NCBI GenBank assembly: GCA_903926565.1
Contig: CAIYJU010000174.1
Location: 1 to 52,674, forward strand
Origin: an uncultured Bacteroidales bacterium
Lineage (GTDB): Bacteria > Bacteroidota > Bacteroidia > Bacteroidales > FEN-979
DNA length: 52,674 nt
Reading direction: 5' to 3'
A program made the translations under genes and the position numbers. How positions within the stretch are numbered: the stretch's first letter is position 1; each line of letters begins with the position of its first letter. Below, in pieces: positions 1 through 52,674 of this stretch. The notes under the pieces were generated by a model. That model was not told the origin of the DNA and searched no databases. It saw only the letters and a list, made by a program, of their open reading frames with translations.

Positions 1-2
1 AG

Positions 3-187
3 TGGCAATTGATGAGGCAACAAAGCTTCCTCCGGCTGAATTGCCTCCAGCTGAATTGCCTCCAGCTGAATTGCCTCCAGCTGAATTGCCTCCAGCTGAA
101 TTGCCTCCAGCTGAATTGCCTCCAGCTTTAGCTGGAGGATCCCAATGATCAGGGTTCATATTGGCTTTAGCCAAATTTTTAAAAACC
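3..187. repeat. Composite palindromic repeat element, copy 1, with 15-bp tandem expansion
   Basis: Six tandem 15-bp units (TCCAGCTGAATTGCC; the first, at 31-45, has one mismatch and those at 46-120 are perfect) run into a perfect hairpin at 119-138 (CCTCCAGCT/AGCTGGAGG) and a second palindrome at 161-174 (TTGGCTTTAGCCAA). The flanks, starting GTGGCAATTGAT and ending TTTTTAAAAACC, match in reverse orientation the sequence at 38708-38823. The two are therefore copies of one dispersed element. The left boundary may lie outside the window. The tandem units would read LPPAE in one frame, but the same DNA is plainly intergenic in copy 2, so I treat it as non-coding. Confidence 0.8.
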
Positions 188-257
188 ATATTTGATGTTA
201 AAACCACATATTATACTAAAAAAGTTTATGCGCTGTTTGCAGCCATAACAACATTTG

Positions 258-1865
258 CTACATCCTGAAAATACCGTTTTGTGTTTTTTCATATTTCCTG
301 TTCTGAGAGATCGCAATGGCCAGTCCCAGGATTTTGCGTGTATCCACCGGGTCGATGATCCCGTCGTCCCAGAGGCGGGCTGTACTGAAATAGGCCGATC
401 CCTCTTCCTCATATTTTTTGAGGATGGTCTGAAGCATCTTGTCACGATCTTCCGGGGATAAGGTTTTCCCGGCCGCCTTGAGCTGTTCTTCTTTTACCGT
501 GATCAGCACACCGGCGGCCTGTTCGCCTCCCATCACGGAGATCTTGGAGTTGGGGTACATGAATAAAAACCGTGGTTCGTAGGCCCTGCCTGCCATGGCA
601 TAATTTCCGGCCCCGAAGGAACCACCGAACACAATCGTAAATTTTGGCACATTGGCATTGGCGACTGCATGGACGAACTTAGCCCCGTCGCGGGCAATGC
701 CTGCACGTTCAAATTGTTTTCCTACGATGAACCCGGTGATGTTCTGTAAAAAGAGGATTGGGATGTTCCGTGAAGTACAAAGTTCGACGAAATGTGCACC
801 TTTCAGGGCGGTCTCTCCAAAGAGCACGCCGTTGTTGGCAAGGATCCCGATGGGATAGCCCATGATCCGTGCAAACCCGGTGGTCAGGGTAGGGGCGTAG
901 CGTTCCTTGAATTCGTGGAAGAGGCTTCCATCTACGATGCGGGCAATGATCTCCTTCGAGTCAACAGGCTTTTTGAGGTCGATCGGAAGAATGCCGTAAA
1001 GTTCTTCTGCATCATATGCAGGCTCCTCGATGGGATGGGTTTCCAAAGACTGGTACTCATGCCGCTGGATGGATTCAAAGATGTTCCGGCATATCTGGAT
1101 GGCATGAACATCGTTTTCAGCCAGGTGGTCGGCGACCCCCGAAATCATGGTATGTACCTCAGCACCACCAAGTTCCTCGGCTGTGACCTCTTCGCCGGTG
1201 GCAGCTTTCACCAGGGGAGGTCCGCCGATGAAGATGGTGCCCTGGTTGCGGACGATGATCGTTTCATCGCTCATGGCAGGAACATAGGCCCCGCCGGCTG
1301 TGCAGGAACCCATAACAACTGCAATCTGCGGAATCCCTTTGGAGGAGAGCCTGGCCTGGTTGAAGAAAAACCGGCCGAAATCATATTTGTCGGGAAAAAC
1401 ACTCGCCTGCTCCGGGAGAAATACACCGCCCGAATCGACCAGGTAAACGCACGGGAGCCTGTTTTCCATCGCTATTTCCTGCGCCCTGACATGCTTTTTA
1501 ATGGTCTCCTTGACATACGTACCGCCTTTTACAGTGGCATCATTGGCGATGATCATCACCTCCTTGCCATGGATCACGCCGATGCCGGTGATGATCCCGG
1601 CTGATGGGAATCCGAAGTCGTAAAGTCCATAGGCAGCAAGGGCCGATAGTTCAATAAAAGGGGTATTCCGGTCAACGAGCAGGTCGATTCGTTCCCTGGC
1701 CAGAAGCTTGCCGCGCTCCTTGTGGCGTGCGACCACCTGTGCTGGTCCGCCCTGCCTGATCCTGGCCAGGTTCTCCCTGAACTGGTCGAGCAGTTTCTTG
1801 TATTCTGCCTGGTTTTGCTGGAATTCAGGGCTGCCGGTTTTAATTTTGCTTTCTATCCGAAACAT
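258..1865 (-). CDS. mccB: Methylcrotonyl-CoA carboxylase-type carboxyltransferase (beta) subunit
   Basis: This subunit transfers the carboxyl group from carboxybiotin to an acyl-CoA, most likely 3-methylcrotonyl-CoA in leucine degradation. The 535-residue length is normal for the family. Diagnostic stretches are [15 protein letters not shown], then [21 protein letters not shown], then [11 protein letters not shown], and [16 protein letters not shown] near the C-terminal half. These match MCC beta better than propionyl-CoA carboxylase beta, of which the window holds a separate example at 16829. The ATG at 1865 is chosen; the frame is open to a TTG at 1919 but that adds a non-conserved leader. 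A TTTG-N19-TAATTTAG promoter lies upstream. No biotin carboxylase partner is adjacent on the right; it may lie left of the window or the enzyme may borrow the one at 14696. Geranyl-CoA carboxylase is an alternative specificity. Confidence 0.88.
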
Positions 1866-1934
1866 GTTTAGTGCTTGAAATACAATGAGATAATAAGTAT
1901 TTGCCAATCCTTTTTCCAAAGGATTAATAGCGTA

Positions 1935-1965
1935 CTAAATTAAGAATAATTCTAAATTATACAAA
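1935..1965 (-). promoter_or_regulatory. Bacteroidota-type promoter for the mccB-like gene
   Basis: Read on the minus strand, a TTTG -33 element (1962-1965) is separated by 19 bp from TAATTTAG (1935-1942), one mismatch from the TAnnTTTG -7 consensus of Bacteroidota primary sigma factors. A start near 1928 would leave a leader of about 60 nt before the ATG at 1865. Confidence 0.5.
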
Positions 1966-2050
1966 CAGTTTCTGAAATATCTGCCGTAACTTTGCGTTCG
2001 GTTATCCGACAAGCAATTTAATATTTGATAAATGGTCATAACGACTTAAT

Positions 2051-2160
2051 TTTTTCTCTTTGTGAACATAAACCATTCTTTGTGAACATTGTGGTTGATT
2101 TTTTAATCATTTGAACCACAATGGCACAATGTTTTTCACAAAGTTCACAAAGGGAAAATC
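2051..2160. repeat. Large imperfect inverted repeat (CTTTGTGAAC family), site A
   Basis: The left arm (TTTTCTCTTTGTGAAC...CTTTGTGAACATTGTGGTT) pairs with the right arm (AACCACAATGGCACAATG...CACAAAG...CACAAAGGG) around an AT-rich centre near 2100-2110. It lies in the leader of the RSH gene, ending about 10 bp before the ATG. Similar large stem-loops made of CACAGAG or CGCAAAG words occur at three other intergenic sites in this window. Confidence 0.65.
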
Positions 2161-2170
2161 ATATAATTTA

Positions 2171-4099
2171 ATGGAGAAAAATTACACCGATATTGCCGTT
2201 CAGGATATGACCCTTGAGAAACTGCTTGATTTTGAGCAGCTTAATGGGGAGCGCACCACCCTGCGAAAGGCATTTGCTGCGATGCTCAACCAGAGTGAAC
2301 GGGATGAAGACACCGGTTATGCCCGCATGGTTCTTGAGACTGCCGGCATCATCCTGGAGGAGATGGGACTGGGAGCCGCATCGGTTAAGTGCCTGATCCT
2401 AAAAAATCTGGCTGACAGCGGAGTGTTATCCCCCGAAAAAATTGAAGGTGACTACGGGATTGTTGTCAGGGGACTGATCGAAGGCATCCATAAAATTGAG
2501 CGGCTCGACACGAAAAAATATAGTACAAATGCAGAGAACTTCATCGGGTTGCTGCTCACCCTTTCCGACGACATACGTGTCCTTCTGATCAGGCTTGGCA
2601 TGCGGCTTTACGATATGCGGCATCTGTCGGGCTATCCGGCGGAAAAACAAAGCATCATCATCGGTGAAACAAAGGCCCTTTACATTCCGATCGCGCACCG
2701 CCTCGGGCTCTATAAGATAAAAAACGAGATGGAAGACCGTGTCATGCGGTATACCGATCAGGAAACATATACGCTCATTGAGGCAAAACTCAGCGATACC
2801 AAAGCCGATCGCGATCAATATACTGCCGACTTCATCAAACCGATTGAAAAGCGGCTCCTGGAAAACGGATTTAACTGCGAATTGAAAAGCAGGGTCAAAT
2901 CCATTCCTTCCATACGGAGAAAAATGGTCACGCAGAAAGTCGAATTTGAAAAGGTATACGACCTTTTTGCCATCCGTGTGATCCTGAACAATACTGTGGA
3001 GAATGATTCGGCCGACTGCTGGAAGATCTACTCGCTGATCACCGACATCTACACCCCGAACCCGCGCAGGTTGCGCGACTGGATCTCTTTCCCGAAAGCC
3101 ACAGGCTATGAGTCGCTGCACACCACAGTGATCGGCCCTGAAGGTCGCTGGGTCGAGGTTCAGATCCGTACGCGGCGCATGGATGAGGTGGCTGAGAAGG
3201 GTTTTGCTGCACACTGGAAATATAAATCAGGCAATAAGGCTGCCAACCGGGATGCCTTTTATGCAGATATCCGGGAACTGCTTGAAAAATCTTCCCAATC
3301 TTCTGCAGAAAAATCGATCAGCCGGGAGAAGAAAGCGCTTTATTCGGATGAAATCTTCATCTTCACGCCGAAAGGTGACCTGAAGCGCCTTAAGTCCGGG
3401 TATTCTGTGCTTGACTTTGCTTTTGAGATCCACTCAGAAGTGGGTTCAACCTGCACCGGTGCCATCGTGAACGGGAAGATGGTTCCCCTGAAACACATCC
3501 TCCAGAACGGGGATATGGTCAAAATCCTGACATCGAAAGCGCAGAAGCCCAATCCCGGGTGGCTCGACATCGTGAAAAGTCCCAGGAACCTGGCACGGAT
3601 CAAGCATGCTCTAAAGATGGAGGCTTACAAGGAGTCGGAATTCGGCAAGGAGATTATCAAAAATAAAGTGACCCAGCTGGGTTATGAATTTGCAGATCCG
3701 CTGATCAATAAACTTGCGGCTTATTTCGGTTGTGAATCCATCCTTGAACTCTACCAGCGTTTCGGCGAAGGGAAATTTGACCTCAGCAAGATCAAAAAAG
3801 CACTGCTGGAGCCCGATCCGGGAGCTCCCCCTTCCCCGGTGAAGGAAGAGACTTTCCCCGACCGGATTTCGGGAGTGATGGCAGGTACGACTGATTTTGT
3901 GATCATCGATCCGAAGATAAAGTCGCTTCATTACCAGTATGCCCGTTGTTGCTCCCCGGCGCCCGGCACTGCAATTTTTGCTTTTGTCAGCGTATCACAG
4001 GGAATTAAAATTCATAAAACCACCTGCACCAATGCCCATCAGATGATCACCCGGTATCCGTACCGTGTTCTGGAAGCCCGCTGGAAAGAGATATTATGA
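2171..4099 (+). CDS. RelA/SpoT homologue: (p)ppGpp synthetase with degenerate hydrolase domain
   Basis: A 642-residue long RSH protein for the stringent-response alarmone. The synthetase domain is intact: RVKSIPSIRRKM near residue 240, YDLFAIRVI near 263, GYESLHTT near 315 and VEVQIRT near 329. A TGS domain follows (IFIFTPKGDLKRL, from about 395), then a Cys-containing C-terminal region (YARCCSP near 593). The N-terminal HD region is recognisable but lacks its catalytic residues: the LLHD position reads LILKN (about 75-85) and the ADRLHN position reads GMRLYD (about 141-148). The protein ends about 100 residues short of full RSH proteins and has no ACT domain. The synthetase loop reads RLRD, closer to the RFKD of bifunctional enzymes than to the EFDD of RelA. 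The ATG at 2171 is preferred to the TTG at 2111, which lies inside the leader repeat. The stop overlaps the next gene as ATGA. Confidence 0.9.
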   Translation: MEKNYTDIAVQDMTLEKLLDFEQLNGERTTLRKAFAAMLNQSERDEDTGYARMVLETAGIILEEMGLGAASVKCLILKNLADSGVLSPEKIEGDYGIVVRGLIEGIHKIERLDTKKYSTNAENFIGLLLTLSDDIRVLLIRLGMRLYDMRHLSGYPAEKQSIIIGETKALYIPIAHRLGLYKIKNEMEDRVMRYTDQETYTLIEAKLSDTKADRDQYTADFIKPIEKRLLENGFNCELKSRVKSIPSIRRKMVTQKVEFEKVYDLFAIRVILNNTVENDSADCWKIYSLITDIYTPNPRRLRDWISFPKATGYESLHTTVIGPEGRWVEVQIRTRRMDEVAEKGFAAHWKYKSGNKAANRDAFYADIRELLEKSSQSSAEKSISREKKALYSDEIFIFTPKGDLKRLKSGYSVLDFAFEIHSEVGSTCTGAIVNGKMVPLKHILQNGDMVKILTSKAQKPNPGWLDIVKSPRNLARIKHALKMEAYKESEFGKEIIKNKVTQLGYEFADPLINKLAAYFGCESILELYQRFGEGKFDLSKIKKALLEPDPGAPPSPVKEETFPDRISGVMAGTTDFVIIDPKIKSLHYQYARCCSPAPGTAIFAFVSVSQGIKIHKTTCTNAHQMITRYPYRVLEARWKEIL

Positions 4100-4875
4100 G
4101 CGGAACCCCTGTCATCGAAGTGAGGAATGTTCATAAATCATTCAAAACCGTTCAGGCGGTCCGGGGCATTGACCTGTGCATCCCACCCGGCCGGTTTGTG
4201 GCGATCCTGGGCCCGAACGGCGCAGGAAAAACGACCCTGGTGGAGATGATCGAAGGCATTCAGCAGCCCGATCAGGGCGATATCTTTATCGATGGAAAAA
4301 CCTGGAAAGGGAACGAAAAGTACCTGAGGAATCTCATCGGGCTTTCTCTCCAGGAGACCCATTTCATCGACAAACTCAATGTATGGGAGACCCTGCGCCT
4401 CTTTGCCAGCTTTTTTAACATTGGTCGCGAACGCTGTGAAGAGGTCTTAAGGCTCATTGCCCTCGAGGAAAAACGCAAATCATGGGTGGTAAATCTATCC
4501 GGCGGGCAGCGTCAGCGCCTTGCACTTGGCATTGCCATCCTGAACAACCCGAAAGTCCTGCTGCTCGACGAACCAACCACAGGCCTCGACCCCAATGCAC
4601 GACGCGAAATCTGGGCCATCCTGCTGAGGCTGAAAGAGCAGTCGGGCACTTCCCTGATCCTTACAACGCATTACATGGAAGAGGCAGAGCAGCTCTGCGA
4701 TTACATTGTGATCATTGACCAGGGAAAAATATTAAAAGAGGGTACCATCACTGATTTACTGGGCGAAATCCAGGATCTGCCGGTCAAACCGCTAGATACG
4801 CGCAAGATCACACTGGATGACCTTTTTATAACGCTTACCGGACGCCACCTCGATGATGCAACGCATATCAAATAG
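4096..4875 (+). CDS. ABC transporter ATP-binding protein (ABC-2/drug-export type)
   Basis: A 259-residue ATPase that would energise the permease encoded next. Walker A is GPNGAGKTT (about residues 39-47), the Q-loop region is SLQETHF, the signature is LSGGQRQR, Walker B runs LLLDEPTTGLDP, and the switch histidine is in LTTHYMEEAEQ. This is the CcmA/DrrA-like class used by ABC-2 exporters. It overlaps the RSH stop by four bases (ATGA), so it is translationally coupled to the alarmone synthetase, and it overlaps the permease gene by 23 bp. The substrate cannot be told from sequence. Confidence 0.93.
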   Translation: MSGTPVIEVRNVHKSFKTVQAVRGIDLCIPPGRFVAILGPNGAGKTTLVEMIEGIQQPDQGDIFIDGKTWKGNEKYLRNLIGLSLQETHFIDKLNVWETLRLFASFFNIGRERCEEVLRLIALEEKRKSWVVNLSGGQRQRLALGIAILNNPKVLLLDEPTTGLDPNARREIWAILLRLKEQSGTSLILTTHYMEEAEQLCDYIVIIDQGKILKEGTITDLLGEIQDLPVKPLDTRKITLDDLFITLTGRHLDDATHIK

Positions 4876-5998
4876 CCAGCTGTACCAGCTCATCCTGACG
4901 AACATCAGGGAGCTGATCCGTGAACCGGGCGTGCTTTTCTGGGGTATCGTCTTCCCGATCCTGATGTCGCTTGGGTTGGGTGTCGCCTTCACTAAGAAAA
5001 AAGATGTCATCACCCGGATTGCCGTCATCGGGGAGCATCACCTGGTGAAAGAACCCGCCGATTCAGCTTCTGCACTGGCTTCGTTTCTCCTTGCAAACAA
5101 GTCAGTTACTGAAAAGGATAAAAGTGGAAACCAAATCCATAAGCTCACAGTTCCTGATGACAAACTCGGGAATACCACCTTCATCTTTCAGTCATTCGAA
5201 TGGAAAGAGGCCATGGTCCTGCTTAAGCGGGGAAATCTGAACCTGGTCATGGATGAAAAAAACGGGATGGTCCAGTACCATTTCGATCCGATGAATCCGG
5301 ATGCACAACTCACCTACCTGAAGTTGTCAAAATTGCTGGGTTCAACCGGTCCGGTTGTGAAAGAAGCCAATACAGAGGTAAAACCACTGACAGTAAGCGG
5401 CTCCCGATATATTGACTTCCTGGTTCCCGGACTGATCGCCATGGGAGTGATGATGTCGTGCATGTGGGGCGTCAGTTATGCCATCATCGAGCGGCGTTCA
5501 AAAAAGTTGTTGCGGAGGATGGTGGCCACCCCGATGAAGCGATCGAATTTCCTGCTCGCCATGATCACTGTTCGGGTGATGATGAATTTTGTGGAGGCCG
5601 GGTTGCTCTTCCTCTTCGCCTGGCTGGCATTCAACATCACGATCCAGGGCAGTGTGGCCGCCCTGTTTGCACTGTTTATTGCCGGCAATTTCGCCTTTGC
5701 GGGAATCGCCATCTTCATGTCCTCCCATACGGCAAAAACGGAGGTCGGAAACGGGCTGATCAACGCGGTGAGCATGCCGATGATGGTGCTTTCGGGCGTA
5801 TTCTTCAGCTACCACAACTTCCCGGAATGGAGTATCCCTGCCATTCAGAAATTCCCGCTCACCATGCTGGCCGATGGCATCCGCAGCATCATGACCGAAG
5901 GGGCTGGCTTTGCCGAGACCGCTTTGCCAATTGCCATTCTCGGATCAATCGGGTTTGTTTTCTTTGTCGCCGGGATGAAGATGTTCAGGTGGCATTAG
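4853..5998 (+). CDS. ABC-2 type transporter permease
   Basis: A 381-residue integral membrane partner of the upstream ATPase. It has one N-terminal membrane segment (about 23-45, VLFWGIVFPILMSLGLGVAF), a roughly 140-residue extracytoplasmic region, then five hydrophobic segments from about residue 190. These include LVPGLIAMGVMMSCMWGVSY and the ABC-2 motif region around MVLSGVFFSYHNFPEW. The topology fits the drug/lipid exporter subfamily with a large loop after TM1. The substrate is unknown. It starts inside the ATPase gene and ends at a convergent junction with a palindrome at 6013-6041. Confidence 0.9.
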   Translation: MMQRISNSQLYQLILTNIRELIREPGVLFWGIVFPILMSLGLGVAFTKKKDVITRIAVIGEHHLVKEPADSASALASFLLANKSVTEKDKSGNQIHKLTVPDDKLGNTTFIFQSFEWKEAMVLLKRGNLNLVMDEKNGMVQYHFDPMNPDAQLTYLKLSKLLGSTGPVVKEANTEVKPLTVSGSRYIDFLVPGLIAMGVMMSCMWGVSYAIIERRSKKLLRRMVATPMKRSNFLLAMITVRVMMNFVEAGLLFLFAWLAFNITIQGSVAALFALFIAGNFAFAGIAIFMSSHTAKTEVGNGLINAVSMPMMVLSGVFFSYHNFPEWSIPAIQKFPLTMLADGIRSIMTEGAGFAETALPIAILGSIGFVFFVAGMKMFRWH

Positions 5999-6012
5999 GG
6001 GGGTAAATAAAA

Positions 6013-6041
6013 ACCTTCCAGGTTTTTAAAACCTGGAAGGT
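6013..6041. terminator. Convergent-junction palindrome, possible bidirectional terminator
   Basis: A near-perfect 29-bp palindrome (arms ACCTTCCAGGTTTT and AAAACCTGGAAGGT) sits between the stop codons of the ABC permease (+) and the giant T9SS protein (-). The stem could terminate both transcripts, but no clear T-run follows. Palindromes of this type are also dispersed repeats in Bacteroidota, so its role is uncertain. Confidence 0.5.
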
Positions 6042-6061
6042 CTGAAATCATAGAACAACAT

Positions 6062-9000
6062 TTAATACCTGATCACTTTTTCAACTTCCGTGTTGTTTCC
6101 ATGACCAATATAAAGAATATACAACCCCGGTTTCTGCTCTGTCAGCGAAAGCCGGTGTGACTTCTCCTCATTCAGGATGGCCTCCTTGACAAACGCCCCG
6201 TAAGCATTGTAAATTCTCACGGTGACCGGCCATTCACGGTTTTCAGACGAGAGCACCAGGCTGAATTCACCGGTGGTCGGGTTTGGATATATGTAACAGA
6301 ATTTACTTCCGGGAGGTTCGTTTCCACCATCATATTCTGTGGAAATACCTTTCCATTTCGAAGAGTCTGAGGCAACTATCGGATTATACCCCTGTCCCGG
6401 GATGCAATATTGTCCGTTGGGCGTGATATACCCGTGCATGTATCCCCCTGAAAATACCCGTGATGTTGGCAGGTACCTGATATTCTGGCCTGCAATAAAG
6501 GTTGCGCGACCTCCCGGCTGAACCTGGAAAGTTGCACCGCCACCTGCCACAGTGATGGTTTGCAAGGCATTGAAACACAGGTTCTGATTAGCCAGAATGT
6601 TCTGGCCGGGTACCACGAGCACCTCGGGAACTGCAGCTCCATACAGGAAGGAAACAGGTTGAATGTTGTTTCCTTCATTGTTCTCCACCACAATTCCGGC
6701 GCCATCAGCGACAAAAAGGATGTACCAGGTCTGACCTTCAGTTCCGGCCGGCACATATTGTCTGCTGGTAACAGCTTCAGAGGCACCCGGTGCAAGAGCG
6801 TTTACAATTCCGAATCCAAGTAGCTGGTCATCAGGTGATTTGATGTTGTCGGCCGAACGGTAATACTGAACAACACTCGCAATAGCAGAGATCGTTCCTG
6901 TGTTTTTAACCACACAGTGCATATCGGCAGAATCCCCCACAGCCGCAATGGTATCGTGGAACATGGATGCAGAGATGATCACCAGGTCGCGCGGCGGCAA
7001 CGTCACCGTGATGTTGATGTTGTCGGTGGCCGGGCACCCGATCCCGTTGGTTACAACCACGGAATAGTTGTGAAGCCCGATACCCGCCATTGCACCGTTG
7101 ATGGTGATCGTCTGCGTAACCTCCCCGGTATTCCAGAGGTAGGAGTATCCCGGTCCGCCGTCAAGAACGATCGACTGGTCGGTGTAAATGGTCGTGTCAT
7201 TCTGCAGATGCACATACGGGAACACAACTGTTTTGATGATACTGTCGAAACAGGCCACGTTGTGGGTGATCTTCAGCTTGCACTGGTAAATTCCCGGAAC
7301 AGTATACTGGTGCGCAACACTGCCATGGGTCACATCATCGACAGTGCCGTCGTTGTTGAAGTCCCAGGCATATGTAGCCAATGGATCAACGTTGGTGGAC
7401 AGGTCGTTGAACACGACAGGGGCAGTGATACAACCCGGCTGGAAGCTGAAATCAACATCCGGCTGGGTGCAGGCAAAGACAGTAAAAGCCGCCCTGGCGT
7501 AGTTGCTCCACTTCCTTCCGGCGTCTTTCACCCGAACATAGACGTAGTGAGGGCCCAGCGGGGTGATTCCCAATGGAATATTGATATCCCTGGTTACAAC
7601 TTCTCCGCTGATAACCGGGATCGGCGTTCCATGACCCACACCGGGGTCGGTGTCGAGGTAATATTCCGCATCCGTCAGCAATGGCTGGGTGGTTTCCACA
7701 CTGTAGTTAGTGTTGTCATAGATATAGAAGAGGGTCGGGAGGTTATGGCTCCACTGCCCCTTCAGATCTTTAACACGTGCCGCGATATGATGGAATCCGA
7801 CAACCAGGGTGTCAACCAGGTATCCGAAGTCACCTTCGACCTGGTCGCCGGGTACAAATGCGAATGGTTCCCCGCTGCCAACGCCTGGATCCGGTTTGTT
7901 GACGGGGTCGAGATCCACAAAGAACTCACCCGCCACAATGGGCGGCTGGTTGGCTTGCAAAGTGACCAGGGTCGGATAGATCAGGAATTTTTCCTGCTTT
8001 ATATTGCCCCACCGGTTGTAGGTATCCATTGCCCGAATATATAGGATATGGTAACCTGGCAATAGGCTGCTCGCATCACACCCGGTAACATATTCCACGG
8101 TATCCGCTGCCGAAATGTTCATAGGCGTAGCCAGGCCAACACCCGGATCGGTATCGAAGAAATACTCTGCTGCCAGGATATTCCCCGGAACTACAGGGTG
8201 GGTTCCGATCACGAAGTTTTTCACCACAGGACAATGGCCATCGTTCACCTGAACGCTGTAGTTCCCAGGCGCAAGGTTATTCGCATAGTAGGTCGTCGCG
8301 CCGGATGTCCACTGGAAGGTATAGCTCCCGCTGCCACCCGATACATCAACCCATGCGCTGCCATTGGCGTTCCCGCCGCTGGCTTCGATGGTATGCAGCG
8401 TGACCACTGGTATATGATGACGCACCACACTGATGACCTGCGATTTAACCTCCAGGTTTGACGGGATCCGCAGCCAGCAGTGGTAACTTCCGGTGTTTTT
8501 AGCCCAGATTGACTGGGTTATTTCCCCGGTTGGCCACCATTCGTAAGTATACCCAGGTGATGCAACAAGCTGCACGGAATCTCCGTCGCAAAAGACCGGA
8601 TTTCCGTTCACCGTAATCGCAGCCGGTGGCAACGGTCCAACCTGGATTTCCCTAAGAATTGCGGCTTTGCAGCTATCGCTGTTGATCACAGTTAGCCTGA
8701 GGTTGTAATTGCCGGAGGCCTGGAAGGTGTGTGTGAAATCTTTCGTCACATAGTCAACCGTCCCGTCATTGCCGATATCCCATTGGTAAGTGGTGGTTGG
8801 CGACAGGTTCCCCGAAGTGTTCAGATAGGTTACCTGTTGCCCGGCATTGGTCGGAACGGTGTTGAAATTCACCGCAGGAGTGATGCAGAGGGTTTTAAAC
8901 ACGGTGAAATAGGCGCCTGCGCCAATACTCCATGCCCCGGCTTCGTCCTTTACGCGGATATATGCACGGTGTGAACCAATGGACAAACCGGTCACCGGCA

Positions 9001-12000
9001 GATACCGGTAGAGGTCGATCTGGTCTTCCGTCGGACTGAAGGTGATCGGAGTGCCATTTCCAACCCCGGGATCGGTGTCGAAGAAATACTCGGCAGCCAC
9101 CAGCTTCGGCTGATCTTTCAGTTGCAGATTCACAGGGTTTTCGTTGATATAGATCCAGTGTGACCTGGAGTGTCCCCATAAACCGACACTATCCTGAACC
9201 CGCACGGTGAGATTGTGAAACCCTGTCGGCAGGTCGGTGGTCACAACAATTTTGTCAACAGCAACCTCATCCCCGGCCGGGAAAGTGATCGGCGTTCCGT
9301 TGCCCACACCAGGATCCTGGTCGTAGAAATACTCTCCCTTAACGAGAGGAGGACGGTCAACCAGCTGCGATGGAAGCAGGTCGTTCACAATGAACCGCTC
9401 CCACTTGATGACGCCCCAGCGGTTATAGGTGTCTGCTGCGCGGATAAACAGCTGGTGATAGCCTGGTACGAGCGCGCCAACCGGGATCAGGGTGGCATGA
9501 TAGATCGAAGCTCCCCCGGAAATATTCATCGCGGTCGCATTTCCCACCCCCGGATCGGTGTCAAAAAAGTATTCGGCCTTCACGATATCGCCGTCAAAAA
9601 CCGGATTGCTGCCAATGACAAAATTGCGGGTCACCGGGCAGCGTCCGTCATTGACGATCACCCAATAGTTCCCGGCAGCCAGGTCGTTGACAATCGACTG
9701 GTTGGCGCCGTTTGACCATTGATAGGTGTAGTTGCCGGTTCCCCCTGTTACATTGCAGATGGCCGTACCATTCGATTTTCCGGTGTTGGCATTGATCGTC
9801 ACAACATCCACAACCGGAACAGGATAAACCGTAACATGGATGTTCCTGGAAAATCCCTGTACCCCGAAAATGTTGGTCAATCGGACAGAATAATCACCGG
9901 ATTTTGTGATCGTTATGGCTTGTGTTGTTTCATCGTTGGTCCAGTTGTATGTATAACCGGGGCCGGACGCCGAAAGGATCACCGAATTGCCATCGCAGAA
10001 AGTGGTGCTCCCTGTGATCGTCAGGCTCGTGTCTATGACCGGACTAACCACAACCTGCCGTGTCATGGAGGCATAGCAGTCGGAGGTGTTCCGCACAGTG
10101 AGCCTGGCGTTGAACAGGCCATATTGCGGATATACATGGTTGACATCCGGGGTGTTGTAGTCGATCACCCCGTCGCCGTTCACATCCCATTCATACGTAG
10201 CGCCGGGAGCCCCGTTACTCATATCAACGAAATGGGTCGGATTGCCAAGGGTGTTCACCGTATCAACATCGAAATCGACCGTGGGACATACACAATTCAC
10301 ATTCAGCACGGTAAAATCAGCCCGCTGCCACAGTCCTGTGATGCCCTTTTCGTCGAAAGCCCGCATGTATACACGGTGCAACCCCGGCGCCAGCGACCCA
10401 ATGCGGATGTCGCGGGTGAGATCAATCGATTCGTAGATATTCGACGTCACGATGGAACAGTTCCTGGCACCCGGATCGGTGTCGTAGAAATACTCCACAC
10501 CGGCGATATACTTGTACTTTTTCGAAACATCATGGACCTGGTTGTCATAGATATAGAACGGTGTCATGGCATATTGCCCCCACTTTCCCCCTGCATCCCT
10601 GGTACGGATATAGAGGTTGTAAAACCCCGGAGGCATGGAAAGCGTGTAGAAATAGAAGTTCTGATCAACCAGGTCGCCTGCCACGATGGGGATGTTGATC
10701 CCGTTCCCGACACCCGGATCGGTATTGATGAAGTATTCAGCCTGCGTGATAATTGGCTGAACGGGTGGAGGCGGAAACGACAACGGATCGACAAAGATCT
10801 TGTGCCACTGGATATTTCCCCAGATTCCGCGGGTATCTTTGGTACGGATGTAGAGGTGGTGATATCCCTCCTGGAGTCCGGCCATTGGCACGGAGAACCT
10901 GTAATCAACAGTATCACCAGCCCAGATGTTGATCGGGATCCCGTTTCCTGTTCCAGGGTCGGTATCGAGGAAATACTCTGCGGCGATGATATTACCGGAT
11001 ACAACCGGTGTGTTTGCAATGGAGAACTCCTTCACCACCGGGCAGTTGCCGTCGGTCACGGTTACGGTATAGCTTCCCGTGGCGAGTCCGTTCAGAACGG
11101 TTCCGGTTGCCCCGGTGCTCCAGGTGGCGGTGTAGGTGCCGGTTCCGCTGGTCACATCCGCCCATGCCGATCCGTTGGCGTTGCCGCCTGTGGCATTGAA
11201 CGTGGAAAGCACCACGACAGGTACATCATGCACATGAACATACACTGTTTCCGATTTGAGTGAGATGCCGTAAGGATTGGTAACCCAGCAGTAGTAGCTG
11301 CCTTCACCCTTCACGGTGATGGCGCGTGTGGTTTCGCAGTTCGACCAGTCGTACCGGGTTCCCGCCTCATAATTGTTGGAGCTGAGGATGACCGAATCGC
11401 CCCTGCACAGGGAGGTGGAACCAGCAATGAGCAGGTTGGTCAGCGGCAACGGACCGGTCATCACTTCCCGGATGATGCTTGTGGAACAACCAACAGAATT
11501 TGTCACGGTCATTTTGACCTTGTAATACCCGGGAGAAGAAAAGGTATGTACGATGTTTTTGGTTGTATAAACCACCGTGCTGTGGTCATAAACCTCCCAC
11601 CGGTAACCGGCCCCGTTTACCGTATCGGTCGAAAGATTTGTGAGATGGCACGGCGTACCATAAGTCACGGTGTCGAAGGTAAAATTGGCGATGGGATAGG
11701 TGCATTGCGCGGTATCCAAGTGGAAGCGGATCCTTCCGGCAAGGCCCCATATATTAAGCTGGTCCATGGCCCTGACATAGAGGTAGTGATACCCTGTGTC
11801 GAGGCTTGTGATTCGGAGATAACGGTCAACATCCACCGTATCACCCCGGATGAGCGGCAGGGGAAACCCCAGACCTTCACCGGGATCGGTGTCGTAAAAG
11901 TATTCAGCTTTCGTAAGGGGAAAATACCTGGGCATGATCACCCGTTCGGGTTGCGTACCGAAGATGTAGAACTTCGAAGGCATGGCGATGCCCCACGGGC

Positions 12001-12235
12001 CGCCGTTATACCTTGTTCGTACATACACCCAGTGATACCCGGGAGGAAGTCCGCTTAACGAGATGCTGAAATCACCTGTTACCGTATCTCCGGGCGCGAT
12101 GGCAATGGGCGTGGCAAGACCCACACCCGGGTCGGCATCCACGAAATACTCAGCCTGTGTGAGTACCTGCGCATGCGACGTGATGGCTGCCAGCAATAGC
12201 AGCATCAGAACCCGTAAGATTCGATTTTTCATCAT
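6062..12235 (-). CDS. Giant secreted T9SS protein with AEYF-DTDPG repeats, PKD, Ig-like, SprB-like and CARDB modules
   Basis: A 2057-residue exported protein of unknown function. A signal peptide (about 1-22, ending SHAQ) is followed by eleven copies of a roughly 80-residue module opening AEYFxDTDPGxGxG and closing with GxHxLYxRxxDxxGxWG. They begin near residues 28, 112, 421, 501, 583, 890, 969, 1050, 1358, 1440 and 1527. Each cluster of two or three is followed by a PKD domain (for example YEWDVNGDGVIDYNTPDVNH), an Ig-like stretch (VILSASGPGYTYNW) and, in the first three blocks, a SprB-like repeat (NGSAWVDVSGGSGSYTFQW). The whole block recurs every 470 residues or so. A CARDB-like domain (about 1750-1870) precedes the type A sorting domain (CYIYPNPTTGEF, about 1979, to the end). 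Surface adhesion or polymer binding is an inference. It lies 8 bp downstream of the beta-helix gene, so the two are probably co-transcribed. Confidence 0.88.
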   Translation of the reverse strand: MMKNRILRVLMLLLLAAITSHAQVLTQAEYFVDADPGVGLATPIAIAPGDTVTGDFSISLSGLPPGYHWVYVRTRYNGGPWGIAMPSKFYIFGTQPERVIMPRYFPLTKAEYFYDTDPGEGLGFPLPLIRGDTVDVDRYLRITSLDTGYHYLYVRAMDQLNIWGLAGRIRFHLDTAQCTYPIANFTFDTVTYGTPCHLTNLSTDTVNGAGYRWEVYDHSTVVYTTKNIVHTFSSPGYYKVKMTVTNSVGCSTSIIREVMTGPLPLTNLLIAGSTSLCRGDSVILSSNNYEAGTRYDWSNCETTRAITVKGEGSYYCWVTNPYGISLKSETVYVHVHDVPVVVLSTFNATGGNANGSAWADVTSGTGTYTATWSTGATGTVLNGLATGSYTVTVTDGNCPVVKEFSIANTPVVSGNIIAAEYFLDTDPGTGNGIPINIWAGDTVDYRFSVPMAGLQEGYHHLYIRTKDTRGIWGNIQWHKIFVDPLSFPPPPVQPIITQAEYFINTDPGVGNGINIPIVAGDLVDQNFYFYTLSMPPGFYNLYIRTRDAGGKWGQYAMTPFYIYDNQVHDVSKKYKYIAGVEYFYDTDPGARNCSIVTSNIYESIDLTRDIRIGSLAPGLHRVYMRAFDEKGITGLWQRADFTVLNVNCVCPTVDFDVDTVNTLGNPTHFVDMSNGAPGATYEWDVNGDGVIDYNTPDVNHVYPQYGLFNARLTVRNTSDCYASMTRQVVVSPVIDTSLTITGSTTFCDGNSVILSASGPGYTYNWTNDETTQAITITKSGDYSVRLTNIFGVQGFSRNIHVTVYPVPVVDVVTINANTGKSNGTAICNVTGGTGNYTYQWSNGANQSIVNDLAAGNYWVIVNDGRCPVTRNFVIGSNPVFDGDIVKAEYFFDTDPGVGNATAMNISGGASIYHATLIPVGALVPGYHQLFIRAADTYNRWGVIKWERFIVNDLLPSQLVDRPPLVKGEYFYDQDPGVGNGTPITFPAGDEVAVDKIVVTTDLPTGFHNLTVRVQDSVGLWGHSRSHWIYINENPVNLQLKDQPKLVAAEYFFDTDPGVGNGTPITFSPTEDQIDLYRYLPVTGLSIGSHRAYIRVKDEAGAWSIGAGAYFTVFKTLCITPAVNFNTVPTNAGQQVTYLNTSGNLSPTTTYQWDIGNDGTVDYVTKDFTHTFQASGNYNLRLTVINSDSCKAAILREIQVGPLPPAAITVNGNPVFCDGDSVQLVASPGYTYEWWPTGEITQSIWAKNTGSYHCWLRIPSNLEVKSQVISVVRHHIPVVTLHTIEASGGNANGSAWVDVSGGSGSYTFQWTSGATTYYANNLAPGNYSVQVNDGHCPVVKNFVIGTHPVVPGNILAAEYFFDTDPGVGLATPMNISAADTVEYVTGCDASSLLPGYHILYIRAMDTYNRWGNIKQEKFLIYPTLVTLQANQPPIVAGEFFVDLDPVNKPDPGVGSGEPFAFVPGDQVEGDFGYLVDTLVVGFHHIAARVKDLKGQWSHNLPTLFYIYDNTNYSVETTQPLLTDAEYYLDTDPGVGHGTPIPVISGEVVTRDINIPLGITPLGPHYVYVRVKDAGRKWSNYARAAFTVFACTQPDVDFSFQPGCITAPVVFNDLSTNVDPLATYAWDFNNDGTVDDVTHGSVAHQYTVPGIYQCKLKITHNVACFDSIIKTVVFPYVHLQNDTTIYTDQSIVLDGGPGYSYLWNTGEVTQTITINGAMAGIGLHNYSVVVTNGIGCPATDNINITVTLPPRDLVIISASMFHDTIAAVGDSADMHCVVKNTGTISAIASVVQYYRSADNIKSPDDQLLGFGIVNALAPGASEAVTSRQYVPAGTEGQTWYILFVADGAGIVVENNEGNNIQPVSFLYGAAVPEVLVVPGQNILANQNLCFNALQTITVAGGGATFQVQPGGRATFIAGQNIRYLPTSRVFSGGYMHGYITPNGQYCIPGQGYNPIVASDSSKWKGISTEYDGGNEPPGSKFCYIYPNPTTGEFSLVLSSENREWPVTVRIYNAYGAFVKEAILNEEKSHRLSLTEQKPGLYILYIGHGNNTEVEKVIRY

Positions 12236-12243
12236 GAAAAATC

Positions 12244-13335
12244 TTAATTCTGTTTCTTGGCTGTGAAATGGACATTCAGGGTGCCGCCCGCAGGAACCGA
12301 GCTGCCGGCAGGCAGCGTTAGGGTCATCATCTGCGGGAAATGTGGATTGGTGCCAATTTCTAATGGTAGCATCCCGCCATAAATTCCAATATCAGTAGCT
12401 GGATCGCCTGTACCTGCACCAATTCCGGGCGAGCCGGCTTGCAGATGGAAGTCGTAAGACCAGCTGAAAGCGCCTCCAAGAGCCGGGAAATTGACAAACA
12501 TCGGATCGGTGTTGTTCATATTACCCGAGCCGATGTTGCCTGCGCCTGGCATGTCAGGGCACATGAAACCAATGTTTTTTGTAAAAGCGCAACCCGTACA
12601 ACCGGTTGGATAAGAACTGTAAAAAATATTGTTTTCGACGACCATGTTAATCACTGAATTGAATATTGTTGCATTAGGCCGGTTGATGAAAACATTGTTT
12701 CTGCAAAATACAGAACTCATGCTTGAAGCATTTCCATAGGTAACGTTAAAATGAGCGCCATTAAAAATGTTGTTGTGAATATAAATATTATTAAATGGTG
12801 TCAACGTGTTGCTGTGGCAATCAAAAGCGATATATCCATTAATAATGCAGTTTCTTATTGTGTCATTATTAAATATATTCCCGTTATACCATGCATTAAA
12901 CCAGACAGAAGTAAGCAAACATCTTTCAATTAGAACATTATCCATCAGGGGAGTACCTCCACCGCCGCTTACTGGACTTAGTGTAATTTGACCATTCATA
13001 TATAGGCCCATGATTTTTGTACCACTTGATCCTACAAATTCATTTGAGCGATCTAGAGTAATACCACTAAGTATTGTATTATACCCATATGGATTGTTAT
13101 ATCCGGCACCAACAAGTACTAATCTTTTTGCAATCGTAATGCTGCCATAACTGCTTGGGGATCCTGCAACCATTATAGTATCGCCGGTTTGCAGCCCTGC
13201 ATCATTGATGGCTGTTTGCAAACTGGTGTATTGTCCCGGGCTGTTGGGGTTGTTGCTGACTGTTCTTACAGTGGCGAAGACGCCGGTTGCCATGGCCACA
13301 AAGATGGCCAGAAGAAGTAAAGTTTTTGTTTTCAT
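12244..13335 (-). CDS. Secreted right-handed parallel beta-helix protein
   Basis: A 363-residue exported protein. A signal peptide (about 1-21, ending GVFA) leads into ATVRTVSNNPNSPGQYTSLQTAINDAGLQTGDTIMV, the usual opening of Bacteroidota parallel-beta-helix (PbH1) proteins. Asn-rich turns follow (NIYIHNNIFNGAHF, FCRNNVFINR, VENNIFY). The C-terminus (SSVPAGGTLNVHFTAKKQN) is not a T9SS type A domain, so the route to the surface is unclear. Beta-helix folds of this sort occur in polysaccharide lyases and surface proteins, but no catalytic residues can be assigned. It is the first gene of a probable two-gene unit with the giant T9SS protein. Its middle part is visibly more AT-rich than its neighbour. 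Confidence 0.82.
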   Translation of the reverse strand: MKTKTLLLLAIFVAMATGVFATVRTVSNNPNSPGQYTSLQTAINDAGLQTGDTIMVAGSPSSYGSITIAKRLVLVGAGYNNPYGYNTILSGITLDRSNEFVGSSGTKIMGLYMNGQITLSPVSGGGGTPLMDNVLIERCLLTSVWFNAWYNGNIFNNDTIRNCIINGYIAFDCHSNTLTPFNNIYIHNNIFNGAHFNVTYGNASSMSSVFCRNNVFINRPNATIFNSVINMVVENNIFYSSYPTGCTGCAFTKNIGFMCPDMPGAGNIGSGNMNNTDPMFVNFPALGGAFSWSYDFHLQAGSPGIGAGTGDPATDIGIYGGMLPLEIGTNPHFPQMMTLTLPAGSSVPAGGTLNVHFTAKKQN

Positions 13336-13796
13336 GGAATGATGGTTTTAGGTTAGTAAAAGATTGATTAATTGAAACTAATTGGAAAATATGTTAAGGA
13401 TGTTATGTTCCAATGAATTTTAATAAAACCCGCATTTATTATGCACATCATTCCGACATTCAGGGTCTTGCAAGCAAATATAAAAAGAAAAATGTGAAAA
13501 ACAAGCCGGGAGGGGGAAATATTTGAGTGGGTAGTGTTATTAATACCCCACCCCCATCCCCTCCCCAAAAAGGGAGGGGAGCGTGCTAATAAGCTTTATT
13601 CAAAAATTGCGGGTGATGTTGGGTCAACGCCGTCTCCCATTTTGGTTTCGCAGAGGGACATCCAATGCAGGTGTGCCTTGACTAATTTACTTGTAATTAT
13701 CACTATATTGAATAAAATAGTAATAAAAAAGGATGTGTAGAAAGAGTAGCCAGGAAGGGAAAAGGGGCCAGGGGGGTAGGGCCCAAAACACATTGT
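13336..13796. other. Gene-free interval with one GC-rich hairpin
   Basis: This interval lies between the beta-helix gene, which reads away to the left, and the 3' end of higA. I see no supported gene. It contains a stem-loop at 13558-13579 (CCCCTCCC, 6-nt loop, GGGAGGGG), a type often dispersed in Bacteroidota intergenic DNA. The rest is AT-rich, ending in a G-rich run near 13760-13785. The promoter of the beta-helix gene should lie at its left end, but no clear -33/-7 pair was found. Confidence 0.5.
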
Positions 13797-14153
13797 TTAC
13801 GACAACAAAATCTCCGCCGGAATACCAAGTTCCCGATAAAATAACCTGGCAAGTTCCAAAGTGAGGGGCTTGCGTTTGTTTAAAATGGCAGACACATATC
13901 CTTTTGAACCCACTTTGCCAACAAAAAATTTGTTTTTTAAACCCATGTCATTCATCTTGCTTCTGATGGCTTCGATGGGATCCGGTTTGGGAACCGGATA
14001 GTGCTGATCTTCATATTGCCTGATCAGCAGCAACACAACCTGGAGTTGTTCTCCTTCAGGTGATTCTGGGCTTACCTGTTTATCAAACATTTCATCAGCC
14101 CAGTCAAGATATTGCTGATACTCTTTTTTTGACCCGATGATTTTTAAAGTCAT
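13797..14153 (-). CDS. higA: HigA-type antitoxin, helix-turn-helix protein
   Basis: A 118-residue DNA-binding antitoxin that would neutralise the toxin encoded just upstream and repress the operon. The C-terminal half carries the Xre-like HTH (FVGKVGSKGYVSAILNKRKPLTLELARLFYRELGIPAEILL), and the N-terminal half carries the extended segment typical of HigA in the HigB-HigA gene order (EQLQVVLLLIRQYEDQHYPVPKPDPIEAIRSKM). Its ATG overlaps the toxin stop codon (ATGA at 14150-14153), giving translational coupling. A perfect 21-bp palindrome upstream of higB is the likely operator. Confidence 0.9.
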   Translation of the reverse strand: MTLKIIGSKKEYQQYLDWADEMFDKQVSPESPEGEQLQVVLLLIRQYEDQHYPVPKPDPIEAIRSKMNDMGLKNKFFVGKVGSKGYVSAILNKRKPLTLELARLFYRELGIPAEILLS

Positions 14154-14467
14154 GATTTCTTCTTTTTAAAATTAACACTTGTCACATCCAATTCATCGTA
14201 TTCCGAATGGGTTCCGAACCATTTGATCTGGATGACCTTATATTGAAAAACCATCCTCACAACCAACCGATACTTGTTGCCCATGATGTTAAATACCACC
14301 CTGTCGTCGGCAACCATGCTTGCGTTTCCATAAACCTTTTTCAACTCATTGAAATTATTAAAGTTGCATTGGATCAATTCATGGTACCACTCCTGCAACG
14401 CTGTTGCTGCTAAAGGATATTCTTTACAATAAGCCAATAATGTTATTCTGGCGATGATGTTAAACAT
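14150..14467 (-). CDS. higB: HigB-type toxin (RelE-superfamily mRNA endonuclease)
   Basis: A 105-residue toxin predicted to cleave mRNA on the ribosome. The family pattern is clear: an N-terminal helix pair (ITLLAYCKEYPLAATALQEWYHEL), the strand-rich core with VFNIMGNKYRLVVRMVFQYKVIQIKWFGTHSEYDEL, and a basic C-terminal tail. GNKYRLVV and WFGTHSEYD are typical of the HigB toxins found in toxin-first HigBA loci. The toxin gene precedes the antitoxin gene, as usual for this family. A promoter with a palindromic operator abuts the start codon, so the transcript would have almost no leader. Confidence 0.9.
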   Translation of the reverse strand: MFNIIARITLLAYCKEYPLAATALQEWYHELIQCNFNNFNELKKVYGNASMVADDRVVFNIMGNKYRLVVRMVFQYKVIQIKWFGTHSEYDELDVTSVNFKKKKS

Positions 14468-14471
14468 GAAG

Positions 14472-14502
14472 CAAAGGTAAGGAAAAGTTTGCTATTAGCA
14501 AA
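14472..14502 (-). promoter_or_regulatory. higBA promoter (TTTG-N19-TACCTTTG)
   Basis: On the minus strand, TTTG (14499-14502) and TACCTTTG (14472-14479) are separated by exactly 19 bp, matching the Bacteroidota -33/-7 consensus fully. The -7 box ends only five bases before the higB ATG at 14467, implying a nearly leaderless mRNA. Confidence 0.7.
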
Positions 14503-14505
14503 CTT
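14485..14505. promoter_or_regulatory. Palindromic operator overlapping the higBA promoter
   Basis: A perfect 21-bp palindrome with 10-nt arms (AAGTTTGCTA / TAGCAAACTT) around a single central T covers the -33 box of the higBA promoter. Position and symmetry fit a HigA dimer site for autorepression. The family behaviour is established; binding here is inferred. Confidence 0.65.
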
Positions 14506-14695
14506 GTATTCAAAATAAATATTATCGCATAAATTTGTAAACTGAGAATGTTTGTAATTCGACAGAGATTTTTACCTTCCTCCCCAAATGTTAATAAACC
14601 TTAAATCTCACCCCGCTTTAACCGCTTCAATCCAATTTTTTAATAGTTTTGTTCCTTTTTAGAATCAGAATAAATAGTTTCTAATTGCTAATGAT

Positions 14696-16204
14696 ATGAT
14701 TAAGAAAGTATTGGTGGCAAACCGGGGCGAGATTGCCGTCAGGGTGATGCGTTCATGCCGCGAAATCGGGATCAAAACCGTGGCCGTATTTTCCGAGGCC
14801 GACCGCACCGCCATGCATGTACGCTATGCCGACGAAGCCTATTGCATCGGGCCGGCCCCGTCACGCGAAAGCTACCTCAACATCGACGCAATTATCGGGG
14901 TTGTTAAAAAGTCAGGCGCCGATGCCATCCATCCCGGGTATGGCTTCCTTTCTGAAAATGCCGGATTCTCCGAGCGCTGCAAAGCCGAAGGGATCAAGTT
15001 TATCGGTCCTGATGCCTACGCCATCCGCACCATGGGCGACAAGATCACCGCCCGCCAGACCATGATCGCCTCCGGCGTGCCGGTCGTGCCTGGAACCAAA
15101 GAGAAACTCTCCGACGAAAAAAAGGCGGTGGAGGTAGTGAATGAGATCGGCTTGCCTATTATGATCAAAGCCTCTGCCGGCGGAGGTGGCAAAGGGATGC
15201 GCCTCGTGAAGAAGATGGAGGAGCTCATCCCGTCGCTCCGCATGGCAAAATCGGAGGCCATGAATGCTTTTGGCGACGATGCCGTTTATATTGAAAAGTA
15301 TATTGAATCACCCCATCATATTGAATTCCAGATCCTCGCCGACCAGCATGGCAATGTCGTTCACCTCTTCGAACGCGAATGTTCCATCCAGCGCCGTCAC
15401 CAGAAAGTTATTGAGGAAACTCCTTCACCGCTGATGACCCCGGAACTGCGCGCCGAGATGGGCGAAAAGGCCGTTGCAGCTGCCAAAGCGGTGAATTATG
15501 AAGGTGCCGGAACGATCGAATTCATCGTGAATGACAAGCGGGAGTACTATTTCCTCGAGATGAACACCCGTCTCCAGGTGGAACATCCGGTGACAGAACG
15601 TGTTGTGGGGGTTGACCTGGTCAAGGAACAGATCAACATCGCCAACGGACTACCTCTCTCCTTTAAACAGGAAGATCTTGAGCAGCATGGCCATGCCATC
15701 CAGTGCCGGATCTATGCCGAAGACCCCGACAACAACTTCATGCCCAACCCGGGCGTTATCAAGCACATCACGGTGCCCCTCGGACTTGGGGTGCGCTACG
15801 ACGGGTATGTGTATGAGGGCTACGAGATCCCGATGCATTACGATCCGATGATCTGCAAGCTCATCACCTGGGGCAAGACCCGCAAGGAGTCGATTGCACG
15901 TATGCGCAGGGCATTGTACGAATACAAGATCACCGGGGTGAAGACCTCCATCAAGTTCCTCGAACGCATCATGGATGCACCGGAATTTGTGGAGGGAAAT
16001 TACAACACCCACTTCATCGAGGATAACCACGAACGGTTGTTCACCTCCAAACCCTGCGGTACCGAATGTGAGGATATGGCCATCATCACTGCATTCATCG
16101 ACTACCTTGACAAGCTGGCTGAGATCCAGCCCCCGAAATATACCGAAGAGCTGGGAAGCAACTGGAAAGATTTTGGCCGCAAACGGAATGTTTTACGTTT
16201 ATAA
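14696..16204 (+). CDS. Biotin carboxylase subunit of acyl-CoA (propionyl-CoA type) carboxylase
   Basis: A 502-residue ATP-grasp enzyme that carboxylates the biotin on the carrier protein encoded next. The start MIKKVLVANRGEIAVRVMRSC is the standard biotin carboxylase N-terminus. The glycine-rich ATP-binding loop is KASAGGGGKGMRLV, the catalytic region includes ERECSIQRRHQKVIEETPSP, and the biotin-binding region includes FLEMNTRLQVEHPVTE. It leads a three-gene set of biotin carboxylase, biotin carrier and carboxyltransferase. The separate carrier distinguishes it from the fused alpha subunits of many bacteria. It has a long AT-rich leader; TAnnTTTG-like boxes at 14530 and 14644 are weak promoter candidates. 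Confidence 0.93.
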   Translation: MIKKVLVANRGEIAVRVMRSCREIGIKTVAVFSEADRTAMHVRYADEAYCIGPAPSRESYLNIDAIIGVVKKSGADAIHPGYGFLSENAGFSERCKAEGIKFIGPDAYAIRTMGDKITARQTMIASGVPVVPGTKEKLSDEKKAVEVVNEIGLPIMIKASAGGGGKGMRLVKKMEELIPSLRMAKSEAMNAFGDDAVYIEKYIESPHHIEFQILADQHGNVVHLFERECSIQRRHQKVIEETPSPLMTPELRAEMGEKAVAAAKAVNYEGAGTIEFIVNDKREYYFLEMNTRLQVEHPVTERVVGVDLVKEQINIANGLPLSFKQEDLEQHGHAIQCRIYAEDPDNNFMPNPGVIKHITVPLGLGVRYDGYVYEGYEIPMHYDPMICKLITWGKTRKESIARMRRALYEYKITGVKTSIKFLERIMDAPEFVEGNYNTHFIEDNHERLFTSKPCGTECEDMAIITAFIDYLDKLAEIQPPKYTEELGSNWKDFGRKRNVLRL

Positions 16205-16213
16205 TACAACCCA

Positions 16214-16744
16214 ATGGCATACGAAATAAGTATCGGACATCGCACGGCGAAAATCGAGCTGCTCAACCGCGTAGGACACAAAGCCCTCATCAAGGTTGAC
16301 GACCTTAAATATGACCTCGACATCGTGGAGGTTGAAAACGGCGTCTATTCCATCATATACAACGGCAACTCCTACAATGTGGAGCTCATCCGCGGGGAGT
16401 CGAGCAAGAAGTTTGTCGTGAACACCTTCTCGAAAACATTCAATGCCGAGGTGATCGATGCGGAATCGAAATACATCGCCAACCGCAACCAGGGCATGGA
16501 GGTGGAGGGATCGAACCAGATTGTATCACCCATGCCGGGGAAAATTGTTAAGATCCCGGTGAAGGCAGGCGACAGGGTTACAACCGGTGATACACTCATC
16601 GTGGTGGAAGCCATGAAGATGCAGAGCGAATTCAAGGCCACGGGCGATAAAATCGTCCAGGCCATACTGGTAAAAGAGGGCGACACGGTAGATTCTCACC
16701 AGGTGATGATCAAGCTTGAAAGCATCGTCACCGAAGAAGCCTGA
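16214..16744 (+). CDS. Biotin carboxyl carrier protein of acyl-CoA carboxylase
   Basis: A 176-residue biotin acceptor. The C-terminal biotinyl domain carries VVEAMKMQSEF with the modified Lys between two Met residues (about residue 136), preceded by SPMPGKIVKIPVKAGDRVTTGD. The N-terminal about 100 residues form a beta-rich region likely to contact the other subunits, as in the acyl-CoA carboxylase and oxaloacetate-decarboxylase-type carriers of Bacteroidota. It lies 9 bp after the biotin carboxylase gene and 84 bp before the carboxyltransferase gene. Confidence 0.92.
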   Translation: MAYEISIGHRTAKIELLNRVGHKALIKVDDLKYDLDIVEVENGVYSIIYNGNSYNVELIRGESSKKFVVNTFSKTFNAEVIDAESKYIANRNQGMEVEGSNQIVSPMPGKIVKIPVKAGDRVTTGDTLIVVEAMKMQSEFKATGDKIVQAILVKEGDTVDSHQVMIKLESIVTEEA

Positions 16745-16828
16745 TAAGGCCCCCTTTCAGGTAATCAGCCTGACAGCCCTATATTTGACATTTGATTTTA
16801 AAATCTGACTTTTGAAATAATTCATATT

Positions 16829-18367
16829 ATGCAAACCATAGAAGAGCGTTTTAAGTTTTTCGAAGACAAGAACCACAAGGCTGAACTTGGCGGCGGTGTA
16901 GACAAGATCGCAAAAATCCACAAAAACGGCCGGCTTACGGCACGCGAGCGGATCCTGACCCTGTTGGATGTCAACTCATTTGTTGAGATGGACAAACTGG
17001 TCATGCACCGTTGTCACGACTTCGGCATGGGGCACAACAAGGTGCCCGGAGATGGCATGGTAACCGGTTACGGAAAGATCGACGGACGGCTTACCTTCGT
17101 ATTCGCCCAGGATTTTACCGTCTTTGGCGGTACGATGAGCCGGGCCAATGCCGACAAGGTTGTGAAGATCATGGACATGGCCATGCGCATGGGTGCACCC
17201 CTCATCGGGCTTAACGATTCGGGCGGCGCCCGCATCCAGGAGGGTGTTGAAAGCCTTGCCGGTTATGCCGATATCTTTTACCGCAATGTGATGGCTTCGG
17301 GCGTGATCCCGCAGATTTCGGCCATCATGGGGCCCTGTGCCGGTGGTGCTGTTTATTCCCCGGCCATGACCGATTTCATCTTCATGGTGAAAGAGTCGAG
17401 TTACATGTTCGTGACCGGTCCTGAGGTGATCAAAACGGTGACCCACGAAGAGGTGACGATGGAGGAACTTGGCGGCGCGATGTCGCACAATTCAAAAAGC
17501 GGTGTTGCCCATTTCGCCGGCGAGAACGATGAGCAGGTGGTGCTGATGATCCGCGAGCTGATGAGTTTTCTGCCATCCAACAACATGGAAGATCCTCCCT
17601 GCCAGCCCTGCACCGATGATGTGATGCGCCAGGATGAGAAGCTGCAGACAGTGGTTCCGGCCGATCCGAACAAGCCTTACGACATGAAAGAGATCATCAC
17701 CACGGTGGTCGACAACAACAACTTCTTCGAGGTGATGCCCCATTATGCACAGAACATACTCATCGGCTTCGCCCGCCTGGGTGGAAAACCGGTGGGCATC
17801 GTAGCGAACCAGCCTGCCTTCCTGGCCGGGGTGCTCGATATCAATTCTTCCGTTAAAGCTGCCAGGTTTGTGAGGTTCTGCGATTGTTTCAACATCCCCA
17901 TCATCACCCTGGTGGATGTCCCTGGATTCCTGCCGGGAACCACCCAGGAGTTTGGCGGCATCATCAAGCACGGGGCCAAGTTGCTTTACGCATTTTCTGA
18001 AGCCACCGTTCCAAAGATCACCCTCATCACCCGGAAAGCTTACGGCGGCGCCTACGACGTGATGTCAAGCAAACACATCGGGGCAGATGTGAACTATGCA
18101 TTCCCAACCGCGGAGATTGCCGTGATGGGCCCCGAAGGTGCTGTGAACATCATTCATAAAGGGAAACTCAACGAAGCCGACCGTACCGAAGCCGTTGACC
18201 ATTATCGTCACACGTTTGCGAACCCGTATAAAGCTGCTGAACTTGGGTATGTAGATGAGATCATCCTGCCCCGGCAGACCCGTACAAAACTGATCCAGGC
18301 GCTGGAGCTCACGCAGAACAAAAGCAAAACCAATCCGCCGAAGAAACACGGGAATATTCCATTATAG
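16829..18367 (+). CDS. pccB: Propionyl-CoA/acyl-CoA carboxylase carboxyltransferase (beta) subunit
   Basis: A 512-residue carboxyltransferase that would convert propionyl-CoA to (S)-methylmalonyl-CoA with the two upstream subunits. Two crotonase-like halves are evident: the first with [20 protein letters not shown] and [18 protein letters not shown], the second with [24 protein letters not shown] and [17 protein letters not shown]. This pattern matches PccB/MmdA. A membrane-bound sodium-pumping methylmalonyl-CoA decarboxylase is the main alternative for the beta-type sequence, but the adjacent biotin carboxylase supports the ATP-dependent carboxylase. In this genome it could handle propionyl-CoA from odd-chain, branched-chain or thymine degradation. 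Confidence 0.9.
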
Positions 18368-18368
18368 C

Positions 18369-18716
18369 TTATTCCGGCGAACCATTCTCAATCCAGCACG
18401 ACAGCAACCTGATCTGTGCATCCGGCAGGCGGTCGGCATCCTTCGGCATTTTCTCATAGAACGGTTTATGCTGCACCGCACCCATGAAACTCTTGTTCTT
18501 GCTTTCCTTTGAAGCGCTCGCAAAAGTGGTTAAATCGAACGCATCTCCGTTGGCGCCATGGCATCCTGCACGGTCGTTACATGTGGCATCCAGTATGGGT
18601 TTGATATTTTGTGTATAGGTTGGGGTAATGCCGGTACAATCGTATTGAACGACATGTTTGCAGCTGAGTGCACTCACCAGCAGAATCATTGCAAAAAGAC
18701 AGCCAGGAACTTTCAT
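18369..18716 (-). CDS. Small lipoprotein with cytochrome-c-like C-x5-CH motif
   Basis: A 115-residue predicted lipoprotein. The signal peptide ends in a lipobox-like LVSALSC (about 13-19). The mature part begins with TYTQNIKPILDATCNDRAGCHGANGDAF in which two Cys are followed by His, as in the Bacteroidota proteins annotated as cytochrome c domain proteins (pattern IKPIxxxxC...CH). The spacing is C-x5-C-H rather than C-x2-C-H, so covalent heme attachment is doubtful. A C-terminal LLSCWIENGSPE matches the end of those domains. It converges on pccB with one base between stop codons. The function is unknown. Confidence 0.7.
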   Translation of the reverse strand: MKVPGCLFAMILLVSALSCKHVVQYDCTGITPTYTQNIKPILDATCNDRAGCHGANGDAFDLTTFASASKESKNKSFMGAVQHKPFYEKMPKDADRLPDAQIRLLSCWIENGSPE

Positions 18717-18797
18717 GAAAATCAGATTAATGTGGCACTGTTTACAGAGGTGCTAAGTTAGATATAAAATCCGGATAATGGATTGGTTGAAACTTCG

Positions 18798-18805
18798 TAA
18801 CTTTG
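18798..18805 (+). promoter_or_regulatory. Candidate -7 box (TAACTTTG) for the C1A peptidase gene
   Basis: TAACTTTG matches the Bacteroidota -7 consensus TAnnTTTG. No good -33 element is found at 19-21 bp. It lies about 70 bp before the preferred start codon. Confidence 0.35.
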
Positions 18806-18875
18806 CTCATGCCATGAAATAATTCTTTTCTTTGGCTAATCAATGATTATCGTTTATCCGACAACTTTGTTGCAC

Positions 18876-21800
18876 ATGAAAATATTCAGATTTTTCCCTG
18901 TTTTATACATACTGGCCTTCTTTTTCCCTGTTTTTCTTTTCGGGCAGGAACCACAATCGCGGAGGGTTGCACCTGCTTATTCTTCATCAGCCAGGTTGCA
19001 TGATTCAATTGCTGCATGCAGGATTCCGCTCCTCACCCTGCCTGAAAAATACCGAAACATGTCATTGCCGGCAGTGGTCGATAATTCACTGAATGATTAC
19101 TGGCCCGGCATGAAGGATCAGTTTAATTTTATGGCTTGTCAGCAATACTGTGGCGTGGCGTATGTATTTGGCTATGAGATAAACCGGGCACGGAACCAAC
19201 CCGGCTGGTACTGGGAAAACAGCTATCCGACACACTATACCCTGAATTTCATGAACAAGGGCGAATGGGAGGCTGGGGTTGACTTCCTGCAGAGTTTTGA
19301 GATCATCAGGCAGCAGGGGCAGATGACCTCTGCGGATTATGGTGTGGATACATCCACCTCCTACAGGGGATGGATCAGCGGGTATGACAAATATTACCGG
19401 GGGATGTTCAACCATTTGAAACATGTTCACGCCATTGAAGTCAACAGCGCTGCCGGCATCAATACCCTGAAGAACTACCTGAACGACCATCTCGATGGCT
19501 CAGCCACCGGGGGAATCGCATGTTACACAACCAGCGCCGGGGCAATTTACAGTTTGAAACTACTTCCTCAGGGAACTCCCGAGGCAGGAAAAAGTGTGGT
19601 GCTGGTTTGGCAGCCAAACCCTGATCATGGCCTGACAGTTATTGGTTTTAACGATTCTGTCAGGTACGATGTAAATGGTGACGGGAGATACACCAACGAC
19701 CTGGATATCACCGGCGACGGCATTGTTGATGCCCGCGATTGGGAATTCGGCGCCTTTAAGATAGCCAATTCCTATGGCGCAAGTTACTGGGGAGATGACG
19801 GTTATGCGTATGCCTTGTATCGTTCGTATGCCTTGAATTATGAGCAGGGCGGTGTGTGGAATAACAGGGTTTATGTAGTGGATGCCGATACCGCCTATCA
19901 GCCGCTGCTTACCCTTAAAGTAAGGATGAATCACACAACACGTAACAAAATAAGGATTCTTGCCGGGGTTTCCACCGACACACTGCGACAGATGCCTGAT
20001 CATGTAATTGACTTTCCGATTTTTAATTTCCAGGGGGGTGATCATGTGATGCAGGGTTATGACACGGTTCCGGGGGCTGCAACGATTGAATTCGGGCTGG
20101 ATGCCACCGCCCTCCTCAATTTCATCCCCGCCGGGCAGCCTGCGCGATTATTCCTGATGGTCGAAGAACGGGATCCTGAACATTCTGCCAGTGGAAATAT
20201 CGAACAAGCCTCTTTCATCAGTTACCAGGGCAATCCCGTGGAATTTCCGTTAAACGATGCATCGCTGCCGCTCAGGGACAATAATACGACCCTGGTTTCG
20301 GTTGTGGCGGCCATTGACAAACCCACCGTACAGATCACAACGGCCAGCCTTCCTCCCAATATTGCGGGGCAGCCCATCCAGGTTCAACTGGAAGCAACGG
20401 GAGGACAGTCTCCCTATGAATGGACCTTTGTTGAAGAGTATGTTAAAAAACCATCGGAAACACCGGAACCACTCATTTCAGGAACTTCCATCCTGGTTTA
20501 TCACCCGGCAAGATCATATGCCGCTGTGGCGCTGCCATTCAGTTTTCCCTTTTACGGCAAGAGGTTTGATTCTATCTATGTGAACTATTTTGGATTCATC
20601 TCTTTTGAACCGCAGAACCTTCCCGCCCCTTATACAACAGAGGAGATCAGTATGCTCAGGATGTTCCCGCTGATCGTGCCCTCTTTTTCACAGCAATATG
20701 CCTACCAGGCAATCAAGAATGACGGAATCTGGTTCCAGGCGGATGCCACGCATGCAGTGATCCGCTGGAAAGTGTCGGTTTCTCCTTATGTGACCAGTTC
20801 AGTTGACGACTTTGCCGTGATCCTTTATCCCGATGGCCGTTTTGAGTTTTGCTATGGAACGATGGACAACCAGGGTTTTGTTCATACGTTTTACCAGGGT
20901 GTTTCGAAAGGGGATGATCTGAATCATGACATTGGAACACAGTGGGATGCCAATGAAATTTCGGGGAAGAGTTTTTTGTTTTATCCGCCCGTTATTCCTG
21001 AGAAGATAACCCTGAGCCAGGCTGGTCTTTTGTCAGTGACCGAAGCCGATTCCGCTGTTATTTACGGGCTTCATGTTCGTGCAGCAGATGCCGGCAAGAT
21101 CTCCGACGACAAGGTATTGATGCTATCCGGGAGCCTGGGGATTCAGCAGGAACTGATCTGTGACGGAGAAGCACAACTGAAGTCGGGCCATGATGCAAGA
21201 TTAAAACTGATCCTGACCAACAACGGGTCCCAGGCATTAAACGATGTAGCTTTGAAACTCCGTTCAGTCGATGGTATGGTCCTGATTACAGATAGTTTAC
21301 ATGCTGTTCCGGTCATCAATCCCGGTCAGTCACTGACCATTCCCGCAGTGTTTTCCTTCCGGCTCCGCCATCTTTTGCCGAATGGTTTCCCTGTTATGAT
21401 GACCCTTGCTGCGCAATCGGGTGAAAGAAACTGGAAGAAGGATTTGATGTTTCCGGTTGTTGCCCCCGAAATCGTTGTTGAGTCCCCTGTTGTTGCCGAT
21501 GGCTTCAACGAACGTCTGGATCCTGGTGAAATAGCTGAACTGCGGGTGAATGTGAATAACCTGGGTGCGCTCAGCGTTCAAAATCTGAAGCTGAAACTCG
21601 TTTCCAATAACCCGATCGTAACCATTCTTTCAGATCCGGCGATCACCATTTCCCAGCTACCAGTTTATTCTTCGAACAAATTCCGTTTTCAGCTCAAGGC
21701 CTCCCGGAATGCCCTGGCGGGAAGTGATGCAGGAATGACAATTCTCCTGAGCGACTCAGCCGGAATCTTACAATCCCATGACTTTAACCTCCGGATCGGA

Positions 21801-22946
21801 ACCATGGCTGTAGCGATTGTAAACCTTGCATCTGCTCATGGGTCAGCAACAGCAATGACCCAGGCTCTCGACAGCCTGCATGTTGATTACGATACCGCCA
21901 GTGACTTGTTCTTTGACTTTAAAAAGTATGCCAGCATTTTCCTGGTACTGGGCACTGCGAGTACGGGTTCACATGCACTTACACCTGCAGAAGGATCATT
22001 TTTGGCCGGTTATCTTCAGCAGGGTGGAAATCTATATATGGAAGGATATAATACCTGGTACTATCTGAACAAAACAATGGTGCATCCAATGTTTAAATAT
22101 ACAAGCAAGAAGATCCATGCTTATTTCTATCCAACCCTTTCAGGCGTTCAGGGGACTTTTACCAGTTCGATGGCATACAATTATACTGCGCCTGTAAATT
22201 ATGCGGTTTTTAGTTTTGAACCGGTTGCCCCGGCTTATGCGACCTTGATCAACGCAGATACTGCGGTGAAAAATCTTGAAATTGCATACGACGGCGGAAC
22301 TTACAAGACGATTGGATCCATGGTCGATTTCAGTGCCATGAGCGGAACGAATCCCTCTTCATCACAGCCCGTTCTGATGCAGAAGTACCTCGATTTCTTC
22401 AACCTCAATATCTTTGGGCCATGGCCCCTTTTCCATGTGGGCCAGACGAATGTTTGCCGCGGTCAGACAGCCACTTTCAGTGACGACTCCTTCAACAATA
22501 TCACCTCCAGGAGCTGGGAATTTCCCGGAGGTACGCCGGCTGGAAGCAATGAGTCAAATCCGGTTGTCAGATATGATAACAGCGGGAAGTTTGATGTTAA
22601 GCTCACCATTTCAAACGGAACAAGCACCCGGACCATCCTGAAGGAACAATATATCCATGTGGATCAGTGCTCCGGATCTGATGAACAGGCAGGGATCTCA
22701 TCACTTTTCAGGATCTTCCCGAATCCGGCAACTGACCAGGTTACTGTTGAACTGAACCGGAACATCAGTGGAAATTGCCGGCTGATGCTAATCGACCTGA
22801 CAGGCCGTACGATGCTGAATCTTCAGGAGTCTGTTCCTGCCGGAAATCGAATCAGCATGGATCTCTCCGGATTTGAAAAGGGCCTCTATTTTCTGAGGTT
22901 GCAGGCAGGAAACTCAGTATCAACCATCAAGTTGATGCTTTATTAG
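18876..22946 (+). CDS. Secreted papain-family (C1A) cysteine peptidase with PKD and T9SS sorting domain
   Basis: A 1356-residue exported peptidase. Signal peptide about 1-24 (ending LFGQ). The C1A domain shows ACQQYCGVAYVFGYE with the likely nucleophile Cys near residue 92, DHGLTVIGF with the catalytic His near 251, and IANSYGASYWGDDGYAYALY with the Asn near 297 (papain NSWG). Between His and Asn lie two EF-hand-like calcium loops (VNGDGRYTNDLD and ITGDGIVDARD). About 800 residues of beta-rich sequence follow, including Ig-like stretches, then a PKD domain (about 1190-1255) and a type A sorting domain (FRIFPNPATDQVTVEL, about 1285, to the end). The ATG at 18876 gives a clean signal peptide; an in-frame ATG at 18843 would add eleven residues. 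The substrate is unknown. Confidence 0.87.
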   Translation: MKIFRFFPVLYILAFFFPVFLFGQEPQSRRVAPAYSSSARLHDSIAACRIPLLTLPEKYRNMSLPAVVDNSLNDYWPGMKDQFNFMACQQYCGVAYVFGYEINRARNQPGWYWENSYPTHYTLNFMNKGEWEAGVDFLQSFEIIRQQGQMTSADYGVDTSTSYRGWISGYDKYYRGMFNHLKHVHAIEVNSAAGINTLKNYLNDHLDGSATGGIACYTTSAGAIYSLKLLPQGTPEAGKSVVLVWQPNPDHGLTVIGFNDSVRYDVNGDGRYTNDLDITGDGIVDARDWEFGAFKIANSYGASYWGDDGYAYALYRSYALNYEQGGVWNNRVYVVDADTAYQPLLTLKVRMNHTTRNKIRILAGVSTDTLRQMPDHVIDFPIFNFQGGDHVMQGYDTVPGAATIEFGLDATALLNFIPAGQPARLFLMVEERDPEHSASGNIEQASFISYQGNPVEFPLNDASLPLRDNNTTLVSVVAAIDKPTVQITTASLPPNIAGQPIQVQLEATGGQSPYEWTFVEEYVKKPSETPEPLISGTSILVYHPARSYAAVALPFSFPFYGKRFDSIYVNYFGFISFEPQNLPAPYTTEEISMLRMFPLIVPSFSQQYAYQAIKNDGIWFQADATHAVIRWKVSVSPYVTSSVDDFAVILYPDGRFEFCYGTMDNQGFVHTFYQGVSKGDDLNHDIGTQWDANEISGKSFLFYPPVIPEKITLSQAGLLSVTEADSAVIYGLHVRAADAGKISDDKVLMLSGSLGIQQELICDGEAQLKSGHDARLKLILTNNGSQALNDVALKLRSVDGMVLITDSLHAVPVINPGQSLTIPAVFSFRLRHLLPNGFPVMMTLAAQSGERNWKKDLMFPVVAPEIVVESPVVADGFNERLDPGEIAELRVNVNNLGALSVQNLKLKLVSNNPIVTILSDPAITISQLPVYSSNKFRFQLKASRNALAGSDAGMTILLSDSAGILQSHDFNLRIGTMAVAIVNLASAHGSATAMTQALDSLHVDYDTASDLFFDFKKYASIFLVLGTASTGSHALTPAEGSFLAGYLQQGGNLYMEGYNTWYYLNKTMVHPMFKYTSKKIHAYFYPTLSGVQGTFTSSMAYNYTAPVNYAVFSFEPVAPAYATLINADTAVKNLEIAYDGGTYKTIGSMVDFSAMSGTNPSSSQPVLMQKYLDFFNLNIFGPWPLFHVGQTNVCRGQTATFSDDSFNNITSRSWEFPGGTPAGSNESNPVVRYDNSGKFDVKLTISNGTSTRTILKEQYIHVDQCSGSDEQAGISSLFRIFPNPATDQVTVELNRNISGNCRLMLIDLTGRTMLNLQESVPAGNRISMDLSGFEKGLYFLRLQAGNSVSTIKLMLY

Positions 22947-22947
22947 T

Positions 22948-23058
22948 ACCGCAAAGAACCGCAAAGAATGCGCAAAGAGCCACAGAGGAGTAAATTAAAT
23001 GTTTAAAACTATCTTTGCGGTCCTCTGCGAAACACCTTTGCGGTTCTCTGCGTTAATA
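22948..23058. repeat. Large inverted repeat (CGCAAAG family), site B
   Basis: The left arm (ACCGCAAAGAACCGCAAAG...CACAGAGG) pairs with the right arm (CTTTGCGGTCCTCTGCG...CTTTGCGGTTCTCTGCG). It fills the gap between the C1A peptidase and the M20 gene. It may act as a terminator for the first. A TATCTTTG -7-like box at 23010-23017 lies within it. Confidence 0.7.
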
Positions 23059-23075
23059 ATTTTTTTGATAACACA

Positions 23076-24272
23076 ATGACGTCAATAAAATATCAGATTG
23101 AAGTATTGTCCAAATCTTTTTTTGAAGTGGTTGTGGCGATCCGAAGGCATTTTCACCGGAACCCGGAATTATCCTGCGAAGAATATCTTACCGCAGAATT
23201 TATATGTAACAAGCTCGATGAATATGGAATTCCATATCAAAGCGGTGTAGCGGAAACCGGGGTGGTGGGCCTCATAGAAGGAACAAATGCTTCCAGGGGA
23301 TGTATCGCCCTCAGGGCCGACATGGATGCCCTGCCAATCACGGAAGAAAATGAGGTTGCGTATCAATCGGCAACCCCCGGCAAGATGCATGCCTGCGGGC
23401 ATGATGTGCACATGGCCTGCCTGCTGGGAGCGGCGAAGATCCTCAACACCCTGAAAGACCAGTTTGAAGGTACTGTAAAGTTGTTCTTCCAGCCTTCGGA
23501 AGAGTCTTATCCCGGCGGCGCCATCAGGATGATCGGCGAAGGGGTGATGAACAACCCGGCACCCCGCTATGTCATTGCACAACATGTTATTAACACACTT
23601 GATTCCGGGAATGTTGGTATGAGGGCTGGTGCCTATATGGCATCGACAGATGAAATTTTTATCACCGTCCGCGGGAAAGGCGGCCATGCAGCCACCCCCA
23701 GCCAGGTTATCGACCCGATCCTGATTGCATCGCACATCATCGTCGCCCTGCAGCAAATCGTAAGTCGTAACGCTGATCCGGTAGTGCCTACAGTACTTTC
23801 ATTTGGCAGGATTGTGGGAAATGGACGCACCAATGTCATTCCTGATGAAGTGCAGATTGAGGGTACCGTGCGCACCTATAATGAAGCCTGGCGAAAGGAT
23901 GTTCACCGGCGTGTGGAACAGATTGCAACCAGCCTGGCATCAGGGATGGGAGGTGCATGCGAGGTGAGGATTGCTTCCGGATATCCTTATCTTTACAACG
24001 ATCCGGTCCTGACCGATAAACTTTATCACCTGGCATCAGAATATTTGGGTGGCGAACACGTTAAAGAACTGGAACAACGGATGACGGCGGAAGACTTCGC
24101 CTATTTTGCCCGCGAAGTGCCTTCCAACCTGTTCAGGCTTGGTATCGCAAACGAGGAAAAAGGCATCGGCTCCAACCTGCATACAGCTACTTTCGATGTG
24201 GATGAGAAGTGCCTTGAAACAGGGATGGGGGTGTTGGCGTTTTTTGCGGTTGAAATGCTCAGGGAGGAATGA
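23076..24272 (+). CDS. M20 family amidohydrolase (N-acyl amino acid / hippurate hydrolase type)
   Basis: A 398-residue metalloamidohydrolase, probably cytoplasmic, that would release amino acids from N-acyl or aryl-acyl conjugates. Metal-site stretches are ALRADMDALPITEE (about 85), MHACGHDVHMACLLGAA (about 107), FFQPSEESYPGGA and, near the C-terminus, MTAEDFAYFAREVP. A dimerisation domain (GKGGHAATPSQVIDPI) is present. The family is M20D (AbgA/HipO/ILR1-like). The exact substrate cannot be told; aromatic conjugates such as hippurate are common in the family. It is followed 31 bp later by the TPR gene. Confidence 0.88.
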   Translation: MTSIKYQIEVLSKSFFEVVVAIRRHFHRNPELSCEEYLTAEFICNKLDEYGIPYQSGVAETGVVGLIEGTNASRGCIALRADMDALPITEENEVAYQSATPGKMHACGHDVHMACLLGAAKILNTLKDQFEGTVKLFFQPSEESYPGGAIRMIGEGVMNNPAPRYVIAQHVINTLDSGNVGMRAGAYMASTDEIFITVRGKGGHAATPSQVIDPILIASHIIVALQQIVSRNADPVVPTVLSFGRIVGNGRTNVIPDEVQIEGTVRTYNEAWRKDVHRRVEQIATSLASGMGGACEVRIASGYPYLYNDPVLTDKLYHLASEYLGGEHVKELEQRMTAEDFAYFAREVPSNLFRLGIANEEKGIGSNLHTATFDVDEKCLETGMGVLAFFAVEMLREE

Positions 24273-24303
24273 ATATCGAATATTGAATAACGAATATTGA
24301 ATA
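24273..24303. repeat. Short AT-rich direct repeat between genes
   Basis: Two tandem copies of a CGAATATTGAATAA-like unit fill the gap between the M20 gene and the TPR gene and run into the ATG of the latter. No further function is visible. Confidence 0.4.
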
Positions 24304-26217
24304 ATGAATAAAGTACGGGTAAGAGGGTTTAGGGCTGAATTTTTCTTTTTTTATGGGCTGCTGTCAATACTGATATTCCTGTTTCCGGCGGTAAGCCGTG
24401 CCCAGGATGCAAAGCCGGTCACGCCCAAACTTCTGCCATTTCAGCAGGATGCCCCGAAGCCGGGGAACGAAGAGCAGCTTGCCCTGCAATTCTATCAGGA
24501 CCAGGATTACGGAAAGGCAGCGGAGCTCTTTGAACAGCTTTATGAAAAGAAACCTTCTCTCTATTATTATCAATACCTGATCTACTCTTATGTTGAAATC
24601 AAGGAGTATGGCAAAGCAGAGAAGCTGATCAGGAAATGCCAGAAAGCTGAACCGGATGCACCCCGTTACATGGTTGACCTTGGGTATGTCAAATTCAGGT
24701 CCGGGGATGTTGAGAAGTCCAAAAAGATATATGAGGAGGCCCTTAAAAAGTTGACGCCGAATCAACAGCAGGTTTTCGAACTGGCCAATGGATTCATCAC
24801 CCGAGGTGAGAACGAATATGCCATCCGTACCTATGTCAAAGGCCGGCAACTGATGAATAACACCTATCCTTTTGGCTTTGAACTGGCAAGTGTTTATGAA
24901 CGGATGGGCGATTTCAAAAGTGCCATGGAGGAGTACCTGAACATGCTTGACCTCAATAAGGCATATCTGAATACGGTGCAGGACAGGATCCAGATGACCC
25001 TGGCATATGATGTGAACAATGAAAAGAATGAAATGCTCCGGAAAATTTTGCTCTCCCGGGCACAAAAGAATCCCGACAATACGAACTACGCTGAACTGCT
25101 CTGGTGGTATTCAATTCAGCAGAAAGATTTTGACCTGGCACTTGTCCAGGCAAAGGCCCTCGACCGCAGGTTTAAAGAGAACGGGGACAAGCTGGTCTCC
25201 CTTGCCTCCCTTGCCGTAGCAAATGAAAAGTATGATGTGGCAATTGAATGCTATCAATACATTGTGTCAAAGGGAACCAGTTGTACATTTTATAATCTTA
25301 GCCGGCGGGAACTTGCCAATACCCGCTACCTGAAGACCATCTCTGAGCCTTCACCACCGAAAAAGGAGCTGGAAATCCTGGAAAAGGAGTTCTCGGATGA
25401 GCTCACATATTATGGAGATGATCCTGAAAATATATCAGTTATTAAAAACCTGGCCCACATCAGAGCATTTTACCTGGGGAAAACGAAAGACGCCATCGAT
25501 TTGCTGAACCATGCCATCGACATGGCCGGAGTGACTGCTGCTGAAAAAGCCAAATGCAAGATAGAACTTGCAGATATTCTATTGTTTACGGATGATGTTT
25601 GGGAGGCCACCCTTTTGTACCAGCAAGCATATCAGGACTTTAAATCTGACGTTCTGGGGCAGGAGGCCAAGTTTAAGAATGCCAAACTTTCGTTTTACAT
25701 AGGTGAATTCGGATGGGCAAAGGCCCAGGTGGATGTTCTGAAAGCAGCAACATCCAAGTTCATCTCCAACGATGCCATCGCCCTCTCATTGCTGATCAGT
25801 GAAAATTATGACCCCGACAGTACGACCATCGCCCTTGAAATTTATGCGCGTGCCGACCTTCTTGACTACCGTAATGAGGATACACTGGCACTCCGGGCAC
25901 TCGACTCTATTCCGCGAATTTTTGGCGACCATCCTATTTTACAGCATGTTCTGTATAAGAGAGCTGAAATAATGCGTAAACAGGGGAGGTATGCCGAGTC
26001 GGACAGTCTCTTCCGCCAGCTTGTAAAGGAGTACCCGGATGAGATCCTGGCAGATGAGGCGTTGATGCAGGCCGCCCTGCTGAATGAAAAACAGCTGAAT
26101 AACAAGGAAAAGGCGATGACGCTTTACCAGCAGTTGCTGGATAAATACCCGGGAAGCATCTTTGTTCCTGATGCACGGAAAAAATTCCGGCAATTGCGCG
26201 GAGATGCTAAATATTAG
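24304..26217 (+). CDS. Exported tetratricopeptide-repeat protein
   Basis: A 637-residue TPR protein with an N-terminal signal peptide or anchor (about residues 12-34, FFFFYGLLSILIFLFPAVSRAQ). Repeats begin near residue 55 (ALQFYQDQDYGKAAELFEQLYEKKP) and continue, with degenerate units, to the end (YQQLLDKYPGSIFVPDARKKFRQLRG). The last repeats resemble those of BamD/YbgF-like periplasmic scaffolds. A role as a periplasmic or outer-membrane-associated scaffold is inferred; no partner is obvious nearby. It precedes ksgA by 45 bp with a palindrome between. Confidence 0.85.
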   Translation: MNKVRVRGFRAEFFFFYGLLSILIFLFPAVSRAQDAKPVTPKLLPFQQDAPKPGNEEQLALQFYQDQDYGKAAELFEQLYEKKPSLYYYQYLIYSYVEIKEYGKAEKLIRKCQKAEPDAPRYMVDLGYVKFRSGDVEKSKKIYEEALKKLTPNQQQVFELANGFITRGENEYAIRTYVKGRQLMNNTYPFGFELASVYERMGDFKSAMEEYLNMLDLNKAYLNTVQDRIQMTLAYDVNNEKNEMLRKILLSRAQKNPDNTNYAELLWWYSIQQKDFDLALVQAKALDRRFKENGDKLVSLASLAVANEKYDVAIECYQYIVSKGTSCTFYNLSRRELANTRYLKTISEPSPPKKELEILEKEFSDELTYYGDDPENISVIKNLAHIRAFYLGKTKDAIDLLNHAIDMAGVTAAEKAKCKIELADILLFTDDVWEATLLYQQAYQDFKSDVLGQEAKFKNAKLSFYIGEFGWAKAQVDVLKAATSKFISNDAIALSLLISENYDPDSTTIALEIYARADLLDYRNEDTLALRALDSIPRIFGDHPILQHVLYKRAEIMRKQGRYAESDSLFRQLVKEYPDEILADEALMQAALLNEKQLNNKEKAMTLYQQLLDKYPGSIFVPDARKKFRQLRGDAKY

Positions 26218-26221
26218 GTAC

Positions 26222-26241
26222 AGACGGGGCACGCCCCGTCT
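26222..26241. repeat. Perfect palindrome (AGACGGGGC/GCCCCGTCT), intergenic copy
   Basis: A 20-bp palindrome with 9-nt arms lies just after the TPR gene stop. It resembles the palindromes at 26553 and 36642 in having an AGACG-rich outer arm. It may act as a weak terminator, but no T-run follows. Confidence 0.6.
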
Positions 26242-26262
26242 CGGCCAAATGATAAATACACC

Positions 26263-27093
26263 ATGATCCGACCAAAAAAACACCTCGGCCAGCATTTTTT
26301 ACGTGATGAAAACATCGCCCAAAAAATTGTCAGCTACCTGAACCCGGAATACCCTTTGGTTCTTGAAATAGGACCCGGGATGGGGGTTTTGACGAAATAC
26401 ATCCTCGAAATCCCAGGTATTGAACCCTGGTTCATGGAGGTTGACCGGGAGGCAGTTGCTTACCTGAATACAACCTTTCCTGCTATTTCGGATCGGCTGA
26501 TCCTGGGTGATTTTCTGAATTATGATCTGGTGAATTTTCCGCCGGGGCCCGTAGATACGCCGCATGCGGCGTATCTGCCAAAATTCACGGTTATCGGAAA
26601 TTTCCCGTACAACATATCATCCCAAATCCTGTTTACAGCCCTGGCACACCGCAACCGTATCCCTGAGGTGGTGGGAATGTTCCAGAAGGAGGTTGCCGAA
26701 CGTATTGCCTCTCCGCCGGGAAATAAATCGTATGGCATCATCAGTGTGCTGTTGCAGGCTTTTTATGACATCGACTATCTGTTTACAGTAGATGCCAGCG
26801 TGTTTTATCCTCCGCCAAAAGTCCAGTCGGCCGTGATCAGGCTGCGCAGGAATTCAACCGAAAAACTTGCCTGTGACGAGGAGTTGTTCACCAGGCTGGT
26901 GAAAACCGCTTTTAACCAGCGGAGGAAGACTTTGCGTAATGCGATCAGGCAAATGCTGCCTTCCTCTTCCCTCACCCCGTCAGGGTCCTCCACCCCGTCA
27001 GGGTGGTTGACCAGCCAACTCGACCTGCGCGCGGAGCGACTTTCGGTTGACGATTTCGTCAGGCTTGCAGCAGAAATAGCTACCTTTGCATAA
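26263..27093 (+). CDS. ksgA: 16S rRNA (adenine1518/1519-N6) dimethyltransferase KsgA/RsmA
   Basis: A 276-residue SAM-dependent methyltransferase that dimethylates two adjacent adenines near the 3' end of 16S rRNA during 30S maturation. Motifs: RPKKHLGQHFLRDENIA at the N-terminus, LEIGPGMGVLT (SAM motif I), VIGNFPYNISSQ (catalytic NFPY) and FNQRRKTLRN near the C-terminus. Two stretches look inserted. Residues about 92-105 (PPGPVDTPHAAYLP) are encoded by DNA carrying a 24-bp perfect palindrome (26553-26576) of the same kind as intergenic ones nearby. Residues about 238-250 (LTPSGSSTPSGWL) are encoded by a tandem ACCCCGTCAGGGT repeat (26974-27006). Both keep the frame and the flanking motifs, so the enzyme is probably functional. 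Confidence 0.95.
   Translation: MIRPKKHLGQHFLRDENIAQKIVSYLNPEYPLVLEIGPGMGVLTKYILEIPGIEPWFMEVDREAVAYLNTTFPAISDRLILGDFLNYDLVNFPPGPVDTPHAAYLPKFTVIGNFPYNISSQILFTALAHRNRIPEVVGMFQKEVAERIASPPGNKSYGIISVLLQAFYDIDYLFTVDASVFYPPPKVQSAVIRLRRNSTEKLACDEELFTRLVKTAFNQRRKTLRNAIRQMLPSSSLTPSGSSTPSGWLTSQLDLRAERLSVDDFVRLAAEIATFA
26553..26576. repeat. Perfect 24-bp palindrome inside ksgA
   Basis: AGATACGCCGCA and its reverse complement lie back to back in coding sequence, between the acidic motif region and the NFPY motif of KsgA. The sequence is of the same type as the intergenic palindromes at 26222-26241 and 36642-36671. Confidence 0.75.
26974..27006. repeat. Tandem ACCCCGTCAGGGT palindromic repeat inside ksgA
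   Basis: Two copies of ACCCCGTCAGGGT, 18 bp apart start to start, each a short hairpin (ACCC...GGGT), are translated in frame as a Ser/Thr/Pro/Gly-rich insert near the KsgA C-terminus. Confidence 0.65.
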
Positions 27094-27107
27094 ACTTTAG
27101 CCTACGG

Positions 27108-29153
27108 ATGAAAAAAGATCTGCCTCTGAAAAAACAAGCTCCTCCCGGGAAAAATACTCCCGGTAAAAAACCGACAGTTTCAAAAAAGGAAAATTTTATT
27201 CCAAAATTATCCGGCAAGGCCAACCTCTATTTCGTACTCTCCTTTTTGCTGTTTGCATTCATCCTCTATGGCAATACAATTTTTAACAAATATGCCGTCG
27301 ACGACAACCTCGTAACTAACAATTCCGTTGTTCAGCAAGGGTTTAAAGCCATTCCACAGATATTTTCCACACGCTATTTTACCCAACAGGGAAATGTCGG
27401 TTCCTCCTCTGCCGATTACCGGCCTATCGTAAAGGCCTCCTTTGCCATCGAATACCAGTTGTGGGGTGAGAAACCAGGGAGAAGCCACGCCATCAACATC
27501 CTGCTGTACTGGGCACTGGCAGTGCTCCTTTTCTTCATCCTCAAGCGGTTGTTTTTTAACTACAACATCCTTTTCCCTTTCCTGATAACCATCCTCTTTA
27601 TGGCCCATCCTATTCATACCGAAGTGGTTGCCAGCCTGAAGAACAGGGATGAAATACTGGCATTTATCTGCGGACTGGGTTCGCTGTGGTACATGCTCGA
27701 ATATGCGGAAAAATCCAAAGCAGGCCATTTCTTCCTGGCAATTCTGATCTTTTTCATCGGATATCTGAGCAAATCATCCATACTTCCATTTCTGTTGCTC
27801 ATTCCATTGGTGCTCCATTTCTTTACCAAAATGAAAATGCGGAACATTATCCCTGTATTTTTGGCCATCCTGGTGGTGGTTATGATGGCCCAGATGCTTC
27901 CACGACTTTTTCTTCCACCGTTGCAACGGACAAACTTTTTTATAGAGAATCCACTCTATTTTGAGAAAAATTTGTGGATAAGGTTAGGAACAGGTCTTGT
28001 TTCCCTGCTGTTCTATCTTAAAATGCTGGTCTATCCCTATCCATTGCTCTATTACTATGGATATAACATGATTCCGGTTACAAACCTGGCCAATATCTGG
28101 GCCGTGATATCCCTGGTGATATATTCCGGACTTTTGGTTTTTGCTTTGATGAAATTCAGGGAAAAGCATTTTCTCTCCTTTGCCGTACTATGGTATCTTA
28201 TCGCAATCGCCATGTATTCCAATGTGGTTTTTCCGGTTGTCGGAATCGTAGGAGAGCGGTTCGTCTTCAATGCATCGCTTGGGTTTTGCCTGGCCATTGT
28301 GTTCCTGATCTTCAAAATATTCCAGACTGATCCCAAAAGTCTGACGATTGAATTGGACGCAAGGTTGAAAATACTTGCTGTACTGGTTTTACTGCTTTTA
28401 CCGTACACCGTGTTGTCGGTTTCCAGGAACCGTGACTGGCGCAACCTGTTCGATTTATACCGCAATGATGTTAAATCGTTGAACAACTCAGCCAAAGCAA
28501 ACATCGACTATGGCGGGTTTTTAATGGGTACTGTATACCAGGATCAGAATTTTCTGAGAACCGGAACGGTAAACCAGTTTAAATATCAGATCATCGTTTC
28601 CCATTTCCGCCGTTCCCTTGATTTATATCCTAATAATTATCTGACAACCAATGATTTGGGAACTGTTTACCTGTTTATGGGGAAAAATTATGATTCGGCT
28701 GTCTATTTTCTGAGAAAGGCGATCGCACTCGACTCAACCCTTCAGCCGGCCTGGGTAAACCTTGGTATGGCTTACAGGGAGCTGAAACAATACCCGGAGG
28801 CCATCGGATGTTATGAACATATTCTTAAAGTCAATCCGAACCAGGTTAAGGCAACCTTTGCCCTTGCCAATGTTTATAATGACATGGGCGAATTCGACCG
28901 TGCCGTAAAGATGAATGAGGATTTGATGAAGGCTTATCCCAAACTGGAGATGCCGTATGTAAACATTGGCAACTATTACATGCTCAGAAAGGACACGGCC
29001 ACTGCTGTGAATTACTGGGAAAAAGCCGCTTCCATAAACCCCAGTTTTGAACTCTGTGTGCAGTTAAACTCTCTTTACCTTATCAAGGGCGATCAGCAAA
29101 AAGCTGATTACTACTACCGGCTTGGAGAACAGATTGCCAGGCAGAATCAGTGA
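27108..29153 (+). CDS. TMTC-like polytopic membrane protein with C-terminal TPRs (putative protein O-mannosyltransferase)
   Basis: A 681-residue membrane protein. A Lys-rich cytoplasmic N-terminus (about 1-38) precedes roughly ten hydrophobic segments up to about residue 440, followed by TPRs from about 500 (YPNNYLTTNDLGTVYLFMGKNYDSAVYFLRKAIALD and later units). After the first membrane segment comes YAVDDNLVTNN, in the position of the acidic motif of GT-C glycosyltransferases. FMAHPIHTEVVASLKNRDEI matches the HPIHTEAV-type signature of eukaryotic TMTC O-mannosyltransferases and their bacterial relatives. Transfer of a lipid-linked sugar to exported proteins is therefore plausible but unproven. 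It overlaps the fatty-acyl-AMP ligase gene (GTGA), so the two are translationally coupled. Confidence 0.75.
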   Translation: MKKDLPLKKQAPPGKNTPGKKPTVSKKENFIPKLSGKANLYFVLSFLLFAFILYGNTIFNKYAVDDNLVTNNSVVQQGFKAIPQIFSTRYFTQQGNVGSSSADYRPIVKASFAIEYQLWGEKPGRSHAINILLYWALAVLLFFILKRLFFNYNILFPFLITILFMAHPIHTEVVASLKNRDEILAFICGLGSLWYMLEYAEKSKAGHFFLAILIFFIGYLSKSSILPFLLLIPLVLHFFTKMKMRNIIPVFLAILVVVMMAQMLPRLFLPPLQRTNFFIENPLYFEKNLWIRLGTGLVSLLFYLKMLVYPYPLLYYYGYNMIPVTNLANIWAVISLVIYSGLLVFALMKFREKHFLSFAVLWYLIAIAMYSNVVFPVVGIVGERFVFNASLGFCLAIVFLIFKIFQTDPKSLTIELDARLKILAVLVLLLLPYTVLSVSRNRDWRNLFDLYRNDVKSLNNSAKANIDYGGFLMGTVYQDQNFLRTGTVNQFKYQIIVSHFRRSLDLYPNNYLTTNDLGTVYLFMGKNYDSAVYFLRKAIALDSTLQPAWVNLGMAYRELKQYPEAIGCYEHILKVNPNQVKATFALANVYNDMGEFDRAVKMNEDLMKAYPKLEMPYVNIGNYYMLRKDTATAVNYWEKAASINPSFELCVQLNSLYLIKGDQQKADYYYRLGEQIARQNQ

Positions 29154-30874
29154 AACACGCAAAGGAAATCATACAAAGTGAAATAGTGCCGGCCATGGAA
29201 AGTTTGCCTGAGTTATTGTCGGCCACTGCCCGGAATTTTCCAAACAAAGGGATCGGATTTGTCAATCCGGACCGGTCTGTTTCATTTATTACTTTTCCCG
29301 AACTTGAACTGAAAGCGCTGTCAATGCTGGCCGGCATGCAGGACAAAGGGCTCAGGAAAGGGGATGTGGTCATCCTTTCACTCGAGAAAAGCGAGGAGAT
29401 CATCCCGGTGTTGTGGGGCTGTTTTGTTGGAGGTATTGTCCCGGCCCTGCTCCAGCCCCCGGTAACCTTCACCGAATATAACCCGGCTGCTGAAAAAACG
29501 GAGAAGGTATTTAAACTTCTGGGAAATCCGCATGTCATACTGTCACACGATCATGCCGGAAACTGGCGATCAAGCCATATTCCTGTTGATTTACTGATCG
29601 ATGTTGCAGGATTGGCGGGGAAAGCAGAAACGGTCCTCAGGGCACACCTTGTACCGGGCGATTTAGCGCTGATCCAGTTCTCATCCGGCAGTACCGGCGA
29701 TCCGAAAGGGGTTATGCTTTCGCATCTCAATATTCTGACGAATACTTCAGACATCATTAAGGGAATTGCCCTGGAACCGGATGACGTGTCCGTAAACTGG
29801 ATGCCGTTATACCACGACATGGGGCTGATTGGCTTCCACATCACGCCGGTCATTGTCGGGGTAACCCAGTTTTTCATTGACCCTGTTGATTTCGTCAAGA
29901 ACCCTTCTATATGGCTGGATATCATGAGCCTGAAGAAGTGCACAATTACAGCTTGTCCCAACTTTGGCCAGCTGCTGGTTACCCGGTATCTTGGCCGGAA
30001 GGCGGCACAGGACTGGGACCTGTCGCAGGTAAGGATCCTTTTCAATGGAGCCGAACCCATCTCGGTAGCAACAATGAAAGCTTTCCTGACAGGATTGAAG
30101 CCTTTTAATCTCAATCCGGTTGCCATGTTCCCGGCCTACGGACTGGCCGAAGCGACCCTTGCGGTGACTTTTCCCGACAGGCTTAAGGAGGCTGAAATCA
30201 AGGGTTTCAGGCGATCTGATCTGATCGGAAGAGGATTGGCAATTGAAGCCCGGAATGAGGATAGTAACCTGATTGAACTGGTAAACCTCGGACGCAGCCT
30301 CGACCACTGCAGGGTGATGGTGGCCGACGGGCATCACAAGGCAGTTGAAGAGGGTGTTGTCGGACATGTACTCGTAACCGGAGAGAACATAACCGGAGGT
30401 TACTATCATAATCCTGAATTTTCTGCTTCAGCGTTTACCGGTACATGGCTAATGACAGGGGATCTGGGTTTTTTGCATAACGGCGATCTTTTCATCACAG
30501 GTCGTTCCAAAGATGTAATCTTTATCAACGGAATTAATTACTATGCCCATGATCTGGAGACCATTGCCTTAAAGAGCGGACAATTGGCCAATGGAAAAAT
30601 GGTCATTGCCGGGTATTTTGACGAATCTGAGGGTCGTGACAAACTTCTGGTATTTCTGGTCGGGTCCGGCAACCAGGCAACCAGGGATCTCTGCACTGAG
30701 ATGAAGAACCATTTTTCATCCGTAATAGGCCTGAATGTAGATATTTTCATCGCCATCCGATCCGGTGATATTCCACGAACCAGCAGTGGCAAAATTCAGC
30801 GGTACAAATTGGTCGATCGTTACCTGAAAGGGGATTTTTCAACAATTAAAACCTCGCCGTCAGTTTCAGATTGA
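29150..30874 (+). CDS. Fatty-acyl-AMP ligase (FAAL-type adenylate-forming enzyme)
   Basis: A 574-residue ANL-superfamily enzyme that activates a fatty acid as acyl-AMP, usually for transfer to an acyl carrier protein. Motifs: ALIQFSSGSTGDPKGVMLSH (A3, about residue 178), WMPLYHDMGLIGFH, AYGLAEATLAVTF (A5, the form typical of FAALs), MTGDLGFLHNGDLFITGR and KDVIFINGINYYAHDLE, and SGKIQRYKL at the C-terminus. No acyl carrier protein, polyketide synthase or peptide synthetase gene is adjacent. It starts at a GTG that overlaps the stop of the TMTC-like gene. Its 3' end overlaps the convergent TonB receptor gene by 29 bp. An acyl-CoA ligase is less likely given the FAAL-like A5 and LYHDMGLI signatures. 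Confidence 0.85.
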   Translation: MKHAKEIIQSEIVPAMESLPELLSATARNFPNKGIGFVNPDRSVSFITFPELELKALSMLAGMQDKGLRKGDVVILSLEKSEEIIPVLWGCFVGGIVPALLQPPVTFTEYNPAAEKTEKVFKLLGNPHVILSHDHAGNWRSSHIPVDLLIDVAGLAGKAETVLRAHLVPGDLALIQFSSGSTGDPKGVMLSHLNILTNTSDIIKGIALEPDDVSVNWMPLYHDMGLIGFHITPVIVGVTQFFIDPVDFVKNPSIWLDIMSLKKCTITACPNFGQLLVTRYLGRKAAQDWDLSQVRILFNGAEPISVATMKAFLTGLKPFNLNPVAMFPAYGLAEATLAVTFPDRLKEAEIKGFRRSDLIGRGLAIEARNEDSNLIELVNLGRSLDHCRVMVADGHHKAVEEGVVGHVLVTGENITGGYYHNPEFSASAFTGTWLMTGDLGFLHNGDLFITGRSKDVIFINGINYYAHDLETIALKSGQLANGKMVIAGYFDESEGRDKLLVFLVGSGNQATRDLCTEMKNHFSSVIGLNVDIFIAIRSGDIPRTSSGKIQRYKLVDRYLKGDFSTIKTSPSVSD

Positions 30875-33269
30875 ATGTTCTCGGGGTAAGATAATTGGGA
30901 ACAGCGTACTCCTTGCCGTTGATGTCGGTGATCCAGAGGTACGAAATGGTGTTGCTGATTTGGAGCAGGTTGAAAACGTCCAGTGATATCCATAACGATT
31001 CAAATGCCCTGAGCGGATTTTTTTTCGAGAATTTTGTCTGGAGCCCGATCAATTGTTTTGACAACCCGATGTCAACCCTGCGATAGGGCGGAATACGCAT
31101 GGTTTGAGCACTTCGTGGTGAATCAGGTGGCCCGAAGGGAAGCCCGGTTCCATAAACCAGGGTCAGGTTCATCTTCCATGTTGAAAACCCGGGAATAAAA
31201 TCCTGGAAAAAAACGGCGAGATTCATCCGCTGGTCGGTAGGACGTGGTGTCCATGCGCCCTCGAAGTACTCCTCTGTTTTCAGGAATGAAAGACTGGCCC
31301 ATGATTCGGCTCCTTTTACAAATTCACCATGCACCCGGAAATCGATCCCGGCGGCATATCCGTGGGCATCGTTGGTTCCGTAATACCTGATTTTCATGTT
31401 GTCGATCTCATATGGGATGAGGTCTTTGATGTTCTTATAATAGGCTTCAGTAACGAACTTGAACGGCCGTCCCCAGGCCTTGAAATAGTAATCGGTTCCG
31501 GCAACGATCTGCATGGATGTCTGCGCTTTCAGCCCCGGAACAATCTTTCCCGACAGATCAGTCATCTCCCGAAAGGTGGGTGGCTGAGAATAATACCCGG
31601 CCGACAACCTGAATACCGTTTCGTTTTTCCAGTGCGGCTTAAACGAGATGTTGGCACGCGGGTTCAGCAAAACCTGTCCGTTGAAATTGTAATAGATTGC
31701 ACGTACTCCTGCAGTCAGTGAGATGTCATTCTTTTCATTCTTAAATGTCCAGGTATCCTGGATAAACCCGGAAAAGCGGTTTGTGTTGACGGTGCTGTTG
31801 TTCCGGATGAAATTGTACAGAACAAGGTCTCCCTTCGGAGGATATTGCACCCCCAGTGAATCGGGCGGGCGGGGAATTGAATAACCGGCAGAATCCTGCA
31901 ATTCCCACTCGCTGATGGTGTAGTTGAAATACTCATGCTGGTATTTGATTCCCCAGATCATGTTGCTTTGGTTTTTGTCCCAGAAACCACGGTGTTCAAT
32001 ATTAAACACAGTGCCGTCAAGGTAATTCCTGGCATGTTGCAGGAAGGCCCCGACACCCATAATCTCTGTGATCTGACCCTGCCCGCTGCCCTGGAAAACC
32101 TCCAGTTTGCCAAGCCAGTATTCGCTGGAGATGTCGTAGGTCTCTGCTTCATAGGTGCGGAATGCAGAAGAGATCAGCTTTAACCGGATATCCTGCCGCG
32201 GTTTGTAGGTAAGGGTAAGCGCAGTAAGCCAGTTCTGGTACTGGTCCGACTCACGGCCGTCGAAGTAAACCTTGATTGAATAGGCCTCATCGATGGTACC
32301 AAAGGTGGTTTCGCGGGTTTCGGGAATGAGTTTGTAAACGTTGTCGGTAAAGGTTCCAAAAACAGACACCTCAAACTTCTTGCTGAACTCATAGTTAAAC
32401 ATCCCCTGGATGTCGAAAAACCTGGGCTTGTAGTTTCCTTTTGTATCAAGGCCCTGAAGAATATAGGTGTTGGTTTTGTAACGGGCGCCGATCAGGTAGG
32501 AGAGCCGCTTTGACATGAGGCCCTCCACATGTGCATCAGCACCCAGCAGGCTGATGTCGAATGAGGCAGCAAATTCAGTGGGTTTTTTATATTTGATATC
32601 GAGAACTGACGACATCTTGTCTCCGTATTTGGCATCGAACCCGCCTGAGGAAAATGAGATTCCTGCTACCAGGTCGGGGTTCAGGAAACTCTGGCCTTCC
32701 TGCTGTCCTGAGCGGATGAGGAAAGGGCGGTAAATTTCAATATCATTGACAAACACAAGGTTCTCATCATAATTACCGCCACGCACAGAATATTGCGAAC
32801 TAAGTTCATTGCGAGACGAAACCCCCGGCATCATTTTAATGAGGTCCTCCACACTGGCATTGACAGTCGGAATCAGGGTAAGAACTTTCGGGTCGAGACG
32901 GTTGAATGTGTTTGTCCGTAACTGCTGGTCTCTGATTTCAATGGAACCCAGTTCAGTAGAACTTGACACCAGCGTATGATCCAGCGTTTTTTTCTCATTT
33001 TCTTTCAGGCGAACCGCCAGTGAATCTGATTCATAACCGATGTAAGAAAATAAAATCACCACATCTTTGTTTGCAGGGACCGGCAGTTCATACCGGCCGT
33101 CCTTGCCGGTGGTTGCCCCTGCAGTGGTCCCCATGACTGCGATGTTTACAAACTGGAGTGGCAGGTTGTCAATGCCGTAAATACGGCCGGAAATCGTTCC
33201 CTGCTGGGCAAAAAGAGCCGGAACAGTTGTATTGATGAGCAATATTGCGAAGAGAACTATTTTTTTCAA
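30846..33269 (-). CDS. TonB-dependent outer-membrane receptor with N-terminal carboxypeptidase-regulatory-like domain
   Basis: An 807-residue outer-membrane receptor. Signal peptide about 1-21 (ending LFAQ), then a CarboxypepD_reg-like domain (GTISGRIYGIDNLPLQFVNIAVMGTTAGATTGKDGRYELP), a plug (VEDLIKMMPGVSSRNELSSQYSVRGGNYDENLVFVNDIEIYRP) and a beta-barrel ending in Phe (NLKLTARF). The ligand is unknown; no SusD partner lies adjacent, which argues against a polysaccharide utilisation locus. The reading frame opens with TTG at 33269; an in-frame stop lies four codons upstream and there is no ATG before the signal peptide, so TTG (or the CTG two codons earlier) is the start. It follows the small carboxypeptidase-regulatory protein gene by 9 bp. 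Confidence 0.9.
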   Translation of the reverse strand: MKKIVLFAILLINTTVPALFAQQGTISGRIYGIDNLPLQFVNIAVMGTTAGATTGKDGRYELPVPANKDVVILFSYIGYESDSLAVRLKENEKKTLDHTLVSSSTELGSIEIRDQQLRTNTFNRLDPKVLTLIPTVNASVEDLIKMMPGVSSRNELSSQYSVRGGNYDENLVFVNDIEIYRPFLIRSGQQEGQSFLNPDLVAGISFSSGGFDAKYGDKMSSVLDIKYKKPTEFAASFDISLLGADAHVEGLMSKRLSYLIGARYKTNTYILQGLDTKGNYKPRFFDIQGMFNYEFSKKFEVSVFGTFTDNVYKLIPETRETTFGTIDEAYSIKVYFDGRESDQYQNWLTALTLTYKPRQDIRLKLISSAFRTYEAETYDISSEYWLGKLEVFQGSGQGQITEIMGVGAFLQHARNYLDGTVFNIEHRGFWDKNQSNMIWGIKYQHEYFNYTISEWELQDSAGYSIPRPPDSLGVQYPPKGDLVLYNFIRNNSTVNTNRFSGFIQDTWTFKNEKNDISLTAGVRAIYYNFNGQVLLNPRANISFKPHWKNETVFRLSAGYYSQPPTFREMTDLSGKIVPGLKAQTSMQIVAGTDYYFKAWGRPFKFVTEAYYKNIKDLIPYEIDNMKIRYYGTNDAHGYAAGIDFRVHGEFVKGAESWASLSFLKTEEYFEGAWTPRPTDQRMNLAVFFQDFIPGFSTWKMNLTLVYGTGLPFGPPDSPRSAQTMRIPPYRRVDIGLSKQLIGLQTKFSKKNPLRAFESLWISLDVFNLLQISNTISYLWITDINGKEYAVPNYLTPRTFNLKLTARF

Positions 33270-33278
33270 AATCAGCTG

Positions 33279-33944
33279 TTATTTCAGGCGTTCTTTCTGA
33301 GATTTGAATTTTCCATCCTTCCATGCCTTGATGAATTGAGCCCAGGCAAAAGGGTTGAAAATATTATAGGGTTGTATCTGGCCGGCATAATAAAGCCTGC
33401 TCGTTTGGTTATCAATATAATTCCGGTAGTTCATGGAGGCATCCATCGGGTAGTCTTCCGCCATCATCCGGATATCTGCTGCCATGAGGTTTTTTCGTGC
33501 AATTTCCAGGTCGTCGTCCGGGATTTTTGTCTCCAGGAAGGCCCGTTTAAAATCTTCAAGCGTAGGCCATGGGAAGATGATGGCTGCAGCCAGGGTCAGT
33601 GTATCTGCTGTCATCAGTTGAATCAACGAGTATTTCTGTTTGGTGATGGTGTCGGGAATGATGAATGAGACGGGTTTATAGCCAAGTGCTGTAAAAATAA
33701 CCGTATCCTTTTTATGTGCAACAAATGAGAAATATCCGTTTACATCACTGTTTGTCCCCCTGTGGCTGATAACATCGAGGATTTTTGTATAAGGCACCGG
33801 GTTGAGGCTGTCGGCTGTGATGGTAATCCCGGAAAATTGAACAAGACTGCTGTTTTCATCCTGATTTTCAACCTGTGCCTGCAATGCATAGTAAAACAAT
33901 GGGTTGAAGAAAAAAAGAAGCAAAAAAAACAGGCATTGTTTCAT
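33279..33944 (-). CDS. Exported carboxypeptidase-regulatory-like domain protein
   Basis: A 221-residue protein with a signal peptide (about 1-23, ending LQAQ). The carboxypeptidase-regulatory-like fold is visible in FSGITITADSLNPVPYTKILDVISHRGTNSDVNGYFSFVAHKKDTVIFTALGYKPVSF (about 38-95). The C-terminal part (LEIARKNLMAADIRMMAEDYPMDASMNYRNYI) matches a small Bacteroidota family whose function is unknown to me. It lies directly upstream of the TonB receptor gene with 9 bp between, so the two are probably made together and may act together at the cell envelope. Confidence 0.75.
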   Translation of the reverse strand: MKQCLFFLLLFFFNPLFYYALQAQVENQDENSSLVQFSGITITADSLNPVPYTKILDVISHRGTNSDVNGYFSFVAHKKDTVIFTALGYKPVSFIIPDTITKQKYSLIQLMTADTLTLAAAIIFPWPTLEDFKRAFLETKIPDDDLEIARKNLMAADIRMMAEDYPMDASMNYRNYIDNQTSRLYYAGQIQPYNIFNPFAWAQFIKAWKDGKFKSQKERLK

Positions 33945-34011
33945 TCGGGGTCGATTCTGTCTTAACGTGTTATAACGTTAAATTCCACGGTTTATTTCCT
34001 GAGGAACAGGC

Positions 34012-34045
34012 AAAAAAAATGCTGTCACAAAGTAACAGCATTTTT
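34012..34045 (-). terminator. Rho-independent terminator of rpmB
   Basis: An 11-bp perfect stem (AAAAATGCTGT at 34015-34025, ACAGCATTTTT at 34035-34045) with a 9-nt loop is followed, on the minus strand, by a run of eight T. It lies 16 bp after the rpmB stop codon and is the clearest intrinsic terminator in the window. Confidence 0.8.
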
Positions 34046-34061
34046 ATCCATGAAAAAAAAC

Positions 34062-34301
34062 TTACTTTGTAAGATATCCTTTTTCCCGTGCTTCTTTGAT
34101 GCATACATAAACGCCTTTTTTGTTCATGTGACGCAATCCTTCAGCCGATATTTTAAGCTTGATGTCGCGGTTTTCTTCCTCTATGAAAAAGGTCTTGTTC
34201 TGGATATTAGGGCTGAACCAACGTTTTGATTTCTTATTGGAGTGAGAGACTTTATGCCCTTTGATTGCAATCTTTCCGGTTATTTCACAAATCCTTGCCA
34301 T
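34062..34301 (-). CDS. rpmB: 50S ribosomal protein L28
   Basis: A 79-residue ribosomal protein, full length for Bacteroidota L28. The start MARICEITGKIAIKGHKVSHSNKKSKRWFSPNIQ is diagnostic. In many Bacteroidota rpmB is followed by rpmG (L33) and a small DUF4295 protein; here a strong terminator follows at once and neither gene is present, so those two must lie elsewhere. Confidence 0.96.
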   Translation of the reverse strand: MARICEITGKIAIKGHKVSHSNKKSKRWFSPNIQNKTFFIEEENRDIKLKISAEGLRHMNKKGVYVCIKEAREKGYLTK

Positions 34302-34338
34302 AGCAGTTATGATTAAAATGGTATTTCAAAATGGAGTG

Positions 34339-34346
34339 CAAAGATA
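34339..34346 (-). promoter_or_regulatory. Candidate -7 box (TATCTTTG) of rpmB
   Basis: On the minus strand TATCTTTG matches TAnnTTTG about 38 bp before the rpmB ATG. No TTG is found at the -33 position. Confidence 0.4.
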
Positions 34347-34412
34347 AGGTTTTTATTTTAAATTACCATAGGTGCACTAAAAAAAATGGTAAAATGCAAA
34401 ACAGATATTGCT

Positions 34413-35672
34413 TCACTGTGCCACGGGCAATTTCTTTCTCAGCAAATTCAGTGCCTGCAAGGCAGTCCGCCTGATATTACGCTCCCTGCTGTCGCCAAAA
34501 AGGTAGTGCATTGCGTAAACTCCGCCGGGGGAGGCAACTGCAATCCATGTGGTTCCAACAGGCTTTTCAGGGGTTCCGCCATCCGGGCCTGCTATTCCTG
34601 AGGTGGCAATGGCATAGTCTGTATTGAATTTTGCCTGCAGTGATACTGCCATTTCAGTCACAACCTGTTCGCTGACGGCACCATATTTTTCAAGGCTTTC
34701 AGCATTTACACCCAGGATGCGCTCCTTGATTTCATTGGAATAGGCCACCACCGAGCCTTTGAAGTATGCCGAACTTCCCGGAACGGCGGTGAGCATCTGT
34801 GCAATGGTTCCGCCTGTGCAGCTCTCGGCAGTGGCAATGGTTGCATGCTTTTCGGTCAGCAATTTCCCGATGATTGACTCAAGCGTTTGATCGTCATATC
34901 CGAAAATATATTCAGGGATGAGTTTAGTTAATTTCAGAACCTCTGATTCTACCTGTTGTTTGAGGATGTCTTCATCGGAACCCTCCCCGGTTAGCCTTAA
35001 CCTGACCATGCCCGGCTGTGGAAGATAGGCCAGTTTGATGTGCGAAGGGAGTGCGTTTTCCCACTCTTCAATTTGAGCCGCAAGGAATGATTCTCCAACA
35101 CCCTGGGTTAAAATGGTTTTATGATAAAGAAACGGGGTCTTGAAAATTTGCTTCAGCCGTGGTATGACCTCACCTGTCATCATGGCTTTCATTTCAAAAG
35201 GAACGCCTGGCATGGATACAAAAATCGTACTTCCTCCGCCGGGGCGTGGCTTTTCAAACCACATCCCGCGGGCAGTCCCCAGCTTATTCGGAATCCCTGT
35301 GCAATTTTCAGGCAACAGGGCCTGCTGACGGTTGAGCTCTGTTACCGGGTAACCCCGGCGTGCAAAGATCTCCTCCACATCGCGGAAGGCATCTTCATTA
35401 AAAACCAGGCGGGTGTTGAAATATTTACAAAGGGTATGCTTGGTAATATCATCCCGGGTAGGGCCAATGCCGCCGGAAATCAGAACGACCTCCGCCCTGT
35501 GCTCTGCTTCAGCCAGTGCTTCCAGTATGTGGTCCTGTAAATCATTTACTACCGTAAACTGGTAAACCCGGAACCCCGACAGGTTGAGCTGCTCAGCCAT
35601 CCATGCAGCATTGGTGTTGACAACCTGCCCTATCAGCAGTTCATCCCCGATATTTATGATCTCTACATTCAT
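34413..35672 (-). CDS. cinA: CinA family protein (nicotinamide-nucleotide amidase / ADP-ribose pyrophosphatase type)
   Basis: A 419-residue two-domain protein. The N-terminal molybdopterin-binding-like (COG1058) domain starts MNVEIINIGDELLIGQVVNTNAAWMAEQL and contains VLISGGIGPTRDDITKHTL. The C-terminal CinA/PncC domain contains ATAESCTGGTIAQMLTAVPGSSAYFKGSVVAYSNEIK and ATSGIAGPDGGTPEKPVGTTW. It is predicted to deamidate NMN to nicotinate mononucleotide in NAD salvage, with pyrophosphatase activity in the N-terminal domain. A TAAATTTG box ends only four bases before the ATG (minus strand), suggesting a short leader. Confidence 0.94.
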   Translation of the reverse strand: MNVEIINIGDELLIGQVVNTNAAWMAEQLNLSGFRVYQFTVVNDLQDHILEALAEAEHRAEVVLISGGIGPTRDDITKHTLCKYFNTRLVFNEDAFRDVEEIFARRGYPVTELNRQQALLPENCTGIPNKLGTARGMWFEKPRPGGGSTIFVSMPGVPFEMKAMMTGEVIPRLKQIFKTPFLYHKTILTQGVGESFLAAQIEEWENALPSHIKLAYLPQPGMVRLRLTGEGSDEDILKQQVESEVLKLTKLIPEYIFGYDDQTLESIIGKLLTEKHATIATAESCTGGTIAQMLTAVPGSSAYFKGSVVAYSNEIKERILGVNAESLEKYGAVSEQVVTEMAVSLQAKFNTDYAIATSGIAGPDGGTPEKPVGTTWIAVASPGGVYAMHYLFGDSRERNIRRTALQALNLLRKKLPVAQ

Positions 35673-35676
35673 GCAG

Positions 35677-35684
35677 CAAATTTA
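35677..35684 (-). promoter_or_regulatory. Candidate -7 box (TAAATTTG) of cinA
   Basis: TAAATTTG on the minus strand matches TAnnTTTG next to the cinA start codon. No -33 TTG is seen at the usual spacing. Confidence 0.35.
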
Positions 35685-35751
35685 GTGAAAATGCCCTTAC
35701 ATCTGTTAATGACAGCGCTATCTTCATTACCTGACGCATTGGCTTATTTGT

Positions 35752-35759
35752 TACCTTTG
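35752..35759 (+). promoter_or_regulatory. Candidate -7 box (TACCTTTG) of the nucleoside phosphorylase gene
   Basis: TACCTTTG matches TAnnTTTG and lies 14 bp before the ATG at 35774, implying a very short leader. The -33 position is not well conserved. Confidence 0.45.
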
Positions 35760-35773
35760 CAAAAAAAATTGCT

Positions 35774-36646
35774 ATGGCTTTACTCGCAGAACCAGACTTG
35801 ATCATCAACAGTGACGGAAGTGTTTATCACATTGCAATGAAACCGGAGAATCTTGCCGATACCGTGATTGTTGTTGGCGATCCCCAAAGGGTTCATGAAA
35901 TTTCTGATCACTTCACCGGAATCGAGCACAAGGCTTCAAATCGTGAGTTTAATTCATGTACCGGCTTTTACAACGGGAAAAGGATTACTGCTCTTTCCAC
36001 GGGAATAGGCACCGACAATTGCGACATCGTGATGCATGAACTCGATGCGCTCGCCAATTTCGATTTAAAAACAAGGGTGCAAAATCCAACGCTCAGGTCG
36101 CTTGACATCATACGCATCGGAACATCCGGTTCGATCCAGGCTGATGTGCCTGTAAACACCTTTGGTCTATCGACACATGCGGTAGGGCTCGACAACCTTC
36201 TTCACTTCTACCGCGGAACTCCTGAAATCATCGATCATGGATTGACCGAAGCATTCGCGGCCCATGCCACCTGGCCTGAGAATCTCTCAAAACCATATTT
36301 TGTCAAGGGTTCCGACAGGCTGATTGATCTTTTCAGACCCTATTCCGTTGCCGGCATCACGGTTACTGCACCCGGGTTTTACGGTCCGCAGGGCCGGTTT
36401 CTCCGGCTTCCGCTTGCCGACCCGGATATGATTAAGAAACTTCAGAGTTTCCAGTACCAGGGGCACCGCATCGTGAACTTTGAAATGGAAACATCGGCAC
36501 TGTATGGACTTGGTGCCCTGATGGGCCATGAAATGGTTACAATATGCACCCTGATCGCAAACCGTGCAACCGGCGATTATAACCCCGACCATAAAACGGT
36601 TGTCAATAAATTGATCGCATTGGTCCTGGAACAAATTTCCCGGTAG
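35774..36646 (+). CDS. Nucleoside phosphorylase (uridine phosphorylase type)
   Basis: A 290-residue PNP/UDP-family phosphorylase that splits a nucleoside with phosphate into base and ribose-1-phosphate. Visible signatures: VIVVGDPQRVHEISDHF (phosphate-binding start), STGIGTDNCDIVMHEL, IRIGTSGSIQ and NFEMETSALYGLGALMGHE, the last carrying the ribose-binding Met-Glu. The sequence pattern resembles uridine phosphorylase, which would release uracil for the pyrimidine-degrading operon about 4 kb to the right; that link is inferred. The TAG stop (36644-36646) lies inside a 30-bp perfect palindrome. Confidence 0.85.
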   Translation: MALLAEPDLIINSDGSVYHIAMKPENLADTVIVVGDPQRVHEISDHFTGIEHKASNREFNSCTGFYNGKRITALSTGIGTDNCDIVMHELDALANFDLKTRVQNPTLRSLDIIRIGTSGSIQADVPVNTFGLSTHAVGLDNLLHFYRGTPEIIDHGLTEAFAAHATWPENLSKPYFVKGSDRLIDLFRPYSVAGITVTAPGFYGPQGRFLRLPLADPDMIKKLQSFQYQGHRIVNFEMETSALYGLGALMGHEMVTICTLIANRATGDYNPDHKTVVNKLIALVLEQISR

Positions 36647-36671
36647 AGACGCCCCATGGGGCGTCTCTACC
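36642..36671. repeat. Perfect 30-bp palindrome containing a stop codon
   Basis: Arms GGTAGAGACGCCCCA and its reverse complement lie back to back. The TAG in the left arm is the stop of the nucleoside phosphorylase gene. It may also serve as a terminator before the gene at 36706. It belongs with the palindromes at 26222 and 26553. Confidence 0.8.
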
Positions 36672-36705
36672 AACCACGGTTTTTATTTAACAACGAATAA
36701 CCACA

Positions 36706-37575
36706 ATGCCCAACCCATCCGACAATCCCACCCTGGCTGCCCTGATCAACCTGCTGGATGAACCGGATGAAACTGCGTTTACCCTGATCAGGGAACAGAT
36801 TTTAATCCAGGGCCAGGATGCAATTGCCCCGCTTGAGCGTTGCATGGAAAATACCTTCAACACCATCGTATTGGAGCGGGTTCAGGATATTGTAAGGCAA
36901 TTGCACCTTGAAAACAACATCGCTGAATTGTCCAACTGGTTGAATACCGGGTCCTCGGATCTGCTGAGAGGCTTCATCCTGGTGACAAAAACACAGAATC
37001 CTTCCCTGGACGAGAAAGAGCTCATCATCAGCCTTGAACAGCTGAAGATGGACATCTGGATCGAACTTCGCGACGACCAGACTGCCCTGGAAAGCGTTAA
37101 AGTGATGAATCACATCCTTTTTGAAATCCATCATTTTGCGACGAACATCACCGACAAGCCGTCACCCCGGAATAATTTTATTGATATTCTGCTTGAAAGT
37201 AAAAAAGGCAGTGCATTATCGCTGGGCATGCTCTTCATCATACTGGCACAAAAGCTCGGGTTACCGGTTTACGGGGTCGATCTCCCGCACCATTTTATCC
37301 TGGCCTGGCTCACCTCCTCCGGAATTGAAAGCCCGGGCGAAAGTGATGTGCTCTTTTACATCAATCCTTTCAGCAATGGCGCGGTCTTTACCCGGCGCGA
37401 CATCGATTTGTTCATTTCCCAGATGAAACTTAAACCTGAAAAGAGCTACTTTGCTCCCTGCAGCAACCCCGACATCATCCGCAGGCTGATCGGGAACCTG
37501 ATTTCCCTGTACAATCAATCAGGAAACCATGAAAAGGCCGAAGATTTAAAAACCCTCCTGAACGTATTCAAATGA
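36706..37575 (+). CDS. SirB1-family transglutaminase-like protein
   Basis: A 289-residue protein of the SirB1/Transglut_core2 family. The key region is VKVMNHILFEIHHFATN, SPRNNFIDILLESKKGSALSLGMLFIILAQKLGLPVYGVDLPHHFILAW, matching the family pattern (NxVLF, PxNSFLxxVLexrxGxPISL, GLPxxGVxxPGHF). The catalytic Cys of true transglutaminases is absent, as is usual in this family. The N-terminal 110 residues are helical. The biochemical role is not established. Its stop overlaps the next gene as ATGA. Confidence 0.8.
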   Translation: MPNPSDNPTLAALINLLDEPDETAFTLIREQILIQGQDAIAPLERCMENTFNTIVLERVQDIVRQLHLENNIAELSNWLNTGSSDLLRGFILVTKTQNPSLDEKELIISLEQLKMDIWIELRDDQTALESVKVMNHILFEIHHFATNITDKPSPRNNFIDILLESKKGSALSLGMLFIILAQKLGLPVYGVDLPHHFILAWLTSSGIESPGESDVLFYINPFSNGAVFTRRDIDLFISQMKLKPEKSYFAPCSNPDIIRRLIGNLISLYNQSGNHEKAEDLKTLLNVFK

Positions 37576-38687
37576 AAAATACCTTATACACTGTTTCGCT
37601 CATCTTTTTATGCCTGGCATTATCCGGCTGGGGCTCGAAAGGACATAAGAAAATCAGTCAGAATTTTGCTGCTTGCCTGCCGGAGCAGATGTCTCAGTTA
37701 AAACCAACCTGGACGGCATTTATCGGAAGCCATGCCTCGGATGCTGATTACCGGAAAAGCTCAGATCCCAACGAATCGCCCCGTCACTACATCGACATTG
37801 ACAACTATCCTGAATTTATCCTGACAGGCTTGATTTCGCAGGAGTATGATACTGTGGTTTTTCATCACGGAGAAGGATTTGTGATTGACCAGGGAACCCT
37901 TCCCTGGGCGACGAAAATTGCCTTTGATTCGTTGAAAAGCTGTTTCCAGCGCGAAGACTGGAACCGGTCGGCTTACTTTGCCGCCGATCTTGGCCACTAT
38001 GTTGCAGATGGCCACATGCCACTGCATATCACCAATAATTACAACGGACAGATGACCGGGCAAACCGGAATTCATTCACGTTATGAGACTTCGCTGGTAA
38101 GCCGGTATGAAACGCAGATTGTTTATCCTGCCGACCAGGCACAATATGTTGAGAATGTAAGTGATTATATCTTTGACTACCTCTATCTTGATTATAAATA
38201 TGTTGACAGTTTGCTGTTAGCAGATACTTATGCAACCACCCTTGCCGGAAATACTAATTCTGATGCCTATTACCAGGCATTATGGGCAAAAACGGGTGAT
38301 TTCACCAAACTCCTGATGCGAAACGCATCAACCTCCCTGGCTGACCTTGTTTATACGGCATGGGTGCAGGCAGGAAGCCCGATGATGTATCCCAACGCCA
38401 TTGAAGAACCCGGAATCCTTTGGCAGGCACAGCTGCAAAAAATCTTCCCCAACCCTGCCGCGCAAACAATCTGCTTTCCACTGGTCCTTAATGGTAATCC
38501 ACAACCTGTCACCCTGATGATCTATGACCTGAAGGGTAACCTGGTGGATACCGTGCTGAACCGGGAAATGTCTGAAGGAACACATAACATCTTCTGGGAT
38601 GTGAACAGAATGGCCGCAGGGACCTATTTTTGCACATTAAAATCCGGCGGCTATTCGTCCACACAAAGATTTGTGGTGTTGAATTAG
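37572..38687 (+). CDS. Secreted S1/P1-nuclease / zinc-dependent phospholipase C-like protein with T9SS domain
   Basis: A 371-residue exported zinc enzyme. The signal peptide would be cut just before Trp in SGWGSKGHKKI (about 19-20), leaving an N-terminal Trp as zinc ligand as in P1 nuclease and phospholipase C. Further likely ligands are in IGSHASDADYRK (His, Asp), SPRHYIDID (His), YFAADLGHYVADGHMPLHIT (Asp, His, Asp/His) and GIHSRYE (His, Glu). The C-terminal about 80 residues form a type A sorting domain (IFPNPAAQTICFPL to the end). Activity on nucleic acid or phospholipid cannot be separated by sequence. It is coupled to the SirB1-like gene by the ATGA overlap. Confidence 0.82.
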   Translation: MKNTLYTVSLIFLCLALSGWGSKGHKKISQNFAACLPEQMSQLKPTWTAFIGSHASDADYRKSSDPNESPRHYIDIDNYPEFILTGLISQEYDTVVFHHGEGFVIDQGTLPWATKIAFDSLKSCFQREDWNRSAYFAADLGHYVADGHMPLHITNNYNGQMTGQTGIHSRYETSLVSRYETQIVYPADQAQYVENVSDYIFDYLYLDYKYVDSLLLADTYATTLAGNTNSDAYYQALWAKTGDFTKLLMRNASTSLADLVYTAWVQAGSPMMYPNAIEEPGILWQAQLQKIFPNPAAQTICFPLVLNGNPQPVTLMIYDLKGNLVDTVLNREMSEGTHNIFWDVNRMAAGTYFCTLKSGGYSSTQRFVVLN

Positions 38688-39042
38688 GGAGGTATTATTT
38701 TCAACTAAGGTTTTTAAAATTTGGCTAAAGCCATATGTATCCTGATCACTGGGATCCTCCAGCTAAAGCTGGAGGCAATTCATCTGGAGGCAGTTTGGTT
38801 ACCAAATCAATTGCCACTGGCTTTAGCCAGTGGTTTGAAAAGGGGCAAACAAATTATTGGCTTTAGCCAAATAATTTGATCAAACATACATGACAATTTA
38901 TAAGACCCGGAGGTTCGTAGGTCATTGCATTCAGATTCAACAATCAACACGAAGGATGGAATACCGGGATCATTCTGTTGGCGATAATTTCAGAATAACC
39001 ATTCCAAAATCATTATCTTTGTGAAGCGTAAAATTGAAAGTT
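38688..39042. repeat. Gene-free interval with composite palindromic repeat, copy 2 (inverted)
   Basis: From 38708 to about 38823 the sequence is the reverse complement of the element at the window start, including the hairpin CCTCCAGCT/AGCTGGAGG (38756-38775). It has only one or two GAATTGCCTCCA-like units instead of the tandem array. Two more stem-loops follow: CCACTGGCT/AGCCAGTGG at 38814-38833 and a TTGGCTTTAGCCAA core within 38851-38877. The right end holds a TATCTTTG box for the Uma2 gene. No gene is seen. Confidence 0.8.
39014..39021 (+). promoter_or_regulatory. Candidate -7 box (TATCTTTG) for the Uma2-family gene
   Basis: TATCTTTG matches TAnnTTTG, 21 bp before the ATG at 39043. The -33 element is not clear. 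Confidence 0.4.
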
Positions 39043-39642
39043 ATGGACACACTGAATCTGGACTTCAACAAACGTTACACATATGCCGATTATCTCACCT
39101 GGATGGACGATGTGAGGCGTGAACTATTTGATGGATTCATTAAATTGATGACACCGTCGCCATCGAGAAGTCACCAAAGGATATCGTCAAATCTTCATGG
39201 CATTTTCTGGGGTTTTTTACGTGACAAACAATGTGAAGTTTATCATGCGCCTTCAGATGTTCGTCTGCCAAAGGGAAAACAAGCCAAAACTGATAAGCAA
39301 ATTTACACGGTATTGCAGCCGGATGTTTATGTAATCTGCGATCTTTCCAAAATGGATGAGCGGGGCTGCTTAGGAGCGCCTGATTTGGTGATTGAAATTA
39401 TTTCACCCAAAAACTCGCAGCGCGATACTCGCGATAAATTTGCAATCTACCAGGAGCATGGCGTACGCGAATACTGGATTGTAAGCCCCAATGATGAAAC
39501 TGTAAATGTTTTTGTTTTGGATGAAAAAGGGAAGTTCCGGTTTAATGGCCTCTATGCCGGTGATGATAAAATCCAGGTGCATATTTTCAAAGGCGAAATG
39601 AAAGTTGATCTTACAGAGGTTTTTCTGCCGGAAAGAAATTAA
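39043..39642 (+). CDS. Uma2 family protein (DUF820, PD-(D/E)XK nuclease fold)
   Basis: A 199-residue protein of the Uma2/DUF820 family. The restriction-endonuclease-like core is visible: PSPSRSHQRISSNLHGIFWGFL, YHAPSDVRLP, LQPDVYVIC (catalytic-type Asp), APDLVIEIISPKNSQRDTRDKFAIYQEHGVREYWIVSP (Glu-x-x and Lys positions). The family is widespread and often multicopy in cyanobacteria and Bacteroidota, and no physiological function is firmly known. The ATG at 39043 is preferred to a TTG nine bases upstream. It sits alone between a repeat element and the convergent KAS III gene. Confidence 0.85.
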   Translation: MDTLNLDFNKRYTYADYLTWMDDVRRELFDGFIKLMTPSPSRSHQRISSNLHGIFWGFLRDKQCEVYHAPSDVRLPKGKQAKTDKQIYTVLQPDVYVICDLSKMDERGCLGAPDLVIEIISPKNSQRDTRDKFAIYQEHGVREYWIVSPNDETVNVFVLDEKGKFRFNGLYAGDDKIQVHIFKGEMKVDLTEVFLPERN

Positions 39643-39675
39643 ATGGTTCGATTTGTGGAGTTTTATTACTTAGGT

Positions 39676-40785
39676 TTACGGTGTCCTGTAAACCATGGCA
39701 TTCACGTTCATCCCGGCACCCACCGAGGCGAAAACGCAGTGGTCGCCCAGAGACAACGGATTGCTGTCAAAGTCTCCTTTGGTCATCATGTCAAATAATA
39801 TGGGGATGGTCGCTACCGAATTATTCCCCAGTTTTGAGATGGTCATCGGCATGATGTTGGCAGGAATATCTTCAATTTCATAAAGTTTAAAGAGACGGGT
39901 TAAAATTGCATCATTCATCTTGGCATTGGCCTGGTGCATGAAGATTTTATGAACCTCTGTGATCGGGATTCCTGCCATGTCGATACAGTCCTTCACCAAC
40001 TGTGGAACAGTGTTCAACGCGTATTCATATAATTTCCTGCCATTCATTTTCAGGAAGATCTCATTGCCGGGAAACTCCGGGTTGTACGACCTCTCCATTC
40101 TCAGCAAACTGGCATGCTGAATGGTGTCTGACCTGGTGAGATGGGCAATGATGCCCACCGGGACGGGGCTCTTAACTGCCTCCAGGATCACTGCGCCGGC
40201 ACCATCGGAATACAACATGCTGTCGAGGTCGTGCGGGTCAGAAACGCGTGACAAGGCTTCTGCCCCGATGACAAGTATTTTTTTTGCACTCCCCGATTTT
40301 ATAAAATAATTGGCATGAATGACAGCCTGAAGCCATCCCGGGCAGCCGAAAATAAGGTCATAGGCCACAGTAAAGGGATTTTGGATGCCAAGCATGAATT
40401 TTATCCTGGCCGCCAGGGAAGGAACGATATCAGATTTTATATTGTCTTTTTTTACATCGCCGAAATTATGGGCAACAATGATAAAATCAAGTTGCTCGGG
40501 ATCAACACCAGAGGATTGAATGGCATCCCGGGCTGCGAAAAAGCCAATGTCTGAAGTTACATAACGATCGTCAATATATCTTCTTTCCGAGATCTCGGTG
40601 ATCTGTTTGAATTTTTCAATGATGTCGGCACCAGCCTTTTTGATTTTTTCCCCGGAAGCATCGTAAAATTCGTTTTCAAGAAATTGTTCATTCTTTACGA
40701 CTCTTTCAGGAACATACCGGCCTGATCCGGTTATGATGGAATAGTAGGATTCATGGTTCTCAAACTGCTTCATTTTCAGGAACAT
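39676..40785 (-). CDS. 3-oxoacyl-ACP synthase III-like (KAS III/FabH family) protein
   Basis: A 369-residue thiolase-fold condensing enzyme. The triad is present: Cys in YDLIFGCPGWLQAVIHA (about residue 148), His in IFMHQANAKMNDAIL, and Asn in SKLGNNSVATIPILFD. FabH joins an acyl-CoA to malonyl-ACP; relatives with this start (YYSIITGSGRYVPERVVKNEQFLENEFYD) are common in Bacteroidota and may make other ketoacyl products. It lies 47 bp downstream of preA on the same strand and is probably the last gene of that transcript. Whether it has a role in pyrimidine breakdown is unknown. The ATG at 40773 is a possible shorter start. Confidence 0.85.
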   Translation of the reverse strand: MFLKMKQFENHESYYSIITGSGRYVPERVVKNEQFLENEFYDASGEKIKKAGADIIEKFKQITEISERRYIDDRYVTSDIGFFAARDAIQSSGVDPEQLDFIIVAHNFGDVKKDNIKSDIVPSLAARIKFMLGIQNPFTVAYDLIFGCPGWLQAVIHANYFIKSGSAKKILVIGAEALSRVSDPHDLDSMLYSDGAGAVILEAVKSPVPVGIIAHLTRSDTIQHASLLRMERSYNPEFPGNEIFLKMNGRKLYEYALNTVPQLVKDCIDMAGIPITEVHKIFMHQANAKMNDAILTRLFKLYEIEDIPANIMPMTISKLGNNSVATIPILFDMMTKGDFDSNPLSLGDHCVFASVGAGMNVNAMVYRTP

Positions 40786-40832
40786 ATTTGATGTTTATAC
40801 TCGGGTTTAGTGCACAGGCCGAACCCTTTGAT

Positions 40833-42161
40833 TTACAGTTTCCCAAACGCTTTAACCGGATCCGGTATTGTATGTCCAAGCCCACCTGCCAGATCATCGT
40901 CAAAGGTAACAGGAATATTGTTTGCATCCGTGCGCTGCTTCCAGGTTTGGTGTTGCGTTCCATCGTCCTTGCGCACCATGGTGATGCAATTTTCGACCGG
41001 GCAGATCAGCGAACAGAGGTTACAGCCAACACAATTTTCTTCATTGATCCGGGGTGTTCTGATGGTTTTATCCTCATTGAGATCGATGGCCTGGTGCGCT
41101 CCGTCTTCACATGCGATGTAACAGAGCTGGCAGCCGATGCATTTATCCTCATCAATAGAGGCTTTAACACTGTACTTAAGGTTGAGTTCTTCCCAGTGTT
41201 TTACGTTTGGTAACGCCTTCCCGACAAATTGGTCAATGGTTGCAAATCCATGGGAGTCCATGTACTGCTCCAGGCCGGAGGTCATATCGCGTATAATGCC
41301 AAAGCCATAGTGCATCGCAGCAGTACAAACCTGTACCGACGATGCTCCCAGCAGGATAAATTCCACCGCATCATGCCAGTTTTCTATTCCGCCGATGCCC
41401 GAAATCGGTATCTGAACCAGCGGATGCTGTGCGCAATTTTTAACCATGTTCATCGCGATGGGCTTTACGGCAGGGCCGCAATATCCGCCATTTGTGCTGT
41501 GATTCTCCACCACCGGATAGGTCACGAAATTGTCGATGTCAACACCCACAAGGCTTTGAATGGTGTTGATGAGGGAAATGGCATTGGCTCCGGCACGGCG
41601 GGCAGCCTGCGCAGGTTCTGTGATATCTGAAATGTTCGGCGTCAGTTTTACGATTACCGGAATTTTGGCAACCTCCATGACCCACCGGGTGATCATTTCG
41701 AGGATCGCCGGCTCCTGCCCGACGGCAGAACCCATTCCACGCTCGCACATGCCGTGCGGACAGCCAAAATTCAACTCGATCCCATCGGCTCCGGCATTCT
41801 GAACATCATTTACGATCTGGTGCCACTCTTGTTTTGTCTGTACCATCAGGGAGGCGATGACCGCATGGTTTGGGAAATATTTTTTCACCTCCTCCATTTC
41901 GCGCAGGTTGTCGCATAACCGGCGGTCGGTGATCAGTTCGATGTTGTTGAATCCGACCACCCGGCTCCCGCGATGGTTGATGGCACCGTAGCGACTCGAC
42001 ACGTTGATGACAGGCACACCCAGCGTTTTCCATACAGCGCCTCCCCAGCCCTGGTCGAAGGCTTTCATGATCTGGTATCCTGAATTTGTGGGAGGCCCGG
42101 ATGCGAGCCAGAATGGATTGGGGGATTTAATGCCCGCGAAATTTATTTCAAGATTTGCCAT
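40833..42161 (-). CDS. preA: NAD-dependent dihydropyrimidine dehydrogenase subunit PreA
   Basis: A 442-residue catalytic subunit of the reductase that converts uracil or thymine to the 5,6-dihydro form. The N-terminal FMN-binding TIM barrel is of the dihydroorotate dehydrogenase type (FAGIKSPNPFWLASGPPTNSGYQIMKAFDQGWGGAVWKT; GIELNFGCPHGMCERGMGSAVGQ with the loop Cys; ISGIGGIENWHDAVEFILLGAS). The C-terminus has two [4Fe-4S] clusters (CIGCQLCYIACEDGA and CVGCNLCSLICPVENC). It follows preT by 21 bp. Together the pair correspond to mammalian DPD split in two, as in E. coli PreTA. Confidence 0.95.
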   Translation of the reverse strand: MANLEINFAGIKSPNPFWLASGPPTNSGYQIMKAFDQGWGGAVWKTLGVPVINVSSRYGAINHRGSRVVGFNNIELITDRRLCDNLREMEEVKKYFPNHAVIASLMVQTKQEWHQIVNDVQNAGADGIELNFGCPHGMCERGMGSAVGQEPAILEMITRWVMEVAKIPVIVKLTPNISDITEPAQAARRAGANAISLINTIQSLVGVDIDNFVTYPVVENHSTNGGYCGPAVKPIAMNMVKNCAQHPLVQIPISGIGGIENWHDAVEFILLGASSVQVCTAAMHYGFGIIRDMTSGLEQYMDSHGFATIDQFVGKALPNVKHWEELNLKYSVKASIDEDKCIGCQLCYIACEDGAHQAIDLNEDKTIRTPRINEENCVGCNLCSLICPVENCITMVRKDDGTQHQTWKQRTDANNIPVTFDDDLAGGLGHTIPDPVKAFGKL

Positions 42162-42182
42162 AGAATTTTCGGATAAAGTTTT

Positions 42183-43514
42183 TTAAATCAAGGCTGATAA
42201 ATACTCATGAATCCCATCCCCGGCAAGCTTCCCTTCTGCTACGGCATTGACTACCTCCGCCCCGCCATTCACTGCATCACCTCCGGCAAAATATCCTGGA
42301 TTTGCAGTCTGCCCGGTTGCTCCGTTAACGGAAATTCGTCCGGCTTCATCCAGGGTAAGACCGGAAATATTCGCAAAAAGTGAGGTTTGTTTCGCTTGCC
42401 CTGTTGCCTTGATCACCAGATCACATGCAATCACAAAGTCACTGCCGGGAATCTCTTTTAAGATTCCATTGACAGTTTCAGTCCGGATAAACTTAACTCC
42501 CTCAGCCGAATTTTCTCCGACAATTTCGATGGGAGCAAGGTTAAACATTCCGCGCACCCCGGCGACCTTTGCCAGGTCATATTCAAAATAGTAGGCTTTC
42601 ATCTCCGGTTGCGATCTTCGGTATGCCACAATGACGTTTTCAGCGCCTAACCTTGCACATTCAGATGCAGCATCCATGGCTGTATTTCCACCACCCAGCA
42701 CAATGACTCTTTTGGCAATTGGTGTGGAAACCGGCCTGGTTTTGATCTCTTCGATAAATTCTGTGGCACCGATGCAGTTCGGTTTTCCTTCGCCCCTGAT
42801 TTTTATTTCAGTCGAACTGCCCAGCCCGATGCCAAGAAAGAAGGCATCATATTTTGCTTCGAGAACTGCGATATCCTCCTTACTGTCAATGCGTGTATTG
42901 TAAAAAACATTAAAACCAAATTGTTCCCGGAGGAATTCTACTTCCATGAGCGCCTCTTCGTTGGTTATCTTGTACGGGGCGATTCCGTGCAAAGCCAGTC
43001 CCGACGGGTTGTTGCGCGCTTCATATATGTCAACCATGTATCCGGATGCTCTCAGCTGGCAGGCACAGGATATTCCTGCAGGGCCCGCTCCGATAACCGC
43101 TACTGATTTTCCGTTCTCTTCCGGAACCACGAAAAACTTTTGACGGGTCAGAATCGCACTGTTGGTCGCAAAATTCTGAAGCCGGCCAATGTCTATTGGC
43201 TTAATGTTCATTTTGTTAAATACACACGCCCCTTCGCAAAGTACCTCAGTCGGACAAACTTTACCACATGTATTCCCGAGGAAATTCGACTGATAGATGG
43301 TTTTTGCCGCCCCGGTCAGGTTTCCGTTGTTAATCTGCCGGATAAACAACGGAATATCAATGGATGTGGGACAGGCAATGGTACAGGGTGCATCATAACA
43401 AAACAAACATCTCGAACTCTCATAATAAGCCATTGTGTTGCTCATCAATGGTTTAATAGGGGCGAATCTATTGTCAGCATCCTGCAGTTTCGGTGGGTTT
43501 CTATGTTCGGCCAT
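42183..43514 (-). CDS. preT: NAD-dependent dihydropyrimidine dehydrogenase subunit PreT
   Basis: A 443-residue electron-transfer subunit that passes electrons between NAD(H) and PreA. N-terminal cluster-binding Cys motifs are CLFCYDAPCTIACPTSIDIPLF and CGKVCPTEVLCEGACV. FAD binding is shown by VAVIGAGPAGISCACQL and the NAD(P)-binding site by VIVLGGGNTAMDAASEC; a second FAD motif near the end is YFAGGDAVNGGAEVVNAVAEG. The ATG at 43514 is used; a TTG two codons earlier is unlikely. It is separated from the upstream beta-ureidopropionase gene by a large inverted repeat (43582-43679). Confidence 0.95.
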   Translation of the reverse strand: MAEHRNPPKLQDADNRFAPIKPLMSNTMAYYESSRCLFCYDAPCTIACPTSIDIPLFIRQINNGNLTGAAKTIYQSNFLGNTCGKVCPTEVLCEGACVFNKMNIKPIDIGRLQNFATNSAILTRQKFFVVPEENGKSVAVIGAGPAGISCACQLRASGYMVDIYEARNNPSGLALHGIAPYKITNEEALMEVEFLREQFGFNVFYNTRIDSKEDIAVLEAKYDAFFLGIGLGSSTEIKIRGEGKPNCIGATEFIEEIKTRPVSTPIAKRVIVLGGGNTAMDAASECARLGAENVIVAYRRSQPEMKAYYFEYDLAKVAGVRGMFNLAPIEIVGENSAEGVKFIRTETVNGILKEIPGSDFVIACDLVIKATGQAKQTSLFANISGLTLDEAGRISVNGATGQTANPGYFAGGDAVNGGAEVVNAVAEGKLAGDGIHEYLSALI

Positions 43515-43581
43515 GATCAAATAATAAGATTTTCGTTGGTATACTGATCTTTAAAACACAATAATACGGAACAAATTCTTT

Positions 43582-43679
43582 TTCTCTGTGGCGCTCTGTG
43601 CCTTCTCCTTTTAACTCTGTGAAATAAAAAAATTACACAGAGAAGAACCACAGAAGAAGACACGGAGTGCCACAGAGGG
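43582..43679. repeat. Large inverted repeat (CTCTGTGG family), site C
   Basis: The left arm TCTCTGTGGCGCTCTGTGCC... pairs with the right arm ...ACACGGAGTGCCACAGAGG, with an inner pair CTCTGTG / CACAGAG around an AT-rich loop. It lies between preT and the beta-ureidopropionase gene. It is closely similar to site D at 44633. Confidence 0.75.
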
Positions 43680-43700
43680 TGTTCTGATGAATTATTCAGG

Positions 43701-44570
43701 TTAGAATTCGACAGTCTTTTTGTACGTTTCAGGTCTCCGGTCACGGAAAAACTGCCAGACAGAACGCACTTCATCAATCAGATCCAGGTCGAATTCAGCT
43801 ACCAGCAGTTCATCGTTGTCTTCCGAAGCCTGTGAAAATATCTGCCCGCGTGGATCCACGAAATACGAAGAACCATAAAATTTCCCGATATTCCATGGCT
43901 TTTCAATGCCAACCCTGTTGATGCATCCCATGAAATATCCGTTTGCTGCCGCATGGGCTGGTTGCTCCAGTTTCCAAAGGTATTGAGAGAGTCCGGCAAC
44001 GGTTGCAGAAGGATTGTAAACAATTTCAGCACCATTCAACCCCAGTTCCCTTGCTCCTTCGGGGAAATGACGGTCGTAGCAGATATAGACCCCGACTTTG
44101 GCAAACCTGGTCTGAAAAACAGGGTACCCCAGGTTTCCCGGTTTGAAAAAATACTTTTCATAAAAACCCGGAGCTACGTGAGGGATGTGGTTTTTGCGGT
44201 ACTTGCCCAATATGGTGCCATCAGCATCAATCACAACAGCCGTATTGTACAACACGCCCGGCATCTCCTGCTCGTACATCGGTACAATGATCACCATGTT
44301 GTGTTTTTTTGCCAGCTCCTGCATCAGTGCAGTTGTTTTTCCTGGGATTGATTCAGCAGATTTGTACCATTCATTGTTCTGCCCGGGACAAAAATAGGGA
44401 CCGTAAAAAATCTCCTGCAAACACAGGATCTGGACTCCCTGCTTTCCCGCATTTTCGATAAAAGGAATGTGTTTCTGAATCATTGCTTCCTTGATTTCAG
44501 CAATGGTGCCTTCGCCTTCCGATTTCGGAACAGACATCTGGATCAGTCCTGATTTTATTTTTCGTGACAT
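43701..44570 (-). CDS. Beta-ureidopropionase (N-carbamoyl-beta-alanine amidohydrolase), nitrilase superfamily
   Basis: A 289-residue carbon-nitrogen hydrolase that would release beta-alanine, CO2 and ammonia from N-carbamoyl-beta-alanine, the third step of the reductive pathway. The Glu-Lys-Cys triad is present: LCLQEIFYGPYFCPGQ (Glu), GKYRKNHIPHVAPGFYEKYFF (Lys) and VGVYICYDRHFPEGARELG (Cys). The EIFYGPYFC and RHFPEGAREL stretches match beta-ureidopropionases better than N-carbamoylputrescine amidases, and the neighbours preT, preA and dihydropyrimidinase agree. The gene is bracketed on both sides by similar large inverted repeats. Confidence 0.9.
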   Translation of the reverse strand: MSRKIKSGLIQMSVPKSEGEGTIAEIKEAMIQKHIPFIENAGKQGVQILCLQEIFYGPYFCPGQNNEWYKSAESIPGKTTALMQELAKKHNMVIIVPMYEQEMPGVLYNTAVVIDADGTILGKYRKNHIPHVAPGFYEKYFFKPGNLGYPVFQTRFAKVGVYICYDRHFPEGARELGLNGAEIVYNPSATVAGLSQYLWKLEQPAHAAANGYFMGCINRVGIEKPWNIGKFYGSSYFVDPRGQIFSQASEDNDELLVAEFDLDLIDEVRSVWQFFRDRRPETYKKTVEF

Positions 44571-44632
44571 TGGTTTAGGATTTTATATTAAATTTTCAGT
44601 TTCAGTAACATCCGATTGATTCATTAAAACTC

Positions 44633-44726
44633 ACTCTGTGGTTCTTCTATGTCTTCTCTGTGTAACTCTTTGAAATAAAAAATGTTACACAGAGAACCAC
44701 GGAGGATACACGGAGGACCACAGAGA
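44633..44726. repeat. Large inverted repeat (CTCTGTGG family), site D
   Basis: The left arm CTCTGTGGTTCTTCTATGTC... pairs with the right arm ...ACACGGAGGACCACAGAG, with the inner pair TCTCTGTGTAAC / GTTACACAGAGA. It lies between the dihydropyrimidinase and beta-ureidopropionase genes and closely resembles site C. Confidence 0.75.
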
Positions 44727-44776
44727 AAAAAATGTGTCAAAGTCATGGTATTAGCCAGTTCAAGAGTTGCTGATAT

Positions 44777-46159
44777 TTATAAAATATTCGTCAGTTTTGA
44801 TCTTTTAACAAATTCTCCGTAACCTTTCTGGATCTTCACGCTGCCATGGTCAATGGCAACTTTCCCGCGGAGCAGCACCGTTTCAGCTTTGCCGGTCACT
44901 TCATGGCCTTCGTAGGCTGAATAATCACAATGATGATGATGCGTGGATGCTGAAAGAACATGCTTTGTTCCGGGGTTGAAAATGACAATATCTGCATCAC
45001 TGCCAACCGCGATGGTTCCCTTTTTTGGGAACATCCCGAATATTTTGGCCGATGATGTCGAGGTGATATCCACCATTTTATTCAAACTGATCTTCCCTTT
45101 ATCAACGCCTTCAGAAAAAATCAACTCCATCCTGTGCTCAATACCAGGAGCACCGTTGGGAATCTTGGTGAAATCATGTTCACCTTTACACTTGTCTTCC
45201 CACATAAACGGGCAGTGGTCGGTAGCCAGTGTCTGGACGACACCCTGGTTGATCGCAGCCCACAGGGCTTTCTGGTCTTTTTTCTCCCGGATGGGCGGGC
45301 TCATCACCCATTTGGCGCTTTCAAAACCGCGGTCATAAACGGATGCATCCAGTACGAGGTACTGAATACAGGTCTCCACAAATACTTTCTGATCCCGCTT
45401 TTGTGCATCCCGTACCTTGTTGAGCGCCCCCTCCGAGGTCATGTGCACAATATAGGAATTTGATCCGGTTTGCCAGGCCATGTCGATAAACCTGCCGGTA
45501 GCCTCTGTTTCTGTGATTTCGGGTTGGGATAAATAGTGATATAAAGGAGAAAGGTTTCCCATGGCTTTATTTTCTGCAACCAGGTAGTCAATGATATCGC
45601 CATTCGTCGCATGAACGGTTACGATCCCGCCGTGTTTTTTCACTTCCTTCATCAGGCCAACCATTTGCCGGTCGTCGATCATCAGCGATCCTTTGTATGC
45701 CATGAAGGTTTTGAAGGATGATATGCCTTCTTTCCCGATCAGGTCTTTGATTTCGGTTTGGGTATCGGCATTGAAATCGGTCACTGCCATGTGGAAGGCA
45801 TAGTCGCTGAAAACTTTGCCGGTTGCCCGCCCCTGCCATTCTCTCAGTGCATCATACAACGATTTTCCATGTGACTGGATCACAAAATCAATCACCGTGG
45901 TAGTGCCGCCGTGCATGGCGGCGAGCGTTCCTGTTTCATAATTGTCGCTTGAGAAAGCGCCCATGAAAGGCATTTCGAGGTGAACATGCGGGTCAATCCC
46001 TCCGGGAAGCACAAGCTTGCCGGAGGCATCGATGATGGTATCTGCAGAAACGTTCAGATTCAGGCCAATCGCAGAAACTGTTTCTCCTTCAATAAAAATA
46101 TCAGCAGTATAATCATCGGTGGCAGTAATGATCCTGCCATTTTTTATCAGGGTTGACAT
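44777..46159 (-). CDS. hydA: Dihydropyrimidinase (D-hydantoinase)
   Basis: A 460-residue zinc amidohydrolase that opens dihydrouracil or dihydrothymine to the N-carbamoyl beta-amino acid. Metal ligands and the carbamylated Lys lie in GGIDPHVHLEMPFMG, SSFKTFMAYKGSLMIDDR, VTVHATNGDIIDYL, SYIVHMTSEGAL and ATDHCPFMWEDKCKGEHDF. The length fits the family, and the Cys in ATDHCPF plus the GAPGIEHRMELIFSEG stretch are typical of dihydropyrimidinases rather than allantoinases. It starts 12 bp after the aminotransferase gene. Confidence 0.95.
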   Translation of the reverse strand: MSTLIKNGRIITATDDYTADIFIEGETVSAIGLNLNVSADTIIDASGKLVLPGGIDPHVHLEMPFMGAFSSDNYETGTLAAMHGGTTTVIDFVIQSHGKSLYDALREWQGRATGKVFSDYAFHMAVTDFNADTQTEIKDLIGKEGISSFKTFMAYKGSLMIDDRQMVGLMKEVKKHGGIVTVHATNGDIIDYLVAENKAMGNLSPLYHYLSQPEITETEATGRFIDMAWQTGSNSYIVHMTSEGALNKVRDAQKRDQKVFVETCIQYLVLDASVYDRGFESAKWVMSPPIREKKDQKALWAAINQGVVQTLATDHCPFMWEDKCKGEHDFTKIPNGAPGIEHRMELIFSEGVDKGKISLNKMVDITSTSSAKIFGMFPKKGTIAVGSDADIVIFNPGTKHVLSASTHHHHCDYSAYEGHEVTGKAETVLLRGKVAIDHGSVKIQKGYGEFVKRSKLTNIL

Positions 46160-46171
46160 GGTGATTATTGT

Positions 46172-47509
46172 TTAGTGATAATATTCATCTGCAATGGTTA
46201 TTGCTTTTTCGATAATATCGAGCCCTTCATCAACCTGGTCTTTGGTGATGATAAGCGGGGGCGCTACAAATATCCAGTTCCAACGGACAAATGTAAACAA
46301 ACCCAGTTCACGCAATTTTGCACCAATCCTGTTGGTAGGTTCCATATCCTTTGCCGCAGCATTAAAGGGTGTCAGAGGTTCCCTGGTTTCACGGTTCTTT
46401 ACCAGTTCAATCACGCCAAGCAGGCCTGTGTTGCGGAAATCACCTATTGATGGATGTTTTTCAGCCATCTGTGCCACTTTCCCTTCAAGGTACCTGCCCA
46501 TGGAAGCTGCATTTTCAACCAGCTTCTCATCCTCATAAACTTTAATGCAGGCCAGGGCGGTGGCGCAGCCCAGGGCATGTGCAGAATAAGTCAATCCCAA
46601 AGGCAGCGGAATATCATTGAAATAGGCTGCAATCTCTTCTTTTACAATAACCCCGCCGAGTGGTGCATAACCGGAGGTCAAGCCTTTTGCAACACACATG
46701 ATATCGGGAGTAACATCGTGATGGTCAATGCCGAACCATTTTCCGGTGCGGCCAAATCCGCTCATCACCTCATCGTCGATCAGCAGTATTCCATACCGGT
46801 CGGCGATTTCTTTTACTTTTTTCCAGTAAAAAGGCGGGTATTTGATACACCCGGATGTTCCTGATTCGCCTTCAATAAGTATTGCTGCAATGCTTGCGGG
46901 GTTTTCAAACTGGATGATCCGTTCGAGGTTTGCCGCCGCCCGTTCCCCGCATTCTTCCATGGTGTTGCTTTTCCATGGGCACCGGTAGAAATATGGATTT
47001 TCAACATGAACGATGTTGGGAACACCCTGGTCGTCAAAAAGGAATTTTCTCGGATCACCGCCAACGGAGACGGCACCGTAGGTTGCCCCGTGATAGGAGC
47101 GGTAGTGCGATATGATTTTATGCCTTCCGGTATATAAACGTGCCAGTTTCACCGCATTCTCCACGGCCTCGGATCCACCGAGTGTAAAGAGGGTTTTCTT
47201 TAAACTTCCGGGGGTGATCTCTGCCAGTTTTTTTCCCAGTTCACCCCGCACACTGGTTGCCATGGAACAGGTAACAAAAGTAAGTTGCTCTGCCTGTTTT
47301 TTGAGTGCTTCAATAACTACAGGATGCTGGTGCCCGATATTGGCATTCATCAGCTGCGATGAAAAATCGATATATTTTTTCCCGTCATAGTCGTGGAAAT
47401 AGACCCCCTTAGCCGATTTTACAGTGATCGGATTTAATCCTGCCTGTTTTGACCAGGAAAACATGGTGTAATCCAGGTTGTTTTTTACGATTTGTTCTCT
47501 TTCAGTCAT
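46172..47509 (-). CDS. Class III aminotransferase, probable beta-alanine (beta-aminoisobutyrate) transaminase
   Basis: A 445-residue PLP enzyme. The PLP-binding Lys is in CVAKGLTSGYAPLGGVIV; the cofactor Asp region is LLIDDEVMSGFGRTGKWFG; the substrate region includes YHGATYGAVSVGGDP. Family members act on beta-alanine, taurine, 4-aminobutyrate and similar omega-amines. Its place between dihydropyrimidinase and the semialdehyde dehydrogenase supports conversion of beta-alanine to malonate semialdehyde, or of beta-aminoisobutyrate to methylmalonate semialdehyde; the amino acceptor is unknown. Confidence 0.88.
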   Translation of the reverse strand: MTEREQIVKNNLDYTMFSWSKQAGLNPITVKSAKGVYFHDYDGKKYIDFSSQLMNANIGHQHPVVIEALKKQAEQLTFVTCSMATSVRGELGKKLAEITPGSLKKTLFTLGGSEAVENAVKLARLYTGRHKIISHYRSYHGATYGAVSVGGDPRKFLFDDQGVPNIVHVENPYFYRCPWKSNTMEECGERAAANLERIIQFENPASIAAILIEGESGTSGCIKYPPFYWKKVKEIADRYGILLIDDEVMSGFGRTGKWFGIDHHDVTPDIMCVAKGLTSGYAPLGGVIVKEEIAAYFNDIPLPLGLTYSAHALGCATALACIKVYEDEKLVENAASMGRYLEGKVAQMAEKHPSIGDFRNTGLLGVIELVKNRETREPLTPFNAAAKDMEPTNRIGAKLRELGLFTFVRWNWIFVAPPLIITKDQVDEGLDIIEKAITIADEYYH

Positions 47510-47545
47510 GTCAGTTGTCTTAGATTTTATGGTGCAGATCGTTCC

Positions 47546-49006
47546 TTAACTCATCCAGTCGGTTATCTCCTGTTTAGCCCACTTGGAGGTCACCTTTTTC
47601 AATTGTGACCAGAAGCCCAGGGAACTTTTCCCGGTAATATCACCGGCACCAAATTTTGATGCATTCCAACCGCCAAAGGAGAATGGCTCACGGGGAACCG
47701 GTACGCCAATGTTGATGCCGATCATTCCTGCACTGGCATTTTGTGCAACCATTTTGGCAATGGCACCGTTCTGGGTAAACGCGGATGCGGCATTTCCAAA
47801 GGGACTTTCGTGCTGGACCGAAATGGCTTCTTCCACACTCTTTGCTGAAATGATTTCGAAAACAGGGCCAAAGACCTCCTGGTAAGGCATTTTTGCGTCG
47901 GTGTGTCTCCAGTCTATAATGGTTGGTCCGAGATAGTATCCGTTCGGATCTGCCTGTTCGTCATTGGAAAACTGACGGCCATCAACCAGGAGAACCGCTC
48001 CATTCTTCTCAGCTTCCGTGATGTAAGCGACCAGGTTTTCCCTTGACTGCCGGGAAATGATCGGCGGCATTTTTTTCCCGGGGATGAATTTTAACACCTC
48101 TTCGCACAGTTTTTCAACGATCGGGTTCACATTCCCTACTGCAATCATTACCGAAGCAGCCATGCAACGCTGGCCGGCTGAACCACACATGGAGGCAGCG
48201 ATGTCGGCGGCGGAAAGCTCAAGATTCGCATCCGGTAATACAATCAGATGATTTTTTGCGCCACCCAAAGCCAGGCAGCGTTTCAGGTTTGAGGTCGCAC
48301 GGCGATAAACAATCTGTGCCACCGGGGTGGAACCCACAAACGAAACTGCTTTTATTTCAGGATGGTCGCAAATGGCTTCAACTACATCTTTTGCACCATT
48401 GACAACATTAAAAACGCCATCAGGCAAACCGGCCTGTTTCAGCATTTCTGCCATTTTTGTGGTGGTAACCGGAGTTAATTCCGAGGGTTTCACCACGATA
48501 CAATTTCCGAGGGCCAGGGCGTTTGGCACGGTCCAGTGAGGGACCATGTGCGGAAAATTGAAAGGGTTGATGCAGGCAACAACTCCGAGAGGAGCATACT
48601 CCGTGCGGCATTCCACACCAATGCTCACTTCAAGTACCTCGCCCACAGCAATTTGCGGAATAGAACAGGCAAATTCTGTGAGTTCGATACTTTTGCGGAC
48701 TTCGGCAATTGCTTCATCCATGGTTTTGCCATTTTCATCATGGATGATTGCCGCAAGCATCTCAACATTTTCTTCAAGAAGCTGTCGGTAATTATACAGA
48801 ATCTGTGACCGCATCTTCGAAGTCATCCCTGACCACGCAGGGAAAGCATTTTTCGCAGCATTCACCGCAAGATCAACATCATGGTACGATGATAGCGGAA
48901 CTGTAGAAATTACACTGCCTGTTAGCGGGCTGTCGACATCCATGCGTTTGTTGTCGCAGGAAACGAACTCGCCGTTGATGAAATTACGAACATCCTGGTA
49001 TTTCAT
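47546..49006 (-). CDS. mmsA: CoA-acylating (methyl)malonate-semialdehyde dehydrogenase
   Basis: A 486-residue aldehyde dehydrogenase of the MmsA type, which oxidises and decarboxylates malonate or methylmalonate semialdehyde to acetyl-CoA or propionyl-CoA. The catalytic Cys is in CGSAGQRCMAASVMIAVGN, and NPFNFPHMVPHWTVPNALALGN is characteristic of MmsA. GVPVPREPFSFGGWNASKFGAGDITGKSSL near the C-terminus also fits. It is the first gene of the probable pyrimidine-degradation transcript and supplies its last step. The gene starts at the ATG at 49006, facing the benzoyl-CoA-reductase-like genes across a 304-bp divergent region. Confidence 0.93.
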   Translation of the reverse strand: MKYQDVRNFINGEFVSCDNKRMDVDSPLTGSVISTVPLSSYHDVDLAVNAAKNAFPAWSGMTSKMRSQILYNYRQLLEENVEMLAAIIHDENGKTMDEAIAEVRKSIELTEFACSIPQIAVGEVLEVSIGVECRTEYAPLGVVACINPFNFPHMVPHWTVPNALALGNCIVVKPSELTPVTTTKMAEMLKQAGLPDGVFNVVNGAKDVVEAICDHPEIKAVSFVGSTPVAQIVYRRATSNLKRCLALGGAKNHLIVLPDANLELSAADIAASMCGSAGQRCMAASVMIAVGNVNPIVEKLCEEVLKFIPGKKMPPIISRQSRENLVAYITEAEKNGAVLLVDGRQFSNDEQADPNGYYLGPTIIDWRHTDAKMPYQEVFGPVFEIISAKSVEEAISVQHESPFGNAASAFTQNGAIAKMVAQNASAGMIGINIGVPVPREPFSFGGWNASKFGAGDITGKSSLGFWSQLKKVTSKWAKQEITDWMS

Positions 49007-49310
49007 GTGTAGTTGGTAGATTATAATAGTTGATAATATCGGGAACCTCAGGATCCTCTCTCAAACTACATTTTCGTTATTGAAACAGGGTCTTGTACAA
49101 GAGAACAATATTAAGAATAATTTGGAAATCTCATGGAGAGATGTTGATAATTCAATATTTGTAAATAAGTTGGCGGAAATTTGCGTGGATAAGAAATTTT
49201 TTTAACTTTGGAGTCTCTCACAGACTACTTCCCCGCTGACGATTTCCCCCTCCCGCTTGGCATCACTTTCATTTATTTTTTTTTGATTTTAATCTTTAAT
49301 CATTACGGGT
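49007..49310. promoter_or_regulatory. Divergent regulatory region between mmsA and the bcrC-like gene
   Basis: This gene-free AT-rich interval must drive both catabolic modules. On the plus strand it has a full-consensus promoter at 49180-49210. For the mmsA direction no -33/-7 pair of equal quality was found. No regulator gene lies between the modules, and no clear operator palindrome was recognised. Confidence 0.5.
49180..49210 (+). promoter_or_regulatory. Promoter of the benzoyl-CoA-reductase-like cluster
   Basis: TTTG (49180-49183) is followed after exactly 19 bp by TAACTTTG (49203-49210), a full match to the Bacteroidota -33/-7 consensus. A start near 49217 gives a leader of about 95 nt before the TTG start codon at 49311. 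Confidence 0.65.
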
Positions 49311-50474
49311 TTGAGCACACTTCAGGAAATTGTTGCGCATTGTGAAGAACTGGCTTTTGATCTTTCCTTTAAAAGGGCCGGCGCATGGAAAGCACAGGGG
49401 AAAGACAGGGTTGTCATCGGGCATTTGCCCGTTTATTTTCCCCGGGAGGTGATCCATGCTGCAAATGGCCTGGCTGTCGGTATTTTGGGGGGAGGTGATA
49501 AAAAACTGATCATCAAGGGCGATGCCTATTATCAGTCTTATATCTGCCACATGCCAAGGAGCGTCATTGAACTTGCCCTGGATAAGCACTTTGACGATTT
49601 TGACGGGTTTATCTTTCCGTCAATATGTGATGTGATCAGAAATCTTTCGGGGATGTTCCAGATGCTTGGAGAAGGGAAATTTGTGAAATATCTTGACTTT
49701 CCGCAGAATTTCAAACATCACATCGGCGGTACCTTTTACCGCTATGAACTGCAAACAGTTCTTGATGAAATACATAAACTCAACGGTGTTGAGGTGACCG
49801 CCGAACGGCTAAACCATTCAATTGGTATGTTCAATCTGAACCGCGCACTGATCTGTCAGCTGTATGATATCCGCAACGAATTCCCATGGCGGATGACTGC
49901 GGCGGATGTGTATCATGTAGTTCGCGCAGGGTATGTGATTCCGGTTGAGGAACATAATGAAATTCTCAGCCAGGTTATTCACCTGATTCAGAAAGAGGCG
50001 GGAAATCCAACGGATAAAATTCGTGTGCTGGTGATGGGAGCATTCTGCGAGCAACCCCCGGTGGGCCTGATCAGAACCATTGAACTGGCTGGATGCTATG
50101 TTGTTGAAGACGATTTTTTATTGGGCGCCAGGTGGATCCAGGGTGATATTGAAACCGGAAGTGCCGATCCGATGGAGGCCATCACCACGGCCTACCTTGA
50201 AAAAAGCACCTTCTCCTCCTCGGTCTATGATGTTGGCAATCCTAAAGAAGCACGCCTGATCGACCTCATCCGGCGCCGGAAAGTTGACGGGGTCATCTTT
50301 GCCGCGCCCAGCTTTTGTGATCCGGCACTGCTCGATCATCCCATCCTCCAGAAGGAGTGCAATGATAAAAATATACGGTTTATCAGTTTTCTTTACAGCG
50401 AAAACACTGGCCAGTTCAAGGTTATTAAAGAACAGGTCGGAACATTCTCAGATTCAATAAAACTCTGGGATTAA
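49311..50474 (+). CDS. 2-hydroxyacyl-CoA dehydratase / class I benzoyl-CoA reductase subunit, BcrC-like
   Basis: A 387-residue HGD-D family protein, close to the length of BcrC (about 385). Members of this family bind an active-site [4Fe-4S] cluster and receive electrons from a BadF/BcrA-type ATPase. Candidate cluster ligands are the Cys in SYICHMPRS (about residue 78), FPSICDVIRN (about 106) and APSFCDPALLD (about 336), the three positions expected for the family; FVKYLDFPQN is also typical. The start is TTG: the frame has a stop seven codons upstream and no ATG before conserved sequence. It heads a plus-strand operon with a full-consensus promoter. Reduction of an aromatic or other unsaturated acyl-CoA, or dehydration of a 2-hydroxyacyl-CoA, are both possible. 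Confidence 0.8.
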   Translation: MSTLQEIVAHCEELAFDLSFKRAGAWKAQGKDRVVIGHLPVYFPREVIHAANGLAVGILGGGDKKLIIKGDAYYQSYICHMPRSVIELALDKHFDDFDGFIFPSICDVIRNLSGMFQMLGEGKFVKYLDFPQNFKHHIGGTFYRYELQTVLDEIHKLNGVEVTAERLNHSIGMFNLNRALICQLYDIRNEFPWRMTAADVYHVVRAGYVIPVEEHNEILSQVIHLIQKEAGNPTDKIRVLVMGAFCEQPPVGLIRTIELAGCYVVEDDFLLGARWIQGDIETGSADPMEAITTAYLEKSTFSSSVYDVGNPKEARLIDLIRRRKVDGVIFAAPSFCDPALLDHPILQKECNDKNIRFISFLYSENTGQFKVIKEQVGTFSDSIKLWD

Positions 50475-50520
50475 CGGTTTCCCATTGTCGGTAATTAAAC
50501 TTAGCAGTAATTAAAGGTAT

Positions 50521-51804
50521 ATGTCAAAAGACGTTAGCAAGGAACGAAGCATGATCATCCAGAAAGAGATGATCTCCGGGCTTTTCAAAGAGCTGAGCAT
50601 GGCGAAAGAGACCGGAAAAAAAGTTGTATATACCTTCGTCCCTGGAAATATCTCCGAGCTCATCCTCTCTTTCGGAATGTTGCCGGTATATCCCGAGATC
50701 AATGCGCTGCAGGCGGGAATGCGGAAAAAATCAGCAGATTACATTCGTGATGCTGAACAACACGGACATTCCGAAGATGTTTGCACCTATGTAAAATGTG
50801 ACGTGGGGATGATGCTTAACGGAAACATCGGACCCACCGGGGAGAAAATCCCTGCACCTGACTTGCTTCTGCTGAGCTATACCGGGTGTTTCACCTTCCT
50901 GAAATGGTTCGAGACCCTCGAACGGCTCTATCCCGGGGTGCCTGTCGCACTGCTTCATACGCCATACCAGGAGGCCCATAAGATCACGCCGGAAATGACC
51001 ACCTACATGGTCAAACAGTTGAAGGAAGAGGTGATTCCAAAGATGGAGATGGTGTCGGGGAATAAATATGATGAAGAAAAACTGAAGTCAATCCTGCGGA
51101 ACTCCTCCAAAGTGGAGGATTACATCATCAAAATATTTGAGACCACCAAAAACCGGCCTTCACCCATCGATGCCTATTTTGCCGGGGTATATTACATTGG
51201 ACCTATCAACAGCGGGTTCCGGGGCACCCCGGAAGCAGTGAACTATTATGCTGAGCTCTACAGTGAAATTCTCCTGAGGGTTGAAAAGAAGCTTGGTCCG
51301 ATAACTCCGGAAGGAGAGATGGAGGAGGAGCGGTTCCGGCTGGTGGTCGAAGGGCCTCCCAACTGGACCCATTTCCGTGAATTCTGGAAACTTTTTTATG
51401 ACATGGGGGCTGTCATTGTGGCTTCATCCTACACCAAAGTAGGTGGCGTGTACGACATGGGATTCCGGGTCAATCCCGACAAACCCCTTGAAAGTCTGGC
51501 AGATTATTGCATGAACTGCTATACCAACCTAAACCTTCAGCAACGAACCGACTTGCTGTCGAAATGTATTACCGATTACCATGCCGACGGATTTCTTGTG
51601 AATTCCATTAAAAGCTGCAACTCATTCTCTGCCGGGCAGCTGATGATCATGCAGCAGCTGGAGCGCACACTTGAAATACCCATTGGGTTCATCGAATCCG
51701 ACCTTGTTGACCCAAGGTATTTTTCCTATTCAAACATCAAAAACCGGCTTGAATCATTCTTTCAGATGCTGGAGCAGCGGAAGATGATTTTCACGCAGGA
51801 ATGA
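50521..51804 (+). CDS. 2-hydroxyacyl-CoA dehydratase / class I benzoyl-CoA reductase subunit, BcrB-like
   Basis: A 427-residue second HGD-D subunit, near the length of BcrB (about 430), which would pair with the preceding protein to form the substrate- and cluster-binding core. Visible are the N-terminal KKVVYTFVPGNISELILSFGMLPVYPE, Cys residues in EDVCTYVKCDVGMMLNG (about 83-91) and SYTGCFTFLKWFE (about 122), and SIKSCNSFSAGQLMIMQQLE (about 363), again giving cluster-ligand positions; IGFIESDLVDPRYFS near the end is typical of the family. It follows the BcrC-like gene by 46 bp and precedes the ATPase gene by 68 bp. Assignment to benzoyl-CoA reductase rather than dehydratase rests on sizes and on the order C-B-A. 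Confidence 0.8.
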   Translation: MSKDVSKERSMIIQKEMISGLFKELSMAKETGKKVVYTFVPGNISELILSFGMLPVYPEINALQAGMRKKSADYIRDAEQHGHSEDVCTYVKCDVGMMLNGNIGPTGEKIPAPDLLLLSYTGCFTFLKWFETLERLYPGVPVALLHTPYQEAHKITPEMTTYMVKQLKEEVIPKMEMVSGNKYDEEKLKSILRNSSKVEDYIIKIFETTKNRPSPIDAYFAGVYYIGPINSGFRGTPEAVNYYAELYSEILLRVEKKLGPITPEGEMEEERFRLVVEGPPNWTHFREFWKLFYDMGAVIVASSYTKVGGVYDMGFRVNPDKPLESLADYCMNCYTNLNLQQRTDLLSKCITDYHADGFLVNSIKSCNSFSAGQLMIMQQLERTLEIPIGFIESDLVDPRYFSYSNIKNRLESFFQMLEQRKMIFTQE

Positions 51805-51872
51805 ACGCAGGCCGAGATTTAAAAAGGCTCCTGTGAACGGAGCAGGAATTGTATAATTTAACAGGTGCATCA

Positions 51873-52674
51873 ATGAAGAAATATTTTCTTGGGATAGATC
51901 TTGGCTCGACAACTTCAAAGGCAATCATCATTGATGACCACGACCGGATCATCGGACGCGGCATTACCAACACCCGTGCAAATTATACGGTTGCAACCGA
52001 AATTGCGCGGCTGGAGGCTATTTACAATGCACGTTTCTCTCTTCTGAAAATGAAACTGGAGGACGAAATTGAACAAAAACCTGAGTACAGGAGATACCTG
52101 AAGGATATCGAATCGGTGTTCAGGTACCTGCAGTTCAAACGAAGGCTCGACCGTCTGAATGTCCAGTTCAGGGACACCATCGAAGTAACCTTCACCGGTG
52201 AAAAGAGAGATCACATCACCGGTTATGTCGACAAAATTGTAAAGGAAGTCGGGCCAGCCATTTTTGATGAATACCTTAATGGAAATTTGGGAGAAAAGAA
52301 CCAGTTTTTCCGGGATATTGTCAGTGAAAAATACAACAAGGAGGTTGGCGATCTCTCAAAAGAATACTTCGAGCCCATGATGCTTGTGTATGACAAGAGC
52401 ATCGCCCATGTGGAAAATGAGCTGACGGAATATGATTTCAGGGAGCTGGTTTACCAGTCGATGGAGCTGTTGAATGACAAATATTCCAACATGGAGGAGA
52501 TGTCTCCGGAAGAAACCGGTGTTGGATTCGACAGCGAACTGAACCTGCTGAAGGGCAATTACAAACAGATTTACGACTCCCTGAAAGGGCATATCAGTTT
52601 TGTGGCCAACCTCGACATCCATATCACCAATATGGTAGGAACCGGATATGGCCGGGCATTGCTTCCCTTTCCCG
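51873..52674 (+). CDS. BadF/BadG/BcrA/BcrD-family ATPase (BcrA-like), 3'-truncated by window edge
   Basis: The first 267 residues of an ASKHA-fold ATPase that would use ATP hydrolysis to drive low-potential electron transfer to the BcrB/BcrC-like core. The phosphate-binding start is MKKYFLGIDLGSTTSKAIIID, followed by a strand and RGITNTRANYTVATEIA. The next familiar motif, VGTGYGRALLPFP, appears only near residue 255, whereas in activators such as HgdC it comes at about residue 60-70. The roughly 190 residues between are charged and helical (LEAIYNARFSLLKMKLEDEIEQ...EYRRYLKDIESVFRYLQFKRRLDRL). From memory, BcrA/BadF (about 438 residues) are about 155 residues longer than BcrD/BadG, so such an insertion may be a BcrA trait. 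The gene continues beyond the window; a BcrD partner would be expected next. Confidence 0.82.
   Translation, partial: MKKYFLGIDLGSTTSKAIIIDDHDRIIGRGITNTRANYTVATEIARLEAIYNARFSLLKMKLEDEIEQKPEYRRYLKDIESVFRYLQFKRRLDRLNVQFRDTIEVTFTGEKRDHITGYVDKIVKEVGPAIFDEYLNGNLGEKNQFFRDIVSEKYNKEVGDLSKEYFEPMMLVYDKSIAHVENELTEYDFRELVYQSMELLNDKYSNMEEMSPEETGVGFDSELNLLKGNYKQIYDSLKGHISFVANLDIHITNMVGTGYGRALLPFP

Follow-up and report, generated by a model that had tools for sequence, protein, structure and literature searches.

Benzoyl-CoA reduction is the bottleneck of anoxic aromatic carbon turnover, and the habitats concerned commonly hold Bacteroidota. The systems closest to the locus described here are the class I benzoyl-CoA reductases of the BCR/MBR type (BcrCBAD of Thauera; MBR of T. 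chlorobenzoica, PDB 9g87/9gai) and of the BZD type (BzdNO, PDB 8s02), the class II reductase BamB (PDB 4z3w), and the dehydratases HadBC, with its activator HadI, and FldBC (named as phenyllactyl-CoA dehydratase in PMC13416013). The cysteine ligands and the catalytic glutamate of BzdO, the benzoyl-CoA-binding subunit, are named in PMC11971306. Benzoyl-CoA reduction in Bacteroidota is itself known from two papers: one reports, for a Vicingaceae MAG, a benzoyl-CoA reductase made up of four subunits (PMC8470020), the other that a Flavobacteriales MAG expresses anaerobic benzoyl-CoA degradation (PMC8099898). The former paper also labels the reductase of MAG KA17 as "Bzd-type", a label that we do not retain, since the BcrB of this Vicingaceae isolate (L084) reaches 666.6 bits on the BCR model and a search for BzdO at E up to 1e-30 gave no match. 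The idea, put forward in a preliminary description of this DNA, that such genes are unusual for Bacteroidota is right in terms of frequency (in a sample of 395 genomes from the phylum, 3 have them, the present one included), but it does not extend to the organism's own family, where 10 of 43 genomes carry bcr genes, and their occurrence is already in print.

The window, i.e. the whole stretch of 52,674 nucleotides that was analysed, is the entire contig C174 of a genome assembled in 210 contigs (G000), so that bcrA breaks off where the contig does. Its relevant features are as follows:

49180 to 49210, plus strand: Bacteroidota-type promoter-like site (TTTG-N19-TAACTTTG), found by pattern search upstream of bcrC
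49311 to 50474, plus strand: bcrC, predicted benzoyl-CoA reductase subunit C, 387 aa, TTG start (TIGR02263 449.6 bits, cut-off 421.15)
50521 to 51804, plus strand: bcrB, predicted catalytic subunit B, 427 aa (TIGR02260 628.2 bits, cut-off 486.55)
51849 to 52674, plus strand: bcrA, N-terminal part of the predicted ATP-driven activase subunit, cut by the contig end (TIGR02259 120.8 bits, model positions 3-246; PF01869, BcrAD_BadFG, 36.5 bits, cut-off 31.5)

We think that the end of the window holds, with high probability, the first genes of an operon for anaerobic benzoyl-CoA degradation in which the ring is reduced by BcrCBAD. The reading of two HGD-D subunits of 387 and 427 residues followed by a BadF/BcrA-type ATPase was borne out by open reading frames and Pfam matches alike: HGD-D spans almost the whole of the frames at 49311-50474 (216.8 bits) and 50521-51804 (211.8 bits; cut-off 28.4 for both), and an open-ended frame runs from 51849 to the contig end. 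The promoter said to precede them is present with its full consensus, TTTG-N19-TAnnTTTG, which we take to be that of Bacteroidota, and is well placed, 100 bases ahead of the bcrC start codon; its count (three matches in the window against 1.35 expected, at least three in 14 of 100 shuffles) is not significant by itself. The pyrimidine-degradation genes upstream were rejected as operon members, as they lie on the opposite (minus) strand; in a survey of 80 loci, the only matches to such genes were weak and scattered ones at 25-33% identity, found in L038 and L079.

TIGR02263 and TIGR02260 are the NCBIfam equivalog models for two class I benzoyl-CoA reductase subunits, BcrC and BcrB respectively, and both are passed. 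The two subunits pass neither the BzdN and BzdO models (84.1 against a cut-off of 453.8, and 71 against 448.6) nor the model for double-cubane cluster proteins (BcrC 116, BcrB 70.6, cut-off 350). Cys79, 106, 246, 262 and 336 of BcrC are invariant in all 78 aligned proteins, while Cys88, Cys123, Cys366 and Glu59 of BcrB align with Cys95, Cys128, Cys380 and Glu65 of BzdO. Could bcrCBA nevertheless encode a conventional ATP-driven 2-hydroxyacyl-CoA dehydratase that serves amino-acid fermentation, and not a ring reductase? Such enzymes share the same Pfam families, and the models for HadB and HadC give scores of about 163 bits. However, besides the equivalog scores, four active-site positions of BcrB carry the residues of MbdO and not those of HadB, and in a tree (one with long-branch warnings and built without Thauera BcrB/BcrC, Rhodopseudomonas and FldB/FldC sequences) both subunits group with the Thauera MBR subunits MbdN and MbdO, away from HadB/HadC. 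Together with the ring-opening genes downstream and the exchange with BamB (both described below), this makes the dehydratase reading hardly credible. What had been offered as possibly an aromatic acyl-CoA reductase can be upgraded, as neither the tree nor the downstream genes refute it: the bcrCBA genes of the window very probably encode part of a benzoyl-CoA reductase. Searches of plasmids for a named reference BcrB or Hgd2 returned distant proteins only (about 22-27% identity). Apparent bcrC-bcrB fusions (open frames of 834-879 aa in G008, G019 and G025) were rejected, the two genes forming one ORF in none of the 84 loci that have both; a stop codon follows bcrC in L116 (G019) and L121 (G025).

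In relatives with unbroken contigs, bcrCBA is followed by bcrD, a CoA ligase and the ring-opening genes had, oah and dch; the downstream genes belong to an aromatic pathway, which also includes glutaryl-CoA dehydrogenase. Of 80 loci surveyed, 65 have space for a gene after bcrD, and in 63 of these that gene encodes a CoA ligase. The ligases are of two types, ADP-forming in L026 and AMP-forming in L048. The window's own genome has bcrD, had, oah and dch-type genes on other contigs, including C32, where Had (450.1 bits, cut-off 338.65) and Oah (578.9, cut-off 464.45) pass their models and Dch is the best match, yet reaches only 219.6 against 292.5. The join of C174 and C32 is not proven, their overlap being 142 bases at just 80% identity. 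BcrD on C32 falls 0.75 bit under its cut-off (312.1 against 312.85), a value that BcrD of L026 exceeds (320.0); the full-length BcrA of L026 scores 425.4 bits, under the curated cut-off of 578, which is an annotation threshold and not a biochemical feature (next family 177.5). This BcrA score, the Hcr-like genes nearby and the fact that the closest solved relative is a 3-methylbenzoyl-CoA reductase could suggest another aromatic acyl-CoA, for example methyl- or hydroxybenzoyl-CoA, as the substrate in place of benzoyl-CoA. We consider this quite improbable, given that BcrB, BcrC, Had and Oah all pass models of the benzoyl-CoA pathway and that the reductase is exchanged with BamB.

This exchange is seen in three related genomes (G036, G037 and G038), which keep the downstream operon (proteins 79-90% identical) with class II BamB in place of bcrCBAD (1280.7 bits against PDB 4z3w, residues 1-650). 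A congener (G016) has both reductases, no BamB was found in the window's genome in a search at E up to 1e-60, and further relatives have a BZD-type reductase, L140 passing the BzdN, BzdO and BzdQ models. The swap of an ATP-driven Fe-S enzyme and a tungsten enzyme within one operon is a natural experiment on the choice of reductase class.

The substrate, mechanism and activity of the reductase we infer, the mechanism from homology with BzdNO and MBR. BcrA and BcrD would be ASKHA ATPases that share a [4Fe-4S] cluster; reduced ferredoxin would supply them with an electron, which they would pass on to the BcrCB dimer by hydrolysing ATP. In this dimer, a [4Fe-4S]-water cluster on Cys88, Cys123 and Cys366 of BcrB would, with Glu59, convert benzoyl-CoA to cyclohexa-1,5-dienoyl-CoA; hydration, oxidation and ring opening by Dch, Had and Oah, and then glutaryl-CoA dehydrogenase, would follow.

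The second insight concerns a module of three genes, hgd2, kpr and act2, which accompanies all three reductase types (BCR, BamB and BZD) and is apparently undescribed: we found no description of it in open PMC papers, and PMC10116835 and PMC1924859 offered nothing on the present operon. Hgd2 is nearest to HadB both by HMM (226 bits, far under the equivalog cut-off of 750) and by fold (TM 0.83-0.90). Ser37 and Glu55 have a role in HadB; in Hgd2 these two residues and the three cluster cysteines align with those of HadB and are invariant in 61 of 61 aligned proteins, and the active site has HadB-like Ser, Asn and Trp. Gene counts across genomes with and without bcr revealed no second (beta) HGD-D subunit for Hgd2: exactly three HGD-D genes occur in nine of the ten bcr-bearing genomes of the family (five in G012) and in each of two single-contig genomes, and one each in four bcr-less genomes. 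That Hgd2 is an alternative partner of BcrC was rejected, since four genomes with hgd2 have no other HGD-D match; hgd2 is solitary in G202 and is present in G041, in which searches found neither BcrB nor BamB. Hgd2 thus apparently acts as a single subunit, as far as gene content can tell.

Kpr and Act2 are encoded by one ORF in 31 of the 53 loci that have both genes (88 loci examined; for the BZD type, five of seven examined stretches end before act2); in L087 the fusion protein has 619 aa. The fold of the second half of this fusion is nearest to the MBR and HadI activases, and that of the first half to D-mandelate dehydrogenase (PDB 5x20, 3wfi and 8wl1 as top matches, at 21-25% identity), which is also among the top sequence matches, with ordinary ketopantoate reductases close behind in the fold ranking. 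One might then argue that Kpr simply makes pantoate for CoA synthesis and sits in the operon only to meet CoA demand, the more so as it passes the NCBIfam 2-dehydropantoate 2-reductase subfamily cut-off (171.5 bits against 141.35). This is very improbable in view of its frequent fusion to a dehydratase-type activase, of the weak match of E. coli PanE (26.8 bits, where a D-mandelate dehydrogenase entry reaches 73), and of six genomes where two kpr genes flank a HisC-type aminotransferase. The latter arrangement was seen in BZD-type loci only. None of the six genomes has another match of this kind (E up to 1e-40), initially an argument against a dedicated role of the aminotransferase; this is countered by the absence of hisD from all six (13 of 14 controls were positive), and plain histidine synthesis was rejected for the same reason.

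We tentatively propose, from gene content and homology, that ligase, Kpr, Hgd2 and Act2 may make benzoyl-CoA from phenylpyruvate and 4-hydroxyphenylpyruvate, a scenario to which we give somewhat less than an even chance. Kpr would reduce the 2-oxo acid, and the ligase would add CoA to the resulting (R)-2-hydroxy acid; Hgd2, energised by Act2, would then dehydrate the thioester to cinnamoyl- or coumaroyl-CoA through ketyl-radical chemistry, and beta-oxidation and thiolysis would yield benzoyl-CoA. With an Hcr-like enzyme, 4-hydroxybenzoyl-CoA could also be used in this route; genes of this kind separate kpr from act2 in L120 and L140, and in L060 they immediately follow kpr. Alternatively, the module may work on a non-aromatic 2-oxo or 2-hydroxy acid (2-oxoglutarate or a branched-chain acid, for example) and merely share the regulation of the aromatic operon. 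The activity of HadB, the nearest solved protein, on 2-hydroxyisocaproyl-CoA and ligases that are not of a known aromatic type agree with this, but we find it unlikely, because the benzoyl-CoA reductases that the module accompanies are of three unrelated types, the protein nearest to Kpr is D-mandelate dehydrogenase, and Hcr-like genes occur inside the module in L120 and L140. Finally, Hgd2 could be a further reductase of the ring pathway (acting on a hydroxylated or partly reduced ring acyl-CoA, for instance), with Kpr as dehydrogenase of a ring intermediate; its family includes ring reductases and, in the Bacteroidales layout, hgd2 adjoins dch. This is distinctly unlikely given the HadB-like residues and the fact that the known alcohol oxidation is already covered by Had. 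If the amino-acid route is correct, Bacteroidota and neighbouring phyla may possess an undescribed anaerobic path from phenylalanine and tyrosine to benzoyl-CoA, a feeder coupled interchangeably to three reductases, a generalisation that we hold just as tentatively. It would supply an anaerobic route that has been missing for two of the proteinogenic amino acids, and provide a radical dehydratase that needs one HGD-D subunit only, with genes ready for expression.

Compared with the known systems, the window shares with the BCR/MBR type the kinds of subunits, the BcrC/BcrB family scores, and the three cluster cysteines and the glutamate of the catalytic subunit; its BcrB has Tyr and Phe in the active site as in MbdO, and its BcrC five cysteines as in MbdN. 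Conversely, MbdO lacks the extra conserved Cys93, Cys330 and Cys333 of BcrB, and the curated BcrA cut-off is not reached here. The catalytic Cys and Glu positions are the same in the BZD type, but of the six residues that hold the double-cubane cluster in BzdN, three (Cys36, 263 and 293) are absent from the window's subunit C, and His131 of BzdO is Phe. BamB, a tungsten enzyme unrelated to BcrCBAD, replaces it beside the same downstream operon. Kpr has D-mandelate dehydrogenase, of the ketopantoate reductase family, as its top fold matches and differs from it by its fusion to an activase in many loci. Hgd2 keeps the cluster cysteines, Ser37 and Glu55 of HadB, and Act2 resembles HadI; however, Hgd2 is without a HadC-like partner, whereas characterised dehydratases such as HadBC and FldBC have two HGD-D subunits, a CoA ligase lies near hgd2 with no CoA-transferase noticed, and the activase is often fused to a 2-hydroxyacid-dehydrogenase-like domain. 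The BCR operon described here goes on to this CoA ligase and the hgd2-kpr-act2 module, which are presumably not part of the bcr cluster of Thauera.

The right-hand end of the contig is arranged as follows:

43701-49006, reverse strand: pyrimidine-degradation-like set, divergent from bcrC
49311-50474, forward strand: bcrC, 387 residues; HGD-D (Pfam), subunit C model (NCBIfam)
50521-51804, forward strand: bcrB, 427 residues; HGD-D (Pfam), subunit B model (NCBIfam)
from 51849, forward strand: bcrA, truncated by the contig end; BcrAD_BadFG (Pfam), subunit A model (NCBIfam)

Open reading frames and Pfam matches bear out the two HGD-D subunits and BcrA-type ATPase of the preliminary description. Its full-consensus promoter fares less well: a Bacteroidota-type site does lie 100 b upstream of bcrC, but about 1.35 such sites are expected by chance per window, and three were found. 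The products of the divergent set (carbon-nitrogen hydrolase, dihydropyrimidinase, class III aminotransferase, methylmalonate-semialdehyde dehydrogenase) fit reductive pyrimidine degradation, and their adjacency to bcrC is not conserved in relatives.

BcrC scores 449.6 bits against an equivalog cut-off of 421.15 for benzoyl-CoA reductase subunit C (NCBIfam), and BcrB 628.2 against 486.55 for subunit B; the runner-up models are HadC and HadB, of 2-hydroxyisocaproyl-CoA dehydratase, at about 163 bits. The partial BcrA matches positions 3-246 of the subunit A model with 120.8 bits. A complete BcrA from a relative (L026) reaches 425.4 bits, the next family being far lower (177.5), and because this is under the curated cut-off of 578 we call the reductase operon a variant.

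The alternative of a dehydratase was weighed with a tree of 75 HGD-D proteins, where the program flagged several long reference branches: BcrB groups with MbdO (support 98/92) and BcrC with MbdN (100/99), the subunits of the Thauera chlorobenzoica MBR, so that, with this long-branch warning, both large subunits fall away from the dehydratase proteins HadB/HadC, and also from the BZD proteins. Cys88, Cys123, Cys366 and Glu59 of BcrB align with the cluster ligands Cys95, Cys128 and Cys380 and with Glu65 of BzdO, as named in the available text of PMC11971306. At the HadB positions Trp34, Ser37, Asn56 and a Val that occupies the site of BzdO His131, the residues of BcrB are Tyr, Ile/Val, Ile and Phe, resembling MbdO and unlike HadB; BcrC retains three of the six double-cubane cysteines of BzdN and shares two further ones (Cys246, Cys262) with MbdN. 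By its catalytic subunits and setting, read from sequence, this is truly a class I reductase operon of BCR type, and the preliminary proposal of a class I benzoyl-CoA-reductase-like cluster is upheld by equivalog scores of BcrC and BcrB, tree, residues and neighbouring genes alike. Separately, Cys93 and Cys330 of BcrB are conserved in 83/83 aligned proteins and Cys333 in 82/83, all three being absent from MbdO, BzdO and HadB.

The window takes up all of contig C174 in genome G000 (4.69 Mb, 210 contigs, completeness 93.84%). The rightward search that had been suggested did find bcrD, a ligase and ring-opening genes, both on another contig of that genome and on single contigs in relatives. That contig, C32, starts within a bcrA, followed by bcrD, acd (ADP-forming acyl-CoA ligase, 693 aa), kpr (ketopantoate-reductase-like, 319 aa), the ring-opening genes had, oah and dch, a third HGD-D gene, hgd2 (415 aa), two long proteins with secretion-sorting domains, the activase act2 (265 aa), a thiolase and a 3-hydroxyacyl-CoA dehydrogenase. 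The remainder of the latter lies on C11, with glutaryl-CoA dehydrogenase (90% identity to the copy in a congener, G012), a 4-hydroxybenzoyl-CoA-reductase-like Mo subunit (829.4 bits, below the cut-off of 994.55), an FAD subunit and a thiolase. C32 and C11 overlap by 367 b at 97.3% identity; the window's contig and C32 overlap by 142 b at only 80%, and related genomes differ about equally there, so we do not take these two as one proven molecule, and our argument rests on relatives with identical order on a single contig (e.g. L026, L030, L116). The operon is split over the window's end, both ends of C32 and one end of C11, with non-identical overlaps, as if the metagenome bin mixed strains or species.

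A scan of named genomes gave 108 stretches encoding a relative. Among the best 80, hosts are mostly Bacteroidota, other labels being Chlorobiota/Ignavibacteria, Kapaibacterium, KSB1, Calditrichota, Neomarinimicrobiota, Zixibacteriota, Acidobacteriota and Gammaproteobacteria; bcrC and bcrB occur in 80/80, bcrA in 76 and bcrD in 71, some contigs stopping earlier. Of the 65 loci that extend 2.2 kb or more past bcrD, 63 have a CoA ligase as the next gene found (AMP-forming in 40, some at just 27-34% identity; ADP-forming in 23), and the AMP-forming ligases of L048 and L120 match no model for benzoate-CoA ligase or phenylacetate-CoA ligase at E up to 1e-30. Where a locus extends 5.2 kb or more past bcrD (59 loci), we count kpr in 56, hgd2 in 55, act2 in 45, had in 39, oah in 34 and dch in 16, absences including losses at contig ends. 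BcrB exceeds its cut-off in 10/43 genomes of the window's family, 3/395 of the phylum sample (G000 counted) and 17/391 of the class of G101. Two Bacteroidota-like operons (L044, L092; BcrB identity 79% and 72%) lie on contigs labelled Gammaproteobacteria and Competibacteraceae, through either misbinning or gene transfer. Another BcrB lineage (L145-L147, from G578, G672 and G699; 448-465 bits, under the cut-off of 486.55) adjoins oah- and dch-like genes and, in L145 and L146, proteins resembling isopropylmalate synthase and isopropylmalate dehydratase small subunit; it perhaps serves another aromatic or alicyclic route.

Four genomes of the window's family (G036, G037, G038, G041) have no BcrB above cut-off, and the sole HGD-D match in each is hgd2. 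Loci of the first three (L112-L114) carry acd-kpr-had-oah-dch-hgd2-act2, with proteins 79-90% identical to those of C32. Divergent from this operon stands a gene for a protein that matches the class II reductase BamB (PDB 4z3w; 1280.7 bits over residues 1-650 in L114). BamB-like genes occur in 4/43 family genomes, these three and G016; the G041 contig is 3.3 kb, and no BamB was found in that genome. G016, which belongs to the window's genus and has 98% completeness and 1% contamination, carries class I and class II genes divergent within one locus, L030 (contig C44):

1513-8512, reverse strand: bamB, two iron-sulfur proteins, 1040-aa HdrA-like protein
8785-21219, forward strand: bcrCBAD with the remaining operon genes

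In another family of the phylum, f34, locus L140 encodes BzdN (502.4), BzdO (668.8) and BzdQ (451.3), all above cut-off, then acd-hgd2-kpr; L135, L136, L139, L141 and L142 share this layout over the stretch fetched and L143 a related one, model scores existing for L140 alone. A Bacteroidetes contig (L093) combines two types:

3913-8417, reverse strand: BZD-like genes, weak similarity only
8709-13749, forward strand: BCR-type reductase genes, divergent from the former

Three reductase types beside the same neighbours are the strongest sequence argument for the role of bcrCBAD.

The HadB model gives Hgd2 226 bits, the BcrB model 150.5. In the HGD-D tree Hgd2 makes up a separate clade next to HadB and BzdO, and it has a predicted fold (pLDDT 88.9) nearest HadB (TM 0.83-0.85 by query, 0.89-0.90 by target). 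It retains the three cysteines, Ser37 and Glu55 of HadB, invariant in 61/61 aligned proteins, and by these residues probably works like a 2-hydroxyacyl-CoA dehydratase. A beta subunit was sought and not found, with exactly three HGD-D genes in 9/10 bcr-positive family genomes (five in G012), three in each of the single-contig genomes G101 and G336, and one in each of four bcr-less genomes; we therefore do not class Hgd2 as such a dehydratase. G012 has a further, unrelated HGD-D pair:

L118 (contig C199), 9790-12979, reverse strand: second HGD-D pair with its own activase, near a CooC/MinD-like ATPase

Among 88 loci surveyed, 53 have both kpr and act2, which in 31 form a single ORF of 601-642 aa. 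Both domains were confirmed in the L087 fusion, whose model (pLDDT 84.2) has a pTM of 0.52, leaving their mutual placement uncertain. Its second half matches MBR and HadI activases; the top fold matches of its first half are D-mandelate dehydrogenases, with ketopantoate reductases close behind, but Kpr exceeds the NCBIfam subfamily cut-off for 2-dehydropantoate 2-reductase, which counts against a D-mandelate-type reading. Within f34, six genomes have a HisC-family aminotransferase flanked by a pair of kpr genes; since it is the sole such match per genome and hisD is absent from all six (controls positive in 13/14), histidine synthesis is unlikely. Among its PDB matches the phenylalanine aminotransferase 4r2n ranks third, behind two histidinol-phosphate aminotransferases. 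In L120 and L140, Hcr-like genes separate kpr from act2, and in L060 they directly follow kpr; HcrA-like matches occur in 27/88 loci, L120 included, at 40-79% identity to that of L120, and matches around 43% may represent other Mo hydroxylases.

From Hgd2, Kpr-Act2, the aminotransferase and the Hcr-like genes we infer, at every step, a route that would lead from arylpyruvate to (R)-aryllactate, then to aryllactyl-CoA, to cinnamoyl- or coumaroyl-CoA and finally to (4-hydroxy)benzoyl-CoA. The idea has already been published in a different organism and for a different purpose: PMC13416013 puts forward the same succession of reactions in a benzene degrader, starting at phenylpyruvate and using a phenyllactyl-CoA dehydratase on the way to benzoyl-CoA, in its available text without this gene set, and we found nothing closer to the module in the open-access literature. 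The interest of our results rests chiefly on this module and on the exchange of reductase types. As to the reductase, the accessible portions of earlier reports describe bcrABCD in Krumholzibacteriota (PMC10936416), a Flavobacteriales member, MAG 18, that expresses anaerobic degradation of benzoyl-CoA (PMC8099898), and a four-subunit benzoyl-CoA reductase in the Vicingaceae MAG KA17, named Bzd-type there (PMC8470020); as the BcrB of L084, labelled Vicingaceae isolate KA17, scores 666.6 bits on the BCR model, BCR-type seems to suit it better.
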